From Crassaminicella profunda (GTDB lineage Bacteria > Bacillota > Clostridia > Peptostreptococcales > Thermotaleaceae): a stretch of DNA of 64,000 nt. The stretch is from the NCBI RefSeq assembly GCF_019884785.1, contig NZ_CP082326.1:2969355-3033354 (forward strand). Direction: 5' to 3'. Positions 1-64,000 of this stretch are shown piece by piece. Below the pieces are notes generated by a model, which searched no databases, was not told where the DNA came from, and was given only the letters and a program-made list of their open reading frames with translations. The translations under genes and the position numbers were made by a program. Numbering within the stretch: position 1 is the first letter of the stretch; each line of letters starts with the position of its first letter.

Positions 1-653
1 ACAACCTGTTTTTTCACAGAATTATTCTTTTTAGGGATTATTTGTTTTATCTTTTCTACCATCACACCATAAAGCTCATTTGCAGGCACTAGCTTTATCC
101 CATAACTCTCAAGGATTCTCAAATGATTCTTCATAGTATTGACGTATTCTACCGGTCCTTTTCCCATCCCCATACTCATTCTTTCTTGATTTAAAGGATC
201 ACAAGCATTTTTTGCTGCAATAATAGGAATATTTTTCATTACACTACGAGCTACAATATTGGTAACCAAATTATCTGCTAACCCTAAAGCAATCTTAGCT
301 GCTGTATTCATTGTAAGTACAGGAAATATTACCTTATCTATATCTAAATAACCATTTATTTTTTTATTATTACTTTCACCATATATTTCTAACATTTCAG
401 ATCCAATCATATTTTTAATAAGTTCTTTTGTATAAATTCGTTCTGCACTCTGAGATAAAAGTACTTTAAGCTTCCATCCATCTGTTTTTAGTTTCTTTAA
501 TTGCTCTATACTTTCGTGAAAGCCTATAGACCCTCCAGTAAATATGACTAAAGCTTTTTTAGGTACTTTTTCTAATCTATATAAAACCTCTTTCGCAATT
601 TCCTTTATAATTACATCTATTATTGTTTCTTCAACAATCTCTCTAAAATTCAA
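1..653 (-). CDS. Flavoprotein of the Pdu microcompartment operon (partial, C-terminus off the left edge)
   Basis: Open to the window edge, about 217 codons visible. I chose the TTG at 653 because an AGGTGA ribosome site lies a few bases upstream and eutJ ends just before at 667. An N-terminal amphipathic helix (about residues 3-25) is followed by a Rossmann-like segment with FTGGSIGFHE, then VLLSQSAERIYTKE and a later FPVLTMNTAAKIALGLADNLVT stretch split by short loops. This pattern fits HFCD-type flavoproteins of the dihydromethanopterin-reductase/phosphopantothenoylcysteine-decarboxylase fold. It is last in the visible Pdu operon. Flavoproteins like this recur in Firmicute Pdu clusters but their reaction is not established; a role in cofactor reduction or B12 maintenance is inference. 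Confidence 0.75.
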   Translation of the reverse strand, partial: MNFREIVEETIIDVIIKEIAKEVLYRLEKVPKKALVIFTGGSIGFHESIEQLKKLKTDGWKLKVLLSQSAERIYTKELIKNMIGSEMLEIYGESNNKKINGYLDIDKVIFPVLTMNTAAKIALGLADNLVTNIVARSVMKNIPIIAAKNACDPLNQERMSMGMGKGPVEYVNTMKNHLRILESYGIKLVPANELYGVMVEKIKQIIPKKNNSVKKQV

Positions 654-666
654 ACAGATCACCTCA

Positions 667-1485
667 CTAGCTGCTATATAGTGCTATCCCTAAAGGGGTA
701 ACTAATAGAGGTTCTACAGGCTTTATGGTTTCAATGCCCAATTCTTTTTCAAACACACTTTCAAAATCATCAAAGCAACAAGCGCCTCCTACTACATATA
801 CCTTTTCTACAAAATAACCATTTATATTTCTTTTTACAATAGAAGCCATTTTTTCTACTACTGGCTTAATAATTTGAAATACTTCTTTTTGTTTTTTAGA
901 ATCTTTCTTTATTTTTTCAGCATCTTCAAAAGAAATCTTATGAAACCCAGCTAATACCAAACTCATATGTGTTCCTCCTGTAGCTTCATCTGCTGTATAG
1001 ATGACTTTGCCTTTTTTTAAAATGCTTATTCCAGTAGTTCCTCCTCCTACATCTACTACAGCACCCTCTTTGATTCCTAATACCCTTGCAGCCGCAGTAG
1101 GCTCATCTACTATATTGATTACATCCATTTCAGCAGATTCTACTACATTTCCTATGGCTTTTATATTTCCACTTAAGATTCCAGGTGGAATGGCTGTAGC
1201 TGCTTTGGTAAGAGTTGTTCCTATTATACTTTCTACCTGACTTTTTAACTCATTCACAATCCTAACAGCTCCTACATAATCTACTACAATCCCATCCTTT
1301 ACTACAGAAGCACCATAAGATGCTCCTGCAACTGGATTTCCTTTTTCATCAACAACTGATAAAACAATATTAGCCGTTCCCAAATCCACCCCAACTTTTA
1401 AATCTCCTTCATAAGGATTAAATGTTTTTTCTTTGATCAATCTAGCAAATTCTTTCATATTCTTATTAGCTCTTTTTAAATCCAT
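667..1485 (-). CDS. eutJ: EutJ-type actin/Hsp70-fold protein
   Basis: This 272-aa protein has the actin-like ATPase fold: GVDLGTANIVL (phosphate 1) near residue 32, VDVGGGTTGIS (phosphate 2) near 143 and YVVGGACCFDD (adenosine motif) near 232. Length and motif order match EutJ, a predicted chaperone-like ATPase of ethanolamine and Pdu microcompartment operons, whose biochemical job is unproven. An AAGGAG site lies 9 bases before the ATG. It starts 6 bp after the pduL stop and is clearly in the same operon. Here it occupies the place held by pduM in the Salmonella order. Confidence 0.85.
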   Translation of the reverse strand: MDLKRANKNMKEFARLIKEKTFNPYEGDLKVGVDLGTANIVLSVVDEKGNPVAGASYGASVVKDGIVVDYVGAVRIVNELKSQVESIIGTTLTKAATAIPPGILSGNIKAIGNVVESAEMDVINIVDEPTAAARVLGIKEGAVVDVGGGTTGISILKKGKVIYTADEATGGTHMSLVLAGFHKISFEDAEKIKKDSKKQKEVFQIIKPVVEKMASIVKRNINGYFVEKVYVVGGACCFDDFESVFEKELGIETIKPVEPLLVTPLGIALYSS

Positions 1486-1491
1486 AGGTGG

Positions 1492-2145
1492 CTACTCCTT
1501 ATTTTTTAGAATTTTTACCTTATCTCCATTTTTTAGGCCACTGGAATTTGCTTCATCCACATCTATATGCATTTCTAAGCTATACTTTGGGGATACTCGT
1601 ACTAATACATTTCCAAAAACAGTTCTTCTAATTCCTTTTGTTTCTACATCCACCATTTCCTTATCCCTTACACCATATGCTTTCGCTATTTCAGGAGTCA
1701 TATGTATATGTCTTAGTGCTGCAATAACCCCACAGTTTTTTGCCACACTTCCCTTTGGTCCTTTTATAAGAATCCCTGAGGTATTTTCGATTTTTCCTGA
1801 TTCTCTTATAAGTGGCTTGATCCCTAATTGATATCCATCTGATAAAGACACTTCTACTTGAGTAGCATCTCTTACAGGTCCTAGTATTCGTACTTTTTTA
1901 AAACTTCCTTTTGGTCCAATAATCTCTACCGTTTCATTTGCAGCAAATTGTCCAGGCTGACCTAAATCCTTTATCTTAGTCAATTCATATCCTTTTCCAA
2001 ATAAAAAATCAAGATCTTCCCTACGTAAATGCACATGCCTATTCGAAACACCTATAGGAACTAATCTTTCTTTATATTCCTTTAAAATGTTTTCTACTGC
2101 TCTTGTAATAACCCCTATCATCACATCTTTATTCTTTAAAGCCAT
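1492..2145 (-). CDS. pduL: Phosphate propanoyltransferase PduL
   Basis: PduL converts propionyl-CoA and phosphate to propionyl-phosphate inside the microcompartment, recycling CoA. The zinc-binding histidines are visible in SNRHVHL (about residue 38), RHIHMTPE (about 149) and EMHIDVDEAN near the C-terminus. The first 25 residues form an amphipathic helix typical of a luminal encapsulation peptide. I chose the ATG at 2145 (217 aa): the in-frame GTG at 2157 falls inside the GAGGTGA ribosome site, which is correctly spaced for 2145. It lies between pduJ and eutJ. Confidence 0.93.
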   Translation of the reverse strand: MALKNKDVMIGVITRAVENILKEYKERLVPIGVSNRHVHLRREDLDFLFGKGYELTKIKDLGQPGQFAANETVEIIGPKGSFKKVRILGPVRDATQVEVSLSDGYQLGIKPLIRESGKIENTSGILIKGPKGSVAKNCGVIAALRHIHMTPEIAKAYGVRDKEMVDVETKGIRRTVFGNVLVRVSPKYSLEMHIDVDEANSSGLKNGDKVKILKNKE

Positions 2146-2186
2146 AGCAAAGCTCACCTCAATTCTTCTATTGCATTAACGAATAT

Positions 2187-2477
2187 TTATTCCTGCTCAT
2201 CATATTCTATCTGAGGCAATATCTTTTCTACATCTGTATGCGGCCTTGGAATCACATGCACAGATACAAGTTCTCCAACTTTATCTGCTGCCGCAGCCCC
2301 TGCATCTGTAGCTGCTTTTACTGCACCAACATCTCCTCTAACCATTACCGTTACAAGTCCCGAACCTATTTTTTCATATCCAATCAAAACTACATTGGCT
2401 GACTTTGTCATAGCATCTGCCGCTTCAATAGAACCTACTAATCCTTTTGTTTCAATCATCCCTAAAGCTTGATTCAT
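2187..2477 (-). CDS. pduJ: BMC shell hexamer, PduA/PduJ type
   Basis: A 96-aa single BMC domain starting [20 protein letters not shown], with the conserved pore-lining and edge segment and the [15 protein letters not shown]-terminus. It is nearly identical to the PduA at 9204-9482, so the two are paralogous flat shell hexamers. The short tail rich in acidic residues (YDEQE) is the main difference. Its ATG overlaps the pduK TGA stop (ATGA), so the two are translationally coupled. The name pduJ follows its position after pduK; A and J cannot be told apart from sequence alone. Confidence 0.93.
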
Positions 2478-3091
2478 TTATTAAATCTCCCTTCTTTTTT
2501 TAATTCTTCATAATGAATACACATTTTTCTAAGATCCCCTTTTTTTCTAGGGCATTTTGGATCTTTACAAATATTACATATATCTGATTCTAAAATTTCA
2601 TTTTCATATATTTCAAGTTCTTCATAATCTTCTTCAATATTTCCATTGTCCTCTTCAAGTTCTTCTAATATTAATTCCTTATGATCCTCTATATGTTCTA
2701 TTTCAGTATTTTCAAGATCCTCATCTTCCTTATTAGAAACCATGACATTTTCTGGTTCAGCTTCAACATTTATATCTTCTTTTTTATCTTCATATCTTTC
2801 TAATCCAACGGTTTCATCATTACAAATAAGTATCTTTAATCCATCACTGGGTCTTGGAATAACAAGATTTCCCCATACTTGATTGACTTTACTGGCACGA
2901 ATAACCGCTGCATGTATTGCAGCTTTTACAGCACCAACAGTTCCCTCAATTTTAACAGTAGTCATTCCATTCCCTTTTGTTAACTCATATCCAATTATTT
3001 TAATATTTGCAGACTTAACTGCCGTATCAGCCGCTTCTATGGCAGCTGCCAATCCTACTGTTTCTATAATTCCTAAGGCGAGCTTTGACAA
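2474..3091 (-). CDS. pduK: BMC shell protein PduK with C-terminal cysteine motif
   Basis: The first ~90 residues are a BMC domain ([19 protein letters not shown]...VIPRPSDGL). A strongly acidic linker of about 70 residues (roughly 105-175) follows. The C-terminus carries four cysteines in [14 protein letters not shown]...RKMC, like the cysteine-rich tail of Salmonella PduK, which may bind iron-sulfur or zinc. The gene starts with TTG at 3091 behind GGGAGGTG and ends in a 4-bp overlap with pduJ. PduK is a minor shell component. The length (205 aa) exceeds a plain hexamer because of the linker. Confidence 0.88.
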
Positions 3092-3109
3092 AGTTACACC
3101 TCCCTAAAG

Positions 3110-3568
3110 CTACCCTAACTTCATTCTTGCAATAATCCGTTTTACGATAGTCCTTATCTCTTCCTCTAGGTTCTCTTTACTCAAACAAATATTATCTTCA
3201 ACCTCATGATCTTCAATATTTTTAAAGGGAATTCTTTTTACCAGTCTAGCTGCATTTACACCTAAAGTTCTCATCAAAAAATCATTCGAACTCGTACTAA
3301 TCTCATATAGGGGTTTATCTTTTTTTAGCTTGATATAATGAATTATAATACTTTCACAATCAACACCAATCCCGACACCTAATACTGATTGTTCACAAGC
3401 TGCATATGCAAGCTGTACTGCATCCCTATGTTCTTTTAGTTGTATTTCATAAGGAATCCCTTCTTCTTCTATTCCCCAAAAAATTTCCTTGAAGTCTGAT
3501 ATATTGTTTAAACTTTCATTGTAGTAAATATGGATAGAAGGCTTTTGTTGGTTATAACTTAATCTCAT
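3110..3568 (-). CDS. pduH: Diol dehydratase reactivase small subunit PduH
   Basis: PduH pairs with PduG to release damaged cobalamin from the dehydratase. The core SIHIYYNES...IEEEGIPYEI...AYAACEQSVLGVGIGVD matches the PduH/DdrB family, which shares its fold with the dehydratase medium subunit. At 152 aa it is longer than the roughly 116-aa enteric protein: an extra C-terminal part follows LGVNAARLVKRIPF. Its ATG overlaps the pduG stop (ATGA), implying coupled, stoichiometric translation of GH. Confidence 0.9.
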   Translation of the reverse strand: MRLSYNQQKPSIHIYYNESLNNISDFKEIFWGIEEEGIPYEIQLKEHRDAVQLAYAACEQSVLGVGIGVDCESIIIHYIKLKKDKPLYEISTSSNDFLMRTLGVNAARLVKRIPFKNIEDHEVEDNICLSKENLEEEIRTIVKRIIARMKLG

Positions 3569-5391
3569 ACTTTCTCACCTTCTTTTAATGCAAGAATCAA
3601 ACCTGTAGCCACTGCATTTCTAGGTCCCTCACATCCACGTATATTGCCTCTTCCTGCAACAATACTATATTTTGATAATGCATCTGTGACCAATTGAGGA
3701 ACCTCAAAATCTAACGCTGACCCTCCTACTAATACAACAAACTCTATATCTCTAACATTGCCAGTAGGACTTACCATACTTAATGCTCTAATAGCATTTG
3801 TAACAAATACCTTTTCTTTTGCGGACTTTCTAACTGTTTGTATTCTTTCTAAAGAGTTTTGTCCTGATATAGGAACCATCACTGATTCTTTTAATATGAC
3901 TACCTTTGCAAAAGTCTTAGGATCAAGGGGATCTTCAAAAAACTGAACCGTTCCATCTTCATGCCTTATATGAAAAAGACTTTCTACTTTTGCAAGGGGA
4001 TATTTTTTTATATCCTCTGCTAAGTCAAAATCATTCAATCCCAATTCTGAATTAATGAGCATAGTCACCATATTTCCTGCCCCGGCAAGATGAATGGAGG
4101 TTATTTTATTTCCTTTATCTATAATAGATGCATCTGTAGATCCTGCTCCCATATCAAGTATTGCCAGAGGTTTATTGCTACCGGGAGTAGTCAGTGCTCC
4201 TCTTATAGCCATGTCTGCTTCTACTCCTCCAACCTCTACAGCTACATGCATATCCTTTTCTAAAATTTCTGCAATCATGTTCATTTGAAGCCGATCAGCT
4301 TTCACCATAGCAGCTATCCCCACTGCATTTTCAAGGGAAAACTCCTTTGCAATTCCGCCTCTTATTTTCTGCGGTATAAATGTATCTACTGCTAAAAGAT
4401 CTTGGATCTTAATAGAAGTAAAATTCTGTCCTGTAAGCTCTGACATTACCTGTCTTACTCTTTCTAGCATACCTCCTGCATTTGTTCCAGCCTGCCCCTT
4501 TACATCCTCTATAGGAGATGCTTGTTTTAATACTTCCATTATTTTTTCTGCCCCATCATCTACATTCACTTCTAATTTCTTTTGTTTACCAATTACATAG
4601 ATAATACCAGCAGCAATTCTTTTTTCTTTTACATCTCCCTTAGGTGTTTTAATAACAACTGCAGATCTATTTCCAATGAGTGCTCTTGATATGGGCACAA
4701 TCTGCTTCGTTTCTTCAGAACTTAACTCAAATACCGTAGCAATACCATATGGATTAGATAAAACCTCCACTACGCCTCCTGTAGGCGCTACCTCTATGGC
4801 AGCTTTCATAGCATTTGGCACCTTGTTAATGAGGGATACCTCATCAACAATAGGTATTTTTTTGTTGAGTCTATTATTGATAAGTACCCCATCATCCCTT
4901 TGTACAATAGCTCCTTTGATCTGCCCACCCATTTTTACATAATCATTTATGGTTTTAGCAGCATCTTCAAAGTCTACATCCTTAGAGATGATTACAATCA
5001 ATGCTTCAGATTCATTGATTCTCCCTAAATCTTTTATATTGACGGTCATTCCTACTCCTATACCTACTCCACCTGGTGTGGATGGATTGTGACCAATCAT
5101 GGTTGATTCTGTAATAATCGTTTCCGTAATGGTTTCCATGGCCACATCTCCAATAACAGGTGCAGCTTCATTAATTCTTATCAAATCTAAATCATTGGTT
5201 TTAAGTTCTACTTGATCTAATGCTTTTTTCAAGGAAGCAACAACACCATGAATATTTTGCTTAGTTCCTTTTATTCCTGTGGTATCTACAATAGCACTAG
5301 ATAAAAATTCTACCTCACCATTTTCATATATCCTTGATAATGCAACCTCCGTTGTTGCATTTCCAATATCCACTCCAGCAACAATTTTCAT
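3565..5391 (-). CDS. pduG: Diol dehydratase reactivase large subunit PduG
   Basis: A 608-aa ATP-dependent reactivating factor for B12-dependent diol/glycerol dehydratase. It has an actin-like ATPase fold: AGVDIGNATTEVAL at residues 5-18, ILDMGAGSTDASI near 410 and VLVGGSALDFEVP near 560. Length equals that of the Klebsiella DdrA/PduG proteins. The start has a GGAGG-type site upstream. It follows pduE by 23 bp and overlaps pduH by 4 bp. No key motif is missing. Confidence 0.96.
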   Translation of the reverse strand: MKIVAGVDIGNATTEVALSRIYENGEVEFLSSAIVDTTGIKGTKQNIHGVVASLKKALDQVELKTNDLDLIRINEAAPVIGDVAMETITETIITESTMIGHNPSTPGGVGIGVGMTVNIKDLGRINESEALIVIISKDVDFEDAAKTINDYVKMGGQIKGAIVQRDDGVLINNRLNKKIPIVDEVSLINKVPNAMKAAIEVAPTGGVVEVLSNPYGIATVFELSSEETKQIVPISRALIGNRSAVVIKTPKGDVKEKRIAAGIIYVIGKQKKLEVNVDDGAEKIMEVLKQASPIEDVKGQAGTNAGGMLERVRQVMSELTGQNFTSIKIQDLLAVDTFIPQKIRGGIAKEFSLENAVGIAAMVKADRLQMNMIAEILEKDMHVAVEVGGVEADMAIRGALTTPGSNKPLAILDMGAGSTDASIIDKGNKITSIHLAGAGNMVTMLINSELGLNDFDLAEDIKKYPLAKVESLFHIRHEDGTVQFFEDPLDPKTFAKVVILKESVMVPISGQNSLERIQTVRKSAKEKVFVTNAIRALSMVSPTGNVRDIEFVVLVGGSALDFEVPQLVTDALSKYSIVAGRGNIRGCEGPRNAVATGLILALKEGEKV

Positions 5392-5414
5392 GGTTCTTCC
5401 TCCATTCCTTTGAT

Positions 5415-5924
5415 TTACATATTCTCTTTAAGTCTCTTTCTTTCTTGATATACATGGGCTGCCTCTCTTACAAAATCTCCATTTATTTTAGCACCATACT
5501 TACTCTCTAGTTCCTCTGCTATATGAAGAAGGTCTTCCTTTGTAGAACGATAAGGTCTTAAGGCATTATAGATCTCAAGAATCCTATCATCCGGTATTTT
5601 TGTAAGCTCAGCTGCTCTTCTTAAATTCCTTGCAAAAGCATCTCTTCCTACAGATTCAGCTACTTGAGCTTGATACTCTAAAACTTCAGCTGAAATTCTC
5701 ACATCATCTGATTGAATCTGTCCGTTCATGGCTTTCTCTATAGTAATCTCATCTAAACTTTTACCGGTAGGACTTTTTACAAGTTCTGGTCTTTTTGTTC
5801 CAAGAGGATAATCCTCTTTGGAAACTTTTGAAATAGTCTGATTGGACTTTGTTTGTTTTGGAACTTCCCCCATAGAAGCCATTACTTCCTTTACAATTTG
5901 TTCAATCAATTTAGTATCCATCAT
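5415..5924 (-). CDS. pduE: Propanediol dehydratase small subunit PduE
   Basis: The gamma subunit of the (alpha-beta-gamma)2 B12-dependent dehydratase, 169 aa. The N-terminal TKLIEQIVKEVMASMG is an amphipathic helix of the type that targets the enzyme to the compartment lumen. The body (DYPLGTKRPELVKSPTGK, VRISAEVLEYQAQVAE, NLRRAAELTKIPDD, YNALRPYRST) is typical of PduE/DhaB3. A GGGGGTG ribosome site precedes ATGATG. It lies between pduD and pduG. Confidence 0.95.
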   Translation of the reverse strand: MMDTKLIEQIVKEVMASMGEVPKQTKSNQTISKVSKEDYPLGTKRPELVKSPTGKSLDEITIEKAMNGQIQSDDVRISAEVLEYQAQVAESVGRDAFARNLRRAAELTKIPDDRILEIYNALRPYRSTKEDLLHIAEELESKYGAKINGDFVREAAHVYQERKRLKENM

Positions 5925-5940
5925 TACGATTCACCCCCAT

Positions 5941-6630
5941 TTATTTAAAATTCACTTTAAGTTCTATTGGTTTTGCGCCTAATTTTACATATTGTGTTTC
6001 TTTTATATGTAAGAGTGCCGCTTTTGCTTGATATTTAGGTCTAGCCATTTGATCATTTCTCACTGGCACTGGTGTTGGAGACTGACCTTTAGCATACTGA
6101 GCAGCATTCTTACCAATTTGTCTAAAAGTTTCTTCATCAAGAAGTGGTGCTTGTGGAAATAGCTCTAAATTATTCAGTGGTAATAAATCTTTTTGATGTA
6201 TAACCGTAGTTCCTTTAGATTGAATACCAATACCTATTCCTGAACCACTAATCTTTGCAGCATCATTAGCAGCAAAAGAAACATCTGATGTTCTAAGAAT
6301 TCTAACGATCCTTGCAGTGAGTCCCTCTTCTTCTATTCCTGCTATAATTTCTCTAAGCACACTATAATGTGGTAACTCTACGATGGTTTTCGTTTGATGT
6401 ACTCCAAAAGCTGGACAAACCCCTATCACAACTTCATCACTTCTTGTTCCAACTTTTGCTTCTCCTATTTCTTCTAAGACTAATTCTTTCGTATTTTCAG
6501 GAGAAAAAACTTTAATGTTTGTTTTTTCTTCCACATGATTATTTAAAGTTACTTCTTTTTTTTCTTCCATTCCAAAATCCTTTAAAACTTCCTCTATTAC
6601 ACTTCTAACTAAACTTTCACTAATAGCCAC
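5941..6630 (-). CDS. pduD: Propanediol dehydratase medium subunit PduD
   Basis: The beta subunit, which with PduC binds adenosylcobalamin. Residues such as [36 protein letters not shown] and [21 protein letters not shown] match PduD/DhaB2. The N-terminus ([17 protein letters not shown]) is an amphipathic encapsulation helix followed by a variable linker. I prefer GTG at 6630 because AGGGGTG is then 6 bp away; an in-frame GTG at 6639 overlaps the ribosome site and would add three residues. It lies 29 bp after pduC. Confidence 0.93.
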
Positions 6631-6659
6631 TTCATACACCCCTTTCTAAATAAAATCTT

Positions 6660-8321
6660 TTAATAATCTTCTGAACTTACTGCATTAGCTATGTTTTTAA
6701 TTTCATCCCATCTCTCAGGAGATAATCGATATCCTGTTCCAGGTCCCATATAATCATTACAGTTATTGACTGCACTAATTACATTAAACTCCTTATCAAT
6801 GATTGCAGATGTATGTAAATAATCTCCTGCAATTCTTTGCTTAAGCATATTAAAGACGTTTTGTGCAACATCTTTGTATCCTCTATTATTTAAAGCTTTC
6901 ACAACATCAATACCTGTGATGCCTTTGTTCATCATTTCTTCTGCTGCTTTAAGATCCTCTACTACATTTCTATTTGGCATATCTTTACTTCCATGAGCAT
7001 AGGTAGCAGCTTCCACTTCTTCATCTGTAATAGCAGGAAGTCCAAGCTCATCAAATACAGTTTGAAGTGCTCTAGCAGCTTTGTTTCTAATTTTTATGAC
7101 TTCATCTTCAGATACAGGTCGCAAGCCCCCATCTACCATAAGATCTCTTTGTAAGATATTGTAATCATCAAAATCTTCAGCATCGAAATTTGATCCTGCA
7201 AACATATTGTCGTAATTCGGTACAGCACTATATCCAGAGAAAATAAAATCCGTTCCAGGAAGCATTTGCATCAGCGTTCTTGCTGTTTTTCTAATGTCTG
7301 AATGGGTAAATGTTTGATCATTCCCAGAGGCAACTTCTAAATCAAGCATTGTAGTAATCAAATTTTCTGCAAGGACAGCTCTAATACCTGATGGTACCCC
7401 ACCTGGAACTCCTATACAGCTAATAGATCCATTTTGAAGTCCCTGAACGCCTGCTCCTTTTGTTACATAGATACATCTAGCCTCTAGATATAACATGGAT
7501 TTTCCTTCTGCATATCCCATTAAAACTTCTGAACCTGTTCCAGAGGTGAATCTCATTTTAAGCCCTCTTGATGCATATGCAGATGCTAAGAAAGATTTAG
7601 ACCAAGGAGTATCATCTCCATCTATAAATACAGGCTCAGTTCCATAAACAGAAACCGTTTCAGCATAATTCGTAAGACCTCTCATACCAATTAAAAGTTC
7701 TGTAGCTTCCTCTACTGCACATTGTGTAAGAATTCCACCTCTCCCCGTTTGTGCTCCTACCATTAAGGATAAAGCATTAAAAGGAGCATAACGAACAATC
7801 CCTACTGTTGTTTCCAGCTCATCAAATCCTCTTAATGCTGCTTCAGCCGCATCTGCAGCGATTTGAACTGGATGATCCTTAACATTTGTTACATGAGCTT
7901 GATTAGAAGGCGTTTTTCTAGCTCTCATCTTTTGAAGGGACATCATCATTTCAACTACATTCATACTTCCTACAACTTCAACGATTTTAGCAGGTGTCAT
8001 TCCGGTAGTAAGCTTTATAATTTCATCCCTAGATACATTTACATCCACAAGCATCTTTGAAAGCTTAAGTGAATCTATTTTCATAACTTCTTCAGCCTTT
8101 TCTAAATTCATTGCATAATCTGCAATAAATCTATCAAGCATATCAAATTCGTCTCTTTTCTTTCCATCTAGCTCTACTACACGTCCATTTTCCATCTTTA
8201 TACTTGGTTTTGGATCATTTGGACTATCCATAGCAATCAGACCAACTTCTGCCCACTCTTTCACAAAACCATCTTGATTAACAGGACGATTTGCCAATAT
8301 TTCAAAACGTTTAGACTTCAT
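6660..8321 (-). CDS. pduC: Propanediol (diol/glycerol) dehydratase large subunit PduC
   Basis: The catalytic alpha subunit of adenosylcobalamin-dependent diol dehydratase, which turns 1,2-propanediol into propionaldehyde (glycerol into 3-hydroxypropionaldehyde). The 553-aa sequence keeps the Klebsiella numbering: His143, Glu170, Glu221, Gln296, Asp335 and Ser362 all fall at the expected active-site positions. No truncation or frame break. GGGAGGG precedes the ATG. Preference for propanediol over glycerol is inferred from the surrounding pdu-type shell genes, since the two enzyme types overlap in sequence. Confidence 0.97.
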   Translation of the reverse strand: MKSKRFEILANRPVNQDGFVKEWAEVGLIAMDSPNDPKPSIKMENGRVVELDGKKRDEFDMLDRFIADYAMNLEKAEEVMKIDSLKLSKMLVDVNVSRDEIIKLTTGMTPAKIVEVVGSMNVVEMMMSLQKMRARKTPSNQAHVTNVKDHPVQIAADAAEAALRGFDELETTVGIVRYAPFNALSLMVGAQTGRGGILTQCAVEEATELLIGMRGLTNYAETVSVYGTEPVFIDGDDTPWSKSFLASAYASRGLKMRFTSGTGSEVLMGYAEGKSMLYLEARCIYVTKGAGVQGLQNGSISCIGVPGGVPSGIRAVLAENLITTMLDLEVASGNDQTFTHSDIRKTARTLMQMLPGTDFIFSGYSAVPNYDNMFAGSNFDAEDFDDYNILQRDLMVDGGLRPVSEDEVIKIRNKAARALQTVFDELGLPAITDEEVEAATYAHGSKDMPNRNVVEDLKAAEEMMNKGITGIDVVKALNNRGYKDVAQNVFNMLKQRIAGDYLHTSAIIDKEFNVISAVNNCNDYMGPGTGYRLSPERWDEIKNIANAVSSEDY

Positions 8322-8349
8322 ATCTTTCCCTCCCTATGATTTCAAAATC

Positions 8350-9162
8350 TTATATATATGGGGTTGTGGTAGACTTAGCTTCTCCTCCCAAAGCTTGTAA
8401 TGCCTGAAGACCTACTTCTTTCGCTGCAATAAGGGCTTGCCTTACTGCTCCAGAATCTCCACAAATCTGTAAAATAGCCTCATTTGAATAACTTGTTCCT
8501 CCATTTCCAGGGGAACCATATCCTAAAACTTCAACATTCGCAGCTTTAACTGCCGTATCAGATATCAAAACACCAATAGCTGCTGGCGCACCTACAATTA
8601 AGCCAAACGCTTTCCCGACAGGTGCATTAAAAGCCTTATTACAAGCAAAACTTGCTCTAGCAGTATATTGAAACTCTAAATGTCCTGCATCATTTCCATA
8701 AACATCTCCAAAGGTTCTGTCTAATTCTTTCAATGTTACTTCTACTGCACGTCTTGCATCAGATACATCTTCTGCTCCAAATATAATTAATGATCCGTGC
8801 CCTGCGCCCCCTTTAGTATCCCTTGGAAGTTCTATGCTGATAATTTCTGTATTGGTAGCCTTTACAGCCTCATCTGCTGCCATAATTTGAGGACCAGCAC
8901 CTGTACGTCCTCCTATAATTCCTATAGAACGATACTTCTTTTCAAACTTCATAGCCTCAAGAAGCTGTGCGTCCACATTTGCAATAACAAATCCTATGGT
9001 CTCTCCTATTGCTGTACCTACAAATTCAGTTAAACTACAGTATGATGGTTGACATTCTTCAGCTTTGCATTCCTCAACCACTTCTTGGTTAAAATTTGAA
9101 TCCCCTGTTCCTACCTTCTTCATCACTTCTTCCATAATCTTTTCCATTAATTGTTCTTTCAC
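8350..9162 (-). CDS. pduB: Tandem-BMC shell trimer PduB
   Basis: Two fused BMC domains form the pseudohexameric trimer of the Pdu shell (FVGTAIGETIGFVIANVD, GGRTGAGPQIMAADEAV, then APVGKAFGLIVGAPAAIGVL and GYGSPGNGGTS). I chose the GTG at 9162 (270 aa, the usual PduB length) because GGAGGTG lies 6 bp upstream; the in-frame ATG at 9198 has no ribosome site. The resulting N-terminus, KEQLMEKIMEEVMKKVG, is an amphipathic helix like the PduB extension that attaches cargo to the shell. No internal PduB' start is evident. Confidence 0.92.
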   Translation of the reverse strand: MKEQLMEKIMEEVMKKVGTGDSNFNQEVVEECKAEECQPSYCSLTEFVGTAIGETIGFVIANVDAQLLEAMKFEKKYRSIGIIGGRTGAGPQIMAADEAVKATNTEIISIELPRDTKGGAGHGSLIIFGAEDVSDARRAVEVTLKELDRTFGDVYGNDAGHLEFQYTARASFACNKAFNAPVGKAFGLIVGAPAAIGVLISDTAVKAANVEVLGYGSPGNGGTSYSNEAILQICGDSGAVRQALIAAKEVGLQALQALGGEAKSTTTPYI

Positions 9163-9203
9163 AATTTGCACCTCCATATTTTTTTGAGATAAAATCATTC
9201 ATT

Positions 9204-9482
9204 CTATTTATTCGGTAATATTTTCTCAACATCTGTATGAGGTCTTGGAATTACATGAATAGAAATCACTTGACCTACTTTTTGAGCCGCTGCTGCTCCT
9301 GCATCTGTAGCCGCTTTTACTGCCCCTACATCCCCTCTTACCATAACCGTAACAAGTCCTGATCCAATTTTTTCATAACCTACTAGCCCTACATTTGCTG
9401 CTTTTACCATAGCATCAGCAGCTTCAATAGCTCCAACTAGTCCCTTTGTTTCTACCATTCCCAAAGCTTCTCTTGTCATCAT
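9204..9482 (-). CDS. pduA: BMC shell hexamer PduA
   Basis: The first gene of the Pdu operon. It encodes a single ~92-aa BMC domain: [20 protein letters not shown]...[19 protein letters not shown]. PduA is a main flat hexamer whose pore passes propanediol. The open frame extends upstream to 9620 but has no homology there; AAGGAGGAG directly precedes tandem ATG codons at 9482 and 9479, and the second has the better spacing. It is a paralogue of pduJ at 2187. Confidence 0.95.
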
Positions 9483-9551
9483 TTCTCCTCCTTTTAAAGT
9501 GAATTTTAAAATTACATTTACAAATTTGAAAATTCTTAAATCTATATTTTC

Positions 9552-9580
9552 ATTATAGTTGATCCTTTTCACAATAATAA
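9552..9580 (-). promoter_or_regulatory. Predicted pdu operon promoter
   Basis: A perfect TATAAT (-10, 9552-9557) lies 17 bp from a weak TTATTA (-35, 9575-9580), about 70 bp before the pduA start. The poor -35 fits a promoter that needs an activator, and paired repeats sit directly upstream. Confidence 0.6.
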
Positions 9581-9583
9581 TTG

Positions 9584-9616
9584 AATATATTGCCCATGTT
9601 CTGTAACAAATTGCCC
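9584..9616 (-). promoter_or_regulatory. Paired direct repeats, likely binding site of the AraC-type response regulator
   Basis: On the minus strand GGGCAATTTGTT (9605-9616) and GGGCAATATATT (9584-9595) match at 10 of 12 positions and start exactly 21 bp apart, two helical turns. The proximal copy ends 3 bp before the -35. This geometry is typical of AraC-family activators. A similar pair occurs at 12980-13019. Confidence 0.55.
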
Positions 9617-9664
9617 TCATCTAACGGGTATTTTTTTGTTCTTTACTGATAATTTTTTGCATAA

Positions 9665-9703
9665 AAAAAGATCTTTCTAAATAAATTAAAAAGATCTTTT
9701 GGA
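9665..9703 (-). terminator. Rho-independent terminator after the response regulator
   Basis: AAAAGATCTTTT and AGAAAGATCTTTTTTT form a hairpin with a T-run on the minus strand just after the stop at 9709. It separates the regulatory genes from pduA. Confidence 0.7.
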
Positions 9704-9708
9704 AAAGC

Positions 9709-10812
9709 TTATATACTCCATTTTCCATTTATTACAAACGTATTTTTTTTAAGAATATTTTCTTCTATTATATTTTTTTCTGAATTTCTATATTCTGTAG
9801 GTGTAACCCCTGTAATCTTCTTAAAAACCTTACTAAAATAATTTGGTTCATTATATGAAAGTTCTAATGCAATATTGATGATTGGCATATCCGTATTTTC
9901 TAATAATTCTTTAGCCATTTCCATTTTTTTATTAACAATATACGTACTAAAATTAATCCCTACCTTCTTTTTAAACAATTTACTTAAATAATAAGGACTA
10001 ATAGATCCGAATTCAGCCACCTCCTCTAACGTAATATTTTTTTTACAATTTTTTTCAATATAATCTAGAATCCTCTTGATATCATTTTGGTAAATATTTT
10101 TTTTAGAACGAAGTAATTCATTAAAAATCAAATCTAAAATTTCTATCAAATTTCCTTGTGCTTTATATTGATTGCAAAACACATCAAAATTATTTTTATA
10201 TTGTCCCTTGTATACTTCAATGTTCTTATGATTGTATATTCCTAAGTCTAACGCCATATGTAGCAAATGATCTATTACTTCTTTTAAATTTTTAACTATA
10301 CTTTGTGTATCATTTTCATATGTATCAAATATGTGCTTGATCATTCCTTTTAGCATATATTTTGAATTTTTATAATCTACCTTCTGAATAGTTATTTTTA
10401 ATTCATTCATCATGCTCACTATATCTACATCATCCGTTTTCATTTGCTTCATTTGATTACGAATAGACTCTATAATCCTACTAGGTCTAGCTGGCTTTAA
10501 TATATAATCATCTACATGAGCTTTAATGGCTTTATGAGCCAAATCGAATTCATCATATGCTGTCAAAATAAGAATCGCTATATTGGGATTTCTTTTTTTT
10601 ATTCTTTCACTAGCTTCTATTCCATTCATCCCATAAACCTTAATATCCATCAATATGAAGTGTGGCTTTAACTTCTCAGCTAATTCCACAGCTTCTAAAC
10701 CAGAGCCTGTTTCTCCAACAATTTCTATAGTATCTTGTAGGTCTTTTTCTATAATCATTTTTAAAGCTTTTCTTTCCAGCTCTTCATCTTCAACAATAAG
10801 TAATCTATGCAT
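9709..10812 (-). CDS. Response regulator, receiver plus AraC-type DNA-binding domain (YesN-like)
   Basis: A CheY-like receiver (residues about 1-120: LLIVEDEE, phosphorylated Asp in FILMDIKVYGMNG, Lys in DDYILKPARP), a middle linker, and a C-terminal AraC HTH pair (about 255-350: ILDYIEKNCKKNITLEEVAE, ISPYYLSKLFKK, NEPNYFSKVFKKITG). The ATG at 10812 fits the AGGTGG site; a GTG at 10821 overlaps it. It overlaps the kinase gene by 8 bp, so the two form a two-component pair. Its position before pduA makes it the likely activator of the Pdu operon, replacing enteric PocR. Confidence 0.92.
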   Translation of the reverse strand: MHRLLIVEDEELERKALKMIIEKDLQDTIEIVGETGSGLEAVELAEKLKPHFILMDIKVYGMNGIEASERIKKRNPNIAILILTAYDEFDLAHKAIKAHVDDYILKPARPSRIIESIRNQMKQMKTDDVDIVSMMNELKITIQKVDYKNSKYMLKGMIKHIFDTYENDTQSIVKNLKEVIDHLLHMALDLGIYNHKNIEVYKGQYKNNFDVFCNQYKAQGNLIEILDLIFNELLRSKKNIYQNDIKRILDYIEKNCKKNITLEEVAEFGSISPYYLSKLFKKKVGINFSTYIVNKKMEMAKELLENTDMPIINIALELSYNEPNYFSKVFKKITGVTPTEYRNSEKNIIEENILKKNTFVINGKWSI

Positions 10813-12061
10813 TACAACCACCTACACCCTTATTGATTGGTATTTGCATTTTCACCGTTGTTCCTTTTTGGAAATCGCTATAAATATCAAATACAGCATT
10901 TCCCTCAAAATAATACGCAAGTCTCTTCTTTAAATTCTTTATGCCAATGCCCGTAGAAAGTATATTTTTATCATCCTGCTTATTTTCATGAAAAAGATTA
11001 TTTAACTTTTCTTTTGACATGCCAACCCCATCATCCTTTATTTTAATTACTACTGCATTATTTATCTTATAAAGAGAAAGTTCTATCATTCCTCCCTCTT
11101 TCTTTTTTTCTATACCATGGTTAATGGCATTTTCTACAATAGGCTGCAAAAGCATAAAAGGAATCCTGGCATTCTTGATTTCATCCTCTACCTCAATCTT
11201 ATACTTTAGTCGATCTCCAAGTCTCATAGATTGAATCTTTAAATAGTTTTGTATATATTGTATTTCATCTTGAAGACATACAAGGTGGGTTGAATTTTTT
11301 TTAAGGGTATATCTCAGTAATTCTGCAAAGGAAAAAACAATTTCTTGAGTAGAAAAAGCATTTTCAAGTAATGCCAGTCTTGCAATGGTATTGAGTACAT
11401 TAAATAAAAAATGTGGGTTCATTTGAGATTGAAGAGATTTGATCTCTGAAACTTTTAAAGAACTTTCAAGTTCAGACCTTATTTTCATTTCTTTCATAAG
11501 CGCTACATTTTTTTTGTTTAATTCTTCTTGTATTAAATTCACCAAACCCTTTTCTACAAAATAATTTGAAATAACAAACATCATATCTGCAGCCGCTACT
11601 AGTTTATTATAGGGGATAGGTTTGATAGCTTCATGATGTTTTAAAAGTTCCTCATCTTCTTTCCATGATAATGTATTCTGTGCAGTAAGATGATTTAAAT
11701 GTACTTCTTCATCATCCTCTACTTTAACTTGTCCTGCTAAAATAGCTCCCAAATATTGTCCTTTTATAATAATAGGTATGGCAAAATCAATGAGTCCTGC
11801 ATGACATTTATAGATATAAGGTTTTCCACTTCTAGCAGCCTCAATTCCTCCATGTGCATCCGATCGAAGGCACGCTTCATTACATCCTGAATTTTTTCTA
11901 AAAAGCGTACAGAATCGAGAAAAATTGCTATACTTAGTGATAGGTCGTCCCATATAGTCTACTGTCACAGCCGCAAAACCAGTAGCTTCTGAAAACTTAT
12001 CTTGTATTTCTTGAAGTACATCCACATCTATACATTCGTTAATAATTGGAAAATTATCCAT
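10805..12061 (-). CDS. PocR-domain sensor histidine kinase
   Basis: 418 aa with no membrane segment. Residues about 10-170 are a PocR ligand-binding domain, with the cysteine cluster RFCTLF...SGCNEACLRSD...YIYKCHAGL and IPIIIKGQYLGAILAGQV. A coiled linker (about 170-215) leads to a LytS/YesM-type kinase domain: phospho-accepting His in LQSQMNPHFLFNVLN, N box in PIVENAINHGI, G boxes in IKDDGVGM and TGIGIKNLKKRL. In enterics PocR senses propanediol for pdu/cob control; here the same domain sits on a cytosolic kinase. The cysteines could hold a metal or redox centre (inference). Confidence 0.92.
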   Translation of the reverse strand: MDNFPIINECIDVDVLQEIQDKFSEATGFAAVTVDYMGRPITKYSNFSRFCTLFRKNSGCNEACLRSDAHGGIEAARSGKPYIYKCHAGLIDFAIPIIIKGQYLGAILAGQVKVEDDEEVHLNHLTAQNTLSWKEDEELLKHHEAIKPIPYNKLVAAADMMFVISNYFVEKGLVNLIQEELNKKNVALMKEMKIRSELESSLKVSEIKSLQSQMNPHFLFNVLNTIARLALLENAFSTQEIVFSFAELLRYTLKKNSTHLVCLQDEIQYIQNYLKIQSMRLGDRLKYKIEVEDEIKNARIPFMLLQPIVENAINHGIEKKKEGGMIELSLYKINNAVVIKIKDDGVGMSKEKLNNLFHENKQDDKNILSTGIGIKNLKKRLAYYFEGNAVFDIYSDFQKGTTVKMQIPINKGVGGCNA

Positions 12062-12112
12062 AATTTATCTCCCCTAAATATTTTAGTGAGAAATCATATT
12101 GTTTAAATATTT

Positions 12113-12796
12113 CTAATGAATTAGAAAAAGGATCCCCAAAAGAACCATATTAACTATAAACAGTCCTAGACTTATAAAAAAACATTTTGATTTCACAACA
12201 CATGTGCGAGAATTTTGATGAATCATTTTACTCAAATCCCTATGGGCTAACTTAAATTGATAGTCTTTATTAATGTTAATTGGATATTCTTCTTTTTCAT
12301 TTCGTTTTAATAACTTTTGATAAACTAATAACAATAAAGTTTCCTCATCAATCTCCGCCATATCTTCATAATTATAAATATTCTTAGAAGTATATTGGGC
12401 TAAATCTTGTTTTTCTAATACATGATTTCTTTTATTATCTGTATTTCTTCTGATTACTACCCGAGAGTCCGTAAATAAGGCATCTTTCTTTTCTTGTTTT
12501 TCTTCCTCATCTTCACTGTTATTTGTTAATTTCTCTAGATCATTCTTTTTTTCCTCCTTTTTTCTATTTGATTTTTGAAAAAAGAATATCAGTAATTTCT
12601 TTCCAATAAAAGAATATGCAGAAATCATTATAGAAATAACACATAAAATGAGTAATATTTTCTTTCCTGATAACAGGGAATCAAAAACAAATGATATTAA
12701 TCCTAAGTTTAAAGCAATTAACCCGCTGTTTCTTGCCTCTTCGAATACAATCCAATTGTTTGTTCTATCCAATATATTATTTAATTCTTCTAACAT
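12113..12796 (-). CDS. Membrane protein of unknown function in the PocR two-component operon
   Basis: 227 aa with hydrophobic segments near residues 25-40 and 43-60, a long charged cytoplasmic middle (Lys/Glu-rich, about 70-110), and a final membrane helix at about 200-225. I do not recognise a family. GGAGG precedes the ATG. It lies 51 bp upstream of the kinase on the same strand, with no terminator between, so it is probably cotranscribed with the sensor and regulator. A role as membrane anchor or accessory sensor for the soluble kinase is possible but is inference. Confidence 0.75.
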   Translation of the reverse strand: MLEELNNILDRTNNWIVFEEARNSGLIALNLGLISFVFDSLLSGKKILLILCVISIMISAYSFIGKKLLIFFFQKSNRKKEEKKNDLEKLTNNSEDEEEKQEKKDALFTDSRVVIRRNTDNKRNHVLEKQDLAQYTSKNIYNYEDMAEIDEETLLLLVYQKLLKRNEKEEYPININKDYQFKLAHRDLSKMIHQNSRTCVVKSKCFFISLGLFIVNMVLLGILFLIH

Positions 12797-13054
12797 ATTT
12801 TTGTTTTCCTCCTATCTTAATCATTTTTAATTGATGGAATAATAATCCTATTAAAAATCACACTGACTTTATCTATACTCTAATCATAACGTTATTTTTA
12901 CAAAAAACTTTGATACTAATTTGTTCCTTTTCTATAACTATTTGTCTAATCCTTTTCTAAATTTTTATGGTTTTGAATATAGCAGTAATTTCTTGTTCCC
13001 TAGCAGTAATTTTTTGCCCTATTCTCCATTATAAAATAATCATTATTCTTCAAA
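12797..13054. other. Intergenic leader region of the PocR regulatory operon
   Basis: A gene-free A+T-rich stretch (the gap runs to 13119). It holds the GGAGG site of the 12796 gene, the paired repeats at 12980-13019 and, beyond 13055, the psd terminator. No clear -10/-35 pair was found. Confidence 0.5.
12980..13019 (-). promoter_or_regulatory. Second pair of regulator repeats
   Basis: On the minus strand GGGCAAAAAATTACTGCTA (13001-13019) and GAACAAGAAATTACTGCTA (12980-12998) start 21 bp apart and share 10 identical bases at the 3' end. Alignment with the pduA repeats gives GRRCAA-N4-TT with the same spacing, suggesting that the same AraC-type regulator binds and controls its own operon. Confidence 0.5.
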
Positions 13055-13097
13055 ACAAAAGGAACCTATAGATTTTGTAGAAACATCTATAAGCTCC
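13055..13097 (-). terminator. Terminator after psd
   Basis: On the minus strand GGAGCTTATAGAT pairs (with wobbles) with ATCTATAGGTTCC around an 11-base loop, followed by TTTTGTTTT. Confidence 0.65.
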
Positions 13098-13119
13098 ATC
13101 CCTCGCTTTTATTCACAAT

Positions 13120-14013
13120 TCATATTTTTTTCCCTATACACTCTCCCATATTTACCTTTGTTTCTATTCCTTTTTCTGTGTTCTTTAAAATGTCTTCATC
13201 AATCTTTACTTGCCCTTCCTTTAAAAATAAAACAACTGTTGATCCTCCAAATTTAAAATATCCTTTTTCATCTCCTTTATGAACATAACTTTTCAGATCA
13301 TATGTCTGTATGATAGATCCTACACAAGTTGCACCAACCTCAACCAATGCCATCTTACCAAAATTATCAGATTCAAAGCTGGTTATTTCTCTTTTATTTT
13401 GACAATACACTTTGGCTATTTTTTCAAGGGCTATGGGATTCACCGAATAATACAACCCTTTTATCTTTTTGGCTTCATCAGGCACGCCACTATCTGGAAA
13501 ATGAAATCTATGATAATCTGCTGGGCATAGTCTCACTACAATACATACTCCCTGATCATAAACTTGTGCCATACTCTTATCATGAAAAAATTCTTCTAAA
13601 GTATAAAAAGAACCTTTCACTTGGATTACCTGATCTTTACGAATATTTTCATAGGCAAATACACGTCCATCTGCTGGAGAAATTAAATGATTTTTTTCTA
13701 TGGGGATAGGTCTTGATTCCTTTTTTAATTTTCTTGCAAAAAAATCATTAAAGTTTTTATATTCCCCAATATTTTCTCTTTCCGCTTCGCCCATATCAAT
13801 AGCAAGATTTTCTACAAATTGGGCTATCTTTTTTTTGCTAAAGACAGTATCCTGAAGTTTTCCGTATATGGATGAAAACATCTTTTTCTTAACAAAAGTT
13901 TCAAGAATCGTATTTCCCATACTCGTATCATAAATCCATCTTAAAAATTGATCTCCTGCTACAATTTCTTTTATCTTTTCGCCACTTTTTCTTTCTATAT
14001 AATAAATATCCAT
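13120..14013 (-). CDS. psd: Phosphatidylserine decarboxylase
   Basis: Converts phosphatidylserine to phosphatidylethanolamine at the membrane. The 297-aa proenzyme has the self-cleavage site FGGST (Ser about 255, becoming the pyruvoyl group), the catalytic region [21 protein letters not shown] and [10 protein letters not shown] near residue 75. The pattern fits the class II form common in Clostridia. It stands alone, without pssA beside it. The ATG has a GGATGATG site. Confidence 0.95.
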
Positions 14014-14235
14014 CTATCATCATCCTTATCCATTTTATAATTCTATTTGATTGTATCATATCTTCATCCATAGGTTAATAAATTATTCATTTTCAATTCC
14101 TCATGTATAGATTATGTAGTTCTTTGGAAATTCTATATTTAGATATAAATATCTAACTTACTCATTTAAATTTTATGATTGGATAACTATACTAAAAATT
14201 TTATTCCCCTACACTAAAAAACTTATCATTCATAA

Positions 14236-15618
<1,383 letters not shown>

Positions 15619-15671
15619 AAAAGGCTGTAGGGAAAATGCACATTTTTTGAATTAAAATGTATTTTTAATAA

Positions 15672-15723
15672 AAAGACATTTTATCAAAACATTGAAATTA
15701 CTTAGTTTTGATAAAATGTCTTT
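15672..15723. terminator. Bidirectional terminator between gdhA and the HD-GYP gene
   Basis: A perfect 19-bp inverted repeat (15672-15690 and 15705-15723) with a 14-base loop lies between the two converging genes; T-rich flanks occur on both strands. Confidence 0.85.
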
Positions 15724-15761
15724 AAGTATTTTGAATACTTATTTTATATTTCTCCACAACC

Positions 15762-16928
15762 TCATTCTATAACACTTTTAAAAGAATTTTTCTCTCCCAT
15801 TTTACGAGGAACATTTACATTAGGTACTTCATAGATTAATTCTTCAATAACCACATTCTTTTCTTTCATCAAATCAACTGTCTTCATTTCTACTGTAACA
15901 GCCCTTTGTTTTACGACTTTCACTTTAGGTCTTAATGGAAACTCTGATTGTATTTCTTCTACTACCCCAATCTCTCCATTACTTAATTTTACCATGCTTC
16001 CTACTGGATATGGAATTACTTTCTTTGCAAAAAGTTTTACCATCTGAAAATCAAAATATCTGCCTGCACTGCCCATAATAAATTCTAATGCTTCATTTGG
16101 AGCCACTGCTGGTTTATATGGCGTATCAGAAACCATGGCATCATAAGCATCTGTAATTGCAACAATTTTTGCTAATTTATTTATTTTATCCTCTTTGTAT
16201 CCATTGGGATATCCTGTTCCATCTACTTTTTCATGATGTTGATAGGCAATCAATTTAATATTTGCATTTAATTCATAATTTTCTTTTAAATAATCATAGC
16301 CCTTCTTTGAATGTTGCTTAATGATTTTAAATTCTTCCGCTGTTAACATTCCTCTTTTCAAAAGAATTTCTTTCGGTATAAAGGCTTTGCCAACATCATG
16401 CAACATTGCTCCTATACATAAATCATATAATTCATTTTTATTAAGTCCAATTTCTATTCCTAAAATCAAAGATAATACAGCAACATTTACAGAATGTTGA
16501 TAAGTATAATTATCCAAACTCTTAATATCCACTAAATTGATTAATACATTACCGCTATCAAAAACTTCTTCTGTTATTTCTTTAGAAATTTTATTTAAAG
16601 ATTGAATATTTTTTTCTCCTGTATCCTTAAGCCTTTTCGCTGCTATCGTATTATTGTTCTGATTCATATACTTATTTAAATGATTAAATGTGTCCTTAAT
16701 AGTTTTGATTGCTGTATTTCTTAGTCTAGGACTAATGATATCTTCAATCTCATTATCACTATATTCATCATTAATATATATACTGTATATTCCATTTCCT
16801 TCTATTTTCTTTACAAGATTTTGGCTCAATTCAACACCTTTTTGAAGCAATACTCTATTATTCATGTCATTTAAAGTTTGTGCTAAATACATCCCATCTT
16901 TTACAAAACGAGTTGGTATAAGTCTCAT
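15762..16928 (-). CDS. HD-GYP domain protein, predicted cyclic-di-GMP phosphodiesterase
   Basis: N-terminal about 110 residues (RLIPTRFVKDGMYLAQTLND) form a DUF3391-like leader, followed by an HD-GYP domain. The metal ligands are present in MLHDVGKAFIPK, QHSKKGYDYL and QHHEKVDGTGYPNG, so it should be active on cyclic-di-GMP. A C-terminal segment (PVGSMVKLSNGEIGVV...KVVKQ) is common in this subfamily. I chose ATG at 16928, 8 bp after AAGGAG; ATG at 16934 is too close. It may oppose the GGDEF protein at 25675-27594. Confidence 0.92.
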   Translation of the reverse strand: MRLIPTRFVKDGMYLAQTLNDMNNRVLLQKGVELSQNLVKKIEGNGIYSIYINDEYSDNEIEDIISPRLRNTAIKTIKDTFNHLNKYMNQNNNTIAAKRLKDTGEKNIQSLNKISKEITEEVFDSGNVLINLVDIKSLDNYTYQHSVNVAVLSLILGIEIGLNKNELYDLCIGAMLHDVGKAFIPKEILLKRGMLTAEEFKIIKQHSKKGYDYLKENYELNANIKLIAYQHHEKVDGTGYPNGYKEDKINKLAKIVAITDAYDAMVSDTPYKPAVAPNEALEFIMGSAGRYFDFQMVKLFAKKVIPYPVGSMVKLSNGEIGVVEEIQSEFPLRPKVKVVKQRAVTVEMKTVDLMKEKNVVIEELIYEVPNVNVPRKMGEKNSFKSVIE

Positions 16929-17050
16929 AATCATTACTCCTTGTTTGGATATTAGATAGTTCTTTATTTTTCTACCTAACGATAGTTATCATTATAACAA
17001 ATTTTGTCGGTATTTGTTAAGTAGATAAAACAATTATTTTTCTAAACCTA

Positions 17051-17950
17051 TTATTCATCCTTTGTATTTAGAACATGAAAATTCCTTAAAATGACTTTTT
17101 TTCCTCTCCAGCTAAAGGATCTATCTCCATATTTCCTTTTAAATGCTTTATTAGATAGCTCTTCCACATCCTTTTCCTTAAGGGTATACACTAAATTCTC
17201 CTGAAATTCTTTTATATTGGTATGCGCAATGTTTTGATTGTGTGGACACACATCTTGACAAATATCACATCCAAATATCATTTTATTTTTCCTTAAAATA
17301 TTTATTTCTTCCTCCGTCAAAGCTTCTTTTTTTTGTGTAATAAAAGATATACACTTTCTTGGATCTACTTCAAAGTTTCCTAGGATCGCATTTCCTGGAC
17401 ATTTTTTTATACATTCGCCACATTGAATACAAGTTTGATTTAAAGGCCTATCCACTTCAAAAGGATAGTTATTGATCATATATCCAATAAACACATAAGA
17501 GCCATATTGATCTGTTAGGATATGATTATTTATACCAAAATACCCTAATCCTGCTGAATAGGCTAAATATCGATCCACAAGAGGTCCTGTATCTACAAAT
17601 GGTTCATAATCAAAGCCTTGCATATGACTTTTTAAAAATTCTCCTATTTTTTGAAGTTTTTCTTTGATAATAATATGATAGTCCAAACCATAGGTATATT
17701 TAGCAATATTAGCTTCCTTCCGATTTCCTGTAAAATAAGGAAATAAACATACTATTATGGATGCTGCATCTTTCATCGTTTCTTTCGGATCAACTCTCTT
17801 TTTTAAATCTTTTTCCTCCATCCCTGTAATATATCCTTTTTCTATTCTGTGCTTTAATATTTTTTCTAAATCTTTATAAGGAACTACTGGTGCAATTCCT
17901 ACATTATCTATATGCAATTTTTTACAAAATGTCTCTAGTTTTTTTTTCAC
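17051..17950 (-). CDS. queG: Epoxyqueuosine reductase QueG
   Basis: Final step of queuosine tRNA modification, using cobalamin and two [4Fe-4S] clusters. The cluster cysteines are in CIQCGECIKKCPG, RKCISF and CDICQDVCPHN. The active-site region reads VDTGPLVDRYLA...GLGYFGINNH. At 299 aa it lacks the C-terminal HEAT-like repeats of the roughly 380-aa E. coli and Bacillus proteins, as in other short clostridial forms. The start is GTG with GGAG 8 bp upstream. Being another cobalamin enzyme, it depends on the same cofactor as PduC. Confidence 0.88.
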   Translation of the reverse strand: MKKKLETFCKKLHIDNVGIAPVVPYKDLEKILKHRIEKGYITGMEEKDLKKRVDPKETMKDAASIIVCLFPYFTGNRKEANIAKYTYGLDYHIIIKEKLQKIGEFLKSHMQGFDYEPFVDTGPLVDRYLAYSAGLGYFGINNHILTDQYGSYVFIGYMINNYPFEVDRPLNQTCIQCGECIKKCPGNAILGNFEVDPRKCISFITQKKEALTEEEINILRKNKMIFGCDICQDVCPHNQNIAHTNIKEFQENLVYTLKEKDVEELSNKAFKRKYGDRSFSWRGKKVILRNFHVLNTKDE

Positions 17951-17998
17951 CTTTACTACTCCGTCTCTTTAACATATTTTAAATTTGACAAAATATCT

Positions 17999-20900
17999 TT
18001 ATATTTTTACTTCTTCATTCAAATGGAATAGATAAAGATAACTTTCTTTCACTGTTTTTTTTGTTATTTTTTCCAAAGCTTGCTTATAAAGTTCCACTTG
18101 AATCTTATATTTCTCTACAATTTCTTCCTTTTGTTCAGTTGTTACATAATCTGATTTATAATCTACTAAAACATATCCATCCCCTTCTTCAAAATAGCAG
18201 TCTATTACCCCTTGAATCAAAAGGCTTTCCTCACAGCTTTCTGTATCTAATATTACCTCATTTGCTTTTTTTACAAAGTTAAAAGGAACTTCTCGAAAAA
18301 CATGATTGGCTGCATGCATCCTTTTTCCAATACTACTTTCAAAAAATCGAATGATTCTTAAAACATCTACTTCAGCTGCTTCTTCAGGTTTTAACAGCTC
18401 ATCTCTTACCATTTTTTTTATTTGTTCTTCTATTTTTTCCTTATTCTCTATATTCTTAATATCAAGATGCTGCATAACAAAATGAATGATTGTTCCTTTC
18501 TCTGCCCCTGTAAGCTGTTTTTTCCCTTCTATAAACTTAGGCCTTTTGATAAGAGCCGGAATATTCATCCCTATACCATCCAGTTTACTAGTTGATATTC
18601 TTTTGATCTCTGTTACAGAAAGTTTCGAAGGAATTTTAGTTGCTATATGGTTTGGATAATGCCAATTTAATCGCTTCGCTACAAAATCATCATCTTCTAT
18701 TTTTTTATTTTCAAAGTCCTCTAAAAATTTTTTAAATGCTAATTTATTAATTCTTTTTTCCATTTCTTCCAATTGAATATGTTTTTTATCTATTTTTTCT
18801 ATATTCCATCTTGAATGATCTTCATAAAGCATTTCTTCATTCCAATAAACACCTGCCAAATCTCTTAAGGTTTGTCCATCTTCATGACGAATGAGAGCAG
18901 TTCCTATCCAATCTAGATAGCTTTTTCCACGAGATAAGTAAAATGGATTCATCCTTTTTGTCCATTTTTTTGCTGATTTTTCTATATTTCTTATGGATCC
19001 TACTAATATAAGTTTATCCTTTGCCCTAGTTAATGCAACATATAAAATACGCATTTCTTCTGATAAACTTTCTATCTTAATTTTGTTTTTCATGGCAATT
19101 TTTGCAATTGTATCTGTATATTGTCTCCTATTAGGATCTACATATCTCGGTCCAATCCCTAAATCCTTGTGGAATAATACTTGAGCGTTTACATCCATTA
19201 AATTAAATTGTTTTCCAAGTCCTGCTACAATCACTGCTGGAAACTCTAAACCTTTGCTTTTATGGATACTCATAATCCGAACAACTTCATCATTTTCTCC
19301 TAATGTTTTGGCTGTTCCCATGTCTCCACTACTATTTTTTAATTTATCAATAAATTTTATAAAATTAAATAATCCCTTTATAGATGTATTCTCAAACTGC
19401 CTTGCTCTATCTACCAAAATTTTCAAATTAGCTTGTCTTTGTATTCCTCCAGGCATAGCCCCTACATAGTCATAATACCCGGTTTCTTTTAAAAGCTTCC
19501 AAATCAATTCATCTATATGAATATATCTAGCTAACGTTTTATATTTCTTAATTTTTTCTAAAAACTTCATACATTTATTTACAAGAATGTCATCCTCTTT
19601 ACTGATATATTCTTCTATTGCTTCAAAATAAGAATTCGCATTACTTTCGATTCGAATTTTTATAAGTTCTTCTGTATCAAATCCCCCTACGGAAGAACGC
19701 ATCACACTAAGGAGTGGAATATCTTGTCTTTTATTATCGATAACCTTTAATAAGTTCATAAAAATATTTACTTCTATGGCTTCAAAATACCCCGTATTTA
19801 CATCGGCATAAGCTGGAATCCCTTCTTCTATAAAAACTTCTAAAAATGTTTGTGCCCAGTTTTTTGTCGTTCGAAGTAGCACCACCATATCCTTATACGT
19901 GATTTTCCTGTAACTCTCAAGCTTTTGATCGTAAATTTCTTTCTTTAGTAATTCTTTGATTCTTTTTGCAACAATTCTTGCCTCAACTTCTATATCTTCC
20001 ATTTCCTCTAATATTTCATCTACTTCATGACTTTCTTCATTCTTTTCTATTATATTTAGTTCAATAGCTGCATCTTCTATTGGCTTATGTTCTACTCCTT
20101 TATAAAGATGCGCTCTTTCATCATAGTCAATTTCACCAAATTCCTTGGTCATGATATTTTTAAAAATAAAGTTTACGCCATCAATCACTTCTGATCGACT
20201 TCTAAAGTTTTTGCTCAAATCGATTCTTCGATTTAAAGATTCGGACTTACTTTCAAAGGTTTCATATTTTCCTATAAAAAGAGAAGGATCTGCTAATCTA
20301 AATCGATAAATACTTTGTTTTACATCTCCTACCATAAATAGATTATTGTCTCTTTTAATAAAATCTAGTATAGTTTCTTGTACAATGTTACTATCCTGAT
20401 ACTCATCTACAAAAATATACTCATATCTTCTTTCATATTCTTTGGCTGCTTGTTCATTTTCTAAAATGGCTAACGCATAATGCTCAAGGTCATTAAAATC
20501 TACAATTCCTCGCTCTACTTTTTTCTCATGATAACCAGCATCAAATTCACATACTAATTGATATAAGTATTGCATAAAAGGATATAATTCATTCAAATCC
20601 CTTATATATTCTTTAGGACTCTTTGTAAGAAGTTCCTCACGAATGTTTTTTATAATGTCTTTTCCTTGTTCCCTTAATCCTTTTACTTCTTCCTTTAAAT
20701 CTTCATCAACCTCTTTTGAGACTCTTCCTAATCTTTTATGCTTTACATCTTTTAATTCCTGATAAAAGGCATCCAGTCCTATTCCTAATGCATTCCTTAA
20801 TTCATCTGTTAAAGCTATATCCTCAAGAATTGCATCCATATATCCTTCAGGTCCATTAGGCTTTTGGCATAAAGATTTTGCTTCAATAAATAATTCATTG

Positions 20901-21571
20901 GCTCCTATGAGTGATATTTGAATCTGTTTTAAAATAATCTTATGCCAGTTGGTTTCTTTAAACCCATCTATATCTAAATGAAATTCTTCTACCCTTTCTT
21001 GAAGCCATTCTTTTGGATAGGGCTGACTCTGAATAAACCCATATAATTTTAAAGTTAAATCCTGCAGAGGAGTATCTTCTTTATTTCCTCCAAATCGCTC
21101 AACGAGTCCTAAAAAATTTTTATCTTCTTTTTCATATTCTTTTTCAAATAACTCCTCTAACATTTCCATCTTCATAATGCTGGTTTCTGTACTATCTCCT
21201 ATACGAAAATTAGGATCTATATCAATCAAATGGAAATATTTTCTTACTACATCAATACAAAATGAATGGAGGGTACTTATAGATGCTCTATTTAATAGAT
21301 TTATTTGTCTTCTTAAATGTTCTTCATTTTCATCCTTCTTTTCTAATTGTTGTAAAATAGCCGCTCCTATTCTTTCTCTCATCTCTCCTGCTGCTGCATT
21401 TGTAAAAGTTACAATGAGTAATTTATCTATATCTATTTGATCTTTTATAATCATTTGTATAATTCTTTCAACCAATACAGCAGTCTTCCCAGAACCGGCT
21501 GCTGCTGCAACCAAAAGATTGCTGCCTCTCGCATCAATAGCACTTTTTTGATCATCCGTCCACATAACCAT
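17999..21571 (-). CDS. addA: ATP-dependent helicase/nuclease subunit A
   Basis: The helicase-exonuclease of AddAB, which resects double-strand breaks for RecA repair. The 1190-aa protein carries UvrD-type motifs: LVAAAAGSGKTAVL (Walker A, residue about 20), FVDEYQDSN, GDVKQSIYRFRLADP, MSIHKSKGLEFPAV and LYVALTRAKDKL. The C-terminal RecB-like nuclease shows GVIDCYF and VLVDYKSDYV. Length is normal. GGGAGGGG precedes the ATG. Its usual neighbour addB is 10.1 kb upstream instead of adjacent. Confidence 0.97.
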   Translation of the reverse strand: MVMWTDDQKSAIDARGSNLLVAAAAGSGKTAVLVERIIQMIIKDQIDIDKLLIVTFTNAAAGEMRERIGAAILQQLEKKDENEEHLRRQINLLNRASISTLHSFCIDVVRKYFHLIDIDPNFRIGDSTETSIMKMEMLEELFEKEYEKEDKNFLGLVERFGGNKEDTPLQDLTLKLYGFIQSQPYPKEWLQERVEEFHLDIDGFKETNWHKIILKQIQISLIGANELFIEAKSLCQKPNGPEGYMDAILEDIALTDELRNALGIGLDAFYQELKDVKHKRLGRVSKEVDEDLKEEVKGLREQGKDIIKNIREELLTKSPKEYIRDLNELYPFMQYLYQLVCEFDAGYHEKKVERGIVDFNDLEHYALAILENEQAAKEYERRYEYIFVDEYQDSNIVQETILDFIKRDNNLFMVGDVKQSIYRFRLADPSLFIGKYETFESKSESLNRRIDLSKNFRSRSEVIDGVNFIFKNIMTKEFGEIDYDERAHLYKGVEHKPIEDAAIELNIIEKNEESHEVDEILEEMEDIEVEARIVAKRIKELLKKEIYDQKLESYRKITYKDMVVLLRTTKNWAQTFLEVFIEEGIPAYADVNTGYFEAIEVNIFMNLLKVIDNKRQDIPLLSVMRSSVGGFDTEELIKIRIESNANSYFEAIEEYISKEDDILVNKCMKFLEKIKKYKTLARYIHIDELIWKLLKETGYYDYVGAMPGGIQRQANLKILVDRARQFENTSIKGLFNFIKFIDKLKNSSGDMGTAKTLGENDEVVRIMSIHKSKGLEFPAVIVAGLGKQFNLMDVNAQVLFHKDLGIGPRYVDPNRRQYTDTIAKIAMKNKIKIESLSEEMRILYVALTRAKDKLILVGSIRNIEKSAKKWTKRMNPFYLSRGKSYLDWIGTALIRHEDGQTLRDLAGVYWNEEMLYEDHSRWNIEKIDKKHIQLEEMEKRINKLAFKKFLEDFENKKIEDDDFVAKRLNWHYPNHIATKIPSKLSVTEIKRISTSKLDGIGMNIPALIKRPKFIEGKKQLTGAEKGTIIHFVMQHLDIKNIENKEKIEEQIKKMVRDELLKPEEAAEVDVLRIIRFFESSIGKRMHAANHVFREVPFNFVKKANEVILDTESCEESLLIQGVIDCYFEEGDGYVLVDYKSDYVTTEQKEEIVEKYKIQVELYKQALEKITKKTVKESYLYLFHLNEEVKI

Positions 21572-21712
21572 TTATGTACCCCTCCCTTTTGTTCATAAAA
21601 CTATCTATCCACTAAGCTTTTTTAAATCCATGTTCTTTCTATATTTATTAGAAAATATATTTTCCTTTATGATTATAAACCTAAAACATATATAAAATTA
21701 TATCATAATGAA

Positions 21713-21751
21713 GAAAGCCCCTCTATCTATTACGATAAAAGAGCCTCTTTC
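21713..21751 (-). terminator. Terminator after the 79-aa gene
   Basis: On the minus strand GAAAG/CTTTC and CTCTTTTATC/GATAGAGGGG pair (with G-U pairs) around a short loop, just after the stop at 21755. Confidence 0.55.
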
Positions 21752-21754
21752 CAT

Positions 21755-21994
21755 CTATTTCCCATGATGAATAACATTATTTGCTTTGTGTACATCATCT
21801 TTCTTAACCAAAATTTTATAAGTAACAAGTCTTCCGCCCATTCTACCACCTTGATTCATCATTTTTGTTTTAACTTTTATATTATTGTTGATAAGCTTTC
21901 CGCTTACCTTTGCATATTCCCCTGCATCCTGTGTAAAATAAACAATCTCCCACTTCTTAAATAAATTATTCAAGATTTCATTAAGCATATTCAT
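21755..21994 (-). CDS. Small DUF2007-like protein
   Basis: 79 aa, soluble. The pattern WEIVYFTQDAGEYAKVSGKL...VTYKILVKKDDVHKANNVI, comparing an 'aggregate' input domain with a C-terminal beta-alpha unit, resembles the small DUF2007 'putative signal transducing' proteins; the match is weak. A RBS-like AAGG lies upstream. It is 18 bp after the acetyltransferase stop and upstream of addA, separated from it by a terminator. Confidence 0.6.
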   Translation of the reverse strand: MNMLNEILNNLFKKWEIVYFTQDAGEYAKVSGKLINNNIKVKTKMMNQGGRMGGRLVTYKILVKKDDVHKANNVIHHGK

Positions 21995-22012
21995 TCACAG
22001 CCTTTTTAACTA

Positions 22013-22495
22013 TTAACATCCTAATTTTCTCATAAAGTATAACATTTCTTTTTCACTAAATCCAAAGGCTCTATATAACTTATGGGCTTTTTCATTATCC
22101 ATTTCTGCATGTAATTGTACTCTTTTATAATCATTATTCTTTGCATATTCAAATAAATACTCTATTATTTTTTTACCAATTCCATTGTTTCTACAAGAAG
22201 AGCTTACATATAAATCATCAACAGTCAACGCCTTACCTCTAGACCAAATACTATATACACTCCACACATTAGCATATGCCACTACTTCATTATTCACCTC
22301 AGCAACAATAATCATAATACGTTCAGACCCTAAAGCTTCTCTAAATGTTTTTTTAAACTCTTCTTCTGATGGCGTTTTTAAACTTTCCCAATAGGGATGT
22401 TCCTCCTTAACAATTTTCATAAAATCCAAGTTTAATTTTACATATGAATCTTCATCCTTTGATTGACATTCTCTAACAATTAAATTTTCAATCAT
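22013..22495 (-). CDS. GNAT-family N-acetyltransferase
   Basis: 160 aa. The acetyl-CoA binding loop is visible in LYVSSSCRNNGIGKKIIEYL, followed by VQLHAEMDNEKAHKLYRAFGF, the standard GNAT motif A/B arrangement. The substrate is unknown. I chose ATG at 22495 because the in-frame ATG at 22504 abuts the GGGGG ribosome site. Confidence 0.85.
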   Translation of the reverse strand: MIENLIVRECQSKDEDSYVKLNLDFMKIVKEEHPYWESLKTPSEEEFKKTFREALGSERIMIIVAEVNNEVVAYANVWSVYSIWSRGKALTVDDLYVSSSCRNNGIGKKIIEYLFEYAKNNDYKRVQLHAEMDNEKAHKLYRAFGFSEKEMLYFMRKLGC

Positions 22496-22550
22496 ATTTT
22501 TCATCCCCCATTTAATTTTTTGAACTTTTTACAATCAAATTTTTTGTTTT

Positions 22551-22733
22551 TTATAAAATTTTTTCTCCATTCTTATCTATATATCCCCATCTCCCATTGA
22601 TTTTCACAGGAGCAAGACCTTCTGAAAAAGATCTTACTTTATCATATTCTGCCTTTATGATTAATTTACCTTCTTTATTGATAAATCCATATTTATCATC
22701 TAATTTTATAATTCCATATTGTCTTTTATCTCT
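22551..22733 (-). pseudogene. Remnant of a WG-repeat protein
   Basis: The minus-strand frame reads YGIIKLDDKYGFINKEG, LIIKAEYDKVRSFSEGLAPV and NGRWGYIDKNGEKIL before TAA. This is one full and one partial WG (KWG) repeat, including the C-terminal end of such a protein. A TAA closes the frame directly upstream (22734-22736) and there is no start codon or ribosome site, so it is the 3' end of a deleted gene. Confidence 0.75.
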
Positions 22734-22779
22734 TTAAGTATATTTTACATTTATTCTATTTTTTTACAATCATTCCTTT

Positions 22780-22811
22780 AAAAAAACACACTCCTACCGA
22801 ACGAGGAGTGT
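22780..22811 (-). terminator. Terminator after the DUF421 gene
   Basis: On the minus strand ACACTCCT and AGGAGTGT pair around an 8-base loop, followed by GTTTTTTT. Confidence 0.8.
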
Positions 22812-23491
22812 TAAATAAATTCATCTCGATATAAATCTACATACAAATTCCCATTTGTAGCTAATGCTGCAAATGCTACTTCCTTTATATCTTCAATACC
22901 TCTTTTCTTTAGTTCATTATCAATCCAATCTTTTGTTATATTATTTAACCTAATATTATTTTCTATTAATTTTCCATCTAAAATAATCTCTGTAGCAATC
23001 CCTTCATAACTGGTATGTATATTAAGATCCTTTGGTGTAACTGGTCGATTTTGAGACTTTAACTGAATACTTAATTCACCATTCGATTCAAGAATTGCAA
23101 ATTCAACATGGCTAATATCAAAAACTTTTTCTTGTCGAAGTTGTTGAATCAAATAGTCATAAGAATATTTTAATTTAGACATATTATTTTCTAAAATCTT
23201 CCCATTCTTAATTAAAATAGTCGGCTCTCCAGCCAAATATTTACGTAATGATTTAGATTTCAAAGAAATATAAGATGCTAAATAAACCATTAGCGTAACT
23301 ACTGTCATGGAAATAATAAAATCTATAATCTTTACTTTCACATTAAATGCTAAATTACCAGCTAAAGTTCCTAGCGTTGCCATAGCAAGATAATCAAAAT
23401 AAGTTAATTTAGCTAAGCTTCTTTTCGTTAATATTTTTGTAGCTATAAAAAGAAACATAAGTGCTAAAATTGTCCGAATTACAATTATCAA
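22811..23491 (-). CDS. DUF421 membrane protein (YetF/YcaP family)
   Basis: 226 aa. Three N-terminal membrane helices (about residues 2-20, 30-48, 55-75) precede a soluble domain with SLRKYLAGEPTILIKNGKI, LIQQLRQEKVFDISHVEFAILE and ATNGNLYVDLY, diagnostic of the DUF421 (PF04239) family. Some Bacillus members (YetF, YdfS, YrbG) are found in spore membranes, but the molecular function is unknown. The start is TTG with AAGGAT 7 bp upstream. Confidence 0.88.
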   Translation of the reverse strand: MIIVIRTILALMFLFIATKILTKRSLAKLTYFDYLAMATLGTLAGNLAFNVKVKIIDFIISMTVVTLMVYLASYISLKSKSLRKYLAGEPTILIKNGKILENNMSKLKYSYDYLIQQLRQEKVFDISHVEFAILESNGELSIQLKSQNRPVTPKDLNIHTSYEGIATEIILDGKLIENNIRLNNITKDWIDNELKKRGIEDIKEVAFAALATNGNLYVDLYRDEFI

Positions 23492-23568
23492 AAGATCTAT
23501 CCTTCTTTCTAGTTATTTTTATAATCGTTGCTTTAATTATTATTGTTATAATAATAATTAAAATATAT

Positions 23569-24279
23569 TCAGCTTCTCTTGATCCAATGAACTCTTCTAT
23601 CTTTCATAAATCCAATTTTAATGGCTAAGTTCATAGATTTTACATTATCTTCTTCAATATGAACAAATGGAATTTCTCCAATTTCTCTCAACTTTTGAAT
23701 CAGAGCTCCTATTAGATAATAGCCATATCCCTTATTTCTATATTCTTCAAGAACATGTAAAAATCCAATAGCACCATCATCATGGGTCATAATCCAAGCA
23801 ATTAATTTCTCATTTTCATAAATTCCCAGAGCTATTCCTTTTTCTATTCTGGTCTTTATATAATCAATTGATGTATACTCTTTATAGTGAGAATGATTAT
23901 AAATATATTCTGCATCATTTATTGATAATTGAATCATTTTATATTTATTTTTAGATAATTCCTTTTCTTTAGGAAAAAATAATTTCATACAAGATAACTG
24001 CCAATCTATTTTTTTATCTTTAACTATATAAGGAATCATCCAATCTTCCATCACTGCAAAATAGCCTTCATCATCACATTTTTTCAGTAATGTTTCAAAT
24101 TCCTCTTTTGAGGAACTACTTATATAAACCCAATTTTCATCGCTTTTACCCTTTATCAGTATGGACTGCCCTATCTTTTCTACAAAGTCAATTGGATAAT
24201 TTTTAATGAAATTAATCATATTGATGTTCTTTATAGTATCTTTCTTCAAATCATATAATATATGCCTGTTAATATTCAT
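23569..24279 (-). CDS. GNAT-family acetyltransferase
   Basis: 236 aa with a C-terminal GNAT domain: GIYENEKLIAWIMTHDDGAIGFLHVLEEYRNKGYGYYLIGAL, split here as IGFLHVLEEYRNKGYGYYL, then VHIEEDNVKSMNLAIKIGF. The N-terminal half is diverged, similar to glycine N-acyltransferase-like GNATs. The substrate is unknown. It overlaps the VanZ gene by 4 bp. Confidence 0.8.
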   Translation of the reverse strand: MNINRHILYDLKKDTIKNINMINFIKNYPIDFVEKIGQSILIKGKSDENWVYISSSSKEEFETLLKKCDDEGYFAVMEDWMIPYIVKDKKIDWQLSCMKLFFPKEKELSKNKYKMIQLSINDAEYIYNHSHYKEYTSIDYIKTRIEKGIALGIYENEKLIAWIMTHDDGAIGFLHVLEEYRNKGYGYYLIGALIQKLREIGEIPFVHIEEDNVKSMNLAIKIGFMKDRRVHWIKRS

Positions 24280-24728
24280 CTTATAATCCTTTCCATCGGA
24301 CTAACCGTTTTATACAGTATATATCCTAACAATCCACCTACTACATTTAACAAAACATCATCTATATCACAAGTACCCACTCCAACAATATATTGAACTA
24401 TTTCTATAAAACACGTCAATATCAATGATACACTCAAAATATATTTATACTTGTTTGCTTTTTTCCAAACTATAGGATACAAAAAACCTAATGGCATAAA
24501 TGCTAAAATATTACCACCAATATTCACTATAGTAGCTTTTATTCCATGTTTTAAAAATAAATATTGTGATATAGTCTTCAATGGCATAAAATTATAACTT
24601 CCATGATGATAATCTCTTCCATAATAAGTACTGAAAAAGACTAAATACAACAAATACAATAAGTATGCTATAAACAATATACAAAATAATTTTCTTAATG
24701 CTTGTTTCTGACACAATCTCAAAACCAT
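24276..24728 (-). CDS. VanZ-family membrane protein
   Basis: 150 aa with four to five predicted membrane helices and the family signature: STYYGRDYHHGSYNFMPLKTI, NIGGNILAFMPLGFLYP, and FIEIVQYIVGVGTCDIDDVLLN (read across short loops). VanZ proteins are linked to lipoglycopeptide resistance in Enterococcus, but most homologues have unknown roles. It precedes and overlaps the acetyltransferase gene. Confidence 0.88.
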   Translation of the reverse strand: MVLRLCQKQALRKLFCILFIAYLLYLLYLVFFSTYYGRDYHHGSYNFMPLKTISQYLFLKHGIKATIVNIGGNILAFMPLGFLYPIVWKKANKYKYILSVSLILTCFIEIVQYIVGVGTCDIDDVLLNVVGGLLGYILYKTVSPMERIIR

Positions 24729-24743
24729 TCACCCCTATACAAA

Positions 24744-25616
24744 TTAAGCCTCACACAACTGTATACTTTGCAAATCTTCAATAATCCTACCTATATGATA
24801 GTTGTATACAATATTCAAATCACCACATGATTCTCCTTTATTTCTAAACTCAAAATAATTCAACCTCTTTAGTTTTACAATATTATCATCATTCAAGAAT
24901 CTTCCTTCTTCCATCCTTTGAAGCATTCTCAAATTTTCATAAATATCATTATATAATTCAATTTTCCTTCTCATATTTTTTATTTTATTATTTTCATCTT
25001 TTTTCAATCTATATTCAGTACTGCAAACATCTAATTCTTTGTTTAAATCACCTATCTCTCTTTTTAAATCACCTAAATCTACGTTCATCCCAAGGCAGAT
25101 CATCTGATTAATGATTAATGAAGCCTTACTTGTTATGGTGTTGTATCCTTTCAATATCTTATGTTTATAATCATATGGAAAAAATAAATAATTCACTACT
25201 AAAGCCACACTTATTCCTATAAATGTATCTATTATTCTATTTACACTATATCGTATAGGACTTTGACCGTCTAAATTCACCATAATTGCCATAAAAACAA
25301 TTCCTGCAATAGTTATAGATTTATTCCATTTAAGCAAATTACAAATATAGATGACTACAATAATACCTAATCCACATAACAATACATTGTTAGGTTGAAT
25401 AGATGCAAACATTAAACCGATAAATGCTCCTACAGACGTACCCATCATTCTATTTTTTCCTACTTTAAAAGAATTTGTTATAGAATTGCCCATAGAAATA
25501 ATGGCTGCAATTGCAGCATAAAATGGGTATTCAAGTTTTAACAGTTCAGATATAAGCACACACAAAGAAACTGCCAAAGCAGTTTTGATATTTCTCATTC
25601 CAATTTTAAATTTCAT
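24744..25616 (-). CDS. ArAE_1-family (aromatic acid exporter/FUSC-like) membrane protein
   Basis: 290 aa. Five to six N-terminal membrane helices (TALAVSLCVLISELL, YAAIAAIISM, GAFIGLMFA, NRIIDTFIGISVALVVNYLFFPYDY) precede a cytosolic helical C-terminal domain (about 150-290) rich in charged coils. This fits the PF06081 aromatic-acid exporter group. The exported compound is unknown. AAGGAG precedes the ATG. Confidence 0.82.
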   Translation of the reverse strand: MKFKIGMRNIKTALAVSLCVLISELLKLEYPFYAAIAAIISMGNSITNSFKVGKNRMMGTSVGAFIGLMFASIQPNNVLLCGLGIIVVIYICNLLKWNKSITIAGIVFMAIMVNLDGQSPIRYSVNRIIDTFIGISVALVVNYLFFPYDYKHKILKGYNTITSKASLIINQMICLGMNVDLGDLKREIGDLNKELDVCSTEYRLKKDENNKIKNMRRKIELYNDIYENLRMLQRMEEGRFLNDDNIVKLKRLNYFEFRNKGESCGDLNIVYNYHIGRIIEDLQSIQLCEA

Positions 25617-25674
25617 ACGATTACTCCTTACTACTAACTTTATACAATGTCTCTTTCAAATCCTACAAATATAC

Positions 25675-27594
25675 TTACTTCTCCTTATACACTATGACCT
25701 TATTTCTGCCACTCTGTTTAGCCATATACAAGGCTTGATCTGCTCGATCAAATAATTTATCTACACTATCCTCCATCATTCTATTAGCGAGTCCTAAGCT
25801 TATTGTAACAAATACCTCTCCCTTTGCTGTATTCACTGCTGTATCCATAATATTTTTCCTAATTTTTTCTGCTAATGCTTGTGCTTCATCTATCTCTATT
25901 GCAGGTAATAACACAGCAAATTCTTCTCCTCCATACCTTCCTACCATATCACAATTTCTAATAGAATGCATAATCATTTCTGCAACAGCGCATATCACCT
26001 GATCTCCTATTGCATGTCCATATTGATCATTTACCTTCTTGAAGTGATCAATATCTATCATCATTGCCCATATAGGATGTTGCTCCTTTACACTTCGTTC
26101 AAATTTATCTGTTCCAAGTGTAAAAAAATGTCTCCGATTAAAAAGTTTCGTTAATGGATCTTTTGTAGCCAACTCACGTAAAGCTTCTTCTGCACGTTTT
26201 CTTTCTGTAATATCCCGTATATAACCTAATATAGCTATACTTCCATTATAATTCATTAACGCACTATTTACTTCTACATCTAATAGCTTCCCACTCTTAC
26301 AAAGCAAAATTGTCTCATATTGCGCTTTAACATCTTCACCGGCTATTTTTTTTCTATACTTTTCGTTAATCTTATCTCTAAACTTTGGAATAATAAAGCT
26401 CTCAAAAGAATAATTTACTACTTCTTCATACCCATACTCAATCATCTCTAATAACTTCTTATTCACATATTGAACCTTCCCGTTTTGAACAATGACAATG
26501 CCATCATTTGCAAACTCTGAAACATTTCTATATTTTTCTTCACTGGCTTGTAAAGCTTTTTCTAACTGTTTGCGTTTACTTACATCATGCATGACAATCA
26601 ACCAACCATTATGAATATGTTTTTTATTCATCAAAGGTAATAGTTCTACTTCGTAAATATATTCTTGTATATCTCTTTTCAAAATAATTTCTGAATGCTT
26701 TTGTATGGAATCATCCATATTTTTTAAGAACTCCTGTAAAACCGGAAAAACCTTTTCTATAGATTGGCCTATTACTTTATTCGATACTTTATTGATAATA
26801 ATTTGTGCAGATAAATTCATATCCACAATTAATTTATTATGATCCAATACAACTAATCCATCATTCATCTTTTCAAAAATCGTTTCTCTGGCAATAGGAA
26901 CTATACTCAAAAATCCATAACGATAAATGGTCCATACCAAAGTTAAGTTTAAAATAGTAAAGGTAAAAGGAGAAGGATCTCTCATAAATTTAGGCGTTAA
27001 ACCTAGAAAGAATAGTATAAATCCACAAGCAGTAATGGTTAACCCAATCATTATAACTGTAGCCTGCCTACGATATAAATCATGTGAGCGAATAAAAAAT
27101 CTAATTAATAACACAAGAAATAAAAAATACATTCCATAACCATAAATAAAATCTATCCAAGAAGCTATCCCCATATCATAAATCAGAGAAGCAAATGGCT
27201 TACCTGTATACATCTGAACATTTTCTCTAAATAATTTAGTTACATTTAACACAGCTAAAATCCAAATGAGAACAGGTTCCGTAAATAATAAAAACCATAT
27301 CTTTTTCTTAAGATCAATTTTTTGCTTTGTAAATTGTAATGCAAATGCAAAACAACTTGCTCCCATAGCACCTCCAAGCATCTGTACATTATCCCAAAAT
27401 ATTTTTCCATTTAATCTTGGAGAAAGCAATTCAAAAATATAACCAAAAGACCATAACCCCATAATCAATGACATAAGAAACAAAGAGGTTGCTCCTGGAA
27501 CTAAACGACGTTTATAAATATATATAGCAATACCCATAGATAGCGTTAGGGTAATCCATAAAGGAATCGTATACAATAGTGCATCCCAATTCAT
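25675..27594 (-). CDS. Diguanylate cyclase with 7TM, PAS and GGDEF domains
   Basis: 639 aa: seven membrane helices (about residues 5-225, histidine-kinase N-terminal 7TM type), a PAS region (about 230-345), a second PAS with PAC (about 350-465), and a C-terminal GGDEF domain. The active loop is RYGGEEFAVLLP with the inhibitory site RNCD five residues upstream, so it should make cyclic-di-GMP and be product-inhibited. It ends VIVYKEK. The input signal is unknown. Confidence 0.93.
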   Translation of the reverse strand: MNWDALLYTIPLWITLTLSMGIAIYIYKRRLVPGATSLFLMSLIMGLWSFGYIFELLSPRLNGKIFWDNVQMLGGAMGASCFAFALQFTKQKIDLKKKIWFLLFTEPVLIWILAVLNVTKLFRENVQMYTGKPFASLIYDMGIASWIDFIYGYGMYFLFLVLLIRFFIRSHDLYRRQATVIMIGLTITACGFILFFLGLTPKFMRDPSPFTFTILNLTLVWTIYRYGFLSIVPIARETIFEKMNDGLVVLDHNKLIVDMNLSAQIIINKVSNKVIGQSIEKVFPVLQEFLKNMDDSIQKHSEIILKRDIQEYIYEVELLPLMNKKHIHNGWLIVMHDVSKRKQLEKALQASEEKYRNVSEFANDGIVIVQNGKVQYVNKKLLEMIEYGYEEVVNYSFESFIIPKFRDKINEKYRKKIAGEDVKAQYETILLCKSGKLLDVEVNSALMNYNGSIAILGYIRDITERKRAEEALRELATKDPLTKLFNRRHFFTLGTDKFERSVKEQHPIWAMMIDIDHFKKVNDQYGHAIGDQVICAVAEMIMHSIRNCDMVGRYGGEEFAVLLPAIEIDEAQALAEKIRKNIMDTAVNTAKGEVFVTISLGLANRMMEDSVDKLFDRADQALYMAKQSGRNKVIVYKEK

Positions 27595-27706
27595 TCACAA
27601 TCCTCCTAAATAATTCGTACTATATTTAGTTTATTATATCATGGTAAATAGCTTTCAATAAATATCTATACGTTATCTAATTTATCTGAATATATTACCT
27701 CTCTTG

Positions 27707-27988
27707 CTAACTATTCTTTTTTAAGATTCTTTTTAATAAAAATAGTATTGTAGTTATTCCTCCAAAAATGAATATTAATAATTCTAAGGATATCCCTGTA
27801 CTAGTTGCAATAAAAATTGCTGTAGGTCCATCAGCACCTCCAATAATTCCTATTGAAGATGCACTTTCCGAAGGCATTTTAAAAAGCATATGCCATATAA
27901 AATCTTTAAAAAAATAGATGAATCCTAGTAAAATTGTTATAGCACCACTAACATATGTAGCAATCTTAAGTATTTTTACCTTTTTCAA
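27707..27988 (-). CDS. Mini membrane protein carrying the OadB Na+-binding motif
   Basis: 93 aa with two membrane helices (about 8-30 and 68-88) flanking SIGIIGGADGPTAIFIATS. That block is the most conserved region of the beta subunit of Na+-translocating decarboxylases (OadB/GcdB/MmdB), which contains the Na+-binding Asp. The rest of the ~380-aa OadB is absent and no decarboxylase subunits are nearby. TTG start behind AAGGAGG, so it looks expressed and not a fragment. Function unknown; a decayed or repurposed OadB piece is possible. Confidence 0.7.
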   Translation of the reverse strand: MKKVKILKIATYVSGAITILLGFIYFFKDFIWHMLFKMPSESASSIGIIGGADGPTAIFIATSTGISLELLIFIFGGITTILFLLKRILKKNS

Positions 27989-28020
27989 TTTTAATCCTCC
28001 TTACATTCATATCTCAGTTT

Positions 28021-28575
28021 TTACTTTTTAATTTTATCTATTAATTTCCTGTACACCTTCTTCATATGCGGCTCATTAGTAGATTCAATTACTTGATTTA
28101 TTGGAATCCATTTCACATCACTGTTTTCATCTTTTTTAACAATAAGCTCATCATTTTCATTAGCTTCCATTAAAAAACAAATAGATAAATGTAAATGTGC
28201 TGATACATATTTCCCTTTTTTCGTATGTCCAAGTACTGGCAATACCTCTAATGAAAAAATATCTAAAGTAATTGGACGAATATGCTTTACTCCTGTTTCT
28301 TCCTTTACTTCTTTTATTGCAACAGCTAATAAATCATCTTCTCCATCTGCATGTCCTCCTGTAAAGGACCATGTATTGTATATATTATGATGGACCATTA
28401 ATACTTTATCTTTGTTCTTATTGATTACAAATGCTGAGCTTGTTATATGTGCAATCTCATTTTCTCTAGTTAGAATATCTTTAAAGGTATCTATGCACTT
28501 TAAAATCATTTCTTTGTCTTTTTTTTCTTGTTCATTAAAAGGTTTATATGCTTTTATTAAATCCATCATGTTCAC
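28021..28575 (-). CDS. Nudix hydrolase
   Basis: 184 aa. The Nudix box reads GGHADGEDDLLAVAIKEVKEE followed by TGV, with Asp for the first Glu and Lys for Arg of the consensus. The family cleaves nucleoside diphosphates linked to another group; the substrate here is unknown. Start GTG 6 bp after GAGGAG; an ATG 6 bp downstream is possible. Confidence 0.88.
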   Translation of the reverse strand: MNMMDLIKAYKPFNEQEKKDKEMILKCIDTFKDILTRENEIAHITSSAFVINKNKDKVLMVHHNIYNTWSFTGGHADGEDDLLAVAIKEVKEETGVKHIRPITLDIFSLEVLPVLGHTKKGKYVSAHLHLSICFLMEANENDELIVKKDENSDVKWIPINQVIESTNEPHMKKVYRKLIDKIKK

Positions 28576-28638
28576 AATTCGCTCCTCTATAATACTTTGA
28601 TCTTTTTAATTCACTGATTTCATATTCTGTCAAGTATT

Positions 28639-29022
28639 CTATTCTTGTATATTTCTAAAAAATGCTAAATCAAAAAAAGAAATGCCCAAAGCTGATCCAA
28701 AAGAAATAGAACAGCACCTTAATAAATCTACTTTCGATGATCCAAAAACATAATTCATAACAAAAATGAATACACATGACAAAATAAACGTACCTATAAA
28801 CTTCCCTAACCGTTTCCTTATTTCAGTCCATTTTAGTTTTCTTACCCTTCTAATGGTCCTAAAAATCAAATAAATAAAAAAGAAAAAAAGAAAAATCAGA
28901 GAACCTATTACAAATCTATACGCAAATGGGTAATCAATATCCTTATATACAATAAGTAATGTAATGATCATGCATATGATAAGTAATGCATAAATCATAT
29001 AAAAAATTCTATTTTTTTTCAT
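28639..29022 (-). CDS. Small four-helix membrane protein, unknown
   Basis: 127 aa with predicted helices at about 5-25, 35-55, 75-95 and 103-122, with basic loops (RTIRRVRKLKWTEIRKRLGK). No family recognised. It is the last of a run of five unrecognised minus-strand genes. Confidence 0.6.
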   Translation of the reverse strand: MKKNRIFYMIYALLIICMIITLLIVYKDIDYPFAYRFVIGSLIFLFFFFIYLIFRTIRRVRKLKWTEIRKRLGKFIGTFILSCVFIFVMNYVFGSSKVDLLRCCSISFGSALGISFFDLAFFRNIQE

Positions 29023-29091
29023 TTTATCACCGCCATAATTTTTAAAGTTTCTCCCCTAATCCTCTTAATAACAACTGTTGTTTAATTCTTT

Positions 29092-29808
29092 TCATTTCTT
29101 ATCTACTAAAATAAATTTAGGAGTCATTAAGTACTCATATGAATATAAATCATCTCTAAAAGATATCAATCCTTTAATCGTACATATATTCCACTGTTTA
29201 CTAACATCACAAATTAAATATACATCCTTGTTTTTATTCATGGGATAGATTACATTATTACTATTAAAAACTTTATCTGTAATATCAAATGTGGTAACCA
29301 TGCATTCTTTCTCTTTCCATAATCCTCTATATAATTTAAATGCTTTTCCATTAATCAATTCTATAAATTTGTTCTTGCTTAAATTTAGCTCAATACCTGT
29401 TAAATACCCTTCTTCATTCTCATCATTTAAATATTCTTCAGTTATATCACAATCAGCTATAGCTTGATTATATGTTTTATGCTTAATAGGAATATTAGAT
29501 ATCAGCCCATTAACATCTGCATTCTCCTCTACCCACATCTTGTATTTTTCTTTTTTAATATATTTTTCAATTTTCTTTGGGTCATAATATGAATATTTTG
29601 GATCTCTTGTTAAATATATATATCCCATGCTACAACTTGCATCACATGTTATTACCATAGATACTCCTCCAAATCCATTACTTAGTTTAAAGATTTTTTT
29701 AAGAATTGATCTACGTTCTCTATATCTTCTAATTTTTTTCACTGGCTTTATCATTATTGAAAATATTACTAGTAAAATCATGACACTGTAGAAATAATCA
29801 TCCTTCAT
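29092..29808 (-). CDS. Membrane-anchored protein of unknown function
   Basis: 238 aa. One N-terminal membrane helix (about 7-22), a basic stretch, then a soluble domain with CDASCSMGYIYLTRDPKYSYY and a beta-rich C-terminal half ending MTPKFILVDKK. No family recognised. AAAGGAG precedes the ATG; it lies 14 bp after the 29823 gene, so probably the same operon. Confidence 0.6.
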   Translation of the reverse strand: MKDDYFYSVMILLVIFSIMIKPVKKIRRYRERRSILKKIFKLSNGFGGVSMVITCDASCSMGYIYLTRDPKYSYYDPKKIEKYIKKEKYKMWVEENADVNGLISNIPIKHKTYNQAIADCDITEEYLNDENEEGYLTGIELNLSKNKFIELINGKAFKLYRGLWKEKECMVTTFDITDKVFNSNNVIYPMNKNKDVYLICDVSKQWNICTIKGLISFRDDLYSYEYLMTPKFILVDKK

Positions 29809-29822
29809 AAAATATTCTCCTT

Positions 29823-30389
29823 TTATAGATCATATTCACATATAATCTTTCCACTAGCATCAAGTCCTTTTAATTTACCGATTCCTTTATCATCTATTTT
29901 TTTATCAGTCCAACAAAATACAAATAATCTGCTTTCATCTAAATCATATTCGATCTTTGTAGGATCAGAGTCACCATTTTTCTCTAATATTACTTTCGTA
30001 ATATTTGTGTCATTAACATATCCAAAACATCTTATGATCTCTTTTGACTCATCTATATTTGATTTACTAATCCTCCAAGAAAAAGTGATTTTTTCATTTT
30101 TTTTAATTTCAGTTCCTGTAACACCAGTACCTGGGTACCATTTAATCAACTCTTTTTCTACTTCATCTAACGAAAACCATTTTTTATATCGGCATAAAAA
30201 TAATCTTTTGTTTTCTATATCAATTGTTTTAATTATTTCTGAAGGTCCATAATATATCGTTCTTTCAGATTGCTTATGTGCTTCAACAGCAGAAAAATTA
30301 CCATAATCTAAAAATGTAATTTCTATACATATGATCACTAATATAATTGTTATAGACCATATTGTAATCTCTTTCATCTTATTTTTCAT
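29823..30389 (-). CDS. Membrane-anchored extracytoplasmic protein, unknown
   Basis: 188 aa with an N-terminal signal-anchor (about 8-26) and a beta-rich outer domain (GTGVTGTEIKKNEKITFSWR, IIRCFGYVND, LFVFCWTDKK). No family recognised. It overlaps the 30379 gene by 11 bp; the two proteins share a signal-anchor plus beta-rich layout and may act together. Confidence 0.6.
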   Translation of the reverse strand: MKNKMKEITIWSITIILVIICIEITFLDYGNFSAVEAHKQSERTIYYGPSEIIKTIDIENKRLFLCRYKKWFSLDEVEKELIKWYPGTGVTGTEIKKNEKITFSWRISKSNIDESKEIIRCFGYVNDTNITKVILEKNGDSDPTKIEYDLDESRLFVFCWTDKKIDDKGIGKLKGLDASGKIICEYDL

Positions 30390-30879
30390 GAGATTTCACC
30401 TTCTTTAAGGGTATTTCTATTTCCATCTTCCGGTCATACCATTCTAATTTTAGTATAAGCATCTTCACATCTTTTTCTATTTTATCAAATCGCAATACCC
30501 CTTCATCTCCATATCTTCTATTGATGCTTAGATACAGCTTTCCCCTACTAAATCCCTGTGTACATTGATAATTTTTATTTTTTTCATCATATATTTGAAT
30601 AGGCGCTGGAAAAGACCATCCAACTTCACTTTTTCTTAACGAGTATATTAAATATGATTCCTCTTTTCCAATAATCAATCTTTCAGCCGTAAAAATATCA
30701 TTATCAATTTTGTCTTTTATATTCAGTTCAATGACTTCAGCTTCTCCTTTTTCTATAGCTCTTTTTATTTTGTTATCATCTAAATATTTATCTTTTGGTA
30801 AACTATGAATAATTTCTGGAATCAATATAACAAGGCATATGATTATTATAATTCTTCTTAATACTTTAATATCTACCAC
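30379..30879 (-). CDS. Membrane-anchored extracytoplasmic protein, unknown
   Basis: 166 aa. Signal-anchor at about 8-25, then a soluble domain (IKRAIEKGEAEVIELNIKD, ERLIIGKEESYLIYSLRKSE, VGWSFPAPIQIYDEK, LKLEWYDRKMEIEIPLKK). No family recognised. The GTG start abuts an AAAGGA site, so the exact start is uncertain. Confidence 0.55.
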   Translation of the reverse strand: MVDIKVLRRIIIIICLVILIPEIIHSLPKDKYLDDNKIKRAIEKGEAEVIELNIKDKIDNDIFTAERLIIGKEESYLIYSLRKSEVGWSFPAPIQIYDEKNKNYQCTQGFSRGKLYLSINRRYGDEGVLRFDKIEKDVKMLILKLEWYDRKMEIEIPLKKVKSHEK

Positions 30880-30954
30880 TCCTTTCTTTTTTCATCTTAT
30901 ATTCACACTATTTTGATATAATGATTATTGCAATTCCTCTATCTTTTGGATTTA

Positions 30955-31491
30955 TCATTCCAATGATTCTTTCAAAAAATTATCTACTTGATCTTTATTG
31001 TCTTTATTTATTTTCAAAATAACTTCCTTTTCATCTACCCCAGTAAAAAATTTATCAAATTTATTTCTTCTTATAAAAAAAGTTAAATTATAATATTGGA
31101 TAGTTTCTTTTTTTCTCTTCAGTTGTTCTTCTATTCCCCATTCATAACGAATAATTTTTTTCCATTTATAATTTCCTTTTAAAGTAAAAATACCATCTTC
31201 ATTAATTAAATCTCTTTGAATACCTCTTACAAGCCAAATAAGACCTGATAGTCCATATATTATTGCAACCTTAATATATTTCATTTCTATATTTATGAGA
31301 TCTCCTTCGTATCCATGAAATAACCTTACATACATAATACTTGCTAATAACCAAAAAAAAGCAACTACTATACAAGTTCTATTACTTTCTAAAGATTTTA
31401 CTATATTTTTTCTCTTCATTTTATGATAACTTTCATTACATAAAATGAAAATCATTATTCCTATTCCTATGATAAATATATAATTTTCCAT
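30955..31491 (-). CDS. Membrane protein with C-terminal PH-like segment
   Basis: 178 aa. Helices at about 4-18, 40-57 and 72-88 are followed by EDGIFTLKGNYKWKKIIRYEW, a pattern like the DUF5673/YcxB-type C-terminal domain, and a charged tail. Function unknown. AAGGAG precedes the ATG. First of the five-gene unknown block, downstream of the addB terminator. Confidence 0.6.
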   Translation of the reverse strand: MENYIFIIGIGIMIFILCNESYHKMKRKNIVKSLESNRTCIVVAFFWLLASIMYVRLFHGYEGDLINIEMKYIKVAIIYGLSGLIWLVRGIQRDLINEDGIFTLKGNYKWKKIIRYEWGIEEQLKRKKETIQYYNLTFFIRRNKFDKFFTGVDEKEVILKINKDNKDQVDNFLKESLE

Positions 31492-31680
31492 AAAAACTCC
31501 TTCCTAAATAAACTCATAACAATTCAATTATAGTCCATAAACTACATGTATGTTAACAGCATATAAGCTTTTTTATAATCCTTCTCCAATTTTAAACGAT
31601 CATGTATCCTTCAAACACGATTGCACTTTTTTCATTATACCATACTAAATTTCCCAAATAATTTAATTTTTCCCTACACA

Positions 31681-31706
31681 AAAAACTCCAGATTATTCTC
31701 TGGAGT
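31681..31706 (-). terminator. Terminator overlapping the addB stop
   Basis: On the minus strand ACTCCAGA and TCTGGAGT pair around a 6-base loop that contains the addB stop, followed by TTTTTTG. It would separate addB from all downstream genes, including addA. Confidence 0.8.
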
Positions 31707-34700
31707 CTTCTTCTTTTTCTTTTATTCTTTTTAACACTTCCTCATTCGAAAGTTTTTTCATATTTTTATATTCATTATCCTCTAAACTACTATCAAATTG
31801 ACAAATACTTGTATACGAGCAATAATCACAAGCCGTTTGTTTTCCATTTTTTGAAGGAACTATTTTTATGTTTCCCTTCATCATTTCATAACTAATTTCT
31901 GTAACTAATTTTCTTACATGCTTGATTAAATCCATAAAGGTCCCTTCATCAACAGCCGAAGAATTGCTGGTAAATTGTCCATCCTTTTTTAATCCTACAG
32001 GAATCACCTCAGAGGACCGATCTAATTCTTTATCCATCTCATAAGCAATCTTTACATCCTTTAATACTAAGCCCTTCATCTTTAGCTTTTTTCGTATTTC
32101 TTTTTCTATGAGTTCTATGGCTTTTTCTTCTGTTTTAATTAAGGGATCGTCTATTTTAAAGTAGAAAATACCCGCAGGTTTTTTCTCTTTACCATTTTGA
32201 TCTTTAGCTTTTAATACAGCATCTAAATAAATCATTAACTGAAGCTGAATACCATAATACACTTCAGAAAGACTAAACTCTTTATTCCCTGATTTGTAAT
32301 CGATAATCTTTATATATTCATTTTCTTCATCCTCCAATAAATCTACTCGGTCAATTCTTCCTTCTAAATATATTTTTTCTCCATCTGAAAGTTCTATTTC
32401 AATAGGTGGATACATTTTATCCATACCAAATCCAACTTCATATCCACTTGGCTCAAAACCACTTTTTTTAATATGCTCAGTCAATGTCCACACAGCTCTC
32501 CTACTAATTCTTTTCAGTCTTTTTACGAGATACTTATATCTATTGGTACTAAGCATTACACCATTTCCATAACCAGGAACTAATCCATCAATCACTTCAT
32601 CTATCATTTGATCACATTGATTCTTTTCTAAACTACGCCAATCCATATTTTCGCCTTTGAGCTTTCCTGTAAACTTTTCCATAGATTCATGGAAGATTTC
32701 TCCTATATCAGGGGCTTTTACTTCAAACATTTTTCGTTCCTTTGGTTTTAACCCATATTTTATAAAATGAGCAAAGGGACAATTCACAAACTGCTCAAGC
32801 CTTGATACACTTGATCTTATAGGAACATGATAGAGCTTTTTTACATTGTTTCCTTCTATATATTCCACTTGATTATTATGAAATAGTCCTTCTATAACTT
32901 CTTCTCTTTTTTCTTTCCATTCTTCCTCATGATAATACCAATTATATACATCCCACCATAAATCTTCTATCTCTTTTCCATCAAACTTTTCCCTAATATT
33001 TTCTATCAAATATTTAAAAGTACTTTTGGGTGTGGATATTAAGTTCTTTTGCTGCTCTATGCTGTGGATAACATCGCTTTTTATATTTAATTTTGTGAAT
33101 ATTTTTTTAAATCTATCAATTAGTACAGAAGGTCTCATAGCTTTTCCCTCTTGGTCTGCCATAGCATAACTAATCCACAAGTATTCACTCGGCTTTATGA
33201 ATGTGGTATAAATAGAAAATTTTTCTTCATAGGCTTTTCTTTGACTATCATATCCTAAGGTAATATCTTTTTCTTTCATAAGGATTCTTTCTTCATCAGA
33301 TAATATACCCTCTTTATCTTTTCCTGATGGCAAAATCCCATCATTTACCCCTACTACAAATAAAGCTTTTATGTCATGACTTTTAGACCTTTGAATATTC
33401 CCTACTAATACTTGATCAATCGTTGTAGGAATAATTCCTATTTCAAGAGATGAAAATCCAGAATCTAATACTCTGATATATTCTTTCAATGTAATCTTTT
33501 GTTCTCCAATAATTTCTACCATCTGGTCAAATACTTCCATGACAATATTCCATATTTGGGTATTTTCATTCACATATTCAAGCTGGCCCTCACATCTTAA
33601 TAAATCAATCCAATCTTCAAGCTTTTTATGAATATCTATCCCTTCTAAATAATCATAAATTCCCTTTGTAATCTCTCCTACAGTCCTTCTCCCCTTTACC
33701 TTTTTTTCTAATTTTTCCATAGGTTTTATAAACTTTTCTCTGCATCCATTTAATTCATCTCTATTTATATCTTCTAACACAAAAGGTTCTTTCCATTTAT
33801 TCCCTTGTATCCCATACTTCAATACATAATTTTCTAATTTTTCGCAAGTGTCTACAGATGCACCACTAAAGCCTGTCTTAAAAAATCTAAATACATCCTC
33901 ATATCTATATCCTCGATAAACTACACGTAAAGAAGATAGTATTAATTCAATGATAGGATTATGCATAATGTTTCTCTTCTCATCTAAAAAGTAAGGAATA
34001 TCATATTCATCAAAAACTCTTCTAATTAATGGTCCATAGCTGTCCATAGCGTTAGATACAACAGCAATATCTCTCCAGCTATACCCTCTATCTCTTACTA
34101 AAGAAATAACTTTGGCAGCAACATTTTCAATTTCTGTATAAAGACTAAGTCCTGAAAAGACACTCATATTAGATATTTCTTGATTATATCTTTTATACGG
34201 ATACCCATAAAACTCTTGCTCTATGTGATTGATTTCATCTGATTTTTTCATGACTTCTCTTTTATCTTGATCTAGGTTAATAATTTCTCCTGTCATACCA
34301 TTTTCCATAGCAATATCATGAATTTTTCCATAAGTATGATCTACTACTTTGAATAAATCTCCATCTTTTTCTTTTGCTACAAATGGCATAGTAAATGTAA
34401 AGGTAACTTGTTTTGCCCTATTCATGATTTTTTCTATAATCCGATACGTTTGAGGCGTAAAGCTTTGAAATCCGTCAATCCATATTTCTGCATCCTTTAA
34501 AAACTTTGCATCATCTATTTTTTCAATCAATAGATTTAGATAATCTTCCGTATCAATATATCTATCTTTCAAATATTCTTCAAATTCTTCATAAATATAG
34601 GCAATATCCTTTAGTTTATGGTGAAGAATACTACTCTTTTCTATATCCTCTAATCCTTTTATTAAATCTAACGGATCAATATCATGCTGCTTTAGCTCAC

Positions 34701-35076
34701 ATATTAGGTCATTAAACATAGATACAAATCCATCCTGCTGTGATGCTTTTTTATAGATACTTAAACTTTTTTCTGCTTCATCTATAATCTTTCTAAGAAC
34801 CATATTTTTTCCTTGTTCATTAATATGAATCCTTGTAATTCCTCCAACTTCATTTAAAACATTATGCGCAAGCCTTGTAAAACTTAAAACCTCTACGTCC
34901 ATAATTCCTGGTAAATTAAGCTTTTCTATCAAATCTCTTTCTGCCTGCAATGTAAATTGCTCTGGTACCATCAATATCAATCTATTATGATCACTATTTT
35001 CTAATCGTTTTTTTATCTCTTCTAAGACCAAATGAGTCTTTCCCGTACCTGCTCTTCCAAAAACGTATCTAATCAT
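31693..35076 (-). CDS. addB: ATP-dependent nuclease subunit B
   Basis: Partner of AddA in break resection. The 1127-aa protein has Walker A GRAGTGKTHLV at the N-terminus, the RecB-like nuclease centre with GRIDRVD and IKIIDYKSGNKEF near 960-985, and the [4Fe-4S] cysteines split between FVNCPFAHF (about 795) and ACDYCSYTSICQF (about 1095). Length is normal for Firmicutes. It ends in its own terminator and is not next to addA. Confidence 0.96.
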   Translation of the reverse strand: MIRYVFGRAGTGKTHLVLEEIKKRLENSDHNRLILMVPEQFTLQAERDLIEKLNLPGIMDVEVLSFTRLAHNVLNEVGGITRIHINEQGKNMVLRKIIDEAEKSLSIYKKASQQDGFVSMFNDLICELKQHDIDPLDLIKGLEDIEKSSILHHKLKDIAYIYEEFEEYLKDRYIDTEDYLNLLIEKIDDAKFLKDAEIWIDGFQSFTPQTYRIIEKIMNRAKQVTFTFTMPFVAKEKDGDLFKVVDHTYGKIHDIAMENGMTGEIINLDQDKREVMKKSDEINHIEQEFYGYPYKRYNQEISNMSVFSGLSLYTEIENVAAKVISLVRDRGYSWRDIAVVSNAMDSYGPLIRRVFDEYDIPYFLDEKRNIMHNPIIELILSSLRVVYRGYRYEDVFRFFKTGFSGASVDTCEKLENYVLKYGIQGNKWKEPFVLEDINRDELNGCREKFIKPMEKLEKKVKGRRTVGEITKGIYDYLEGIDIHKKLEDWIDLLRCEGQLEYVNENTQIWNIVMEVFDQMVEIIGEQKITLKEYIRVLDSGFSSLEIGIIPTTIDQVLVGNIQRSKSHDIKALFVVGVNDGILPSGKDKEGILSDEERILMKEKDITLGYDSQRKAYEEKFSIYTTFIKPSEYLWISYAMADQEGKAMRPSVLIDRFKKIFTKLNIKSDVIHSIEQQKNLISTPKSTFKYLIENIREKFDGKEIEDLWWDVYNWYYHEEEWKEKREEVIEGLFHNNQVEYIEGNNVKKLYHVPIRSSVSRLEQFVNCPFAHFIKYGLKPKERKMFEVKAPDIGEIFHESMEKFTGKLKGENMDWRSLEKNQCDQMIDEVIDGLVPGYGNGVMLSTNRYKYLVKRLKRISRRAVWTLTEHIKKSGFEPSGYEVGFGMDKMYPPIEIELSDGEKIYLEGRIDRVDLLEDEENEYIKIIDYKSGNKEFSLSEVYYGIQLQLMIYLDAVLKAKDQNGKEKKPAGIFYFKIDDPLIKTEEKAIELIEKEIRKKLKMKGLVLKDVKIAYEMDKELDRSSEVIPVGLKKDGQFTSNSSAVDEGTFMDLIKHVRKLVTEISYEMMKGNIKIVPSKNGKQTACDYCSYTSICQFDSSLEDNEYKNMKKLSNEEVLKRIKEKEEDSRE

Positions 35077-35118
35077 GCTCTCACCCCTATTCCTTATATA
35101 TCAAATTATAGCATAAAG

Positions 35119-35154
35119 AAAAACTCATCTATCAACAAAGATAGATGAGTTTTT
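35119..35154 (-). terminator. Terminator after the chemotaxis receptor
   Basis: AAAAACTCATCTATC (minus strand) pairs perfectly with its 15-base complement around a 6-base loop and is followed by a T-rich run. Confidence 0.85.
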
Positions 35155-35155
35155 C

Positions 35156-37243
35156 TTAAATAACAAATTTATTCACAGTATCCTGCATTTCTTGAGCCAT
35201 TTTTGCTAGAGCTTCACTTGAAGATTGAATTTCTCTCATTGAAGCCACCTGTTCTTCTGATGATGCTGATACGTTTTGTGTTTCACTAGCTATTTCTTGG
35301 CTGATTGCCTCAATCTCTTGTACAGACGATACTATTTGCGTACTACCACTTGCCATTTCCTGCATTTTAGCAGATATTTCTTGAACTTGAGTAGAAACAC
35401 GCATAATTAGGTTCTCAATATTTTTAAAGGATTTTCCTGCATGAACAACCACTTCTTTTCCTAATTTTACTTGTTCCCCACCTTCGCTCATAACGGTAAC
35501 AGCTCTTTCTGTACTAACACTTATTTCACCAAGCAATGTAGCAATTTGTTTAGCTGCGCCCTCAGATTGTTCCGCTAATTTACGTACTTCTTCAGCTACA
35601 ACGGCAAATCCTTTCCCTTGTTCTCCTGCACGAGCTGCTTCTATAGCAGCATTCAATGCAAGTAAATTCGTTTGCTCTGCAATACCAACAATCACATCTA
35701 CAATCTGGCTAATTTCTGAAGAATGCTTGTCTAATTGCACAACCACTTCAGTAGATTCCATAGTAGATTTTTCAATGGTATTCATTTGATTTACAGCAGT
35801 CTCAATGGCTTTTCCTCCATTATTTGCCGCATCTACAGTCTTATTGGAAATATTTGCTACAATGTTAATGTTTGATGCTACTTGTTGAACACTTTGTGAA
35901 ATATGCTCTATTACACTAGTAGTTTGTTCAACTGCATTCATTTGCTTTTCTGATCCTTGAGCTAAATCCACCATAGATGTGGCTACTTGATTTACAGCAA
36001 GAACTGATTCATCTGTAATAGCTGTAAATTCTTCTGCAGCGGTAGCTACTTGTTCAGATGATTGAGCAACATGTTTAATCAATCCTTTTACTTGTGTTTG
36101 CATAATATTTATGGTTTTTATCAAATCACCAAATTCATCCTTTTGATGTATATATTTATCATCCATTTTCTTAGAAAAATCACCTGCTGCAATAAGCTTT
36201 AAATGTTCTATTGTAGCAAATAAGGGCTTAGAAAATCTTTTTGAAACTGTATAGGCTATAAAGAAAACAATAATAGCTAATATACAGACTCCTACAATCA
36301 TCATTTTTTGCATTTCACGAACTTGTTTTTCAAGCTCTGTTTTTTCAACAACTCCTAGTATTTTCCATCCTAATTCAGGAGAAGTATAACTCTTTATAAA
36401 GTAATCTTTTCCATCCATTCTAGTTTCAAAGCTATCCTTTTGAATATTTCCAATATCTTTTAATCCATTTACTTCTTCATCATTGACATTTTTAAAATTT
36501 AATTCTGGTTTTTTTGGATGTGCCAAGATAGTTCCTTTTTTATCTACTAACATAATATATCCGGTTTCTCCTAGATGAATATCTTTAAGCGTATTTGTTA
36601 ATGCTTCTAAGCTTAAAACAACTGCAACCACACCTTTTTTGTTTCCAGCATTGTCTTTAATCACTGCTGTACTACTCATAAAAGCATGTCCACCAGATGA
36701 TTTATAAGGATCCGTAACAAAGACTTTATCTGGATGCTCCATACCTTGCTGATACCAAGGACGTATACGCGCATCATAGCCTGCTTTCCACTCTTTTGGC
36801 AAAGGCCACTTTATATAAGCCCCATTTTCTTCCACACCGATGCCTATGATTTCTATTTTTGAATGAGTTTTCCCAACATGGTCTAATCTTTTTAAAATCA
36901 TTTCTTGTAAACTTCCTTCAATAGGTGGTATGACTTTAACAACTCCATTCTCATCCCCCTTAGCATTCAGATAAGAGAATATATTATGATCTATTTTTGT
37001 AATAATAGGATCCGTTGCTACTAATTTAGTTTCTTCTTTGATTGCTTCAATATTACTATTTATGTAATTATCTATTTGCAATATTGTTTGCATAGTTGAA
37101 TCAGAAAAATCCTCATATGCATTCTTTTTAATTTGATTACTTAAAATAATTGTACTGATAATAATAGGAATTAGTGCAATAGCTAAAAATACTGTAAATA
37201 ATTTCCCCTGTATTCCTGTTAAATATTTACCACTAGCTTTCAT
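35156..37243 (-). CDS. Methyl-accepting chemotaxis protein with Cache sensor
   Basis: 695 aa: membrane helix about 14-35, a dCache-type periplasmic sensor (about 40-310, with [18 protein letters not shown] and [16 protein letters not shown]), a second helix about 312-335, HAMP (about 335-390) and a signalling domain whose hairpin tip contains [19 protein letters not shown] followed by [13 protein letters not shown]. The Cache motif suggests an amino acid or similar small ligand. ATG at 37243 fits AGGAGA better than the upstream GTG at 37252. Likely feeds the same pathway as CheV at 38333. Confidence 0.93.
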
Positions 37244-37658
37244 AATCTTCACTCTCCTTTTGTCTCAAATGATTAGAAATACTTTAATATCTCTGATTAT
37301 AACTTATGATGATTTCTAAAATACCATTTAAATCCATAATTTCATTATTCGACATAATTTTGGATATTCCTTCCTATAACGATTAATTATGTAATATAGT
37401 TCCAAAATTCATGCTATCTTAAATAAAATAATAGTCTATGCTTTTCTATCCATTTTTAACGGCTTTACTTTCTAAATGGTTAATAAACAAATAAAAAGTA
37501 TATACTTACTTAATAGATAACATTCATTTATAATGATATTATAGACACATATTCAAAATTTTTATAATTTCTTATAGATTATAAAAATCCATACCACAGG
37601 GGTTATATCCCTTATAAAACCTTAATCGGTTATTATTATTTAAAAGGAGGATGATTAC
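37244..37658. other. Intergenic region between divergent MCP and LUD genes
   Basis: A+T-rich with no ORF. Near the LUD gene a possible TATAAT (37529-37534) lacks a good -35, and GGGGTTATATCCC forms a short hairpin. AAAGGAGG precedes the ATG at 37659. Nothing else recognised. Confidence 0.4.
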
Positions 37659-38300
37659 ATGGATCAAAATACAGAATGGGTAATTGAACAAAAAGTACAA
37701 AGAACAATTGAAAACTTAGAAAAAAACAATATGGAAGGTTATTATGTAAAAAATGAAAATGAACTTTTAAAAACAATCAAAGAACTTATTGACGAAGAAG
37801 ATACAATATCCGTTGGAGGTTCTATGACACTTTTTGAAACAGGTGTCATTGATTTTCTTAGAAATGAAAAGTATAACTTTCTAGATCGCTATGAAAAAGG
37901 ATTGAGTAAAGAAGATATTAAAGAAATCTATAGAAAATCTTTTTCTGCTGATGCTTATTTTACAAGCAGTAATGCCCTCACTGAAAATGGTGAATTATAT
38001 AATGTGGATGGAACTGGCAATAGAGTTGCCGCTATGATTTATGGTCCAGAGAAAGTAATCGTTATTGTAGGAGTTAATAAAATTGTAAAAAATGTAGATG
38101 AAGCCATTGAAAGAAATAGAAGAATGGCTGCACCTGCGAATGCTAAAAGATTAAATAAAAAAACTCCCTGTGCAAGTCTTGGCTACTGCACGGATTGTGC
38201 TAGCCCTGAAAGAATTTGTAATGATTATGTTTTAATTAGAAGACAAGGCATTAAAGGAAGAATCAAAGTGATTATTGTAGAGAAGACATTAGGCTATTAA
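37659..38300 (+). CDS. LUD-domain (LutC/YkgG-like) protein
   Basis: 213 aa, PF02589 family, found in lactate utilisation proteins but also in stand-alone clostridial forms of unknown role. Motifs: DTISVGGSMTLFETGVIDFL, YFTSSNALTENGELYNVDGTG, NRVAAMIYGPEKVIVIVGVNKI. The C-terminal cysteines (PCASLGYCTDCASPERICND) could bind an iron-sulfur or zinc centre. Paralogue of 54332-54943. Strong ribosome site AAAGGAGG. Confidence 0.88.
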   Translation: MDQNTEWVIEQKVQRTIENLEKNNMEGYYVKNENELLKTIKELIDEEDTISVGGSMTLFETGVIDFLRNEKYNFLDRYEKGLSKEDIKEIYRKSFSADAYFTSSNALTENGELYNVDGTGNRVAAMIYGPEKVIVIVGVNKIVKNVDEAIERNRRMAAPANAKRLNKKTPCASLGYCTDCASPERICNDYVLIRRQGIKGRIKVIIVEKTLGY

Positions 38301-38301
38301 T

Positions 38302-38334
38302 AAAAGAACCCACGGATCAGCCGTGGGTTCTTTT
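38302..38334. terminator. Bidirectional terminator between LUD gene and cheV
   Basis: A perfect 14-bp stem (AAAAGAACCCACGG and its complement) with a 5-base loop and T-runs both ways; it overlaps the cheV stop. Confidence 0.9.
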
Positions 38335-39259
38335 ATGCTTTATGCAAGGTATAATTATCTATAAGTTCTACTAAATTATCTATATCAGGCTTACTCATTT
38401 GAGCATCTGCTCCTACTGACGTTCCTTTATGATGTAGATCATTTGTAATCAGTGATGAGAATATAATTACAGGAAGACTACCTAAAATAGGATCCTCTTT
38501 TATTTTACGTGTCAAGGTATGTCCATCCATTTGAGGCATTTCAATATCTGTGATCAGAACATCAACCGCTTCTAAAAATCTCTCTCTTCTTTCCTTAGCT
38601 AAATTATTTAAATAATCATAGGTCTGCTGTCCATCATCAAAGAATGTAAGATTGGTATATCCAGCTTCTGTTAATACATCCTTTAATAAATTTCGAATAG
38701 TTGTAGAATCATCTGCTAAAACTAATTTAACATCAGATCTTTTTTTATTATAATGAATCTTTTCAATACCTTTATCATATCCACCATAAGACGTTCTATT
38801 AGGTGAACTGATATCCATAAATATTTTTTCAAAATCTAAAAGCATTAATATATTCTTATCCATTACAATATTTCCTATTACTTGAGAATCTGCAACGATT
38901 TCATCGGGCTTTTCAATTTGATTCCATCCTATACGATGAATCCCTACAACTTTATCTACTAAAAAAGCTACCTCTGTTTTATTAAATTCACACAATAATG
39001 CCATACTTTTTTCAATATTTGATTGTATTTCTTTTTCTAGAACATGTTTTAAATCTATTAAAGTAACTGTTTTTCCTCGAATCAATGTCATTCCAGCTAC
39101 AGAAGGGGAAGTATTCGGTATTTGGGTAATATTTTTTACTTGAAAGATCTCTTTTGTTTTTACAACATTAATAGCATAGTGTCTATCTGACACAATAAAC
39201 TCAAGTACTTCTAATTCCCCTGTTCCACTTTCTAGTAGTATTCCTTTTTTTTCATTCAT
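38333..39259 (-). CDS. cheV: Chemotaxis coupling protein CheV
   Basis: CheW domain (about 10-150; EVLEFIVSDRHYAINVVKTKEI, then IPNTSPSVAGMTLIRG) fused to a receiver (about 178-305) with phospho-Asp in DVLITDIEMPQMDGHTL and Lys in QMSKPDI. It couples receptors to CheA and adapts the signal. ATG at 39259 lies 6 bp after GGAGGA; the ATG at 39265 has no spacing. Converges with the LUD gene. Confidence 0.95.
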   Translation of the reverse strand: MNEKKGILLESGTGELEVLEFIVSDRHYAINVVKTKEIFQVKNITQIPNTSPSVAGMTLIRGKTVTLIDLKHVLEKEIQSNIEKSMALLCEFNKTEVAFLVDKVVGIHRIGWNQIEKPDEIVADSQVIGNIVMDKNILMLLDFEKIFMDISSPNRTSYGGYDKGIEKIHYNKKRSDVKLVLADDSTTIRNLLKDVLTEAGYTNLTFFDDGQQTYDYLNNLAKERRERFLEAVDVLITDIEMPQMDGHTLTRKIKEDPILGSLPVIIFSSLITNDLHHKGTSVGADAQMSKPDIDNLVELIDNYTLHKA

Positions 39260-39559
39260 AAACATTCCTCCTAGTAAAAGTATAATCCCGATCTAGTAAA
39301 ATTCATAATAATATTTAAAACTCCCTTTGTCATAAACCTCTAATAAAATATGAACAGCATAGTCAATACTTTTTTATAATATTCTCTATTTTTTTGTGTT
39401 TCCCTTCTATTTTCGAGTAATTGTTTTATTTTTCTTGCATATTTTACATATTTTTGTAGTTATCCAGTTCTTATTATTGTCGCTTTTGTCTTTTGAAACA
39501 ATTTTTTTCAACCCTATTGGAAATATTAATTTTTCTTAATATTTCCATAGACATTCCTA
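39260..39559. other. Intergenic region between cheV and the aconitase operon
   Basis: A+T-rich, no ORF. The distal end holds a perfect inverted repeat, GGAAATATTAA and TTAATATTTCC, with a 6-base loop at 39519-39546, 14 bp before the aconitase -35. It could be a regulator site or a hairpin. Confidence 0.5.
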
Positions 39560-39588
39560 TTGACATTGGATAAATATACATATATAAT
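39560..39588 (+). promoter_or_regulatory. Promoter of the aconitase-isocitrate dehydrogenase-citrate synthase operon
   Basis: Perfect TTGACA (39560-39565), 17-bp spacer, perfect TATAAT (39583-39588). The ribosome site and ATG follow 70 bp later. Confidence 0.85.
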
Positions 39589-39601
39589 TGTATGCAATTA
39601 T
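39584..39601. promoter_or_regulatory. Palindromic operator overlapping the aconitase promoter
   Basis: ATAATTGTATGCAATTAT is a near-perfect dyad (16 of 18 bases) covering the -10 and start site. Its TTGTATGCAA core resembles sites of GntR-family (FCD type) repressors. No candidate regulator is nearby. Confidence 0.45.
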
Positions 39602-39660
39602 ACGATTATATATTTTATAAATCTATTTCATACTCACTGAAAATTGAAAGGAGACTCCTT

Positions 39661-41589
39661 ATGCCAAAAAATTTAACATATAAAATACTTGAAAAAAACT
39701 TGCTCACAGGAACATTAAAACCCGAAAATGAAATTTCTGTAAAAGTTAATCAAACATTAACACAAGATTCAACAGGTACAATGGTATATCTTCAATTAGA
39801 AGCTATGGGAATTAAAGACATACAAACAGATTTATCTGTAGCGTATATTGATCACAACACATTACAAGCTGGTTTTGAAAATGCCGATGATCATGAATTC
39901 ATTAAATCAGCTGCAGCAAAATATGGAATTATTTATTCCAAGCCTGGAAATGGCATTTGTCATCAAATTCACTTAGAAAGATTTGGACGTCCTGGTAATA
40001 TCCTTATTGGATCTGATAGCCATACCCCTACTGGTGGAGGTTTAGGAATGCTTAGTATGGGGTCAGGAGGTCTTGATATAGCCATTGGTATGGCAAGAGG
40101 ATATTATTATTTAAAAGCACCGAAGGTACTAAACATTGAGCTTACGGGAAAATTAAATCCTTGGGTTTCAGCAAAGGATGTTATTCTTTATATTTTAAAG
40201 AAACTTACAGTTAAGGGTGGTGTAGGATACATTGTAGAATACTCAGGAGATGGTGTAACAGAATTATCTGTTACAGATCGAGCTACCATTACAAATATGG
40301 GTGCAGAATTAGGGGCAACTACATCTATTTTCCCTAGCGATGAAATCACAAAAGATTTTCTAAAAAAACAAGGAAGAGAGAAAGATTTTACTCCTTTATC
40401 CGCTGATAAAGATGCATTTTATGATAAAAAAATCACAGTCAATTTAGAAGAAATAAAGCCTATGACAGCTATGCCTCACAGCCCTGATAATGTTGCAGTT
40501 ATATCAGAGCTTGAAAAAATAAAAGTAGACCAAATAGCTATTGGAAGTTGTACAAATTCTTCCTACACCGATTTGATGAAAGTAGCAAAAATATTAAAAG
40601 GAAAAAAAGTTCATCCAGATGTAAGCTTAGTCATTTCTCCAGGGTCAAGCAATATCTTAAAAATGATGGCTGAAAATGGTGCCCTTGGTGATTTAATTGC
40701 TGCTGGTGCAAGGATTCTTGAAGCTTCTTGTGGACCTTGTATCGGTATGGGACAAGCACCAAAGAGTGAAGCTATCTCCCTTAGAACTTTTAACAGAAAC
40801 TTCAAGGGAAGATGCGGAACAAAAAATGCAGATGTATATCTAGTAAGCCCTGAAACAGCAGCTGTATCTGCTATCACAGGCTGTTTAACAGACCCATCAA
40901 TATTTGGAGATATGCCAATGATTAAAATTCCCGAAAAATTTTATGTATCTGATAACTATTTTATCTACCCTAACAATGATAGAAAAGATTTAGAAGTAGT
41001 TATGGGTCCAAATATCAAACCTTTCCCTCTTAATAAAAAACTTACAACAAAACTTGAGGGAAAAGTACTATTAAAAACAGGAGATAATATTACTACAGAT
41101 GATATTATGCCTTCTAATGCTAAGTTATTACCTTTTAGATCAAATATCCCTGAGCTTTCTAAGTATTGTTTTGGTACTCTTATAGATGATTTTCATATAA
41201 GATCTAAAAAAAGCAATGGAGGCTTTGTAATAGGCGGAGAAAATTATGGACAAGGGTCAAGCAGAGAACATGCAGCTTTAGTTCCTCTATATCTTGGTAT
41301 AAAAGCTGTCATTGCAAAATCCTTTGCTAGAATTCACAAAGCAAATTTAATCAATTCAGGAATCCTTCCTTTGATATTTAAAAATAAAAATATCTATGAA
41401 CAATTTGGCGAATTTGATCATATTGAATTAAATGATATCATTCATTCCCTAGAAAATCATATAGAAATGACTTTAATCAATAAAACGAAGAACATAAAAA
41501 CTAAAGTCATCTTTGAAGGATCAAAGCGAGATATAGAAATATTAAAACAAGGCGGATATTTAAATTTTGCCAAAGAAACTGATTATTAA
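39661..41589 (+). CDS. acn: Aconitate hydratase
   Basis: Isomerises citrate to isocitrate with a [4Fe-4S] cluster. 642 aa of the shorter clostridial aconitase class. Cluster cysteines: AIGSCTNSS and ASCGPCIGMG; swivel domain QGSSREHAALVPLYLG. The ATG at 39661 follows AAAGGAG; upstream codons to 39592 are only an open frame. First of a three-gene operon producing 2-oxoglutarate. The order (aconitase, isocitrate dehydrogenase, citrate synthase) is the reverse of pathway order. Confidence 0.95.
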   Translation: MPKNLTYKILEKNLLTGTLKPENEISVKVNQTLTQDSTGTMVYLQLEAMGIKDIQTDLSVAYIDHNTLQAGFENADDHEFIKSAAAKYGIIYSKPGNGICHQIHLERFGRPGNILIGSDSHTPTGGGLGMLSMGSGGLDIAIGMARGYYYLKAPKVLNIELTGKLNPWVSAKDVILYILKKLTVKGGVGYIVEYSGDGVTELSVTDRATITNMGAELGATTSIFPSDEITKDFLKKQGREKDFTPLSADKDAFYDKKITVNLEEIKPMTAMPHSPDNVAVISELEKIKVDQIAIGSCTNSSYTDLMKVAKILKGKKVHPDVSLVISPGSSNILKMMAENGALGDLIAAGARILEASCGPCIGMGQAPKSEAISLRTFNRNFKGRCGTKNADVYLVSPETAAVSAITGCLTDPSIFGDMPMIKIPEKFYVSDNYFIYPNNDRKDLEVVMGPNIKPFPLNKKLTTKLEGKVLLKTGDNITTDDIMPSNAKLLPFRSNIPELSKYCFGTLIDDFHIRSKKSNGGFVIGGENYGQGSSREHAALVPLYLGIKAVIAKSFARIHKANLINSGILPLIFKNKNIYEQFGEFDHIELNDIIHSLENHIEMTLINKTKNIKTKVIFEGSKRDIEILKQGGYLNFAKETDY

Positions 41590-41606
41590 GAAAGATAGGT
41601 GAGATC

Positions 41607-42611
41607 ATGTACAAAATAACACTCATTCCTGGTGATGGTATCGGACCAGAAGTAACTACTGCAGCAAGAAAAGTCGTTGAAGCTACAGGACTCAAAATAG
41701 ATTGGGATATTGTAAATGCAGGACTCAATGTTTATAAAGAAAAAGGTGTACTTGTTCCAGATGAAGTTTATGAAAGCCTTGAAAAAAATAAATTTGCCTT
41801 AAAGGGGCCTATTACAACCCCTATTGGAAAGGGATTTAGAAGTATTAATGTAAGCCTTAGAAAAAAATATAATTTATTTTCCAATGTAAGACCTGTAAAA
41901 AGTATTCCTGGAACCTCTAGTCCCTTTAAAAATGTAGATCTTGTTATTTTCAGAGAAAATACTGAAGGACTTTATAGCGGTATTGAAAATAAACTTTCAG
42001 AAGATTCTTCTGAAGCCATTAAAATTATTACAAAAGCTGCATCTCTAAAGATAGCACAAGCTGCCTTTGAATACGCAGCAAATAACAAGAAAGAAAAGGT
42101 CACTGTTGTTCACAAAGCAAATATTATGAAACTTACAGATGGACTTTTCTTAGATTGTGCTAGAGAAATTGCTAAAAATTATCCAGATATTACCCTTCAA
42201 GAAGTCATTGTAGATAATATGTGCATGCAGCTTGTCATGAATCCAAGCCAATTCCAAGTCATTGTTACTACAAATCTTTATGGTGATATCTTATCAGACC
42301 TTTGTGCAGGACTTGTTGGAGGCCTTGGACTTGTTCCAGGAGCAAATATTGGAGAAGATATGGCTATTTTTGAAGCCGTACATGGCAGTGCCCCAGATAT
42401 TGCAGGAAAAAACATTGCTAACCCTACTGCTGTTATATTATCCGCTGCTATGCTATTAAATCATTTAGGTGAAACGGAAAAATCTGATTTAATTATCAAC
42501 GCTGTTATAAAAACAATTCATGAAGGAAAATTTATTACAAAAGATTTAGGTGGTTTATCTTCCACTATGGATATAACCAATAGAATCATTGAAAATATTA
42601 AAAATTTATAG
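41607..42611 (+). CDS. icd: Isocitrate dehydrogenase (isocitrate/isopropylmalate family)
   Basis: 334 aa. Motifs: LIPGDGIGPEVT, the substrate region IFRENTEGLYSGIE, metal site VIVDNMCMQLV and NLYGDILSDLCAGLVGGLGLVPGANIG (split in practice). The Ser/Asn pattern and its operon partners identify isocitrate as substrate; the short length fits the NAD-type monofunctional subgroup. It starts 18 bp after aconitase. Confidence 0.9.
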   Translation: MYKITLIPGDGIGPEVTTAARKVVEATGLKIDWDIVNAGLNVYKEKGVLVPDEVYESLEKNKFALKGPITTPIGKGFRSINVSLRKKYNLFSNVRPVKSIPGTSSPFKNVDLVIFRENTEGLYSGIENKLSEDSSEAIKIITKAASLKIAQAAFEYAANNKKEKVTVVHKANIMKLTDGLFLDCAREIAKNYPDITLQEVIVDNMCMQLVMNPSQFQVIVTTNLYGDILSDLCAGLVGGLGLVPGANIGEDMAIFEAVHGSAPDIAGKNIANPTAVILSAAMLLNHLGETEKSDLIINAVIKTIHEGKFITKDLGGLSSTMDITNRIIENIKNL

Positions 42612-42632
42612 CATATGAGGGAGATGAATAAG

Positions 42633-44090
42633 TTGAATCAATGGGTTAACGCAAATGTCCTCGACAACTTAGCTATCATAGCTAAGAAAAATAATATGAC
42701 AAATCCTGAAGTAAATAAATTTATCAATAAAATAAGCAAATTAAATGAAGATGCTTCCACTTTTGATAAATTAGCAGTTTTAGCTAAAGAAAGCAATTTA
42801 ATCAATCCAGAATTCTATGATCTGTATAATGTTAAAAGAGGCTTGCGAAACAAAAACGGTACAGGAGTATTGGTTGGACTTACTGATATTGCTTCTGTTG
42901 AAGGATATTCATTACAAGAAAATAAAAAGATTCCCGCAGAAGGACAATTATTTTATAGAGGAATAGAAATTAAAGATTTAGTTGCTGGTTTTCAAAAAGA
43001 AAAAAGACATGGTTTTGAAGAAGTTGTATATCTTTTACTATTTGGTGAGCTTCCTAGACAAAATGTGTTAGATAATTTTAATCATTTGCTCGATGAAACA
43101 AGACAACTTCCATCTGGTTATACAGAAAATATGATTCTAAAAATTCCAAGTAAAAATATTATGAACAAACTCCAAAGAAGTATTCTTGTTCTTTACTCTC
43201 ATGATGAAAATCCAGATGATATCACTATTAAAAATGTTTTAAGACAGAGTATCGAGCTTATTGCAAGATTTCCAACGATCATCTCTTATGGCTATCAAGC
43301 AAAAGCCCATTATTTTGATCATAAAAGCTTATTTATTCACTCTCCTCAAAAAGGAATAGGCACAGCCGAAAATATTTTATATATGACCAGATCAGACAAT
43401 CAATATACTAAAACAGAAGCAGAAACATTAGATTTAGCATTAATTCTTCATGCAGATCATGGGGGTGGCAATAACTCTGCTTTTGCAACCCATGTGGTTT
43501 CATCATCTGGTACAGATACCTACTCTGCTATTGCAGCTGCAGTTGGTTCATTAAAAGGTCACAAACATGGTGGTGCTAATATAATGGTCCGTGAGATGAT
43601 TTTAAATATAAAAGAAAATGTATCTGATTATCATAACCTTAGTAAACTAAAAGATTACCTATTAAAGATTTTACGTAAAGAAGCTTTTAATAAAGAAGGA
43701 CTTATATATGGAATGGGACATGCCATTTATACAAAATCTGATCCTAGAGCTGTTTTATTAAAAAAGAAGGCATACGAATTAGCCATGGAAAAAAACAGGG
43801 TAGAAGAATTCAACTTATATAAAAATATAGAAGAATTGACCATAGAACTCTTTAAAGAATTAAAACCCGATAAAGTCATTACTGCAAATGTAGACCTTTA
43901 CTCTGGATTTGTTTATGAAATGTTAAATATTCCTCCAGAGCTATATACTCCTCTATTTGCTACAGCTAGAATTGCTGGATGGTGTGCCCATCGAATAGAA
44001 CAAATCGTAAGTGATCAAAAAATTATCAGACCTGCATATAAAACCGTATCCGTTGAAAAAAAATATATCTCCCTTCAAGAAAGAAAATAA
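42633..44090 (+). CDS. gltA: Citrate synthase (Si type)
   Basis: Condenses acetyl-CoA and oxaloacetate. About 485 aa with an N-terminal helical extension of roughly 70 residues, found in clostridial citrate synthases. Catalytic motifs: LHADHGGGNNSAFATHVV, GHKHGGAN, GMGHAIYTKSDPRA and RIAGWCAHRIEQ. I prefer TTG at 42633, 9 bp after AGGGAG; the ATG at 42615 has no ribosome site and ATG 42624 abuts it. Last gene of the operon. Confidence 0.92.
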   Translation: MNQWVNANVLDNLAIIAKKNNMTNPEVNKFINKISKLNEDASTFDKLAVLAKESNLINPEFYDLYNVKRGLRNKNGTGVLVGLTDIASVEGYSLQENKKIPAEGQLFYRGIEIKDLVAGFQKEKRHGFEEVVYLLLFGELPRQNVLDNFNHLLDETRQLPSGYTENMILKIPSKNIMNKLQRSILVLYSHDENPDDITIKNVLRQSIELIARFPTIISYGYQAKAHYFDHKSLFIHSPQKGIGTAENILYMTRSDNQYTKTEAETLDLALILHADHGGGNNSAFATHVVSSSGTDTYSAIAAAVGSLKGHKHGGANIMVREMILNIKENVSDYHNLSKLKDYLLKILRKEAFNKEGLIYGMGHAIYTKSDPRAVLLKKKAYELAMEKNRVEEFNLYKNIEELTIELFKELKPDKVITANVDLYSGFVYEMLNIPPELYTPLFATARIAGWCAHRIEQIVSDQKIIRPAYKTVSVEKKYISLQERK

Positions 44091-44121
44091 CTAGGAATAT
44101 TAATTTTTCCTAGTTATTTTT
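44086..44121 (+). terminator. Terminator of the TCA operon
   Basis: AATAACTAGGAA and TTCCTAGTTATT pair (12 bp), starting at the citrate synthase stop and followed by a T-run. It overlaps the end of the small ORF on the other strand. Confidence 0.85.
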
Positions 44122-44255
44122 ATGATATATAAAAAAAAATGATATAAAAGTACCATAAATATAATAGGTACAAAAATCCATTCTCCCAATAAAAGCATAC
44201 TCGGAAACCATCCAGCTTTCTTAAGCATGTGTTCTATAGCCTGTACATCAAACAT
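44100..44255 (-). CDS. 51-aa membrane peptide overlapping the germination permease gene
   Basis: Reads MFDVQAIEHMLKKAGWFPSM and then a membrane segment (LLLGEWIFVPIIFMVLLYHF), ending ITRKN. Its ATG lies within the last codons of the permease gene (8-bp overlap), and ATGAGGATGAT upstream gives a weak ribosome site. Small membrane proteins are encoded beside gerA-type operons in several Bacilli, where they modify germination; a like role is inference. Confidence 0.5.
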   Translation of the reverse strand: MFDVQAIEHMLKKAGWFPSMLLLGEWIFVPIIFMVLLYHFFLYIIKITRKN

Positions 44256-45363
44256 TTTTATCATCCTCATTAACCAAACTCATTTTCCTCTTAAAATAAT
44301 TAATCATGAGTAATAATACTGGAAATATAATCTGAAAAGGTACATGGATATAGGGTGTAGTAACCTTTTGTCCTAGCCATCGTTGAAATGGAAAACTTGG
44401 TATAGTAACAATAGTGATATACATTGTAAAAATAGCCCCTAGGATCAAGATCCTTCTTTTATCTTTTATTTTAAATAATGTAATCATCCCTAATATTCCT
44501 CCATAAAAAGAGATAGTCATCTTAAAAAAACCTCCTATAACCATATTTACAATAGCTATAGCATCTACATGCATAATAACATCTCTAATATTAATTCTTC
44601 TGACTACCTCTAATAAAGGTATATTTGATCTTGAAGCAGCATCAACCCCTAATACAGAAACAATAATAATTAACGAAATCATAAGAAGAATTCCTGACAT
44701 ACCAACAGCCAAAAAAGATACTTTACGGATAGCTTTTTCTTTATTCACATAAGGCCAGTACATAAGAAAAACAATCATCTCTCCAAATGGAAAATTGACT
44801 ACTTGAGGATATGCCGCTCCTAAAACAGGCTTTATTCCATTAGAAAGAATAGGTGTTAATTTTTTTAGATCAATATATCCAGATATACCAATCAAACTAT
44901 ACATATTTATAAGAAAAAACAATACAATAATGATCATGATTACACTGATACGTCCAAGTACTTCTATTCCAGAAAACAAAGCATATAAAACAATAAACAT
45001 AAATATACTCACAACAACAACAAATGGCGTCTCTGGAAGAAATGTTATAATCGCTAAGTTTCCAAATTCATTTAGATTATGTGTGGATATATGAATAAAA
45101 TACAATGCATAAAGGAATGCAAGGGGATATCCTATAGTTTTTCCTACTAATACAATTATAATTTCTACTAAATTTTTTGTAGGAAAACTTTTTTGCAATT
45201 CTGTATAAACCCATAATAAAATTAATCCGAAAAACATACCCAATAAAATAGCTATCCATGCGTCTTGTTTTGCATCTATTCCCAATGCAAAAAGAGTGGT
45301 ACTTCCTATTTCAAACAACACAATTAAGCTAAATAACTGAAATTCATTAATTCTCTCCTTCAT
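44248..45363 (-). CDS. Spore germination permease, GerAB type
   Basis: 371 aa with about ten membrane helices, Spore_permease family (PF03845) of the APC superfamily. Motifs: FQLFSLIVLFEIGSTTLF at the start and FPFGEMIVFLMYWPY. GerAB proteins sense germinants such as amino acids or nucleosides in the inner spore membrane. It stands alone, without gerAA or gerAC homologues nearby. The GGAG site before ATG is clear. Confidence 0.9.
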   Translation of the reverse strand: MKERINEFQLFSLIVLFEIGSTTLFALGIDAKQDAWIAILLGMFFGLILLWVYTELQKSFPTKNLVEIIIVLVGKTIGYPLAFLYALYFIHISTHNLNEFGNLAIITFLPETPFVVVVSIFMFIVLYALFSGIEVLGRISVIMIIIVLFFLINMYSLIGISGYIDLKKLTPILSNGIKPVLGAAYPQVVNFPFGEMIVFLMYWPYVNKEKAIRKVSFLAVGMSGILLMISLIIIVSVLGVDAASRSNIPLLEVVRRINIRDVIMHVDAIAIVNMVIGGFFKMTISFYGGILGMITLFKIKDKRRILILGAIFTMYITIVTIPSFPFQRWLGQKVTTPYIHVPFQIIFPVLLLMINYFKRKMSLVNEDDKNV

Positions 45364-45522
45364 TTGTATGCTCCATTAAATTCTAAATTTGTTTAACTAT
45401 AGTTTATACATTTACATTTTATATTACACATGCTTCTTGTAAATTATAGTAAATTATGATATTTTGAATAATGTATTAAAATAATTTTACTTTTTTTACT
45501 AGTTTGGGAGGAGGAAAAATAA

Positions 45523-45834
45523 TTGGCAACAAGACTAGCACTATACTTATTTATTTTAGCTATTGGCGCTTTCGTAGGATTGAAAGGAAAATTGAAAGAA
45601 CAAATTACTAGTAAAATGGATACCATTCAATCTTTATGTCTTTTCTTTTTACTTTTTATTATGGGCATAAGAATCGGTGTTGATGAAAAGGTTTTATCAT
45701 CCTTTTTCAAATTAGGCTATCAAGCCGTCATTCTATCTGCATTTTCAGTTTTTTTTAGCGTATTATTTGTAAAATGTATCAAAGGATATATTGTAAAAGA
45801 CAGTAAACAGGAGGAAGCTACAAATGAGTTTTAA
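45523..45834 (+). CDS. lysO: LysO-family exporter, N-terminal half
   Basis: 103 aa, three membrane helices; matches the N-terminal part of LysO (DUF340, PF03956), a lysine exporter: RLALYLFILAIGAFVGLKGK, LFFLLFIMGIRIGVDEKV. Start is TTG after GGGAGGAGG. It overlaps the next gene by 11 bp in another frame. In E. coli LysO is one 299-aa chain. Confidence 0.82.
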   Translation: MATRLALYLFILAIGAFVGLKGKLKEQITSKMDTIQSLCLFFLLFIMGIRIGVDEKVLSSFFKLGYQAVILSAFSVFFSVLFVKCIKGYIVKDSKQEEATNEF

Positions 45835-46417
45835 AATCATAGCATCTGTGGGACTAGGGATCGGATTTGGATATTTATTTTTATCACCAGATATATTGCA
45901 ACATACAGACATAATCATTGATATTGGATTATGTATATTATTATTCTTTGTAGGTATTGACATGGGAAGAAACAAAGAAGCCTTTTCAAAAATAAAAAAG
46001 ATGGGACTAAAAATATTATTGGTTCCTTTTATGATTGGTCTAGGTAGTATCATTGGAAGTGTTGTAGGAGGATTTCTTTTAAATTTACCAGTAAATGAAT
46101 CTAGTGCCGTAGGGGCTGGATTTGGATGGTATACATTATCTTCTATGATGCTCATGAAATATTCATCAGAGCTTAGTGCTTTAGCTTTTATATCCAATGT
46201 AGCAAGGGAGATCATTGCCCTTATTTCAATACCATTTATCGCAAGATACATTGGGGATCTTGAAGCTATTAGTCCAGCTGGTGCTACTGCAATGGATACA
46301 TCACTCCCTATTATATCAAATGCTACAAACTCAAAAACAGCTATTATTGCCTTTATTACAGGGGTAATATTATCTAGCTCTGTACCGATTTTAGTACCTA
46401 TTCTTATTAATCTTTAG
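45824..46417 (+). CDS. lysO: LysO-family exporter, C-terminal half
   Basis: 197 aa with about six helices, matching the C-terminal two thirds of LysO: FVGIDMGRNKEAFSKIKKMG, ESSAVGAGFGWYTLSSMMLM, FISNVAREIIALISIPFIA, AGATAMDTSLPIISN. An independent AGGAGG site lies inside the preceding gene, so this is a true two-gene version and not a frameshift. The substrate is probably lysine or an analogue. Confidence 0.85.
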   Translation: MSFKIIASVGLGIGFGYLFLSPDILQHTDIIIDIGLCILLFFVGIDMGRNKEAFSKIKKMGLKILLVPFMIGLGSIIGSVVGGFLLNLPVNESSAVGAGFGWYTLSSMMLMKYSSELSALAFISNVAREIIALISIPFIARYIGDLEAISPAGATAMDTSLPIISNATNSKTAIIAFITGVILSSSVPILVPILINL

Positions 46418-46451
46418 AAATAAAAAAATTTACTTTATATACGTGCATATG

Positions 46452-46484
46452 AAAATCCCCTATCAATACGATAGAGGATTTTTT
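46452..46484. terminator. Bidirectional terminator between lysO and the malate/citrate transporter
   Basis: AAAATCCCCTATC pairs with GATAGAGGATTTT (one mismatch), loop 5, T-runs both ways. Confidence 0.8.
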
Positions 46485-46486
46485 AT

Positions 46487-47770
46487 CTATAAGAATATTG
46501 ATAATAAGCTCGTAGCTAAAATTAACATACACGCTCCACCAATACGGGATGAGATCTGAGCAAATGGCATAAGTTCCATTCTTTTACTTGCAGAAAGTAC
46601 TGCCACATCTCCTGTTCCACCCATATTTGCCATACAAAGCCCACCTGTTATAGATGCTTCAATTGGATAGAATCCTAGTAAGTGTCCAACAAAGGCAGAA
46701 CCTATAGTTGCACCTACTACAGTTGTAAATACTAGTACAATGTATATTATAGATAAAGAATTAATCACTGCATTTAAATCTGTATAAGCTACACCAATCC
46801 CTACTAATAATGCTGGTGTGAAATTTGTCATAACAAATCTAAACCATTGAAATGCACCTTTTTCATATTTTTCTGGCATAATTCCTAATACCTTTACAAT
46901 AGCAACACTGATGATCATTAAAGCATAAGAATGAATTGGGATAAATTTACCAAGTATTTTTCCCCATACAAAGAAAGTAGTAGATAATAAGATTCCGATA
47001 CCCATCAATTTGTAATCAAGCTTCATTTCTTCACTTGCTTCTTCTTTTACAGCCTCTTGTGATTTCATCAACTTACCATTTCCAGTTAAACTAGATTTTT
47101 TCTTTCCTACTTTATCCAATAATCCTGCTACAACGATTGCCATAGCATTTCCTAAGGCTAAAGCTGGAACCATCTTTGACATCATCTGTGCTGGGTCTAC
47201 ATTTAATGCTTGTCCAAATATTTGAGATAAAGGAACTGCACCGGCTCCCATACCACCTCCCATAATCGGAATGGCTATATAAAGAATCGCTTCTTTTGCT
47301 CCGTATCCCATAATCAACCCTATAAGTCCAGTAAGTCCTAATGATGCCATAACGCCTCCAAGAATAACAGGTAAATATCTTACAGAAGCACTAATTAATA
47401 ATTTTCTATCCATCCCTAAAATACTACCCGTGATGAGTGCTGCAATATAAAAACTTAAGAATCCTTCTCCCTTCATAAAATTAGTCATAATTTCTTTCGA
47501 ACTTTCTGGAAGGATGCCATAGGTAACTAATGCTGCTGATACAAATATAATAACAATTGCTCCTCCACCTAAATAATCCTTTACAATTGGCAAACGATTT
47601 CCAAATTCGTTAAGAACTGCACCTACAATCATCATCAAAGGAAATGCTCCAATCATCCCCTTTGGAAGTGCGCCCATATAGGTTGCCCCTAAAACAACTA
47701 TAGTTAAAAGTGCGAACATCGGTAAAGAAATCCCCATTATTTGAAACCCTTTATTTTCATTCAATGTCAT
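46487..47770 (-). CDS. 2-hydroxycarboxylate transporter (malate/citrate, Na+ symport)
   Basis: 427 aa, about 11 helices, 2HCT family (PF03390; CitS/CimH/MaeN). Conserved GG loops: MGGGMGAGAVPLSQIFG and NMGGTGDVAVLSASKRMEL, followed by PFAQISSRIGGA. It follows the malic enzyme gene by 15 bp, so malate is the likeliest substrate. GGAGG precedes the ATG. Confidence 0.93.
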   Translation of the reverse strand: MTLNENKGFQIMGISLPMFALLTIVVLGATYMGALPKGMIGAFPLMMIVGAVLNEFGNRLPIVKDYLGGGAIVIIFVSAALVTYGILPESSKEIMTNFMKGEGFLSFYIAALITGSILGMDRKLLISASVRYLPVILGGVMASLGLTGLIGLIMGYGAKEAILYIAIPIMGGGMGAGAVPLSQIFGQALNVDPAQMMSKMVPALALGNAMAIVVAGLLDKVGKKKSSLTGNGKLMKSQEAVKEEASEEMKLDYKLMGIGILLSTTFFVWGKILGKFIPIHSYALMIISVAIVKVLGIMPEKYEKGAFQWFRFVMTNFTPALLVGIGVAYTDLNAVINSLSIIYIVLVFTTVVGATIGSAFVGHLLGFYPIEASITGGLCMANMGGTGDVAVLSASKRMELMPFAQISSRIGGACMLILATSLLSIFL

Positions 47771-47785
47771 ATATTTTCCTCCTTT

Positions 47786-48958
47786 TTATATTCTTGCAAC
47801 ACCTGTATCCTTAGCAGCTTTTGCAACTGATTTTGCAACATTTTCTGCAACTCTTTCGTCAAAAGGCTTTGGAATAATATATTCTTCATTTAATTCAGCC
47901 TCATCAATAATTTCTGCAATAGCATTGGCTGCTGCCACCTTCATTGCTTCATTGATATCACTTGCTCTTACTGCTAATGCCCCTTTAAATATTCCTGGAA
48001 AGGCTAATACATTGTTAATTTGATTTGCAAAATCAGATCTTCCAGATCCTACTACTCTTGCTCCTGCCTCTTTTGCTAATGCTGGCATAATTTCTGGAAT
48101 TGGATTGGCCATAGCAAATACAATATTATCTTTATTCATAGATGCTACCATTTCTTTGGTTACTACATTAGGAGCTGAAACCCCAATAAATACATCTGCA
48201 TTTTTTAGTGCATCTGCTAAATTCCCCTTTTCATTATTAGGATTTGTAATTTGAGCAAGTTCCTCTTTTAATGCATTGTTTGTTTCATCCCCTTTATAGA
48301 GAATCCCTTTTCTTCCGCATACTAAAATTTCCTTTGCGTTCATATTCAGTAGCATCTTAACAATTGCAGAGCCTGCTGCCCCTCCTCCATTTACAACAAT
48401 TCTTAAATCTTCCCATTTTTTATTCACTAGCTTTAATGCATTAATCAATCCTGCTGTAGTTACAATAGCTGTTCCATGCTGATCATCATGAAATACGGGA
48501 ATATCTAATTCTTCCTTAAGTCTTGTTTCAATTTCAATACATCTTGGAGCAGAGATGTCTTCAAGATTGATTCCTCCAAAAGTAGGTGCTAACTTTTTTA
48601 CGAAATCTACAATTTCATCTACATCCTTTGTATCTATGCATACGGGAAATGCATCTACTCCAGCAAACTCTTTAAATAGTACAGCCTTTCCTTCCATTAC
48701 AGGCATAGCCGCTTCAGGACCTATATCTCCAAGACCAAGTACTGCAGTTCCATCACTTACAACAGCAACCAAATTCCCTTTTGCTGTATACTTATAAACG
48801 TCTTCCTTATTTTCTGCAATTTTTCTACATGGTTCTGCTACCCCAGGTGTATAAGCTATACTTAATTCGTCTTTATTCGTCACAGCCAATTTTGATACAA
48901 CGCTGATTTTTCCTTGATGCTTTTCATGAACCTTTAATGCCTTCTTCGCATAATCCAT
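47786..48958 (-). CDS. Malic enzyme
   Basis: Oxidatively decarboxylates malate to pyruvate. 390 aa, the short bacterial form: [15 protein letters not shown], catalytic [12 protein letters not shown]-type region, [28 protein letters not shown] and Rossmann [11 protein letters not shown]. No phosphotransacetylase domain. The ATG at 48958 is spaced from AAAGGA; ATG 48967 touches it. Forms an operon with the transporter; probably controlled by the two-component pair upstream. Confidence 0.94.
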
Positions 48959-49023
48959 TTTTTTCATTCCTTTCCATTATCCTTTATTTAATCTTAGCTA
49001 TTTAGCTTCATCTGTTATATCTA

Positions 49024-49029
49024 ATTATA
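49024..49029 (-). promoter_or_regulatory. Candidate -10 of the malic enzyme operon
   Basis: TATAAT on the minus strand about 60 bp before the gene, with no -35 consensus but a very A+T-rich region (49040-49130) upstream, as at activator-dependent CitB/DcuR-type promoters. Confidence 0.35.
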
Positions 49030-49140
49030 GATAAATTGACTATTTTTAAAATATTAAGAAATTATTCTAATATTTTTCTAATTAAAAAATATATTGTTAA
49101 ATTATTTTCAAATTTAGAATACCTTGAACCCATTAAAAAA

Positions 49141-49172
49141 ACTCGTATCGACAAAATTTTGTCAATACGAGT
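49141..49172 (-). terminator. Terminator after the response regulator
   Basis: ACTCGTATTGACAAAA and its near-complement (one mismatch) form a 16-bp stem, followed by a T-run on the minus strand. Confidence 0.85.
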
Positions 49173-49182
49173 TTTATTTATT

Positions 49183-49866
49183 TTATTTATTATTTTTATG
49201 AATATATCTATACCGATAAGACGGTCTCCCTCTAGAACCATATTCTATTTCCTTTTTAATACTTCCCATATTCTCTAAATAATCTAAATATCTTCGAATA
49301 GTAACCTTAGACATAGCTAAATTTTCTGATAGGGTTTCACTAGATAATAATTCTTTTTCATGTTCTTTTAAAAAGTTCATCACTCTATTGAGGGTAAATT
49401 CATGTAATCCTTTTTTTAATTCTTTTTCTTCTTTATACTCACCTATAAACAATTTATCTATTTCTTCTTGACTCACAAAGGGCTTTTGAAAAAATAATTT
49501 TTTTCTAGCTTTATAATTAAATAATGCTTTTTCTAATCTTTTAAATTCAAATGGCTTTACTAAATAATCTACTGCTCCTAATTTTAAGGCTTCATTTATT
49601 TTATCCGTATCATTGGCTGCTGTAACTAAAATAAAATCCACCATTTTATTTTGCTTTCGAACCCTTCTAAATAATTCCATACCATCGATTTTGGGCATAT
49701 ACACATCTAATATGACTAAATCAATTTTTTCATATTTTAATTTTTTAATAGCTTCTTCTCCATTATTGGAAACAGCTACAACAGTAAATCCATCTATTTT
49801 TTCCACAAATCGTTTATTGAGTTCCGCTAGCATAGGATCATCTTCTACCACAAGTACCCGAATCAT
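49183..49866 (-). CDS. CitB/DcuR-type response regulator
   Basis: 227 aa: receiver (about 1-120; VLVVEDDPMLAELNKRF, phospho-Asp in LVILDVYMPKIDG, Lys in DYLVKPFEF) and a C-terminal winged HTH (SENLAMSKVTIRRYLDYL, IEYGSRGRPSYRYR). This architecture belongs to the CitB/DcuR/MalR group controlling di- and tricarboxylate uptake. Its ATG overlaps the kinase stop (ATGA). It should activate the malic enzyme-2HCT operon immediately downstream. Confidence 0.93.
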   Translation of the reverse strand: MIRVLVVEDDPMLAELNKRFVEKIDGFTVVAVSNNGEEAIKKLKYEKIDLVILDVYMPKIDGMELFRRVRKQNKMVDFILVTAANDTDKINEALKLGAVDYLVKPFEFKRLEKALFNYKARKKLFFQKPFVSQEEIDKLFIGEYKEEKELKKGLHEFTLNRVMNFLKEHEKELLSSETLSENLAMSKVTIRRYLDYLENMGSIKKEIEYGSRGRPSYRYRYIHKNNK

Positions 49867-51449
49867 TTTTTCTCCTCCTTAGGTATTCTGACTAAGATAT
49901 TTGTTCCTTCTTTGAATTTAGAATCTACAAAAACTTGGCCATTTAACTGGTTTATACTTTTTTCAACTAAAAATAATCCTGTACCGCCTTCTTCCTTCTT
50001 CGTTGTGAATCCTCTTTTAAAGATATTTTCTATATTTTCCTGTTTTATGCCTATACCATTATCATCTACTTCTATTTCAATAACACCATCAATATCTTCA
50101 ATTCTTAAGTAAATTTCCCCATCCTTTCCTTTTTTCATAATAGCTTCCATGGCATTATCTAATAAATTCCCTATAATGGTCACTAAATTTTCATTTTGAA
50201 TATTTTTGTAATGCTTTTCTAGATAGGAATTAGGAGCTACTTCCATATTAATTTTAAGCTCTTTAGCTCTATTTAATTTTCCTAATATAATTGCTGATAT
50301 AGTTGGATTTTTTATTTTTTTCATAAGGAAAAATCTTATTTGCTCTTGTTCTTTTACGACCCCTTTAATATACTTTCTTACCTCATTGATCTCATTTAAT
50401 TCAATAAGACCTAATATTACATGTAATTTATTCATGAATTCATGGGTATTTGCCCTAAGGGCTTGAATGATTTGCCTTACCCCTGTAATTTCTTCTGCTA
50501 ATCGTTTAATCTTTGTTCGATCATTAAAACTTGCCATAGCTCCTATAATCTCATCTCCATCCTTTATAGGAACTCGATTGGTTAATATAATTGTATCATT
50601 AATAATTTGTTCCTCGTTATATTCCCGTTCTCCACTTTTTAAAACTTCTAATAATCTGCTAGTAGGAAATACATCTAACACATGTTCTCCTATTACATTT
50701 GGATTATTAATATTTAATATTTTTATAGCATAATCATTTACCAAAGTAATCCTTCCATTAGCATCAATAGCAATAATTCCTTCCCTTATAGATTTAAGCA
50801 TTGCCCTATTCTCTCTATACAAATAAACAATTTCATCAGGTTCTAATCCTAAAAGACTATCTCTTATTCTCTTTGCAATGATGAATGCTCCTAATATCCC
50901 TAAAAATATTCCAAATAAAGTAAAACCACACATAGTTAAAAAAGCATGTCTCCTAAATTTTTGAATATCCTCATATAACACCCCTGCCATAACAAAACCA
51001 ATCTGTTCATCTTTATAAACTATAGGTTCAAAAGCTCTAATAGAAACCCCTAGCGTCCCTTTTGCCTGAGATACATAGGATACCCCTTCCTTTATAACCT
51101 TTACTTCATCTCCTCCTACAAATCCCTTTCCAATCCGCTCTTGATTTGGATGGGCATATCTAATTCCATTCATATCCGCTATGGTAATGATGTCTACCCC
51201 ATCTAGTCTACTCAATATCTCCTTTGCATGGTTTTGAATTTTAGTAGCATCTCTTTCATTTAAACTCTTTTTAATATCAGGAGAATTTGATAGTATCATT
51301 GCTACATTTTTTATATTCCCCTCTACCTTTTCTTGAATATGGTCTAGTGACCACTGACTAGTAAACACAATACTAATACTTATTGAAAAAAGAATTAATA
51401 CAGTAATCAATATAGTAATCCTTGTTTGAAGGTTAAAATTCTTTTTCAT
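49863..51449 (-). CDS. CitA/DcuS-type sensor histidine kinase
   Basis: 528 aa: membrane helices about 10-30 and 170-192 flank a PAS-like extracytoplasmic sensor (about 35-165; HPNQERIGKGFVGGDE), then a cytosolic PAS (about 210-310), a His box in LRANTHEFMNKLHVILGLIE and ATPase boxes GNLLDNAMEAI, VDDNGIGI and GGTGLFLVEK. The sensor type detects citrate or C4-dicarboxylates. Operon with its regulator. Confidence 0.94.
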   Translation of the reverse strand: MKKNFNLQTRITILITVLILFSISISIVFTSQWSLDHIQEKVEGNIKNVAMILSNSPDIKKSLNERDATKIQNHAKEILSRLDGVDIITIADMNGIRYAHPNQERIGKGFVGGDEVKVIKEGVSYVSQAKGTLGVSIRAFEPIVYKDEQIGFVMAGVLYEDIQKFRRHAFLTMCGFTLFGIFLGILGAFIIAKRIRDSLLGLEPDEIVYLYRENRAMLKSIREGIIAIDANGRITLVNDYAIKILNINNPNVIGEHVLDVFPTSRLLEVLKSGEREYNEEQIINDTIILTNRVPIKDGDEIIGAMASFNDRTKIKRLAEEITGVRQIIQALRANTHEFMNKLHVILGLIELNEINEVRKYIKGVVKEQEQIRFFLMKKIKNPTISAIILGKLNRAKELKINMEVAPNSYLEKHYKNIQNENLVTIIGNLLDNAMEAIMKKGKDGEIYLRIEDIDGVIEIEVDDNGIGIKQENIENIFKRGFTTKKEEGGTGLFLVEKSINQLNGQVFVDSKFKEGTNILVRIPKEEKK

Positions 51450-51639
51450 AGGATTTAATTCTCTCCTTGCATAAATGATAATAAACTCCTTTAATAAAAA
51501 TATAATTAAAAATTTTTTATTTATTGAATTTTTATATATTATTATAGCATATCCTACATATGAATTAATTAATGAATTTTCACAAAAAAACGAATATTGG
51601 GATTTTTTACTTTAATTTACTTAAATTTACTAAAATTTC

Positions 51640-51668
51640 TTGACAGCAGCTAAATACTTTTCTATAAT
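51640..51668 (+). promoter_or_regulatory. Promoter of the T-box-brnQ transcript
   Basis: Perfect TTGACA (51640-51645), 17-bp spacer, perfect TATAAT (51663-51668). Confidence 0.88.
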
Positions 51669-51674
51669 ATGAAA

Positions 51675-51985
51675 TAACGATTATTGAAACTTAACACATT
51701 AAAGCCATGATGGAGAGAAAAATACGATTCCTTTGACTACAGAGAGCTAACATAAGCTGAAAGTTAGCGTTAAAGCCGTATATAATGGTAACTCCTGAGC
51801 AGTCGATTCGAAAAATTTATTTGAGTAGTTTCGACCGGTTGTCACCGATACTTGACTATAGTTCGAGAAAAACTCTGACTAAAATTTAAGGCAGTTACAC
51901 TAACTGTAAACTAGGGTGGTACCGCGAGAATAATCTTTCGCCCCTATGAATGAAGCTATTCATAGGAACGGAAGATTTTTTTAAT
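51675..51985 (+). ncRNA. T-box riboswitch leader of brnQ
   Basis: The leader carries the T-box AGGGTGGTACCGCG (about 51914-51927), the anti-terminator that reads the uncharged tRNA end, then a terminator: CCTATGAAT and ATTCATAGG inside AATCTT/AAGATT with a T-run at 51975-51982. In stem I, ATACG pairs with CGTAT and GGAG with CTCC; the specifier loop contains GTA (51788-51790) followed by A, which would read valine tRNA. ATA or ATG are other possible registers. Uncharged tRNA would switch on the branched-chain amino acid carrier. Confidence 0.93.
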
Positions 51986-52017
51986 TGATTAAAATGATGA
52001 TCATTGGAGGGATTGAA

Positions 52018-53316
52018 ATGAACAAAAAAACAAAAGATGTATTTGTGCTAGGTCTTGCTCTATTTGCCATGTTCTTTGGAGCAGGAAATTTAATTTTCCC
52101 ACCTTCTTTAGGGCTGATGGCAGGAAAAAATTGGATTGTTTGTGCTGTTGGATTTTTCATAACAGGTATAGGCATGCCCCTTTTAGGTATTATTGCCTCA
52201 GCTAAAGCAGGAGGAACAATTGATGCTGTAGGAAATAAAGTAGGTCCAGTTTTTAGTAAAATATTCTCAACAGTTATTATATTAGCTATAGGACCACTAT
52301 TGGCTATCCCAAGAACAGGTGCTACTACCTATGAGATGGGAATCAAACCTATATTTTCTGGATTTAGTCCAATTCTTGCATCTATTATATTCTTTGGCAT
52401 TACTCTATTTTTTGTAATTAAGCCATCTGAAATCGTAGATAAAATAGGAAAAATATTAACACCACTACTTTTAATCATGATTTTCATCATCATCTTTAAA
52501 GGAGTTTCTTCACCGCTAGGTACAGCAACTATTTCAATGAAAGAAAACCCTTTATCAAAAGGCTTTATAGAAGGTTATCAAACTTTAGATGCCTTAGCAT
52601 CATTAGTATTTGCGGGAGTTATGCTAAGCTCTCTTGTAGGAAAAGGCTACAAAGACGTAAAGGAACAAGTAAGCTTAACTATAAAAGCTGGATTCATTGC
52701 AGCTATTGGTCTAGGACTTGTTTATGGAGGATTGATGTATTTAGGTTCTTCAGCAAATTCAGTTTATCCTTTAGATACACCAAAAGCTGATCTTTTAATT
52801 GGAATTACTAATCACTTACTTGGAGGATTTGGAAAAATTGCTTTAGGAATCGTTGTAGCCCTTGCATGTTTAACGACTTCTATTGGACTTACAGCAACAG
52901 TAGGCAGTTTCTTTAATAAATTAAGCAATAATAAATTAAGTTATAAATTAATCGTTATCGCTACTTGTATATTCAGTGCCATTTTTGCAAATGTAGGAGT
53001 AGAAATGATCGTTAAAATTGCTGTTCCTTTACTAATTACCGTATATCCTGTTGCCATTGTACTCATTGTAATGAATATTTTTGATGAATTTGTTAAAGAT
53101 GCATCTTACATTGGCGCTGTTATTGGTGCATTACTCATAAGTCTTTACGATGGTCTAAGTGTTATGGGTGTTGATGTTAGTATTTTGAAAAGCTTTATTG
53201 ATGGTATTCCCCTTGCAAGCTTTGGATTTGCTTGGTTAATCCCTGCTATTATAGGAGGCATTTTAACAACATTCATGTTCGGAAAGAAAACGTCAAATTC
53301 GTCTTATGCTAAATAG
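52018..53316 (+). CDS. brnQ: Branched-chain amino acid transporter BrnQ (LIVCS family)
   Basis: 432 aa, about 12 helices. Signature GLALFAMFFGAGNLIFPP at the N-terminus and ARTGATTYEMGIKP-like region (IPRTGATTYEMGIKP). Imports Leu, Ile or Val with Na+ or H+. I chose the ATG at 52018 after GGAGG instead of the longer frame from 51985. It is controlled by the T-box leader. Confidence 0.95.
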   Translation: MNKKTKDVFVLGLALFAMFFGAGNLIFPPSLGLMAGKNWIVCAVGFFITGIGMPLLGIIASAKAGGTIDAVGNKVGPVFSKIFSTVIILAIGPLLAIPRTGATTYEMGIKPIFSGFSPILASIIFFGITLFFVIKPSEIVDKIGKILTPLLLIMIFIIIFKGVSSPLGTATISMKENPLSKGFIEGYQTLDALASLVFAGVMLSSLVGKGYKDVKEQVSLTIKAGFIAAIGLGLVYGGLMYLGSSANSVYPLDTPKADLLIGITNHLLGGFGKIALGIVVALACLTTSIGLTATVGSFFNKLSNNKLSYKLIVIATCIFSAIFANVGVEMIVKIAVPLLITVYPVAIVLIVMNIFDEFVKDASYIGAVIGALLISLYDGLSVMGVDVSILKSFIDGIPLASFGFAWLIPAIIGGILTTFMFGKKTSNSSYAK

Positions 53317-53354
53317 TCAAAAAAGGCTGTCTAAAAATAGCCCTTGAAAAAAAG

Positions 53355-53396
53355 AAAAAAGGACAAATCTTATAAAAAGAGATGTCCTTTTTCCTT
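53355..53396 (+). terminator. Terminator of brnQ
   Basis: AAAAAAGGACA and TGTCCTTTTT pair with a partly paired inner stem, followed by T-rich sequence. Confidence 0.75.
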
Positions 53397-53489
53397 TTAC
53401 ATTATAAAATCTAACTATACTTAAAAACAGTGAAGATTATCATAACATTCTGGACTTTTTCCTTTTGTAAAATTTACTAACACAACAGC

Positions 53490-53984
53490 TTAATTCATCT
53501 TTATTAAATTTTCTTTATTCACAACAAAATTCATTTGAATGACTTTTTTCTTTTTTATATATACATCTTTAAAATTATTATTCAATTGTTTTTTCAATTT
53601 CTTAAAAGAATTAATCTCACTAGTTAAATAAAAATACCTACCATCCTTCGCAAAAATGTGAACAACATTATAAATTTTAAATAGTTGTCTATGGTTTCCT
53701 TCAATGATATATTCAATATCGGATCTTGTGATTTTTTCTAATCCCTTATCCCCTTTAATCTCTAAGAAATCATTTGATATTACTACATACATACTCTTAT
53801 AATAAGAGTAATTTTCATAGTACCAAAATACAACTGATATACAGAACACCACATATAAAACGATCAAAATTATTTTACTTTTTGATAAATCGTAAATCTG
53901 AAAAAATCCATATACTGATAAGACTATAAACATTATCAAACCAACAAAATATGATTTATATGGATAAATGAATTTCACTACCAT
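53490..53984 (-). CDS. Two-helix membrane protein with PH-like domain, unknown
   Basis: 164 aa. Helices at about 10-28 and 37-53 precede a beta-rich domain (YVVISNDFLEIKGDKGLEKI, IIEGNHRQLFKIYNVVHIFAKDGRYFYL, read in two parts) that resembles bacterial PH-like domains of small membrane proteins. No family name can be given. The start may be ATG 53984 or GTG 53978. Confidence 0.6.
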   Translation of the reverse strand: MVVKFIYPYKSYFVGLIMFIVLSVYGFFQIYDLSKSKIILIVLYVVFCISVVFWYYENYSYYKSMYVVISNDFLEIKGDKGLEKITRSDIEYIIEGNHRQLFKIYNVVHIFAKDGRYFYLTSEINSFKKLKKQLNNNFKDVYIKKKKVIQMNFVVNKENLIKMN

Positions 53985-54026
53985 TCACTTCCTTTCAAAT
54001 TTACTTACTATGCAACTATTCTTGTT

Positions 54027-54264
54027 TTATTTAACCATACTAAGAAAATCTTCTCTTTGTGGAGAAAAAATATCCACAACAATACCTTCTTCAACGGAAA
54101 CACAACTATGGACTTTATTTGCCTTTACATAGAAGCTATCACCTGTCTCAAGAATCGTTTTCTCTTCTTCAATTAAAAACTCAAACTTACCTTTTGCTAT
54201 ATATCCTGCTTTTTATTCCATCTGCTACGTTAAATGTTTTTGCATTATTATTTTTTACAAACAT
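54027..54264 (-). pseudogene. Broken cupin-domain gene
   Basis: An intact-looking start (FVKNNNAKTFNVADGIKSRI) runs into TAA after 25 codons. In another frame the sequence continues GKFEFLIEEEKTILETGDSF, YVKANKVHS...GIVVDIFSPQREDFLSMVK to TAA at 54027. The join skips the middle of the cupin, including the first metal-binding motif. So there is an internal deletion of roughly 35 codons plus a frameshift. Confidence 0.78.
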
Positions 54265-54331
54265 CCTATTTCCCTTTCTCTTTTATTATTTTTATTGTTA
54301 TTTAAAATTCTTCATCCTCTATATTATTTCA

Positions 54332-54943
54332 TTAAAATCCTAAATCTTCATTGATTAAAAACACATTTATGTCCGTTTTCATAGGTTTATGATCAATAAT
54401 CACAGTAATATTACACATTCTATCTTTAGAACGACAATCATTACATTCCTTAGTATATCTACAAGGAGTCTCTAAGTTTAATCTTTCTGCATTTTTAGGA
54501 CAAGCTTCTTTTTTAATCCTCTCGATTGCTTTATTTGCATCTTTAGCAATTTTATTAACACCCACAATAATATAAACTCTATCATGTCCATAAATCATTG
54601 ATGCAACTCGATTTCCCAATCCATCTATATTTACTAATTTACCATCTTCCGTTACTGCATTAGAACTTGACAAATATACAGGAGTATGACTAGCTTTGAA
54701 TCTTTCTTCATCTTTTTTCTCTTGATCTACAAGCCAATGCCAATAAACTTCATTTCCTCTTTTCATCAAATCCTTATGCATTCCCATATCATAGATTGTT
54801 TTTGAACCACCTATTCCAACATCTTCATCTAAATTTATTGCATCTAATAATGCTTTTTTTGCTACTGTACAATTTTCAAAATACTCTACGTTAAAACCAT
54901 TTCTTTTTAAATTTTTCATTACATTCAACGTTCTACTATCCAT
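54332..54943 (-). CDS. LUD-domain protein, second paralogue
   Basis: 203 aa, PF02589. Shares DVGIGGSKTIYDMG, LSSSNAVTEDGKLVNIDGLG, NRVASMIYGHDRVYIIVGVNKI and the cysteine pattern PCRYTKECNDCRSKDRMCN with the protein at 37659-38300. Function unknown. ATG at 54943 is preceded by GGGAGG; the in-frame ATG at 54958 lies before that site. It has its own strong promoter with operators. Confidence 0.88.
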   Translation of the reverse strand: MDSRTLNVMKNLKRNGFNVEYFENCTVAKKALLDAINLDEDVGIGGSKTIYDMGMHKDLMKRGNEVYWHWLVDQEKKDEERFKASHTPVYLSSSNAVTEDGKLVNIDGLGNRVASMIYGHDRVYIIVGVNKIAKDANKAIERIKKEACPKNAERLNLETPCRYTKECNDCRSKDRMCNITVIIDHKPMKTDINVFLINEDLGF

Positions 54944-55062
54944 TCTACCGCCTCCCATAATTTAAATTTAAAAATAAATTCCTTTTTCATCGAAATCCCT
55001 TGCATATCTAATCTAACACCTTATTATTTCATCATTAACACTACATTTAATTATTTTATTAT

Positions 55063-55084
55063 AGTAACTACTATAATAACCACT
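55063..55084 (-). promoter_or_regulatory. Operator copy 2 upstream of the LUD gene
   Basis: A 22-bp element, AGTAACTACT followed by ATAATAACCACT on the plus strand, in the 5' untranslated region. It is the inverted counterpart of the copy at 55091-55112 (20 of 22 bases). Confidence 0.5.
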
Positions 55085-55090
55085 CCTCTT

Positions 55091-55112
55091 AGTAGTTATT
55101 ATAGTGGTTACT
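55091..55112 (-). promoter_or_regulatory. Operator copy 1 overlapping the LUD promoter
   Basis: On the minus strand AGTAACCACT followed by ATAATAACTACT covers the -10. With copy 2 it suggests repression by a dimeric regulator such as a YtrA-like GntR protein. Confidence 0.5.
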
Positions 55113-55126
55113 AGTATACTTGTCAA
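55098..55126 (-). promoter_or_regulatory. Promoter of the second LUD gene
   Basis: Perfect TTGACA (55121-55126), 17-bp spacer, perfect TATAAT (55098-55103) on the minus strand. Confidence 0.85.
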
Positions 55127-55194
55127 TAATTTTTTTAATTTTTTAACAAATCAGGTTTTATCTTGTGCAATTTCTAAGGAAAAAAAGAATAAAA

Positions 55195-55233
55195 AATGAC
55201 CATAATAATCAAAATTAGATTATTATGGTCATT
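55195..55233 (-). terminator. Terminator after nhaC
   Basis: ATGACCATAATAATC and its exact complement pair around a 7-base loop, with flanking T-runs. Confidence 0.85.
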
Positions 55234-55281
55234 TTTGTATAAAGAAGGTATCGGATTAATTTCCACAATACCTATAGTTTT

Positions 55282-56691
55282 TTAAATGGCCACAAACCCT
55301 ATAATCAAATATACAACAGATGCCAATCCAGCTGCTAATAAAGCGTATGGAATTTGGGTCTTTACATGGTCAATATGATCTGCAGCTGCTCCAGTTGATG
55401 CAAGAATCGTTGTATCTGAAAGAGGTGAACAATGGTCTCCAAATACGCCGCCCCCTGCAACGGCTGCTACTGTAGCTAATACTAATGCACTTACTTCATT
55501 CCCGCTAAAGCTAAATGCAAGGGGTGCTGCAATAGGCATAACAATGGCAAAGGTTCCCCAGGAAGTTCCTGTTGAGAAGGATATAGTTGCTGCAATCATA
55601 AAAGTGATAAAGGGAAGTAGGTTAGGTGTTAACCAGTTTTCTGTTACGGAGATAATATAATTTGCAGTTCCCATCTCCTTACTTAACGCATTGATCGTAT
55701 AAGAAAGTGCTAAAATAATAATTGCTGGCATAACCCCTTTCATTCCTGACATGGCTGTCTTCATAATATCATTGAATGGAACCCCTTGAATTCTCATAAT
55801 AATTCCTAATACTACTGCTGCTGTAAGGAAAGCCTCCATTGTTTTTGCTGACTTTAATGTAATAAAAGTTCCAATAGCAATAGTAATAACAATTAATACA
55901 GGAAAAATAAAATCAAAGAATACATGTGTTTTTATTCCTTCATAGGGAGGGGTATCTGTTAATTCTTCTCCAATAAGAGGTTCTGCTCCATCTCTTAAAA
56001 CTTTTCCTTCCTCTAATGCTCTTTTTTCAGCCTTTTTCATAGGTCCAAAATCTGGAATAGCCCCTACTGCAAATAAACCTACCAATATTACTGCAATAAT
56101 TGCATAAAAATTGAATGGCACTGCTCTTGTAAAAATCATCATAGCTTGTTCAGCATTTTCTACAGGTCCCATTCCTACTAATAGTCCTGAAATAAATACG
56201 GCCCATCCAGTAATAGGTGCCAAAACACTTACGGGTGCTGATGTAGAATCTGCAATATATGCAAGTTTTTCTCTAGAGATTTTCGCCTTATCTGATAAGC
56301 TTCTCATAGTAGAACCTACAAATAGTGGACTAAAGTAATCACTAAAAAATACAAACATTCCCATTACCCATGCAGTCAATTGAATATTTTTTCTGCTCAA
56401 TTTTCTATCTTCCATAATTTTTGTAAATCCCTGAATAGCACCTGTTCTTTGAAAGAATGCAATAACAATCCCAATAAATAATTCAAGTAATAAAATCCAA
56501 GAAAAGCTTGTTGTTCCAAGAGAAGTTTTCATTATAGCAGGAAAACCCATCAAACCTTTTCCTGCAGCTAAAACACCAATAAAAATTGCTACAGCTAATG
56601 AAAATACCGTATTTCTTGTTTTAAAAGCAAGAATAATTGCTATTGTAGCTGGTAATAAAGATATAATTCCCATTGTCGCGCCTGCTTCCAT
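55282..56691 (-). CDS. Na+/H+ antiporter NhaC family transporter
   Basis: 469 aa, about 11-12 helices. Motifs: STSAPVSVLAPITGWAVF, ISFSTGTSWGTFAIVMPIA, GGGVFGDHCSPLSDTTILAS, diagnostic of the NhaC/ion-transporter superfamily. Some members exchange amino acids or organic acids. It lies downstream of alanine dehydrogenase, so a role tied to alanine is possible. ATG 56691 is spaced from GGAGAG; GTG 56697 is too close. Confidence 0.88.
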   Translation of the reverse strand: MEAGATMGIISLLPATIAIILAFKTRNTVFSLAVAIFIGVLAAGKGLMGFPAIMKTSLGTTSFSWILLLELFIGIVIAFFQRTGAIQGFTKIMEDRKLSRKNIQLTAWVMGMFVFFSDYFSPLFVGSTMRSLSDKAKISREKLAYIADSTSAPVSVLAPITGWAVFISGLLVGMGPVENAEQAMMIFTRAVPFNFYAIIAVILVGLFAVGAIPDFGPMKKAEKRALEEGKVLRDGAEPLIGEELTDTPPYEGIKTHVFFDFIFPVLIVITIAIGTFITLKSAKTMEAFLTAAVVLGIIMRIQGVPFNDIMKTAMSGMKGVMPAIIILALSYTINALSKEMGTANYIISVTENWLTPNLLPFITFMIAATISFSTGTSWGTFAIVMPIAAPLAFSFSGNEVSALVLATVAAVAGGGVFGDHCSPLSDTTILASTGAAADHIDHVKTQIPYALLAAGLASVVYLIIGFVAI

Positions 56692-56722
56692 TTTCACATC
56701 TCTCCTTTATATTTTTTATATT

Positions 56723-56768
56723 TTCTAACAAAGGTATTTACTTTTATAAGCCAATACCTTTGTTAGAA
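56723..56768. repeat. 16-bp inverted repeat between ald and nhaC
   Basis: TTCTAACAAAGGTATT and AATACCTTTGTTAGAA are perfect complements with a 14-base loop. No T-run follows on the minus strand, so it is a weak terminator, an RNA-stability hairpin or a regulator site between two co-directional genes. Confidence 0.6.
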
Positions 56769-56810
56769 GAGAAATTGAACGAATTTCTTTTTTTCTTAAA
56801 CCTCTCCTTC

Positions 56811-58004
56811 TTAGCAACAATTACAAACACTTTCTTTAGAACTATCTTTTTTCTTAACACTAGTGGTTGTGGCTTTTGGTACATGATCTAAATCAACACA
56901 ATCTGTTAATCCTAATACTTCTTCAGGTGTTTTCCATGATCTATTTTGAATAACACTAGCTTCTTCATGAGTAAGAGTCCCTTTAAAGACAGTAAGACTT
57001 CTTCTTAAATAACCATCTCTTTTACAAGCCTCTACAATTCCATCATTTGCAATAGCTTTTAAATGAGGAAAAACAGATGCTGCATAAGCAATAGAAGTTG
57101 TATGAGGCGCTGCTCCTGGTATGTTATCCACCCCATAATGGATCACTCCATCTATCTCATACGTTGGATTTTCATGAGTTGTTGGTTTATACGTTTCAAT
57201 AGCTCCTCCAACATCCGCACTCACATCTACAATCACAGATCCTTTTTTCATAAATCTTAACATATCCTTTGTAATTAAATGATCTTTCCTATGCTTTGGC
57301 CACTTCACACAATTAATCACTAAATCCATACGAGATAATATCTTTTTGATATTTTGTTGATTAGAAAACATAGTCTGTACATTTTTAGGAAAAATTTCTT
57401 CACAATGTCTCAATGTCCCAATATTAACATCCATAAGAGTCACTTGGGCACCTAATGCTGATACAATTTCTACTGCTCCTTTTCCCACAATTCCTGCTCC
57501 TAAAACCAATACATTAGCTCCTGGTGCTCCTCCAATACCACATATTAATTGTCCTCTTCCACCATTGATACTGAGAAGATAATTGACTCCCATCAATGCT
57601 CCTAATTTTCCTGCTACCTCACAATTAGGCGATCCAAATCGATGTGTATCCTCTGCTGTAAATGCAATCGCTTTCCTTTCTAATAAAGTATCTACCTCTT
57701 CTCTATTTGCCGCTGGATGTATACAAGTAAAAATAATCTGTCCTTCTTTAATCATTTCATATTCTGTAGGCTCAATTTCTTTTACCTTTACTACCATGTC
57801 ACTCTCTTGATAAATTTCTTTCATATGGTTTCTAATTTCTGCTCCAACACTTATATATTCTTCGTCCTCAAAACCCGCCTTCACACCTGCACCACTTTGT
57901 ACAAGTACCTCATGTCCGTCTGCAACCAATTCTCCAGCTTCTATTGGTGTCATAATGACACGAGATTCTCCACTTTTGATTTCCTTCAATACACCAATAA
58001 TCAT
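56811..58004 (-). CDS. ald: Alanine dehydrogenase with cysteine tail
   Basis: Interconverts L-alanine and pyruvate plus ammonia with NAD. Motifs: GVLKEIKSGESRV, KVKEIEP (catalytic Lys), CIHPAANRE (catalytic His), VLGAGIVGKGAVEI and DNIPGAAPHTTSIA. Family length is about 371; this one has 397 aa because of a C-terminal tail ending SVCNCC. Translation of the region confirms three cysteines in the last four residues. Driven by a sigma-54 promoter. Confidence 0.95.
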   Translation of the reverse strand: MIIGVLKEIKSGESRVIMTPIEAGELVADGHEVLVQSGAGVKAGFEDEEYISVGAEIRNHMKEIYQESDMVVKVKEIEPTEYEMIKEGQIIFTCIHPAANREEVDTLLERKAIAFTAEDTHRFGSPNCEVAGKLGALMGVNYLLSINGGRGQLICGIGGAPGANVLVLGAGIVGKGAVEIVSALGAQVTLMDVNIGTLRHCEEIFPKNVQTMFSNQQNIKKILSRMDLVINCVKWPKHRKDHLITKDMLRFMKKGSVIVDVSADVGGAIETYKPTTHENPTYEIDGVIHYGVDNIPGAAPHTTSIAYAASVFPHLKAIANDGIVEACKRDGYLRRSLTVFKGTLTHEEASVIQNRSWKTPEEVLGLTDCVDLDHVPKATTTSVKKKDSSKESVCNCC

Positions 58005-58056
58005 TTTTATTTCCCCCTTTTATGCTAATGGTTTTGCAATAGTCATTAACATTTAT

Positions 58057-58072
58057 TGCAATCTTCGTGCCA
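58057..58072 (-). promoter_or_regulatory. Sigma-54 promoter of ald
   Basis: TGGCACGAAGATTGCA on the minus strand matches the -24/-12 consensus (TGGCACG, 4 bp, TTGCA) exactly, about 50 bp before the ald start. Confidence 0.93.
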
Positions 58073-58177
58073 TTATACAATATTTTATTTTTTATTTTCA
58101 TCTAGCTATTTCAACATTTCTTCCCACCATTTAAGTAGTCATTATATTCTTTGACATCCATTTTATGAAACATATAT

Positions 58178-58217
58178 AAAAAAAGCTGGCATTTTTTCAT
58201 CCTGCACAGCTTTTTTT
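58178..58217 (-). terminator. Terminator after the sigma-54 activator gene
   Basis: AAAAAAAGCTG and CAGCTTTTTTT pair, with GCA/TGC extending the stem and a T-run on the minus strand. Confidence 0.8.
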
Positions 58218-58253
58218 GTTACTTTTTGGGCACTATTTGTTATTTTTTGAGCA
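58215..58253 (-). promoter_or_regulatory. Candidate enhancer repeats for the sigma-54 activator
   Basis: On the minus strand TGCCCAAAAAGTAACAAA (58215-58232) and TGCTCAAAAAATAACAAA (58236-58253) match at 16 of 18 bases and are 21 bp apart. They lie about 145-180 bp before the ald -24 box, a typical place for enhancer-binding protein sites. Confidence 0.5.
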
Positions 58254-58287
58254 ATATTTATATTTTAGCTCTATGATTTTCTATCAT

Positions 58288-59682
58288 TTATAAAATATGA
58301 TAATTTTTCATTTTTCTTTGAAGAGTTTGTCTAGGTATTTCTAATAATCTGGCAGCTTGAGAAACATTTCCCTTTGTTTTTTTTATGGCTTCTTCTATCA
58401 ATTTCTTTTCTATATGACCTACAGCTTCCTTTAATGGTCGTATAGATATTTGTACCTCATCTTCTTCTATTACCTTCATCACATTTTCAACATGTTCTAT
58501 TTCTATTTCATCAACAGTATCATCCACCATATTCATTGCATACTCTATCACATGCTCAAGTTCTCTTACATTTCCTGGCCAATGATAATCAATCAGTACA
58601 TCATAAACCTCCTTGGATACTTTTTTTATGTGTTTTTCAAGATCTTTATTGTATTTGTTGATAAAGAAATTGAGTAATATTTCAATATCTTCTTTCCGTT
58701 CTCTAAGGGGTGGAATATGCATAGATAATGTAGCTAATCGATAATAAATATCTTGTCTAATGTATCCTTCTTTTATACATTTTTTAGGACTCCTATTAGA
58801 TGCCGTAATAATCCTCACATCTACCTTTCTTTCTTTTCTATCACCTAATCTTCTAATATACCCATCCTGCAATACTCTTAATAATTTGGCTTGTAACTGA
58901 ATGGGCATAGAATTGATTTCATCTAAAAACAAAGTCCCCCCCTCAGCTAACTCAAATAATCCAGGATGATCATATGCTCCTGTAAAACTTCCCTTTGTTG
59001 TCCCAAATAAAATGCTTTCTAATAAATTTTCAGGAATAGCTGCACAATTTTGTGTAATAAAAGGTTTGTTTGCTCTAGAACTTTCATGATGAATGGCATG
59101 AGCAAACAATTCTTTTCCTGTTCCTGTTTCTCCATAAATAAAAACAGAAGCTTTTCCTTTTGCTATCTTTTTTACAAAATATTTTAGTTCTCTCATCTTT
59201 GTATTGTCAGAAATAATATCTTCTAAAGTATATCTTGCGCGATCTGGTCCTAAATGCTTTTCCATTTCATCAGTCTTCGTAAATAGTTGTGAATTCATTT
59301 CAATCACATTCATGTTTTTTTCTTTATATTTTGTAATATCCTTAGATATTTCTATAGCTCCAATAATTCTACCTTCTCCTTTAATAGGCACAGATGTATT
59401 CATAGTAACAATCTTTGTTCCTTCTATATTTACAACACTTTGCCTTTTCCTATGAATAGGTTTTCCTAGTTCCATAGCTTTAAATAATGTACTTGTATCT
59501 TTATCAATATTGGTAAAAACTTCATTTAACTTTTTTCCAATTACTTCTTCTCCATCTACTATTTCAGGATGAAACCATGGATTAAATTTTACAGAGAATA
59601 ATATTTTCCCATTTCGATCAATAATTGTAATCCCATCAATATATTCCATATCCTTTAAAAAATCTTGTTTTCCTCTCTTCAT
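58288..59682 (-). CDS. Sigma-54-dependent transcriptional activator (PAS-AAA+-Fis)
   Basis: 464 aa: PAS sensor (about 10-125), AAA+ domain (about 145-380) with Walker A GETGTGKELFAHAIH, the sigma-54 contact loop as GSFTGA (Ser for the usual Ala), Walker B GGTLFLDEIN and WPGNVRELEH, then a Fis-type HTH (GNVSQAARLLEIPRQTLQRKM). Immediately upstream of ald, which has the only sigma-54 promoter seen, so it probably controls ald in response to a small ligand. Confidence 0.94.
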   Translation of the reverse strand: MKRGKQDFLKDMEYIDGITIIDRNGKILFSVKFNPWFHPEIVDGEEVIGKKLNEVFTNIDKDTSTLFKAMELGKPIHRKRQSVVNIEGTKIVTMNTSVPIKGEGRIIGAIEISKDITKYKEKNMNVIEMNSQLFTKTDEMEKHLGPDRARYTLEDIISDNTKMRELKYFVKKIAKGKASVFIYGETGTGKELFAHAIHHESSRANKPFITQNCAAIPENLLESILFGTTKGSFTGAYDHPGLFELAEGGTLFLDEINSMPIQLQAKLLRVLQDGYIRRLGDRKERKVDVRIITASNRSPKKCIKEGYIRQDIYYRLATLSMHIPPLRERKEDIEILLNFFINKYNKDLEKHIKKVSKEVYDVLIDYHWPGNVRELEHVIEYAMNMVDDTVDEIEIEHVENVMKVIEEDEVQISIRPLKEAVGHIEKKLIEEAIKKTKGNVSQAARLLEIPRQTLQRKMKNYHIL

Positions 59683-59859
59683 AGTTCCTCCTTATGTCCT
59701 TAGTATAGCCAAAGAATATTTATTGTAATATATATTCTTTTTATATCATAAAATTCATTCTTTTTGCACTATATTTTTTCATTAAACCTAACCCTATAAA
59801 ACCATTTAGCAATATGCTATACTTTACCTATTGCATTTTATCTCTAGGAGGCCTTTATT

Positions 59860-62028
59860 TTGAAAGATTCATTTTTTCATCTATTAAAAACAGATCATCA
59901 TATTCATTTAAATAATCAACAAAAACAAGCTGTTCTTCATAAAGATGGACCCAGTCTTACCCTAGCAGTTCCAGGAAGCGGTAAGACTACCTCTCTCATT
60001 TGTAGAACAGCCAATTTAATTTTAAATCATAACATACATCCTAGTAATATATTATCTGTAACCTTCAGTAGAGCTTCTGCAAAGGATATGAAAAAACGCT
60101 TTTTTGAAGTTTTCGGAAAAGTTATTCGTCAAAATGTATATTTTTCTACTATTCATCGTTTGGCCCTGCGAATCGTCTCTAGATATGCAAAGATGAATGC
60201 TTTTGAGTATACCATCATTGAAGGAGAAAAATCACCTATTCAAAAAAATGTATTACTAAAAAGAATCTATCAACAAGTAAATCATAGTTTCCCTAATGAA
60301 GATGAATTAGAAGCCCTTTTAAGTACTATTAGCTTTGTAAAAAATTCAATGATTCATATAGAAGAATTCGTATCCTACGACTTTGAAGTGGAAAAATTTA
60401 AAGAAATATATACCCATTACGAATCTTACAAAAAGAAACATCATCTTATTGATTTTGATGATATGCTAAGCCTTGCACTTAAAATCCTTCGAAAAAACAA
60501 ACATCTGCTCACTCAGTATAGAAAACAATATCCATATATCCAAGTAGATGAAGCGCAGGATACTTCAAAGGTTCAACATGAAATCATCAAGCTCCTAACT
60601 TTTCCTAAAAACAACTTATTTATGGTAGCTGATGATGATCAAAGTATTTATGGCTTTCGAGGGGCCTATCCTCAAGCACTGCTGGATTTCTCAAAAACTT
60701 ATAAAGAGGGTCGTGTATTCTTTTTAGAAAAAAACTATCGTTCTTCCCAGGAAATTGTTACTATAAGCAATACTTTTATAAAATCTAATACAGAAAGATA
60801 TTTCAAAAATATGTATACGGATAATGAATATTACGCACCTATTTCTATGGTAAATGTTCAAAATGCAGTAGATCAACTTAACTACTTATTAGAAGAAATC
60901 AATCAAAATACAGGTACAACTGCTATACTTTACCGAAACAATCTATCTTCTGTACCCCTAATAGATACATTAGAGAGAAATAGTATTCCATTTTCTATGC
61001 AAGGATTTAATATGTCCTTTTTCAATCATTGGTTAGTAAAAGATATATTCGCCTTTTTAGATTTATCTCTAAATCCTTATGACATTACATCCTTTGAAAG
61101 GATTTATTATAAAATGAATGGTTATATATCCAAGGCATCTGTATCTTTCATAAAAGAACAGCCTAGATCCATTTCCATCTTTGATTATTTAGTTGATTTT
61201 CCCGATCTTAAACCGTATCAACAGAAAAACCTCAAACGCCTTAAGGAAGATTTTTATTCCCTTGCTCATATGAGACCACAAGCTGCTTTAAATTTCATTG
61301 AAGAAAATCTTGCTTATAAAAAATATTTAAAATCAAACTGTCAAAGGCTAAAATGTTCCTATGAAAATGTCCTATTTATCTTTACACAATTAAAAATAAT
61401 CGCTTCTAAAACCGATTCAATTATTAATTTTATGGAAAGATTTAATAAACTGCAAAAGATTCTATATTCTACAAAAAATAAAAAAGAAAATACTTCTGTT
61501 CTTTTATCAACAGTACATTCCTCAAAGGGATTAGAATTTGATCATGTTTATTTAATTGATTTAGTAGATGGGCAATTCCCTCCTAAGTCCAAGATGGATC
61601 ATTTAGACGAGGAAGAAGCTATGTACTTAGAAGAAGAAAGAAGACTTTTTTATGTAGGTATGACAAGAGCAAAAAAATCACTCTCATTAGTGGTTCCAAA
61701 GTTTCAAGATGGTGCATATATGCGTCCTTCCCCTTTTGTTGGTGAAGTAAAAAAATGCATAAATAAATGCTTTCCAGCTATAAAAGATACCTCTTATAGA
61801 AATAAAAAAGATACTTATTCTACAAGCATATCATCTACAACAAAACAAACAAATTCATCTATTTCACATCCATTTAAAATAAATACACTAGTAAAGCATA
61901 AAGCATTTGGAACAGGGTTGATAAAAGCTATTGATGGAGATATTGCACAAATTGATTTTAAAAGTTTAGGGATGAGAGGTTTATCCTTACGAATATGTAT
62001 AGAACAAAATGTTTTAAGCCCATTGTAA
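59860..62028 (+). CDS. UvrD/Rep-family DNA helicase
   Basis: 722 aa superfamily 1A helicase: AVPGSGKTTSLI (Walker A), VDEAQDTSKV, DDDQSIYGFRGAYP, STVHSSKGLEFDHVYLID and YVGMTRAKKSL. The C-terminus has a small beta domain (HKAFGTGLIKAIDGDIAQIDF) as in PcrA-like proteins. Start is TTG after AGGAGG. It is a smaller paralogue type than PcrA; its role in repair or replication is inferred. Confidence 0.93.
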   Translation: MKDSFFHLLKTDHHIHLNNQQKQAVLHKDGPSLTLAVPGSGKTTSLICRTANLILNHNIHPSNILSVTFSRASAKDMKKRFFEVFGKVIRQNVYFSTIHRLALRIVSRYAKMNAFEYTIIEGEKSPIQKNVLLKRIYQQVNHSFPNEDELEALLSTISFVKNSMIHIEEFVSYDFEVEKFKEIYTHYESYKKKHHLIDFDDMLSLALKILRKNKHLLTQYRKQYPYIQVDEAQDTSKVQHEIIKLLTFPKNNLFMVADDDQSIYGFRGAYPQALLDFSKTYKEGRVFFLEKNYRSSQEIVTISNTFIKSNTERYFKNMYTDNEYYAPISMVNVQNAVDQLNYLLEEINQNTGTTAILYRNNLSSVPLIDTLERNSIPFSMQGFNMSFFNHWLVKDIFAFLDLSLNPYDITSFERIYYKMNGYISKASVSFIKEQPRSISIFDYLVDFPDLKPYQQKNLKRLKEDFYSLAHMRPQAALNFIEENLAYKKYLKSNCQRLKCSYENVLFIFTQLKIIASKTDSIINFMERFNKLQKILYSTKNKKENTSVLLSTVHSSKGLEFDHVYLIDLVDGQFPPKSKMDHLDEEEAMYLEEERRLFYVGMTRAKKSLSLVVPKFQDGAYMRPSPFVGEVKKCINKCFPAIKDTSYRNKKDTYSTSISSTTKQTNSSISHPFKINTLVKHKAFGTGLIKAIDGDIAQIDFKSLGMRGLSLRICIEQNVLSPL

Positions 62029-62057
62029 AAGCTTTTGGAACGAATCCAAAAGCTTTT
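62027..62057. terminator. Bidirectional terminator between the helicase and pxpC
   Basis: AAAAGCTTTTGGA and TCCAAAAGCTTTT pair perfectly (13 bp), loop 5, T-runs both ways. Confidence 0.9.
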
Positions 62058-63088
62058 TATTTGATTTCTTCTACCTTGACCTCATAAAATTTTCCATTAA
62101 TTTTCAAACGATATTCCTTTGTATCAATAATTTCCCGGGCAACACATTCTTTTTTAATAGCAGTTATTCTTTCCTCTACTTCTTTTAATATACTTTGTGC
62201 TTCTTCTATACTTACTTTTTTAAAGCTTATAATATCTCCTGGTTTTGCTTGGGCTATTCTTTCTAAATCAGCATATATAACATTGGCTATTTTTGTATAG
62301 CCTCCGGTAGTTTGCCTGTCTGCCATCATAATAATAGGCTTTCCATGTCCTGGTATCTGGATAGCCCCAAAGGCAATACCATCAGAAATAATATCTGCTC
62401 CCTCTTTGTGCTCAATCTCTTCCCCATCTAAACGAAAACCCATTCGATCACATTCATTGGTTACTGTATAAGATTGAGAAAGAAAAGTTTCTATTCCCTT
62501 TTCTGTAAAATATTCCTCTTGAGGACCTAAAAGAACTCGTACCTCTAAAGAGTTTTTGTATTCTGGAATATATTTAGCTGAAACAGCTCTTCCTGTGAGC
62601 TTCAATAAAGATTCCTTTGGACTTCCTATTTTAAGTTTATCTCCTTTTTTTAGAGGTCTTCCTTCATATCCACCAATTTTCCCCTTCATATAGGTTGATT
62701 TACTTCCCATAATTTCAGGTACATTGATTCCTCCTGCAAAAGCAATATAGCTTCTACATCCTTCTTTCATTCCCCCAAAGGATAATTGATCATCCTTCTT
62801 TACATGTATACTTTTCCACATAGGAATAGCTTTTCCATTGATCATAGGAGATAATTTTCCTCCTGTAATAGCAATCACCGTACCCTCTTCAAATATGATT
62901 TGCGGTCCTAACATGGTAACTTCTAAAACAGCTTCTTTTTCATCATTTCCCACCAAAATATTTGCTACTTTGTATGAAAAATAATCCATTACTCCTGAAA
63001 CAGGAACACCAAATTGTTGATAGCCAACTCTTCCTTCATCCTGCACAGTAGTCAAAAGCCCAGGATTTAAGATTTTTATCTGTCCCAT
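62057..63088 (-). CDS. pxpC: 5-oxoprolinase subunit PxpC
   Basis: 343 aa of the KipA/PxpC (biotin-dependent carboxyltransferase) family. Motifs: LTTVQDEGRVGYQQFGVP, PVSGVMDYFSYKVAN, PGHGKPIIMMADRQTTGGY. With PxpA and PxpB it hydrolyses 5-oxoproline to glutamate using ATP. It lies 1 bp after pxpB. Confidence 0.93.
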   Translation of the reverse strand: MGQIKILNPGLLTTVQDEGRVGYQQFGVPVSGVMDYFSYKVANILVGNDEKEAVLEVTMLGPQIIFEEGTVIAITGGKLSPMINGKAIPMWKSIHVKKDDQLSFGGMKEGCRSYIAFAGGINVPEIMGSKSTYMKGKIGGYEGRPLKKGDKLKIGSPKESLLKLTGRAVSAKYIPEYKNSLEVRVLLGPQEEYFTEKGIETFLSQSYTVTNECDRMGFRLDGEEIEHKEGADIISDGIAFGAIQIPGHGKPIIMMADRQTTGGYTKIANVIYADLERIAQAKPGDIISFKKVSIEEAQSILKEVEERITAIKKECVAREIIDTKEYRLKINGKFYEVKVEEIK

Positions 63089-63829
63089 TTATTTCCCCAC
63101 CCTTTCTTTAGGGTATTTTTTATATACATAAGTATTATTTTTTATTGCTTCTTCTGTTCTTTTATAGGTATTTTCATCAATAGCTACAAATTTAATATAA
63201 TTTCCTGACCCAAGTAAAATGGGGCTTTCTCTATACGCATCGTATAGCTTTAATGGTGTTTTTCCAATTAATTGCCAACCTCCAGGACTATCTATTGGGT
63301 AAATTCCAGTTTGACTCCCTGCAATGCCTACTGACCCACCACTAATTTTCGTTCTTGGTGTTTTCAGTCTAGGAGTTGCAATTTTCTCATTCATTCCTCC
63401 CAAGTAAGGAAAACCAGGGGTAAATCCAAGCATGTATATAAGATATTCTCTTGAAGTATGAATTTTTATAACTTCTTCTACTGTTAAACCATTATGTTTT
63501 GCTACATTTTCAATGTCTGGTCCAAATTCTTTACCATAAACTGTTGGAATTTCAATTACTTCTGGTAGGGGTATCTCTATCTTATCCATTTGACTTTCTA
63601 ATAATTGTAATTGTTTCAAAAGGGAATGGTAATCTTTTTTCAATGGATCATAATGCACCATCAAAGAACGATAGGTAGGTGTCATTTCTATAATACCTTC
63701 AATATTGTTCTTTTCTATAGCAATCATCATGGCTCTTACTTTGCTATTAATCTTTTCACTGATTTCATTTCCGAACTCTATCACCAATGCTTTTTCTCCT
63801 GCTATTAAATATTTTGTTTCTCTATACAC
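63089..63829 (-). CDS. pxpB: 5-oxoprolinase subunit PxpB
   Basis: About 246 aa, KipI/PxpB family. Motifs: YMLGFTPGFPYLGGM, RLKTPRTKISGGSVGIAG, GIYPIDSPGGWQLIGKTP. I prefer GTG at 63829, 8 bp after AAGGGGG; the ATG at 63871 has no ribosome site and lies within a hairpin stem. Part of the pxp cluster with pxpC; pxpA would be beyond the right edge. Confidence 0.92.
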   Translation of the reverse strand: MYRETKYLIAGEKALVIEFGNEISEKINSKVRAMMIAIEKNNIEGIIEMTPTYRSLMVHYDPLKKDYHSLLKQLQLLESQMDKIEIPLPEVIEIPTVYGKEFGPDIENVAKHNGLTVEEVIKIHTSREYLIYMLGFTPGFPYLGGMNEKIATPRLKTPRTKISGGSVGIAGSQTGIYPIDSPGGWQLIGKTPLKLYDAYRESPILLGSGNYIKFVAIDENTYKRTEEAIKNNTYVYKKYPKERVGK

Positions 63830-63866
63830 ATTTTGTTCCCCCTTATATTGCGTTTTAAAGATTGAT

Positions 63867-63900
63867 AGCATCTAGGTAAGTAAACACTTATCTAGATGCT
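63867..63900. repeat. Hairpin between the transporter and pxpB
   Basis: AGCATCTAGGTAAGT and ACTTATCTAGATGCT form a 15-bp stem with one G-U pair and a 4-base loop. It has no T-run, so processing or attenuation is as likely as termination. Confidence 0.6.
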
Positions 63901-63916
63901 TCAATTGAACCCCTTA

Positions 63917-64000
63917 CTAATGTACTAACATTTGCATATTTTTCAGTGCATTTACTCCTGCATATCCAGCTACAAGAACAATCAATAATCCAAATACCAA
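63917..64000 (-). CDS. C-terminal end of a membrane transporter (partial; possibly NRAMP type)
   Basis: The last 27 codons (LVFGLLIVLVAGYAGVNALK, ending MLVH) encode a final membrane helix. In Clostridia an NRAMP-family metal-ion transporter is often encoded next to pxpB and pxpC, which is why I suggest that identity; the visible part is too short to prove it. Confidence 0.45.
   Translation of the reverse strand: MVFGLLIVLVAGYAGVNALKNMQMLVH

Follow-up and report, generated by a model that had tools for sequence, protein, structure and literature searches.

The araI1-I2 operator of the E. coli arabinose operon consists of two direct half-sites with a period of 21 bp, the downstream one lying at the -35 element, and is read by an AraC-type DNA-binding domain. 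AraC is itself the receptor for arabinose and forms a loop to araO2.

Regarding 1,2-propanediol utilization (pdu), the described system closest to the one considered here is that of A. woodii, in which the regulator Awo_c25920, with acetyl phosphate, shifts a 291-bp fragment from upstream of pduA and a 399-bp fragment from upstream of the kinase gene in electrophoretic mobility shift assays (EMSA) and in which the 291-bp pduA-upstream region confers 25-fold induction by 1,2-propanediol on a reporter; the available text of that report presents the EMSA fragments without located binding sites (PMC7593272). In the GRM3 locus of C. ljungdahlii, the P1,2-PD promoter is induced more than 40-fold by 1,2-propanediol and, in the excerpt available, is proposed by its authors to be a putative sigma-54 promoter (PMC12016505). 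A PocR-domain histidine kinase is described for the PDU1D loci of the BMC taxonomy, where the system is said to resemble one of C. butyricum (PMC4207490). A search of the openly licensed literature, a scope outside which most of the subscription literature lies, found no mapped operator for this type of regulator.

The window analysed here is a stretch of 64,000 nt from the 4.59-Mb genome of Crassaminicella profunda (contig NZ_CP082326.1, positions 2,969,355 to 3,033,354). An earlier note on this DNA had described two 12-bp direct repeats before the pdu promoter as a site for an AraC-type activator. Comparative analysis suggests, with a probability of roughly 85%, that these repeats form the half nearest the promoter of an operator with four half-sites, which the adjacent AraC-type response regulator would recognise. 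Both the kind of regulator and the geometry of the operator are known; it is the DNA code that is newly read.

Materials and Methods

A search with the window's kinase as query (E up to 1e-60) gave matches in 20 of 391 genomes of the class and 11 of 59 genomes of relatives, both counts including the window genome, as well as in 50 of 206 genomes of family f46 (Clostridium) and 36 of 40 of family f59. The closest kinases found were those of two Marinisporobacter MAGs (loci L120 and L121), with 83% identity. One hundred wider loci and the window, 101 in total, were oriented alike, and 15 loci were added later, of which L220 was analysed. Four locus types were distinguished: regulator followed by pduA, regulator followed by pduC, pdu genes divergent from the kinase, and no pdu genes alongside.

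Near-duplicates were pruned by shared 8-mers, leaving 26 of 31 training promoters, 20 of 24 held-out promoters and 30 of 36 kinase-upstream regions; 46 promoters were kept for the counts of the distance to the -10, and two "pduB" divergent loci (L180, L183) were excluded from promoter counts. The EM motif search modelled two occurrences of a single 13-bp matrix separated by a set lag, which was varied from 14 to 40. The training set comprised 25 non-redundant promoters of family f46 and one (L132) from another family of the window's order, with none from the window's own family, which was placed together with f88, f59 and others among the held-out promoters. For genome-wide searches, 69 scored pairs were reduced to 36 non-redundant ones, from which two models were derived, R1 (27 pairs and the window's proximal pair added by hand; the window's three pairs and f59 relatives are included) and the sequence-only R2 (18 pairs, without the window's family and without f59). 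As controls, 13 pduC loci were taken from genomes in which the kinase search had given no match at 1e-60; one of these was dropped as it had too little upstream sequence. In the alignment of 96 regulators, residue 274 is a gap in four, two of which were tabulated as "-".

Results

Genes of the Locus

The gene order on the minus strand is a gene for a 227-aa protein, the kinase, the regulator, a hairpin, the promoter and then pduA, B, C, D onward (Table 1). The Pfam domains of the kinase and regulator agree with the neighbouring two-component system with an AraC-type DNA-binding domain that the earlier note had reported, and a PocR-domain histidine kinase and its partner receiver/AraC-HTH regulator adjoining pduA are both features of PDU1D-type loci. 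One-component control of the enteric PocR type was not found at this locus, the PocR domain being in the kinase and the HTH in the regulator. Among the aligned regulators, an acceptor-type Asp56 is present in 91/96 and Lys106 in 92/96. Solved relatives of the regulator HTH include the response regulator 6swi, the AraC DNA-binding domain 2k9s (second-best), MarA, SoxS and Rob. By eye, the 227-aa protein has hydrophobic ends and an acidic middle; it is perhaps a membrane protein feeding the kinase. Within positions 1-20000 of the window, neither a tRNA nor an Rfam match at the gathering score was found, the pdu leader included, so that no riboswitch of a known RNA family was detected there.

The minus strand upstream of pduA reads GGGCAATTTGTTACAGAACATGGGCAATATATTCAATTATTATTGTGAAAAGGATCAACTATAATG. 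Both 12-mers of the earlier note, GGGCAATTTGTT (9616-9605) and GGGCAATATATT (9595-9584), are present with a start-to-start distance of 21 bp and 10/12 identical positions, as are the weak -35 and the perfect -10 that it had placed between them and pduA. The conserved C of the four putative pdu half-sites lies at positions 9592, 9613, 9638 and 9659 (steps of 21, 25 and 21 bp), and the -10 starts at 9557, 35 bp from the C of half-site 1.

Table 1. Features of the pdu locus and of its putative operator arrays in the window.
Feature	Sequence	Position	Strand	Evidence
pduC, diol dehydratase large subunit		6660..8321	-	Pfam Dehydratase_LU; sole match in the window genome
pduA, BMC shell protein, first gene of pdu operon		9204..9482	-	Pfam BMC 5.3e-30
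-10 hexamer, pdu promoter	TATAAT	9552..9557	-	Sequence; 6/6 identical in three genomes
Weak -35-like element adjoining half-site 1, 17-bp spacer	TTATTA	9575..9580	-	Sequence
Half-site 1, proximal, pdu operator (putative)	GGCAATATATTCA	9582..9594	-	8.2 bits, training matrix; 13/13 identical in window, L120, L121
Half-site 2, pdu operator (putative)	GGCAATTTGTTAC	9603..9615	-	21 bp upstream of half-site 1; 3.4 bits alone; 12/13 identical, three genomes
Half-site 3, pdu operator (putative)	AACAAAAAAATAC	9628..9640	-	25 bp upstream of half-site 2; 9.9 bits; 10/13 identical, three genomes
Half-site 4, pdu operator (putative)	TGCAAAAAATTAT	9649..9661	-	21 bp upstream of half-site 3; 1.0 bit alone; 12/13 identical
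Terminator-like hairpin and U tract, after regulator gene		9666..9700	-	-15.8 kcal/mol vs -7.6 in shuffles, z -3.4
Response regulator, receiver and AraC-type HTH		9709..10821	-	Pfam Response_reg 5.1e-25, HTH_18 1.7e-20
Histidine kinase, N-terminal PocR sensory domain		10805..12061	-	Pfam PocR 1.4e-49 (168 bits), His_kinase, HATPase_c
227-aa protein, first gene of regulator operon		12113..12796	-	No Pfam match; by eye membrane-bound; kept in L120, L121
-10 hexamer, regulator operon	TATGAT	12883..12888	-	Sequence, conserved
Proximal half-site, regulator-operon operator (putative)	AACAAATTAGTAT	12913..12925	-	21 bp on from proximal-pair half-site; 5.7 bits; in conserved block
Proximal-pair half-site, regulator-operon operator (putative)	GACAAATAGTTAT	12934..12946	-	By eye and conservation; <2 bits; identical in window, L120, L121
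Second distal half-site, regulator-operon operator (putative)	AACAAGAAATTAC	12985..12997	-	21 bp on from distal half-site
Distal half-site, regulator-operon operator (putative)	GGCAAAAAATTAC	13006..13018	-	Pair 12985-13018: 19.6 bits

A Half-Site Motif With a 21-bp Lag

The EM search of the 26 training promoters revealed a half-site with the consensus gTCAAaAtAaTaC, the log-likelihood being 179.5 at lag 21, 152.0 at lag 24 and 51.4-118.2 at the other 25 lags; shuffled sets at lag 21 gave a mean of 39.3 and a maximum of 49.3 in 20 trials (with 12 seeds vs. 25 for the real set). With lags of 15-32, lag 21 also ranked top, with a similar core, when the promoters of pduC-type loci (n = 11), of divergent loci (n = 15) and of the held-out set (n = 20) were searched separately, at log-likelihoods of 94.8, 152.8 and 115.6 and medians over lags of 60.8, 57.8 and 76.1, respectively. 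When the training matrix was kept fixed and applied to the 20 held-out pduA promoters, the best pair had a median of 10.9 bits at lag 21 vs. 0.9-4.8 bits at other lags, and at least 12 bits were reached by 8/20 promoters at lag 21 vs. 0-3 at other lags between 14 and 40. Direct half-sites with a 21-bp period, the arrangement of araI1-I2, are thus present in these promoters.

Conservation in related pdu promoters, which the earlier note had named as the check on its proposal, extends both to the 21-bp spacing and to the distance to the -10. Its GGGCAA core did not hold, GGG being absent from the distal copy of the two nearest relatives (GACAAT), nor did the view of a single repeat pair, the pdu promoter of the window having two pairs, with a further array before the regulator operon. 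The signature GGGCAA-N15-GGGCAA, allowing up to one mismatch, was rejected, as it is absent from the pdu promoters of L007, L008, L011-L015, L018, L025, L027, L028, L032 and L033 and among the promoters inspected occurs only in the window's own copies (L001-L003).

In family f59, approximately 200-240 bp separate the lag-21 pair from the downstream pduA, and a different conserved element occupies the proximal position. The pduA promoters of this family (L200-L210) have a proximal block of their own, TATAAgAAyAGcaCAAGTAATTAyC, which lies approximately 25 bp upstream of TAAAAT and escapes the common matrix.

Association With the PocR-Kinase/AraC Regulator Family

Lag-21 pairs of 9 bits or more were detected at 43 of the 47 loci beside a kinase gene (19/22 in the held-out part), the exceptions being L136, L156, L210 and L216, and at one of the 12 usable pduC control loci (L313, 13.2 bits), these controls not being matched in kind because 0/13 show a shell-gene match near pduC in the stretch taken. 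Four kinase-bearing genomes in which pduC lies elsewhere (G205, G332, G318, G268) have pairs of 7.7-10.0 bits there, and in a further genome (G520) the best R1 match genome-wide is located approximately 150 bp upstream of a pduC gene that some 8 kb separate from the kinase gene.

In an A. woodii-like genome (G090), the regulator-pduA intergenic region measures exactly 291 bp, as does the published EMSA fragment. Among the lag-21 pairs on both strands of 18 kb, the top three comprise two within 150 bp upstream of the kinase gene and one in the 291-bp intergenic region. A genome-wide search (4.04 Mb) with model R2 places the kinase site first, at E 0.0014, and the site before pduA fourth, at E 0.2; with R1 the two rank first and second. 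Outside the main pdu cluster, the same genome has a reverse-oriented pair that lies approximately 100 bp upstream of a BMC-domain gene, next after which comes a PduV-EutP gene (L273, match near 1501).

Residue 274 of the regulator lies in the first recognition helix, in what we take to be the place of Trp42 of MarA, and its identity tracks position 2 of the half-site, Gln going with T (38/46) and Tyr or Cys with A or G (44/48). The Gln274 regulators beside an operator form nearly one clade, and the correlation is for that reason a lead rather than proof. A second, independent origin of Gln274 exists within the window's family (L123, L125); no convincing operator was found at these two loci, so that this origin is unusable as a test of the correlation.

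These data also bear on the possibility that the array binds another regulator controlling pdu, for instance a one-component AraC protein or a carbon-catabolite regulator, instead of the adjacent response regulator. The motif class is not unique to the two-component family, given that the best R1 match of the C. ljungdahlii-like genome G552, which is equally strong, is flanked by a one-component AraC gene on one side and an MFS transporter gene on the other (L266, near 1501), and related AraC proteins may therefore read similar half-sites. Nevertheless, the 43/47 vs. 1/12 association with the kinase-regulator pair, the presence of the motif before the regulator's own operon and the covariation of residue 274 with the half-site make such a regulator improbable, and the A. 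woodii regulator is described, in the text available, as binding both motif-bearing regions (PMC7593272). Recognition by the adjacent response regulator is the favoured reading.

The Repeats of the Window

Some 12-mer repeat of at least 10/12 identities at a lag of 12-40 is found in 724/1000 dinucleotide shuffles of the same A+T-rich intergenic region; the repeat alone is not significant because of this, and an argument from the 12-mers by themselves was discarded on these shuffle counts. GGGCAA-N10-20-GGGCAA occurs once in the window vs. 0.04 expected, for a pattern picked post hoc. Scored with the matrix trained without the window's family, the pair of half-sites 1 and 2, which is the 12-mer repeat pair, has 11.6 bits and ranks fourth among lag-21 pairs of the 64-kb window, and the pair of half-sites 3 and 4 (9628-9661), which the earlier note had missed, has 10.8 bits and ranks sixth. 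Each pair is carried mainly by one half-site (8.2 + 3.4 and 9.9 + 1.0 bits). The score of the best pair was reached in 8/2000 shuffles of the pdu intergenic region, and those of the best and second pair together in 0/2000.

Model R2 does not single out these sites: of its 11 matches within the window, the second is the distal pdu pair and the ninth is part of the regulator site, the 12-mer repeat pair being absent at E up to 1, and a search of the whole genome, in which 150 of 9038 candidates were scored, listed none of these sites up to an E of 3. With R1, whose ranking in this genome is partly circular because the window's three pairs belong to the model, two of the matches below the three pdu/regulator sites were looked at (L244, L247), both of which lie inside coding sequence, and hence no third target is claimed.

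Comparison with the two Marinisporobacter relatives showed that 47/52 positions of the four pdu half-sites are identical in the three genomes, vs. 43/73 of the other positions within 9540-9670; over the whole intergenic region, 100/151 non-half-site positions are identical. A functionless chance feature of A+T-rich intergenic DNA, towards which the frequency of equally good repeats in shuffles, the low scores of half-sites 2 and 4 on their own and the behaviour of R2 all point, is highly improbable in view of the de novo recovery of the lag-21 motif in three groups of promoters, the conservation of the half-sites and the co-occurrence of two such pairs.

Distance to the -10 Element

Among the 46 promoters, the most frequent distances from a half-site C to the -10 were 79 (20), 34 (18), 35 (14), 55 (14), 100 (13) and 56 bp (12), one promoter being able to count more than once; 26/46 promoters form the training set, but the -10 was unused in training. 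Over 500 permutations, the count never exceeded 15 at a single distance or 21 at two neighbouring ones, vs. 32 observed at 34/35 and 26 at 55/56. The distances 79 and 34 therefore lie above this range singly, and 34/35 and 55/56 do so as adjacent pairs; the count at 100 taken by itself stays within it. This layout can be understood as two pairs of half-sites 24 bp apart, the proximal one at 34/35 and 55/56 and the distal one at 79 and 100, which the lag-24 peak of the EM search fits. A downstream half-site at a fixed place by the -35 is found in both promoters of the window, at 35 bp; family f59 deviates.

In G552, the C. ljungdahlii-like genome, the promoter published as induced more than 40-fold by 1,2-propanediol corresponds to the 242 bp in front of the gene for the glycyl-radical dehydratase. 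This region has a half-site C at 101, 125 and 146 and a TAAAAT at 180, which gives lags of 24 and 21 bp and 34 bp to the -10. These positions presuppose translation from a TTG codon preceded by a ribosome site; if the later ATG codons that were tried are taken instead, the three half-sites fall outside the 242 bp. The sigma-54 core GG-N10-GC is absent from both strands of this 242-bp region with any of the three start codons tried, a result for this relative rather than for the window.

That the conserved blocks are promoter DNA only, in the form of A-tract UP elements and a sigma-54 or sigma-A core, would suit the A-rich half-sites and the putative sigma-54 assignment by the C. ljungdahlii authors in the excerpt available (PMC12016505) and is nonetheless the least likely reading considered, as one of the conserved letters is a C whose position is fixed, none of the other lags tried came close to that of 21 bp and GG-N10-GC was lacking in the 242 bp of G552.

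A Second Array and Putative Further Targets

Upstream of the regulator operon, the pair at 12985-13018 ranks first among the lag-21 pairs of the 64-kb window, with the matrix trained without the window's family, and its score is reached in 0/2000 shuffles of the intergenic region. The C of the proximal pair is at 12944 and 12923, the latter 35 bp before TATGAT. Since this array stands before the regulator's own operon, autoregulation is likely in the window. Such an arrangement is not general across loci: at least 12 bits at lag 21 were reached in 8/30 kinase-upstream regions (the window, L120 and six of f59) vs. up to 6 at another lag (lag 30), the de novo search of the 30 kinase-upstream regions gave no lag-21 peak, and none of those of pduC-type loci pass 12 bits with the fixed matrix.

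In other loci the motif was also detected before genes of the glycyl-radical dehydratase type (L160 at 7543, L137 at 6018, L132 at 10850 and L180 at 10780; oriented coordinates, Pfam) and before a major-intrinsic-protein gene (L147 at 6207; oriented coordinate, Pfam). The regulon therefore seems to include enzymes that are not B12-dependent and glycerol uptake.

Discussion

The earlier note had proposed an AraC-activator-like direct-repeat operator of the adjacent two-component pair. This stands as far as the lag and the distance to the -10 are conserved; the PocR kinases of PDU1D loci and binding by the A. woodii regulator are not new, both having already been published. The PocR domain and the HTH are distributed over two proteins, and the "phosphorelay" of the earlier note would be ordinary two-component phosphotransfer.

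Regarding the mechanism, the PocR domain of the kinase would sense 1,2-propanediol (perhaps also glycerol), as judged from the domain family, and the kinase would phosphorylate the regulator, for which the domains and the A. woodii protocol speak. Phosphorylated regulator dimers would then bind the direct repeats, which are two helical turns (21 bp) apart, each half-site presumably being read by both helix-turn-helices of one AraC domain. From the half-site by the weak -35, the regulator would bring sigma-A RNA polymerase to TATAAT in the manner of AraC at araI1-I2, and class-II activation at a promoter with a poor -35 and a good -10 is the most likely mode by this analogy. The second, upstream pair would strengthen binding, and the array before the regulator's operon would give positive autoregulation.

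We lean, with some reserve, towards a broader reading, according to which a family of PocR-kinase/AraC regulators across Clostridia would share one code, consisting of tandem pairs of a 13-bp half-site with a 21-bp period, a step of 24-25 bp from pair to pair and a distance of 34-35 bp to the -10, and employ it for dehydratases of unrelated chemistry (a B12 diol dehydratase in shells, a B12 dehydratase without adjoining shell genes and a glycyl-radical dehydratase), residue 274 would set the second base of the half-site and the propanediol promoter of C. ljungdahlii would be a sigma-A promoter with this operator rather than a sigma-54 promoter. The present analysis predicts, at base level, an operator for a regulator family whose binding regions were, in the literature found, resolved no further than fragments of 300-400 bp. 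On this basis, pdu, B12-dehydratase and glycyl-radical regulons can be predicted in further Clostridia, acetogens among them, and promoter parts inducible by propanediol come within reach. For a promoter that is already in use as a tool, the operator also points to a reading other than sigma-54.

Compared with araI1-I2, the array of the window has the same 21-bp direct repeats, with the downstream half-site by the -35 and an AraC-type activator expected; it differs in having four half-sites and an expected phosphorylated response regulator, in contrast to the arabinose binding and araO2 looping of AraC. Enteric PocR of Salmonella likewise combines a PocR sensory domain and an AraC-type HTH with propanediol induction of pdu, but in one polypeptide, whereas in the window the domains are split between a kinase and a response regulator. 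The PDU1D loci share the PocR-domain kinase within a pdu locus, and no operator is described in the available part of that report (PMC4207490). The P1,2-PD system of C. ljungdahlii resembles the window in having a kinase-regulator pair in the locus and in its half-site lags and -10 distance, and differs in driving a glycyl-radical dehydratase (Pfam PFL-like, Gly_radical), not a B12 enzyme. Awo_c25930/Awo_c25920 of A. woodii, a kinase and regulator encoded directly before pduA, correspond in this position to the pair of the window, which belongs to another order and has its pdu half-site pairs closer to pduA than the pair of the A. woodii-like genome.
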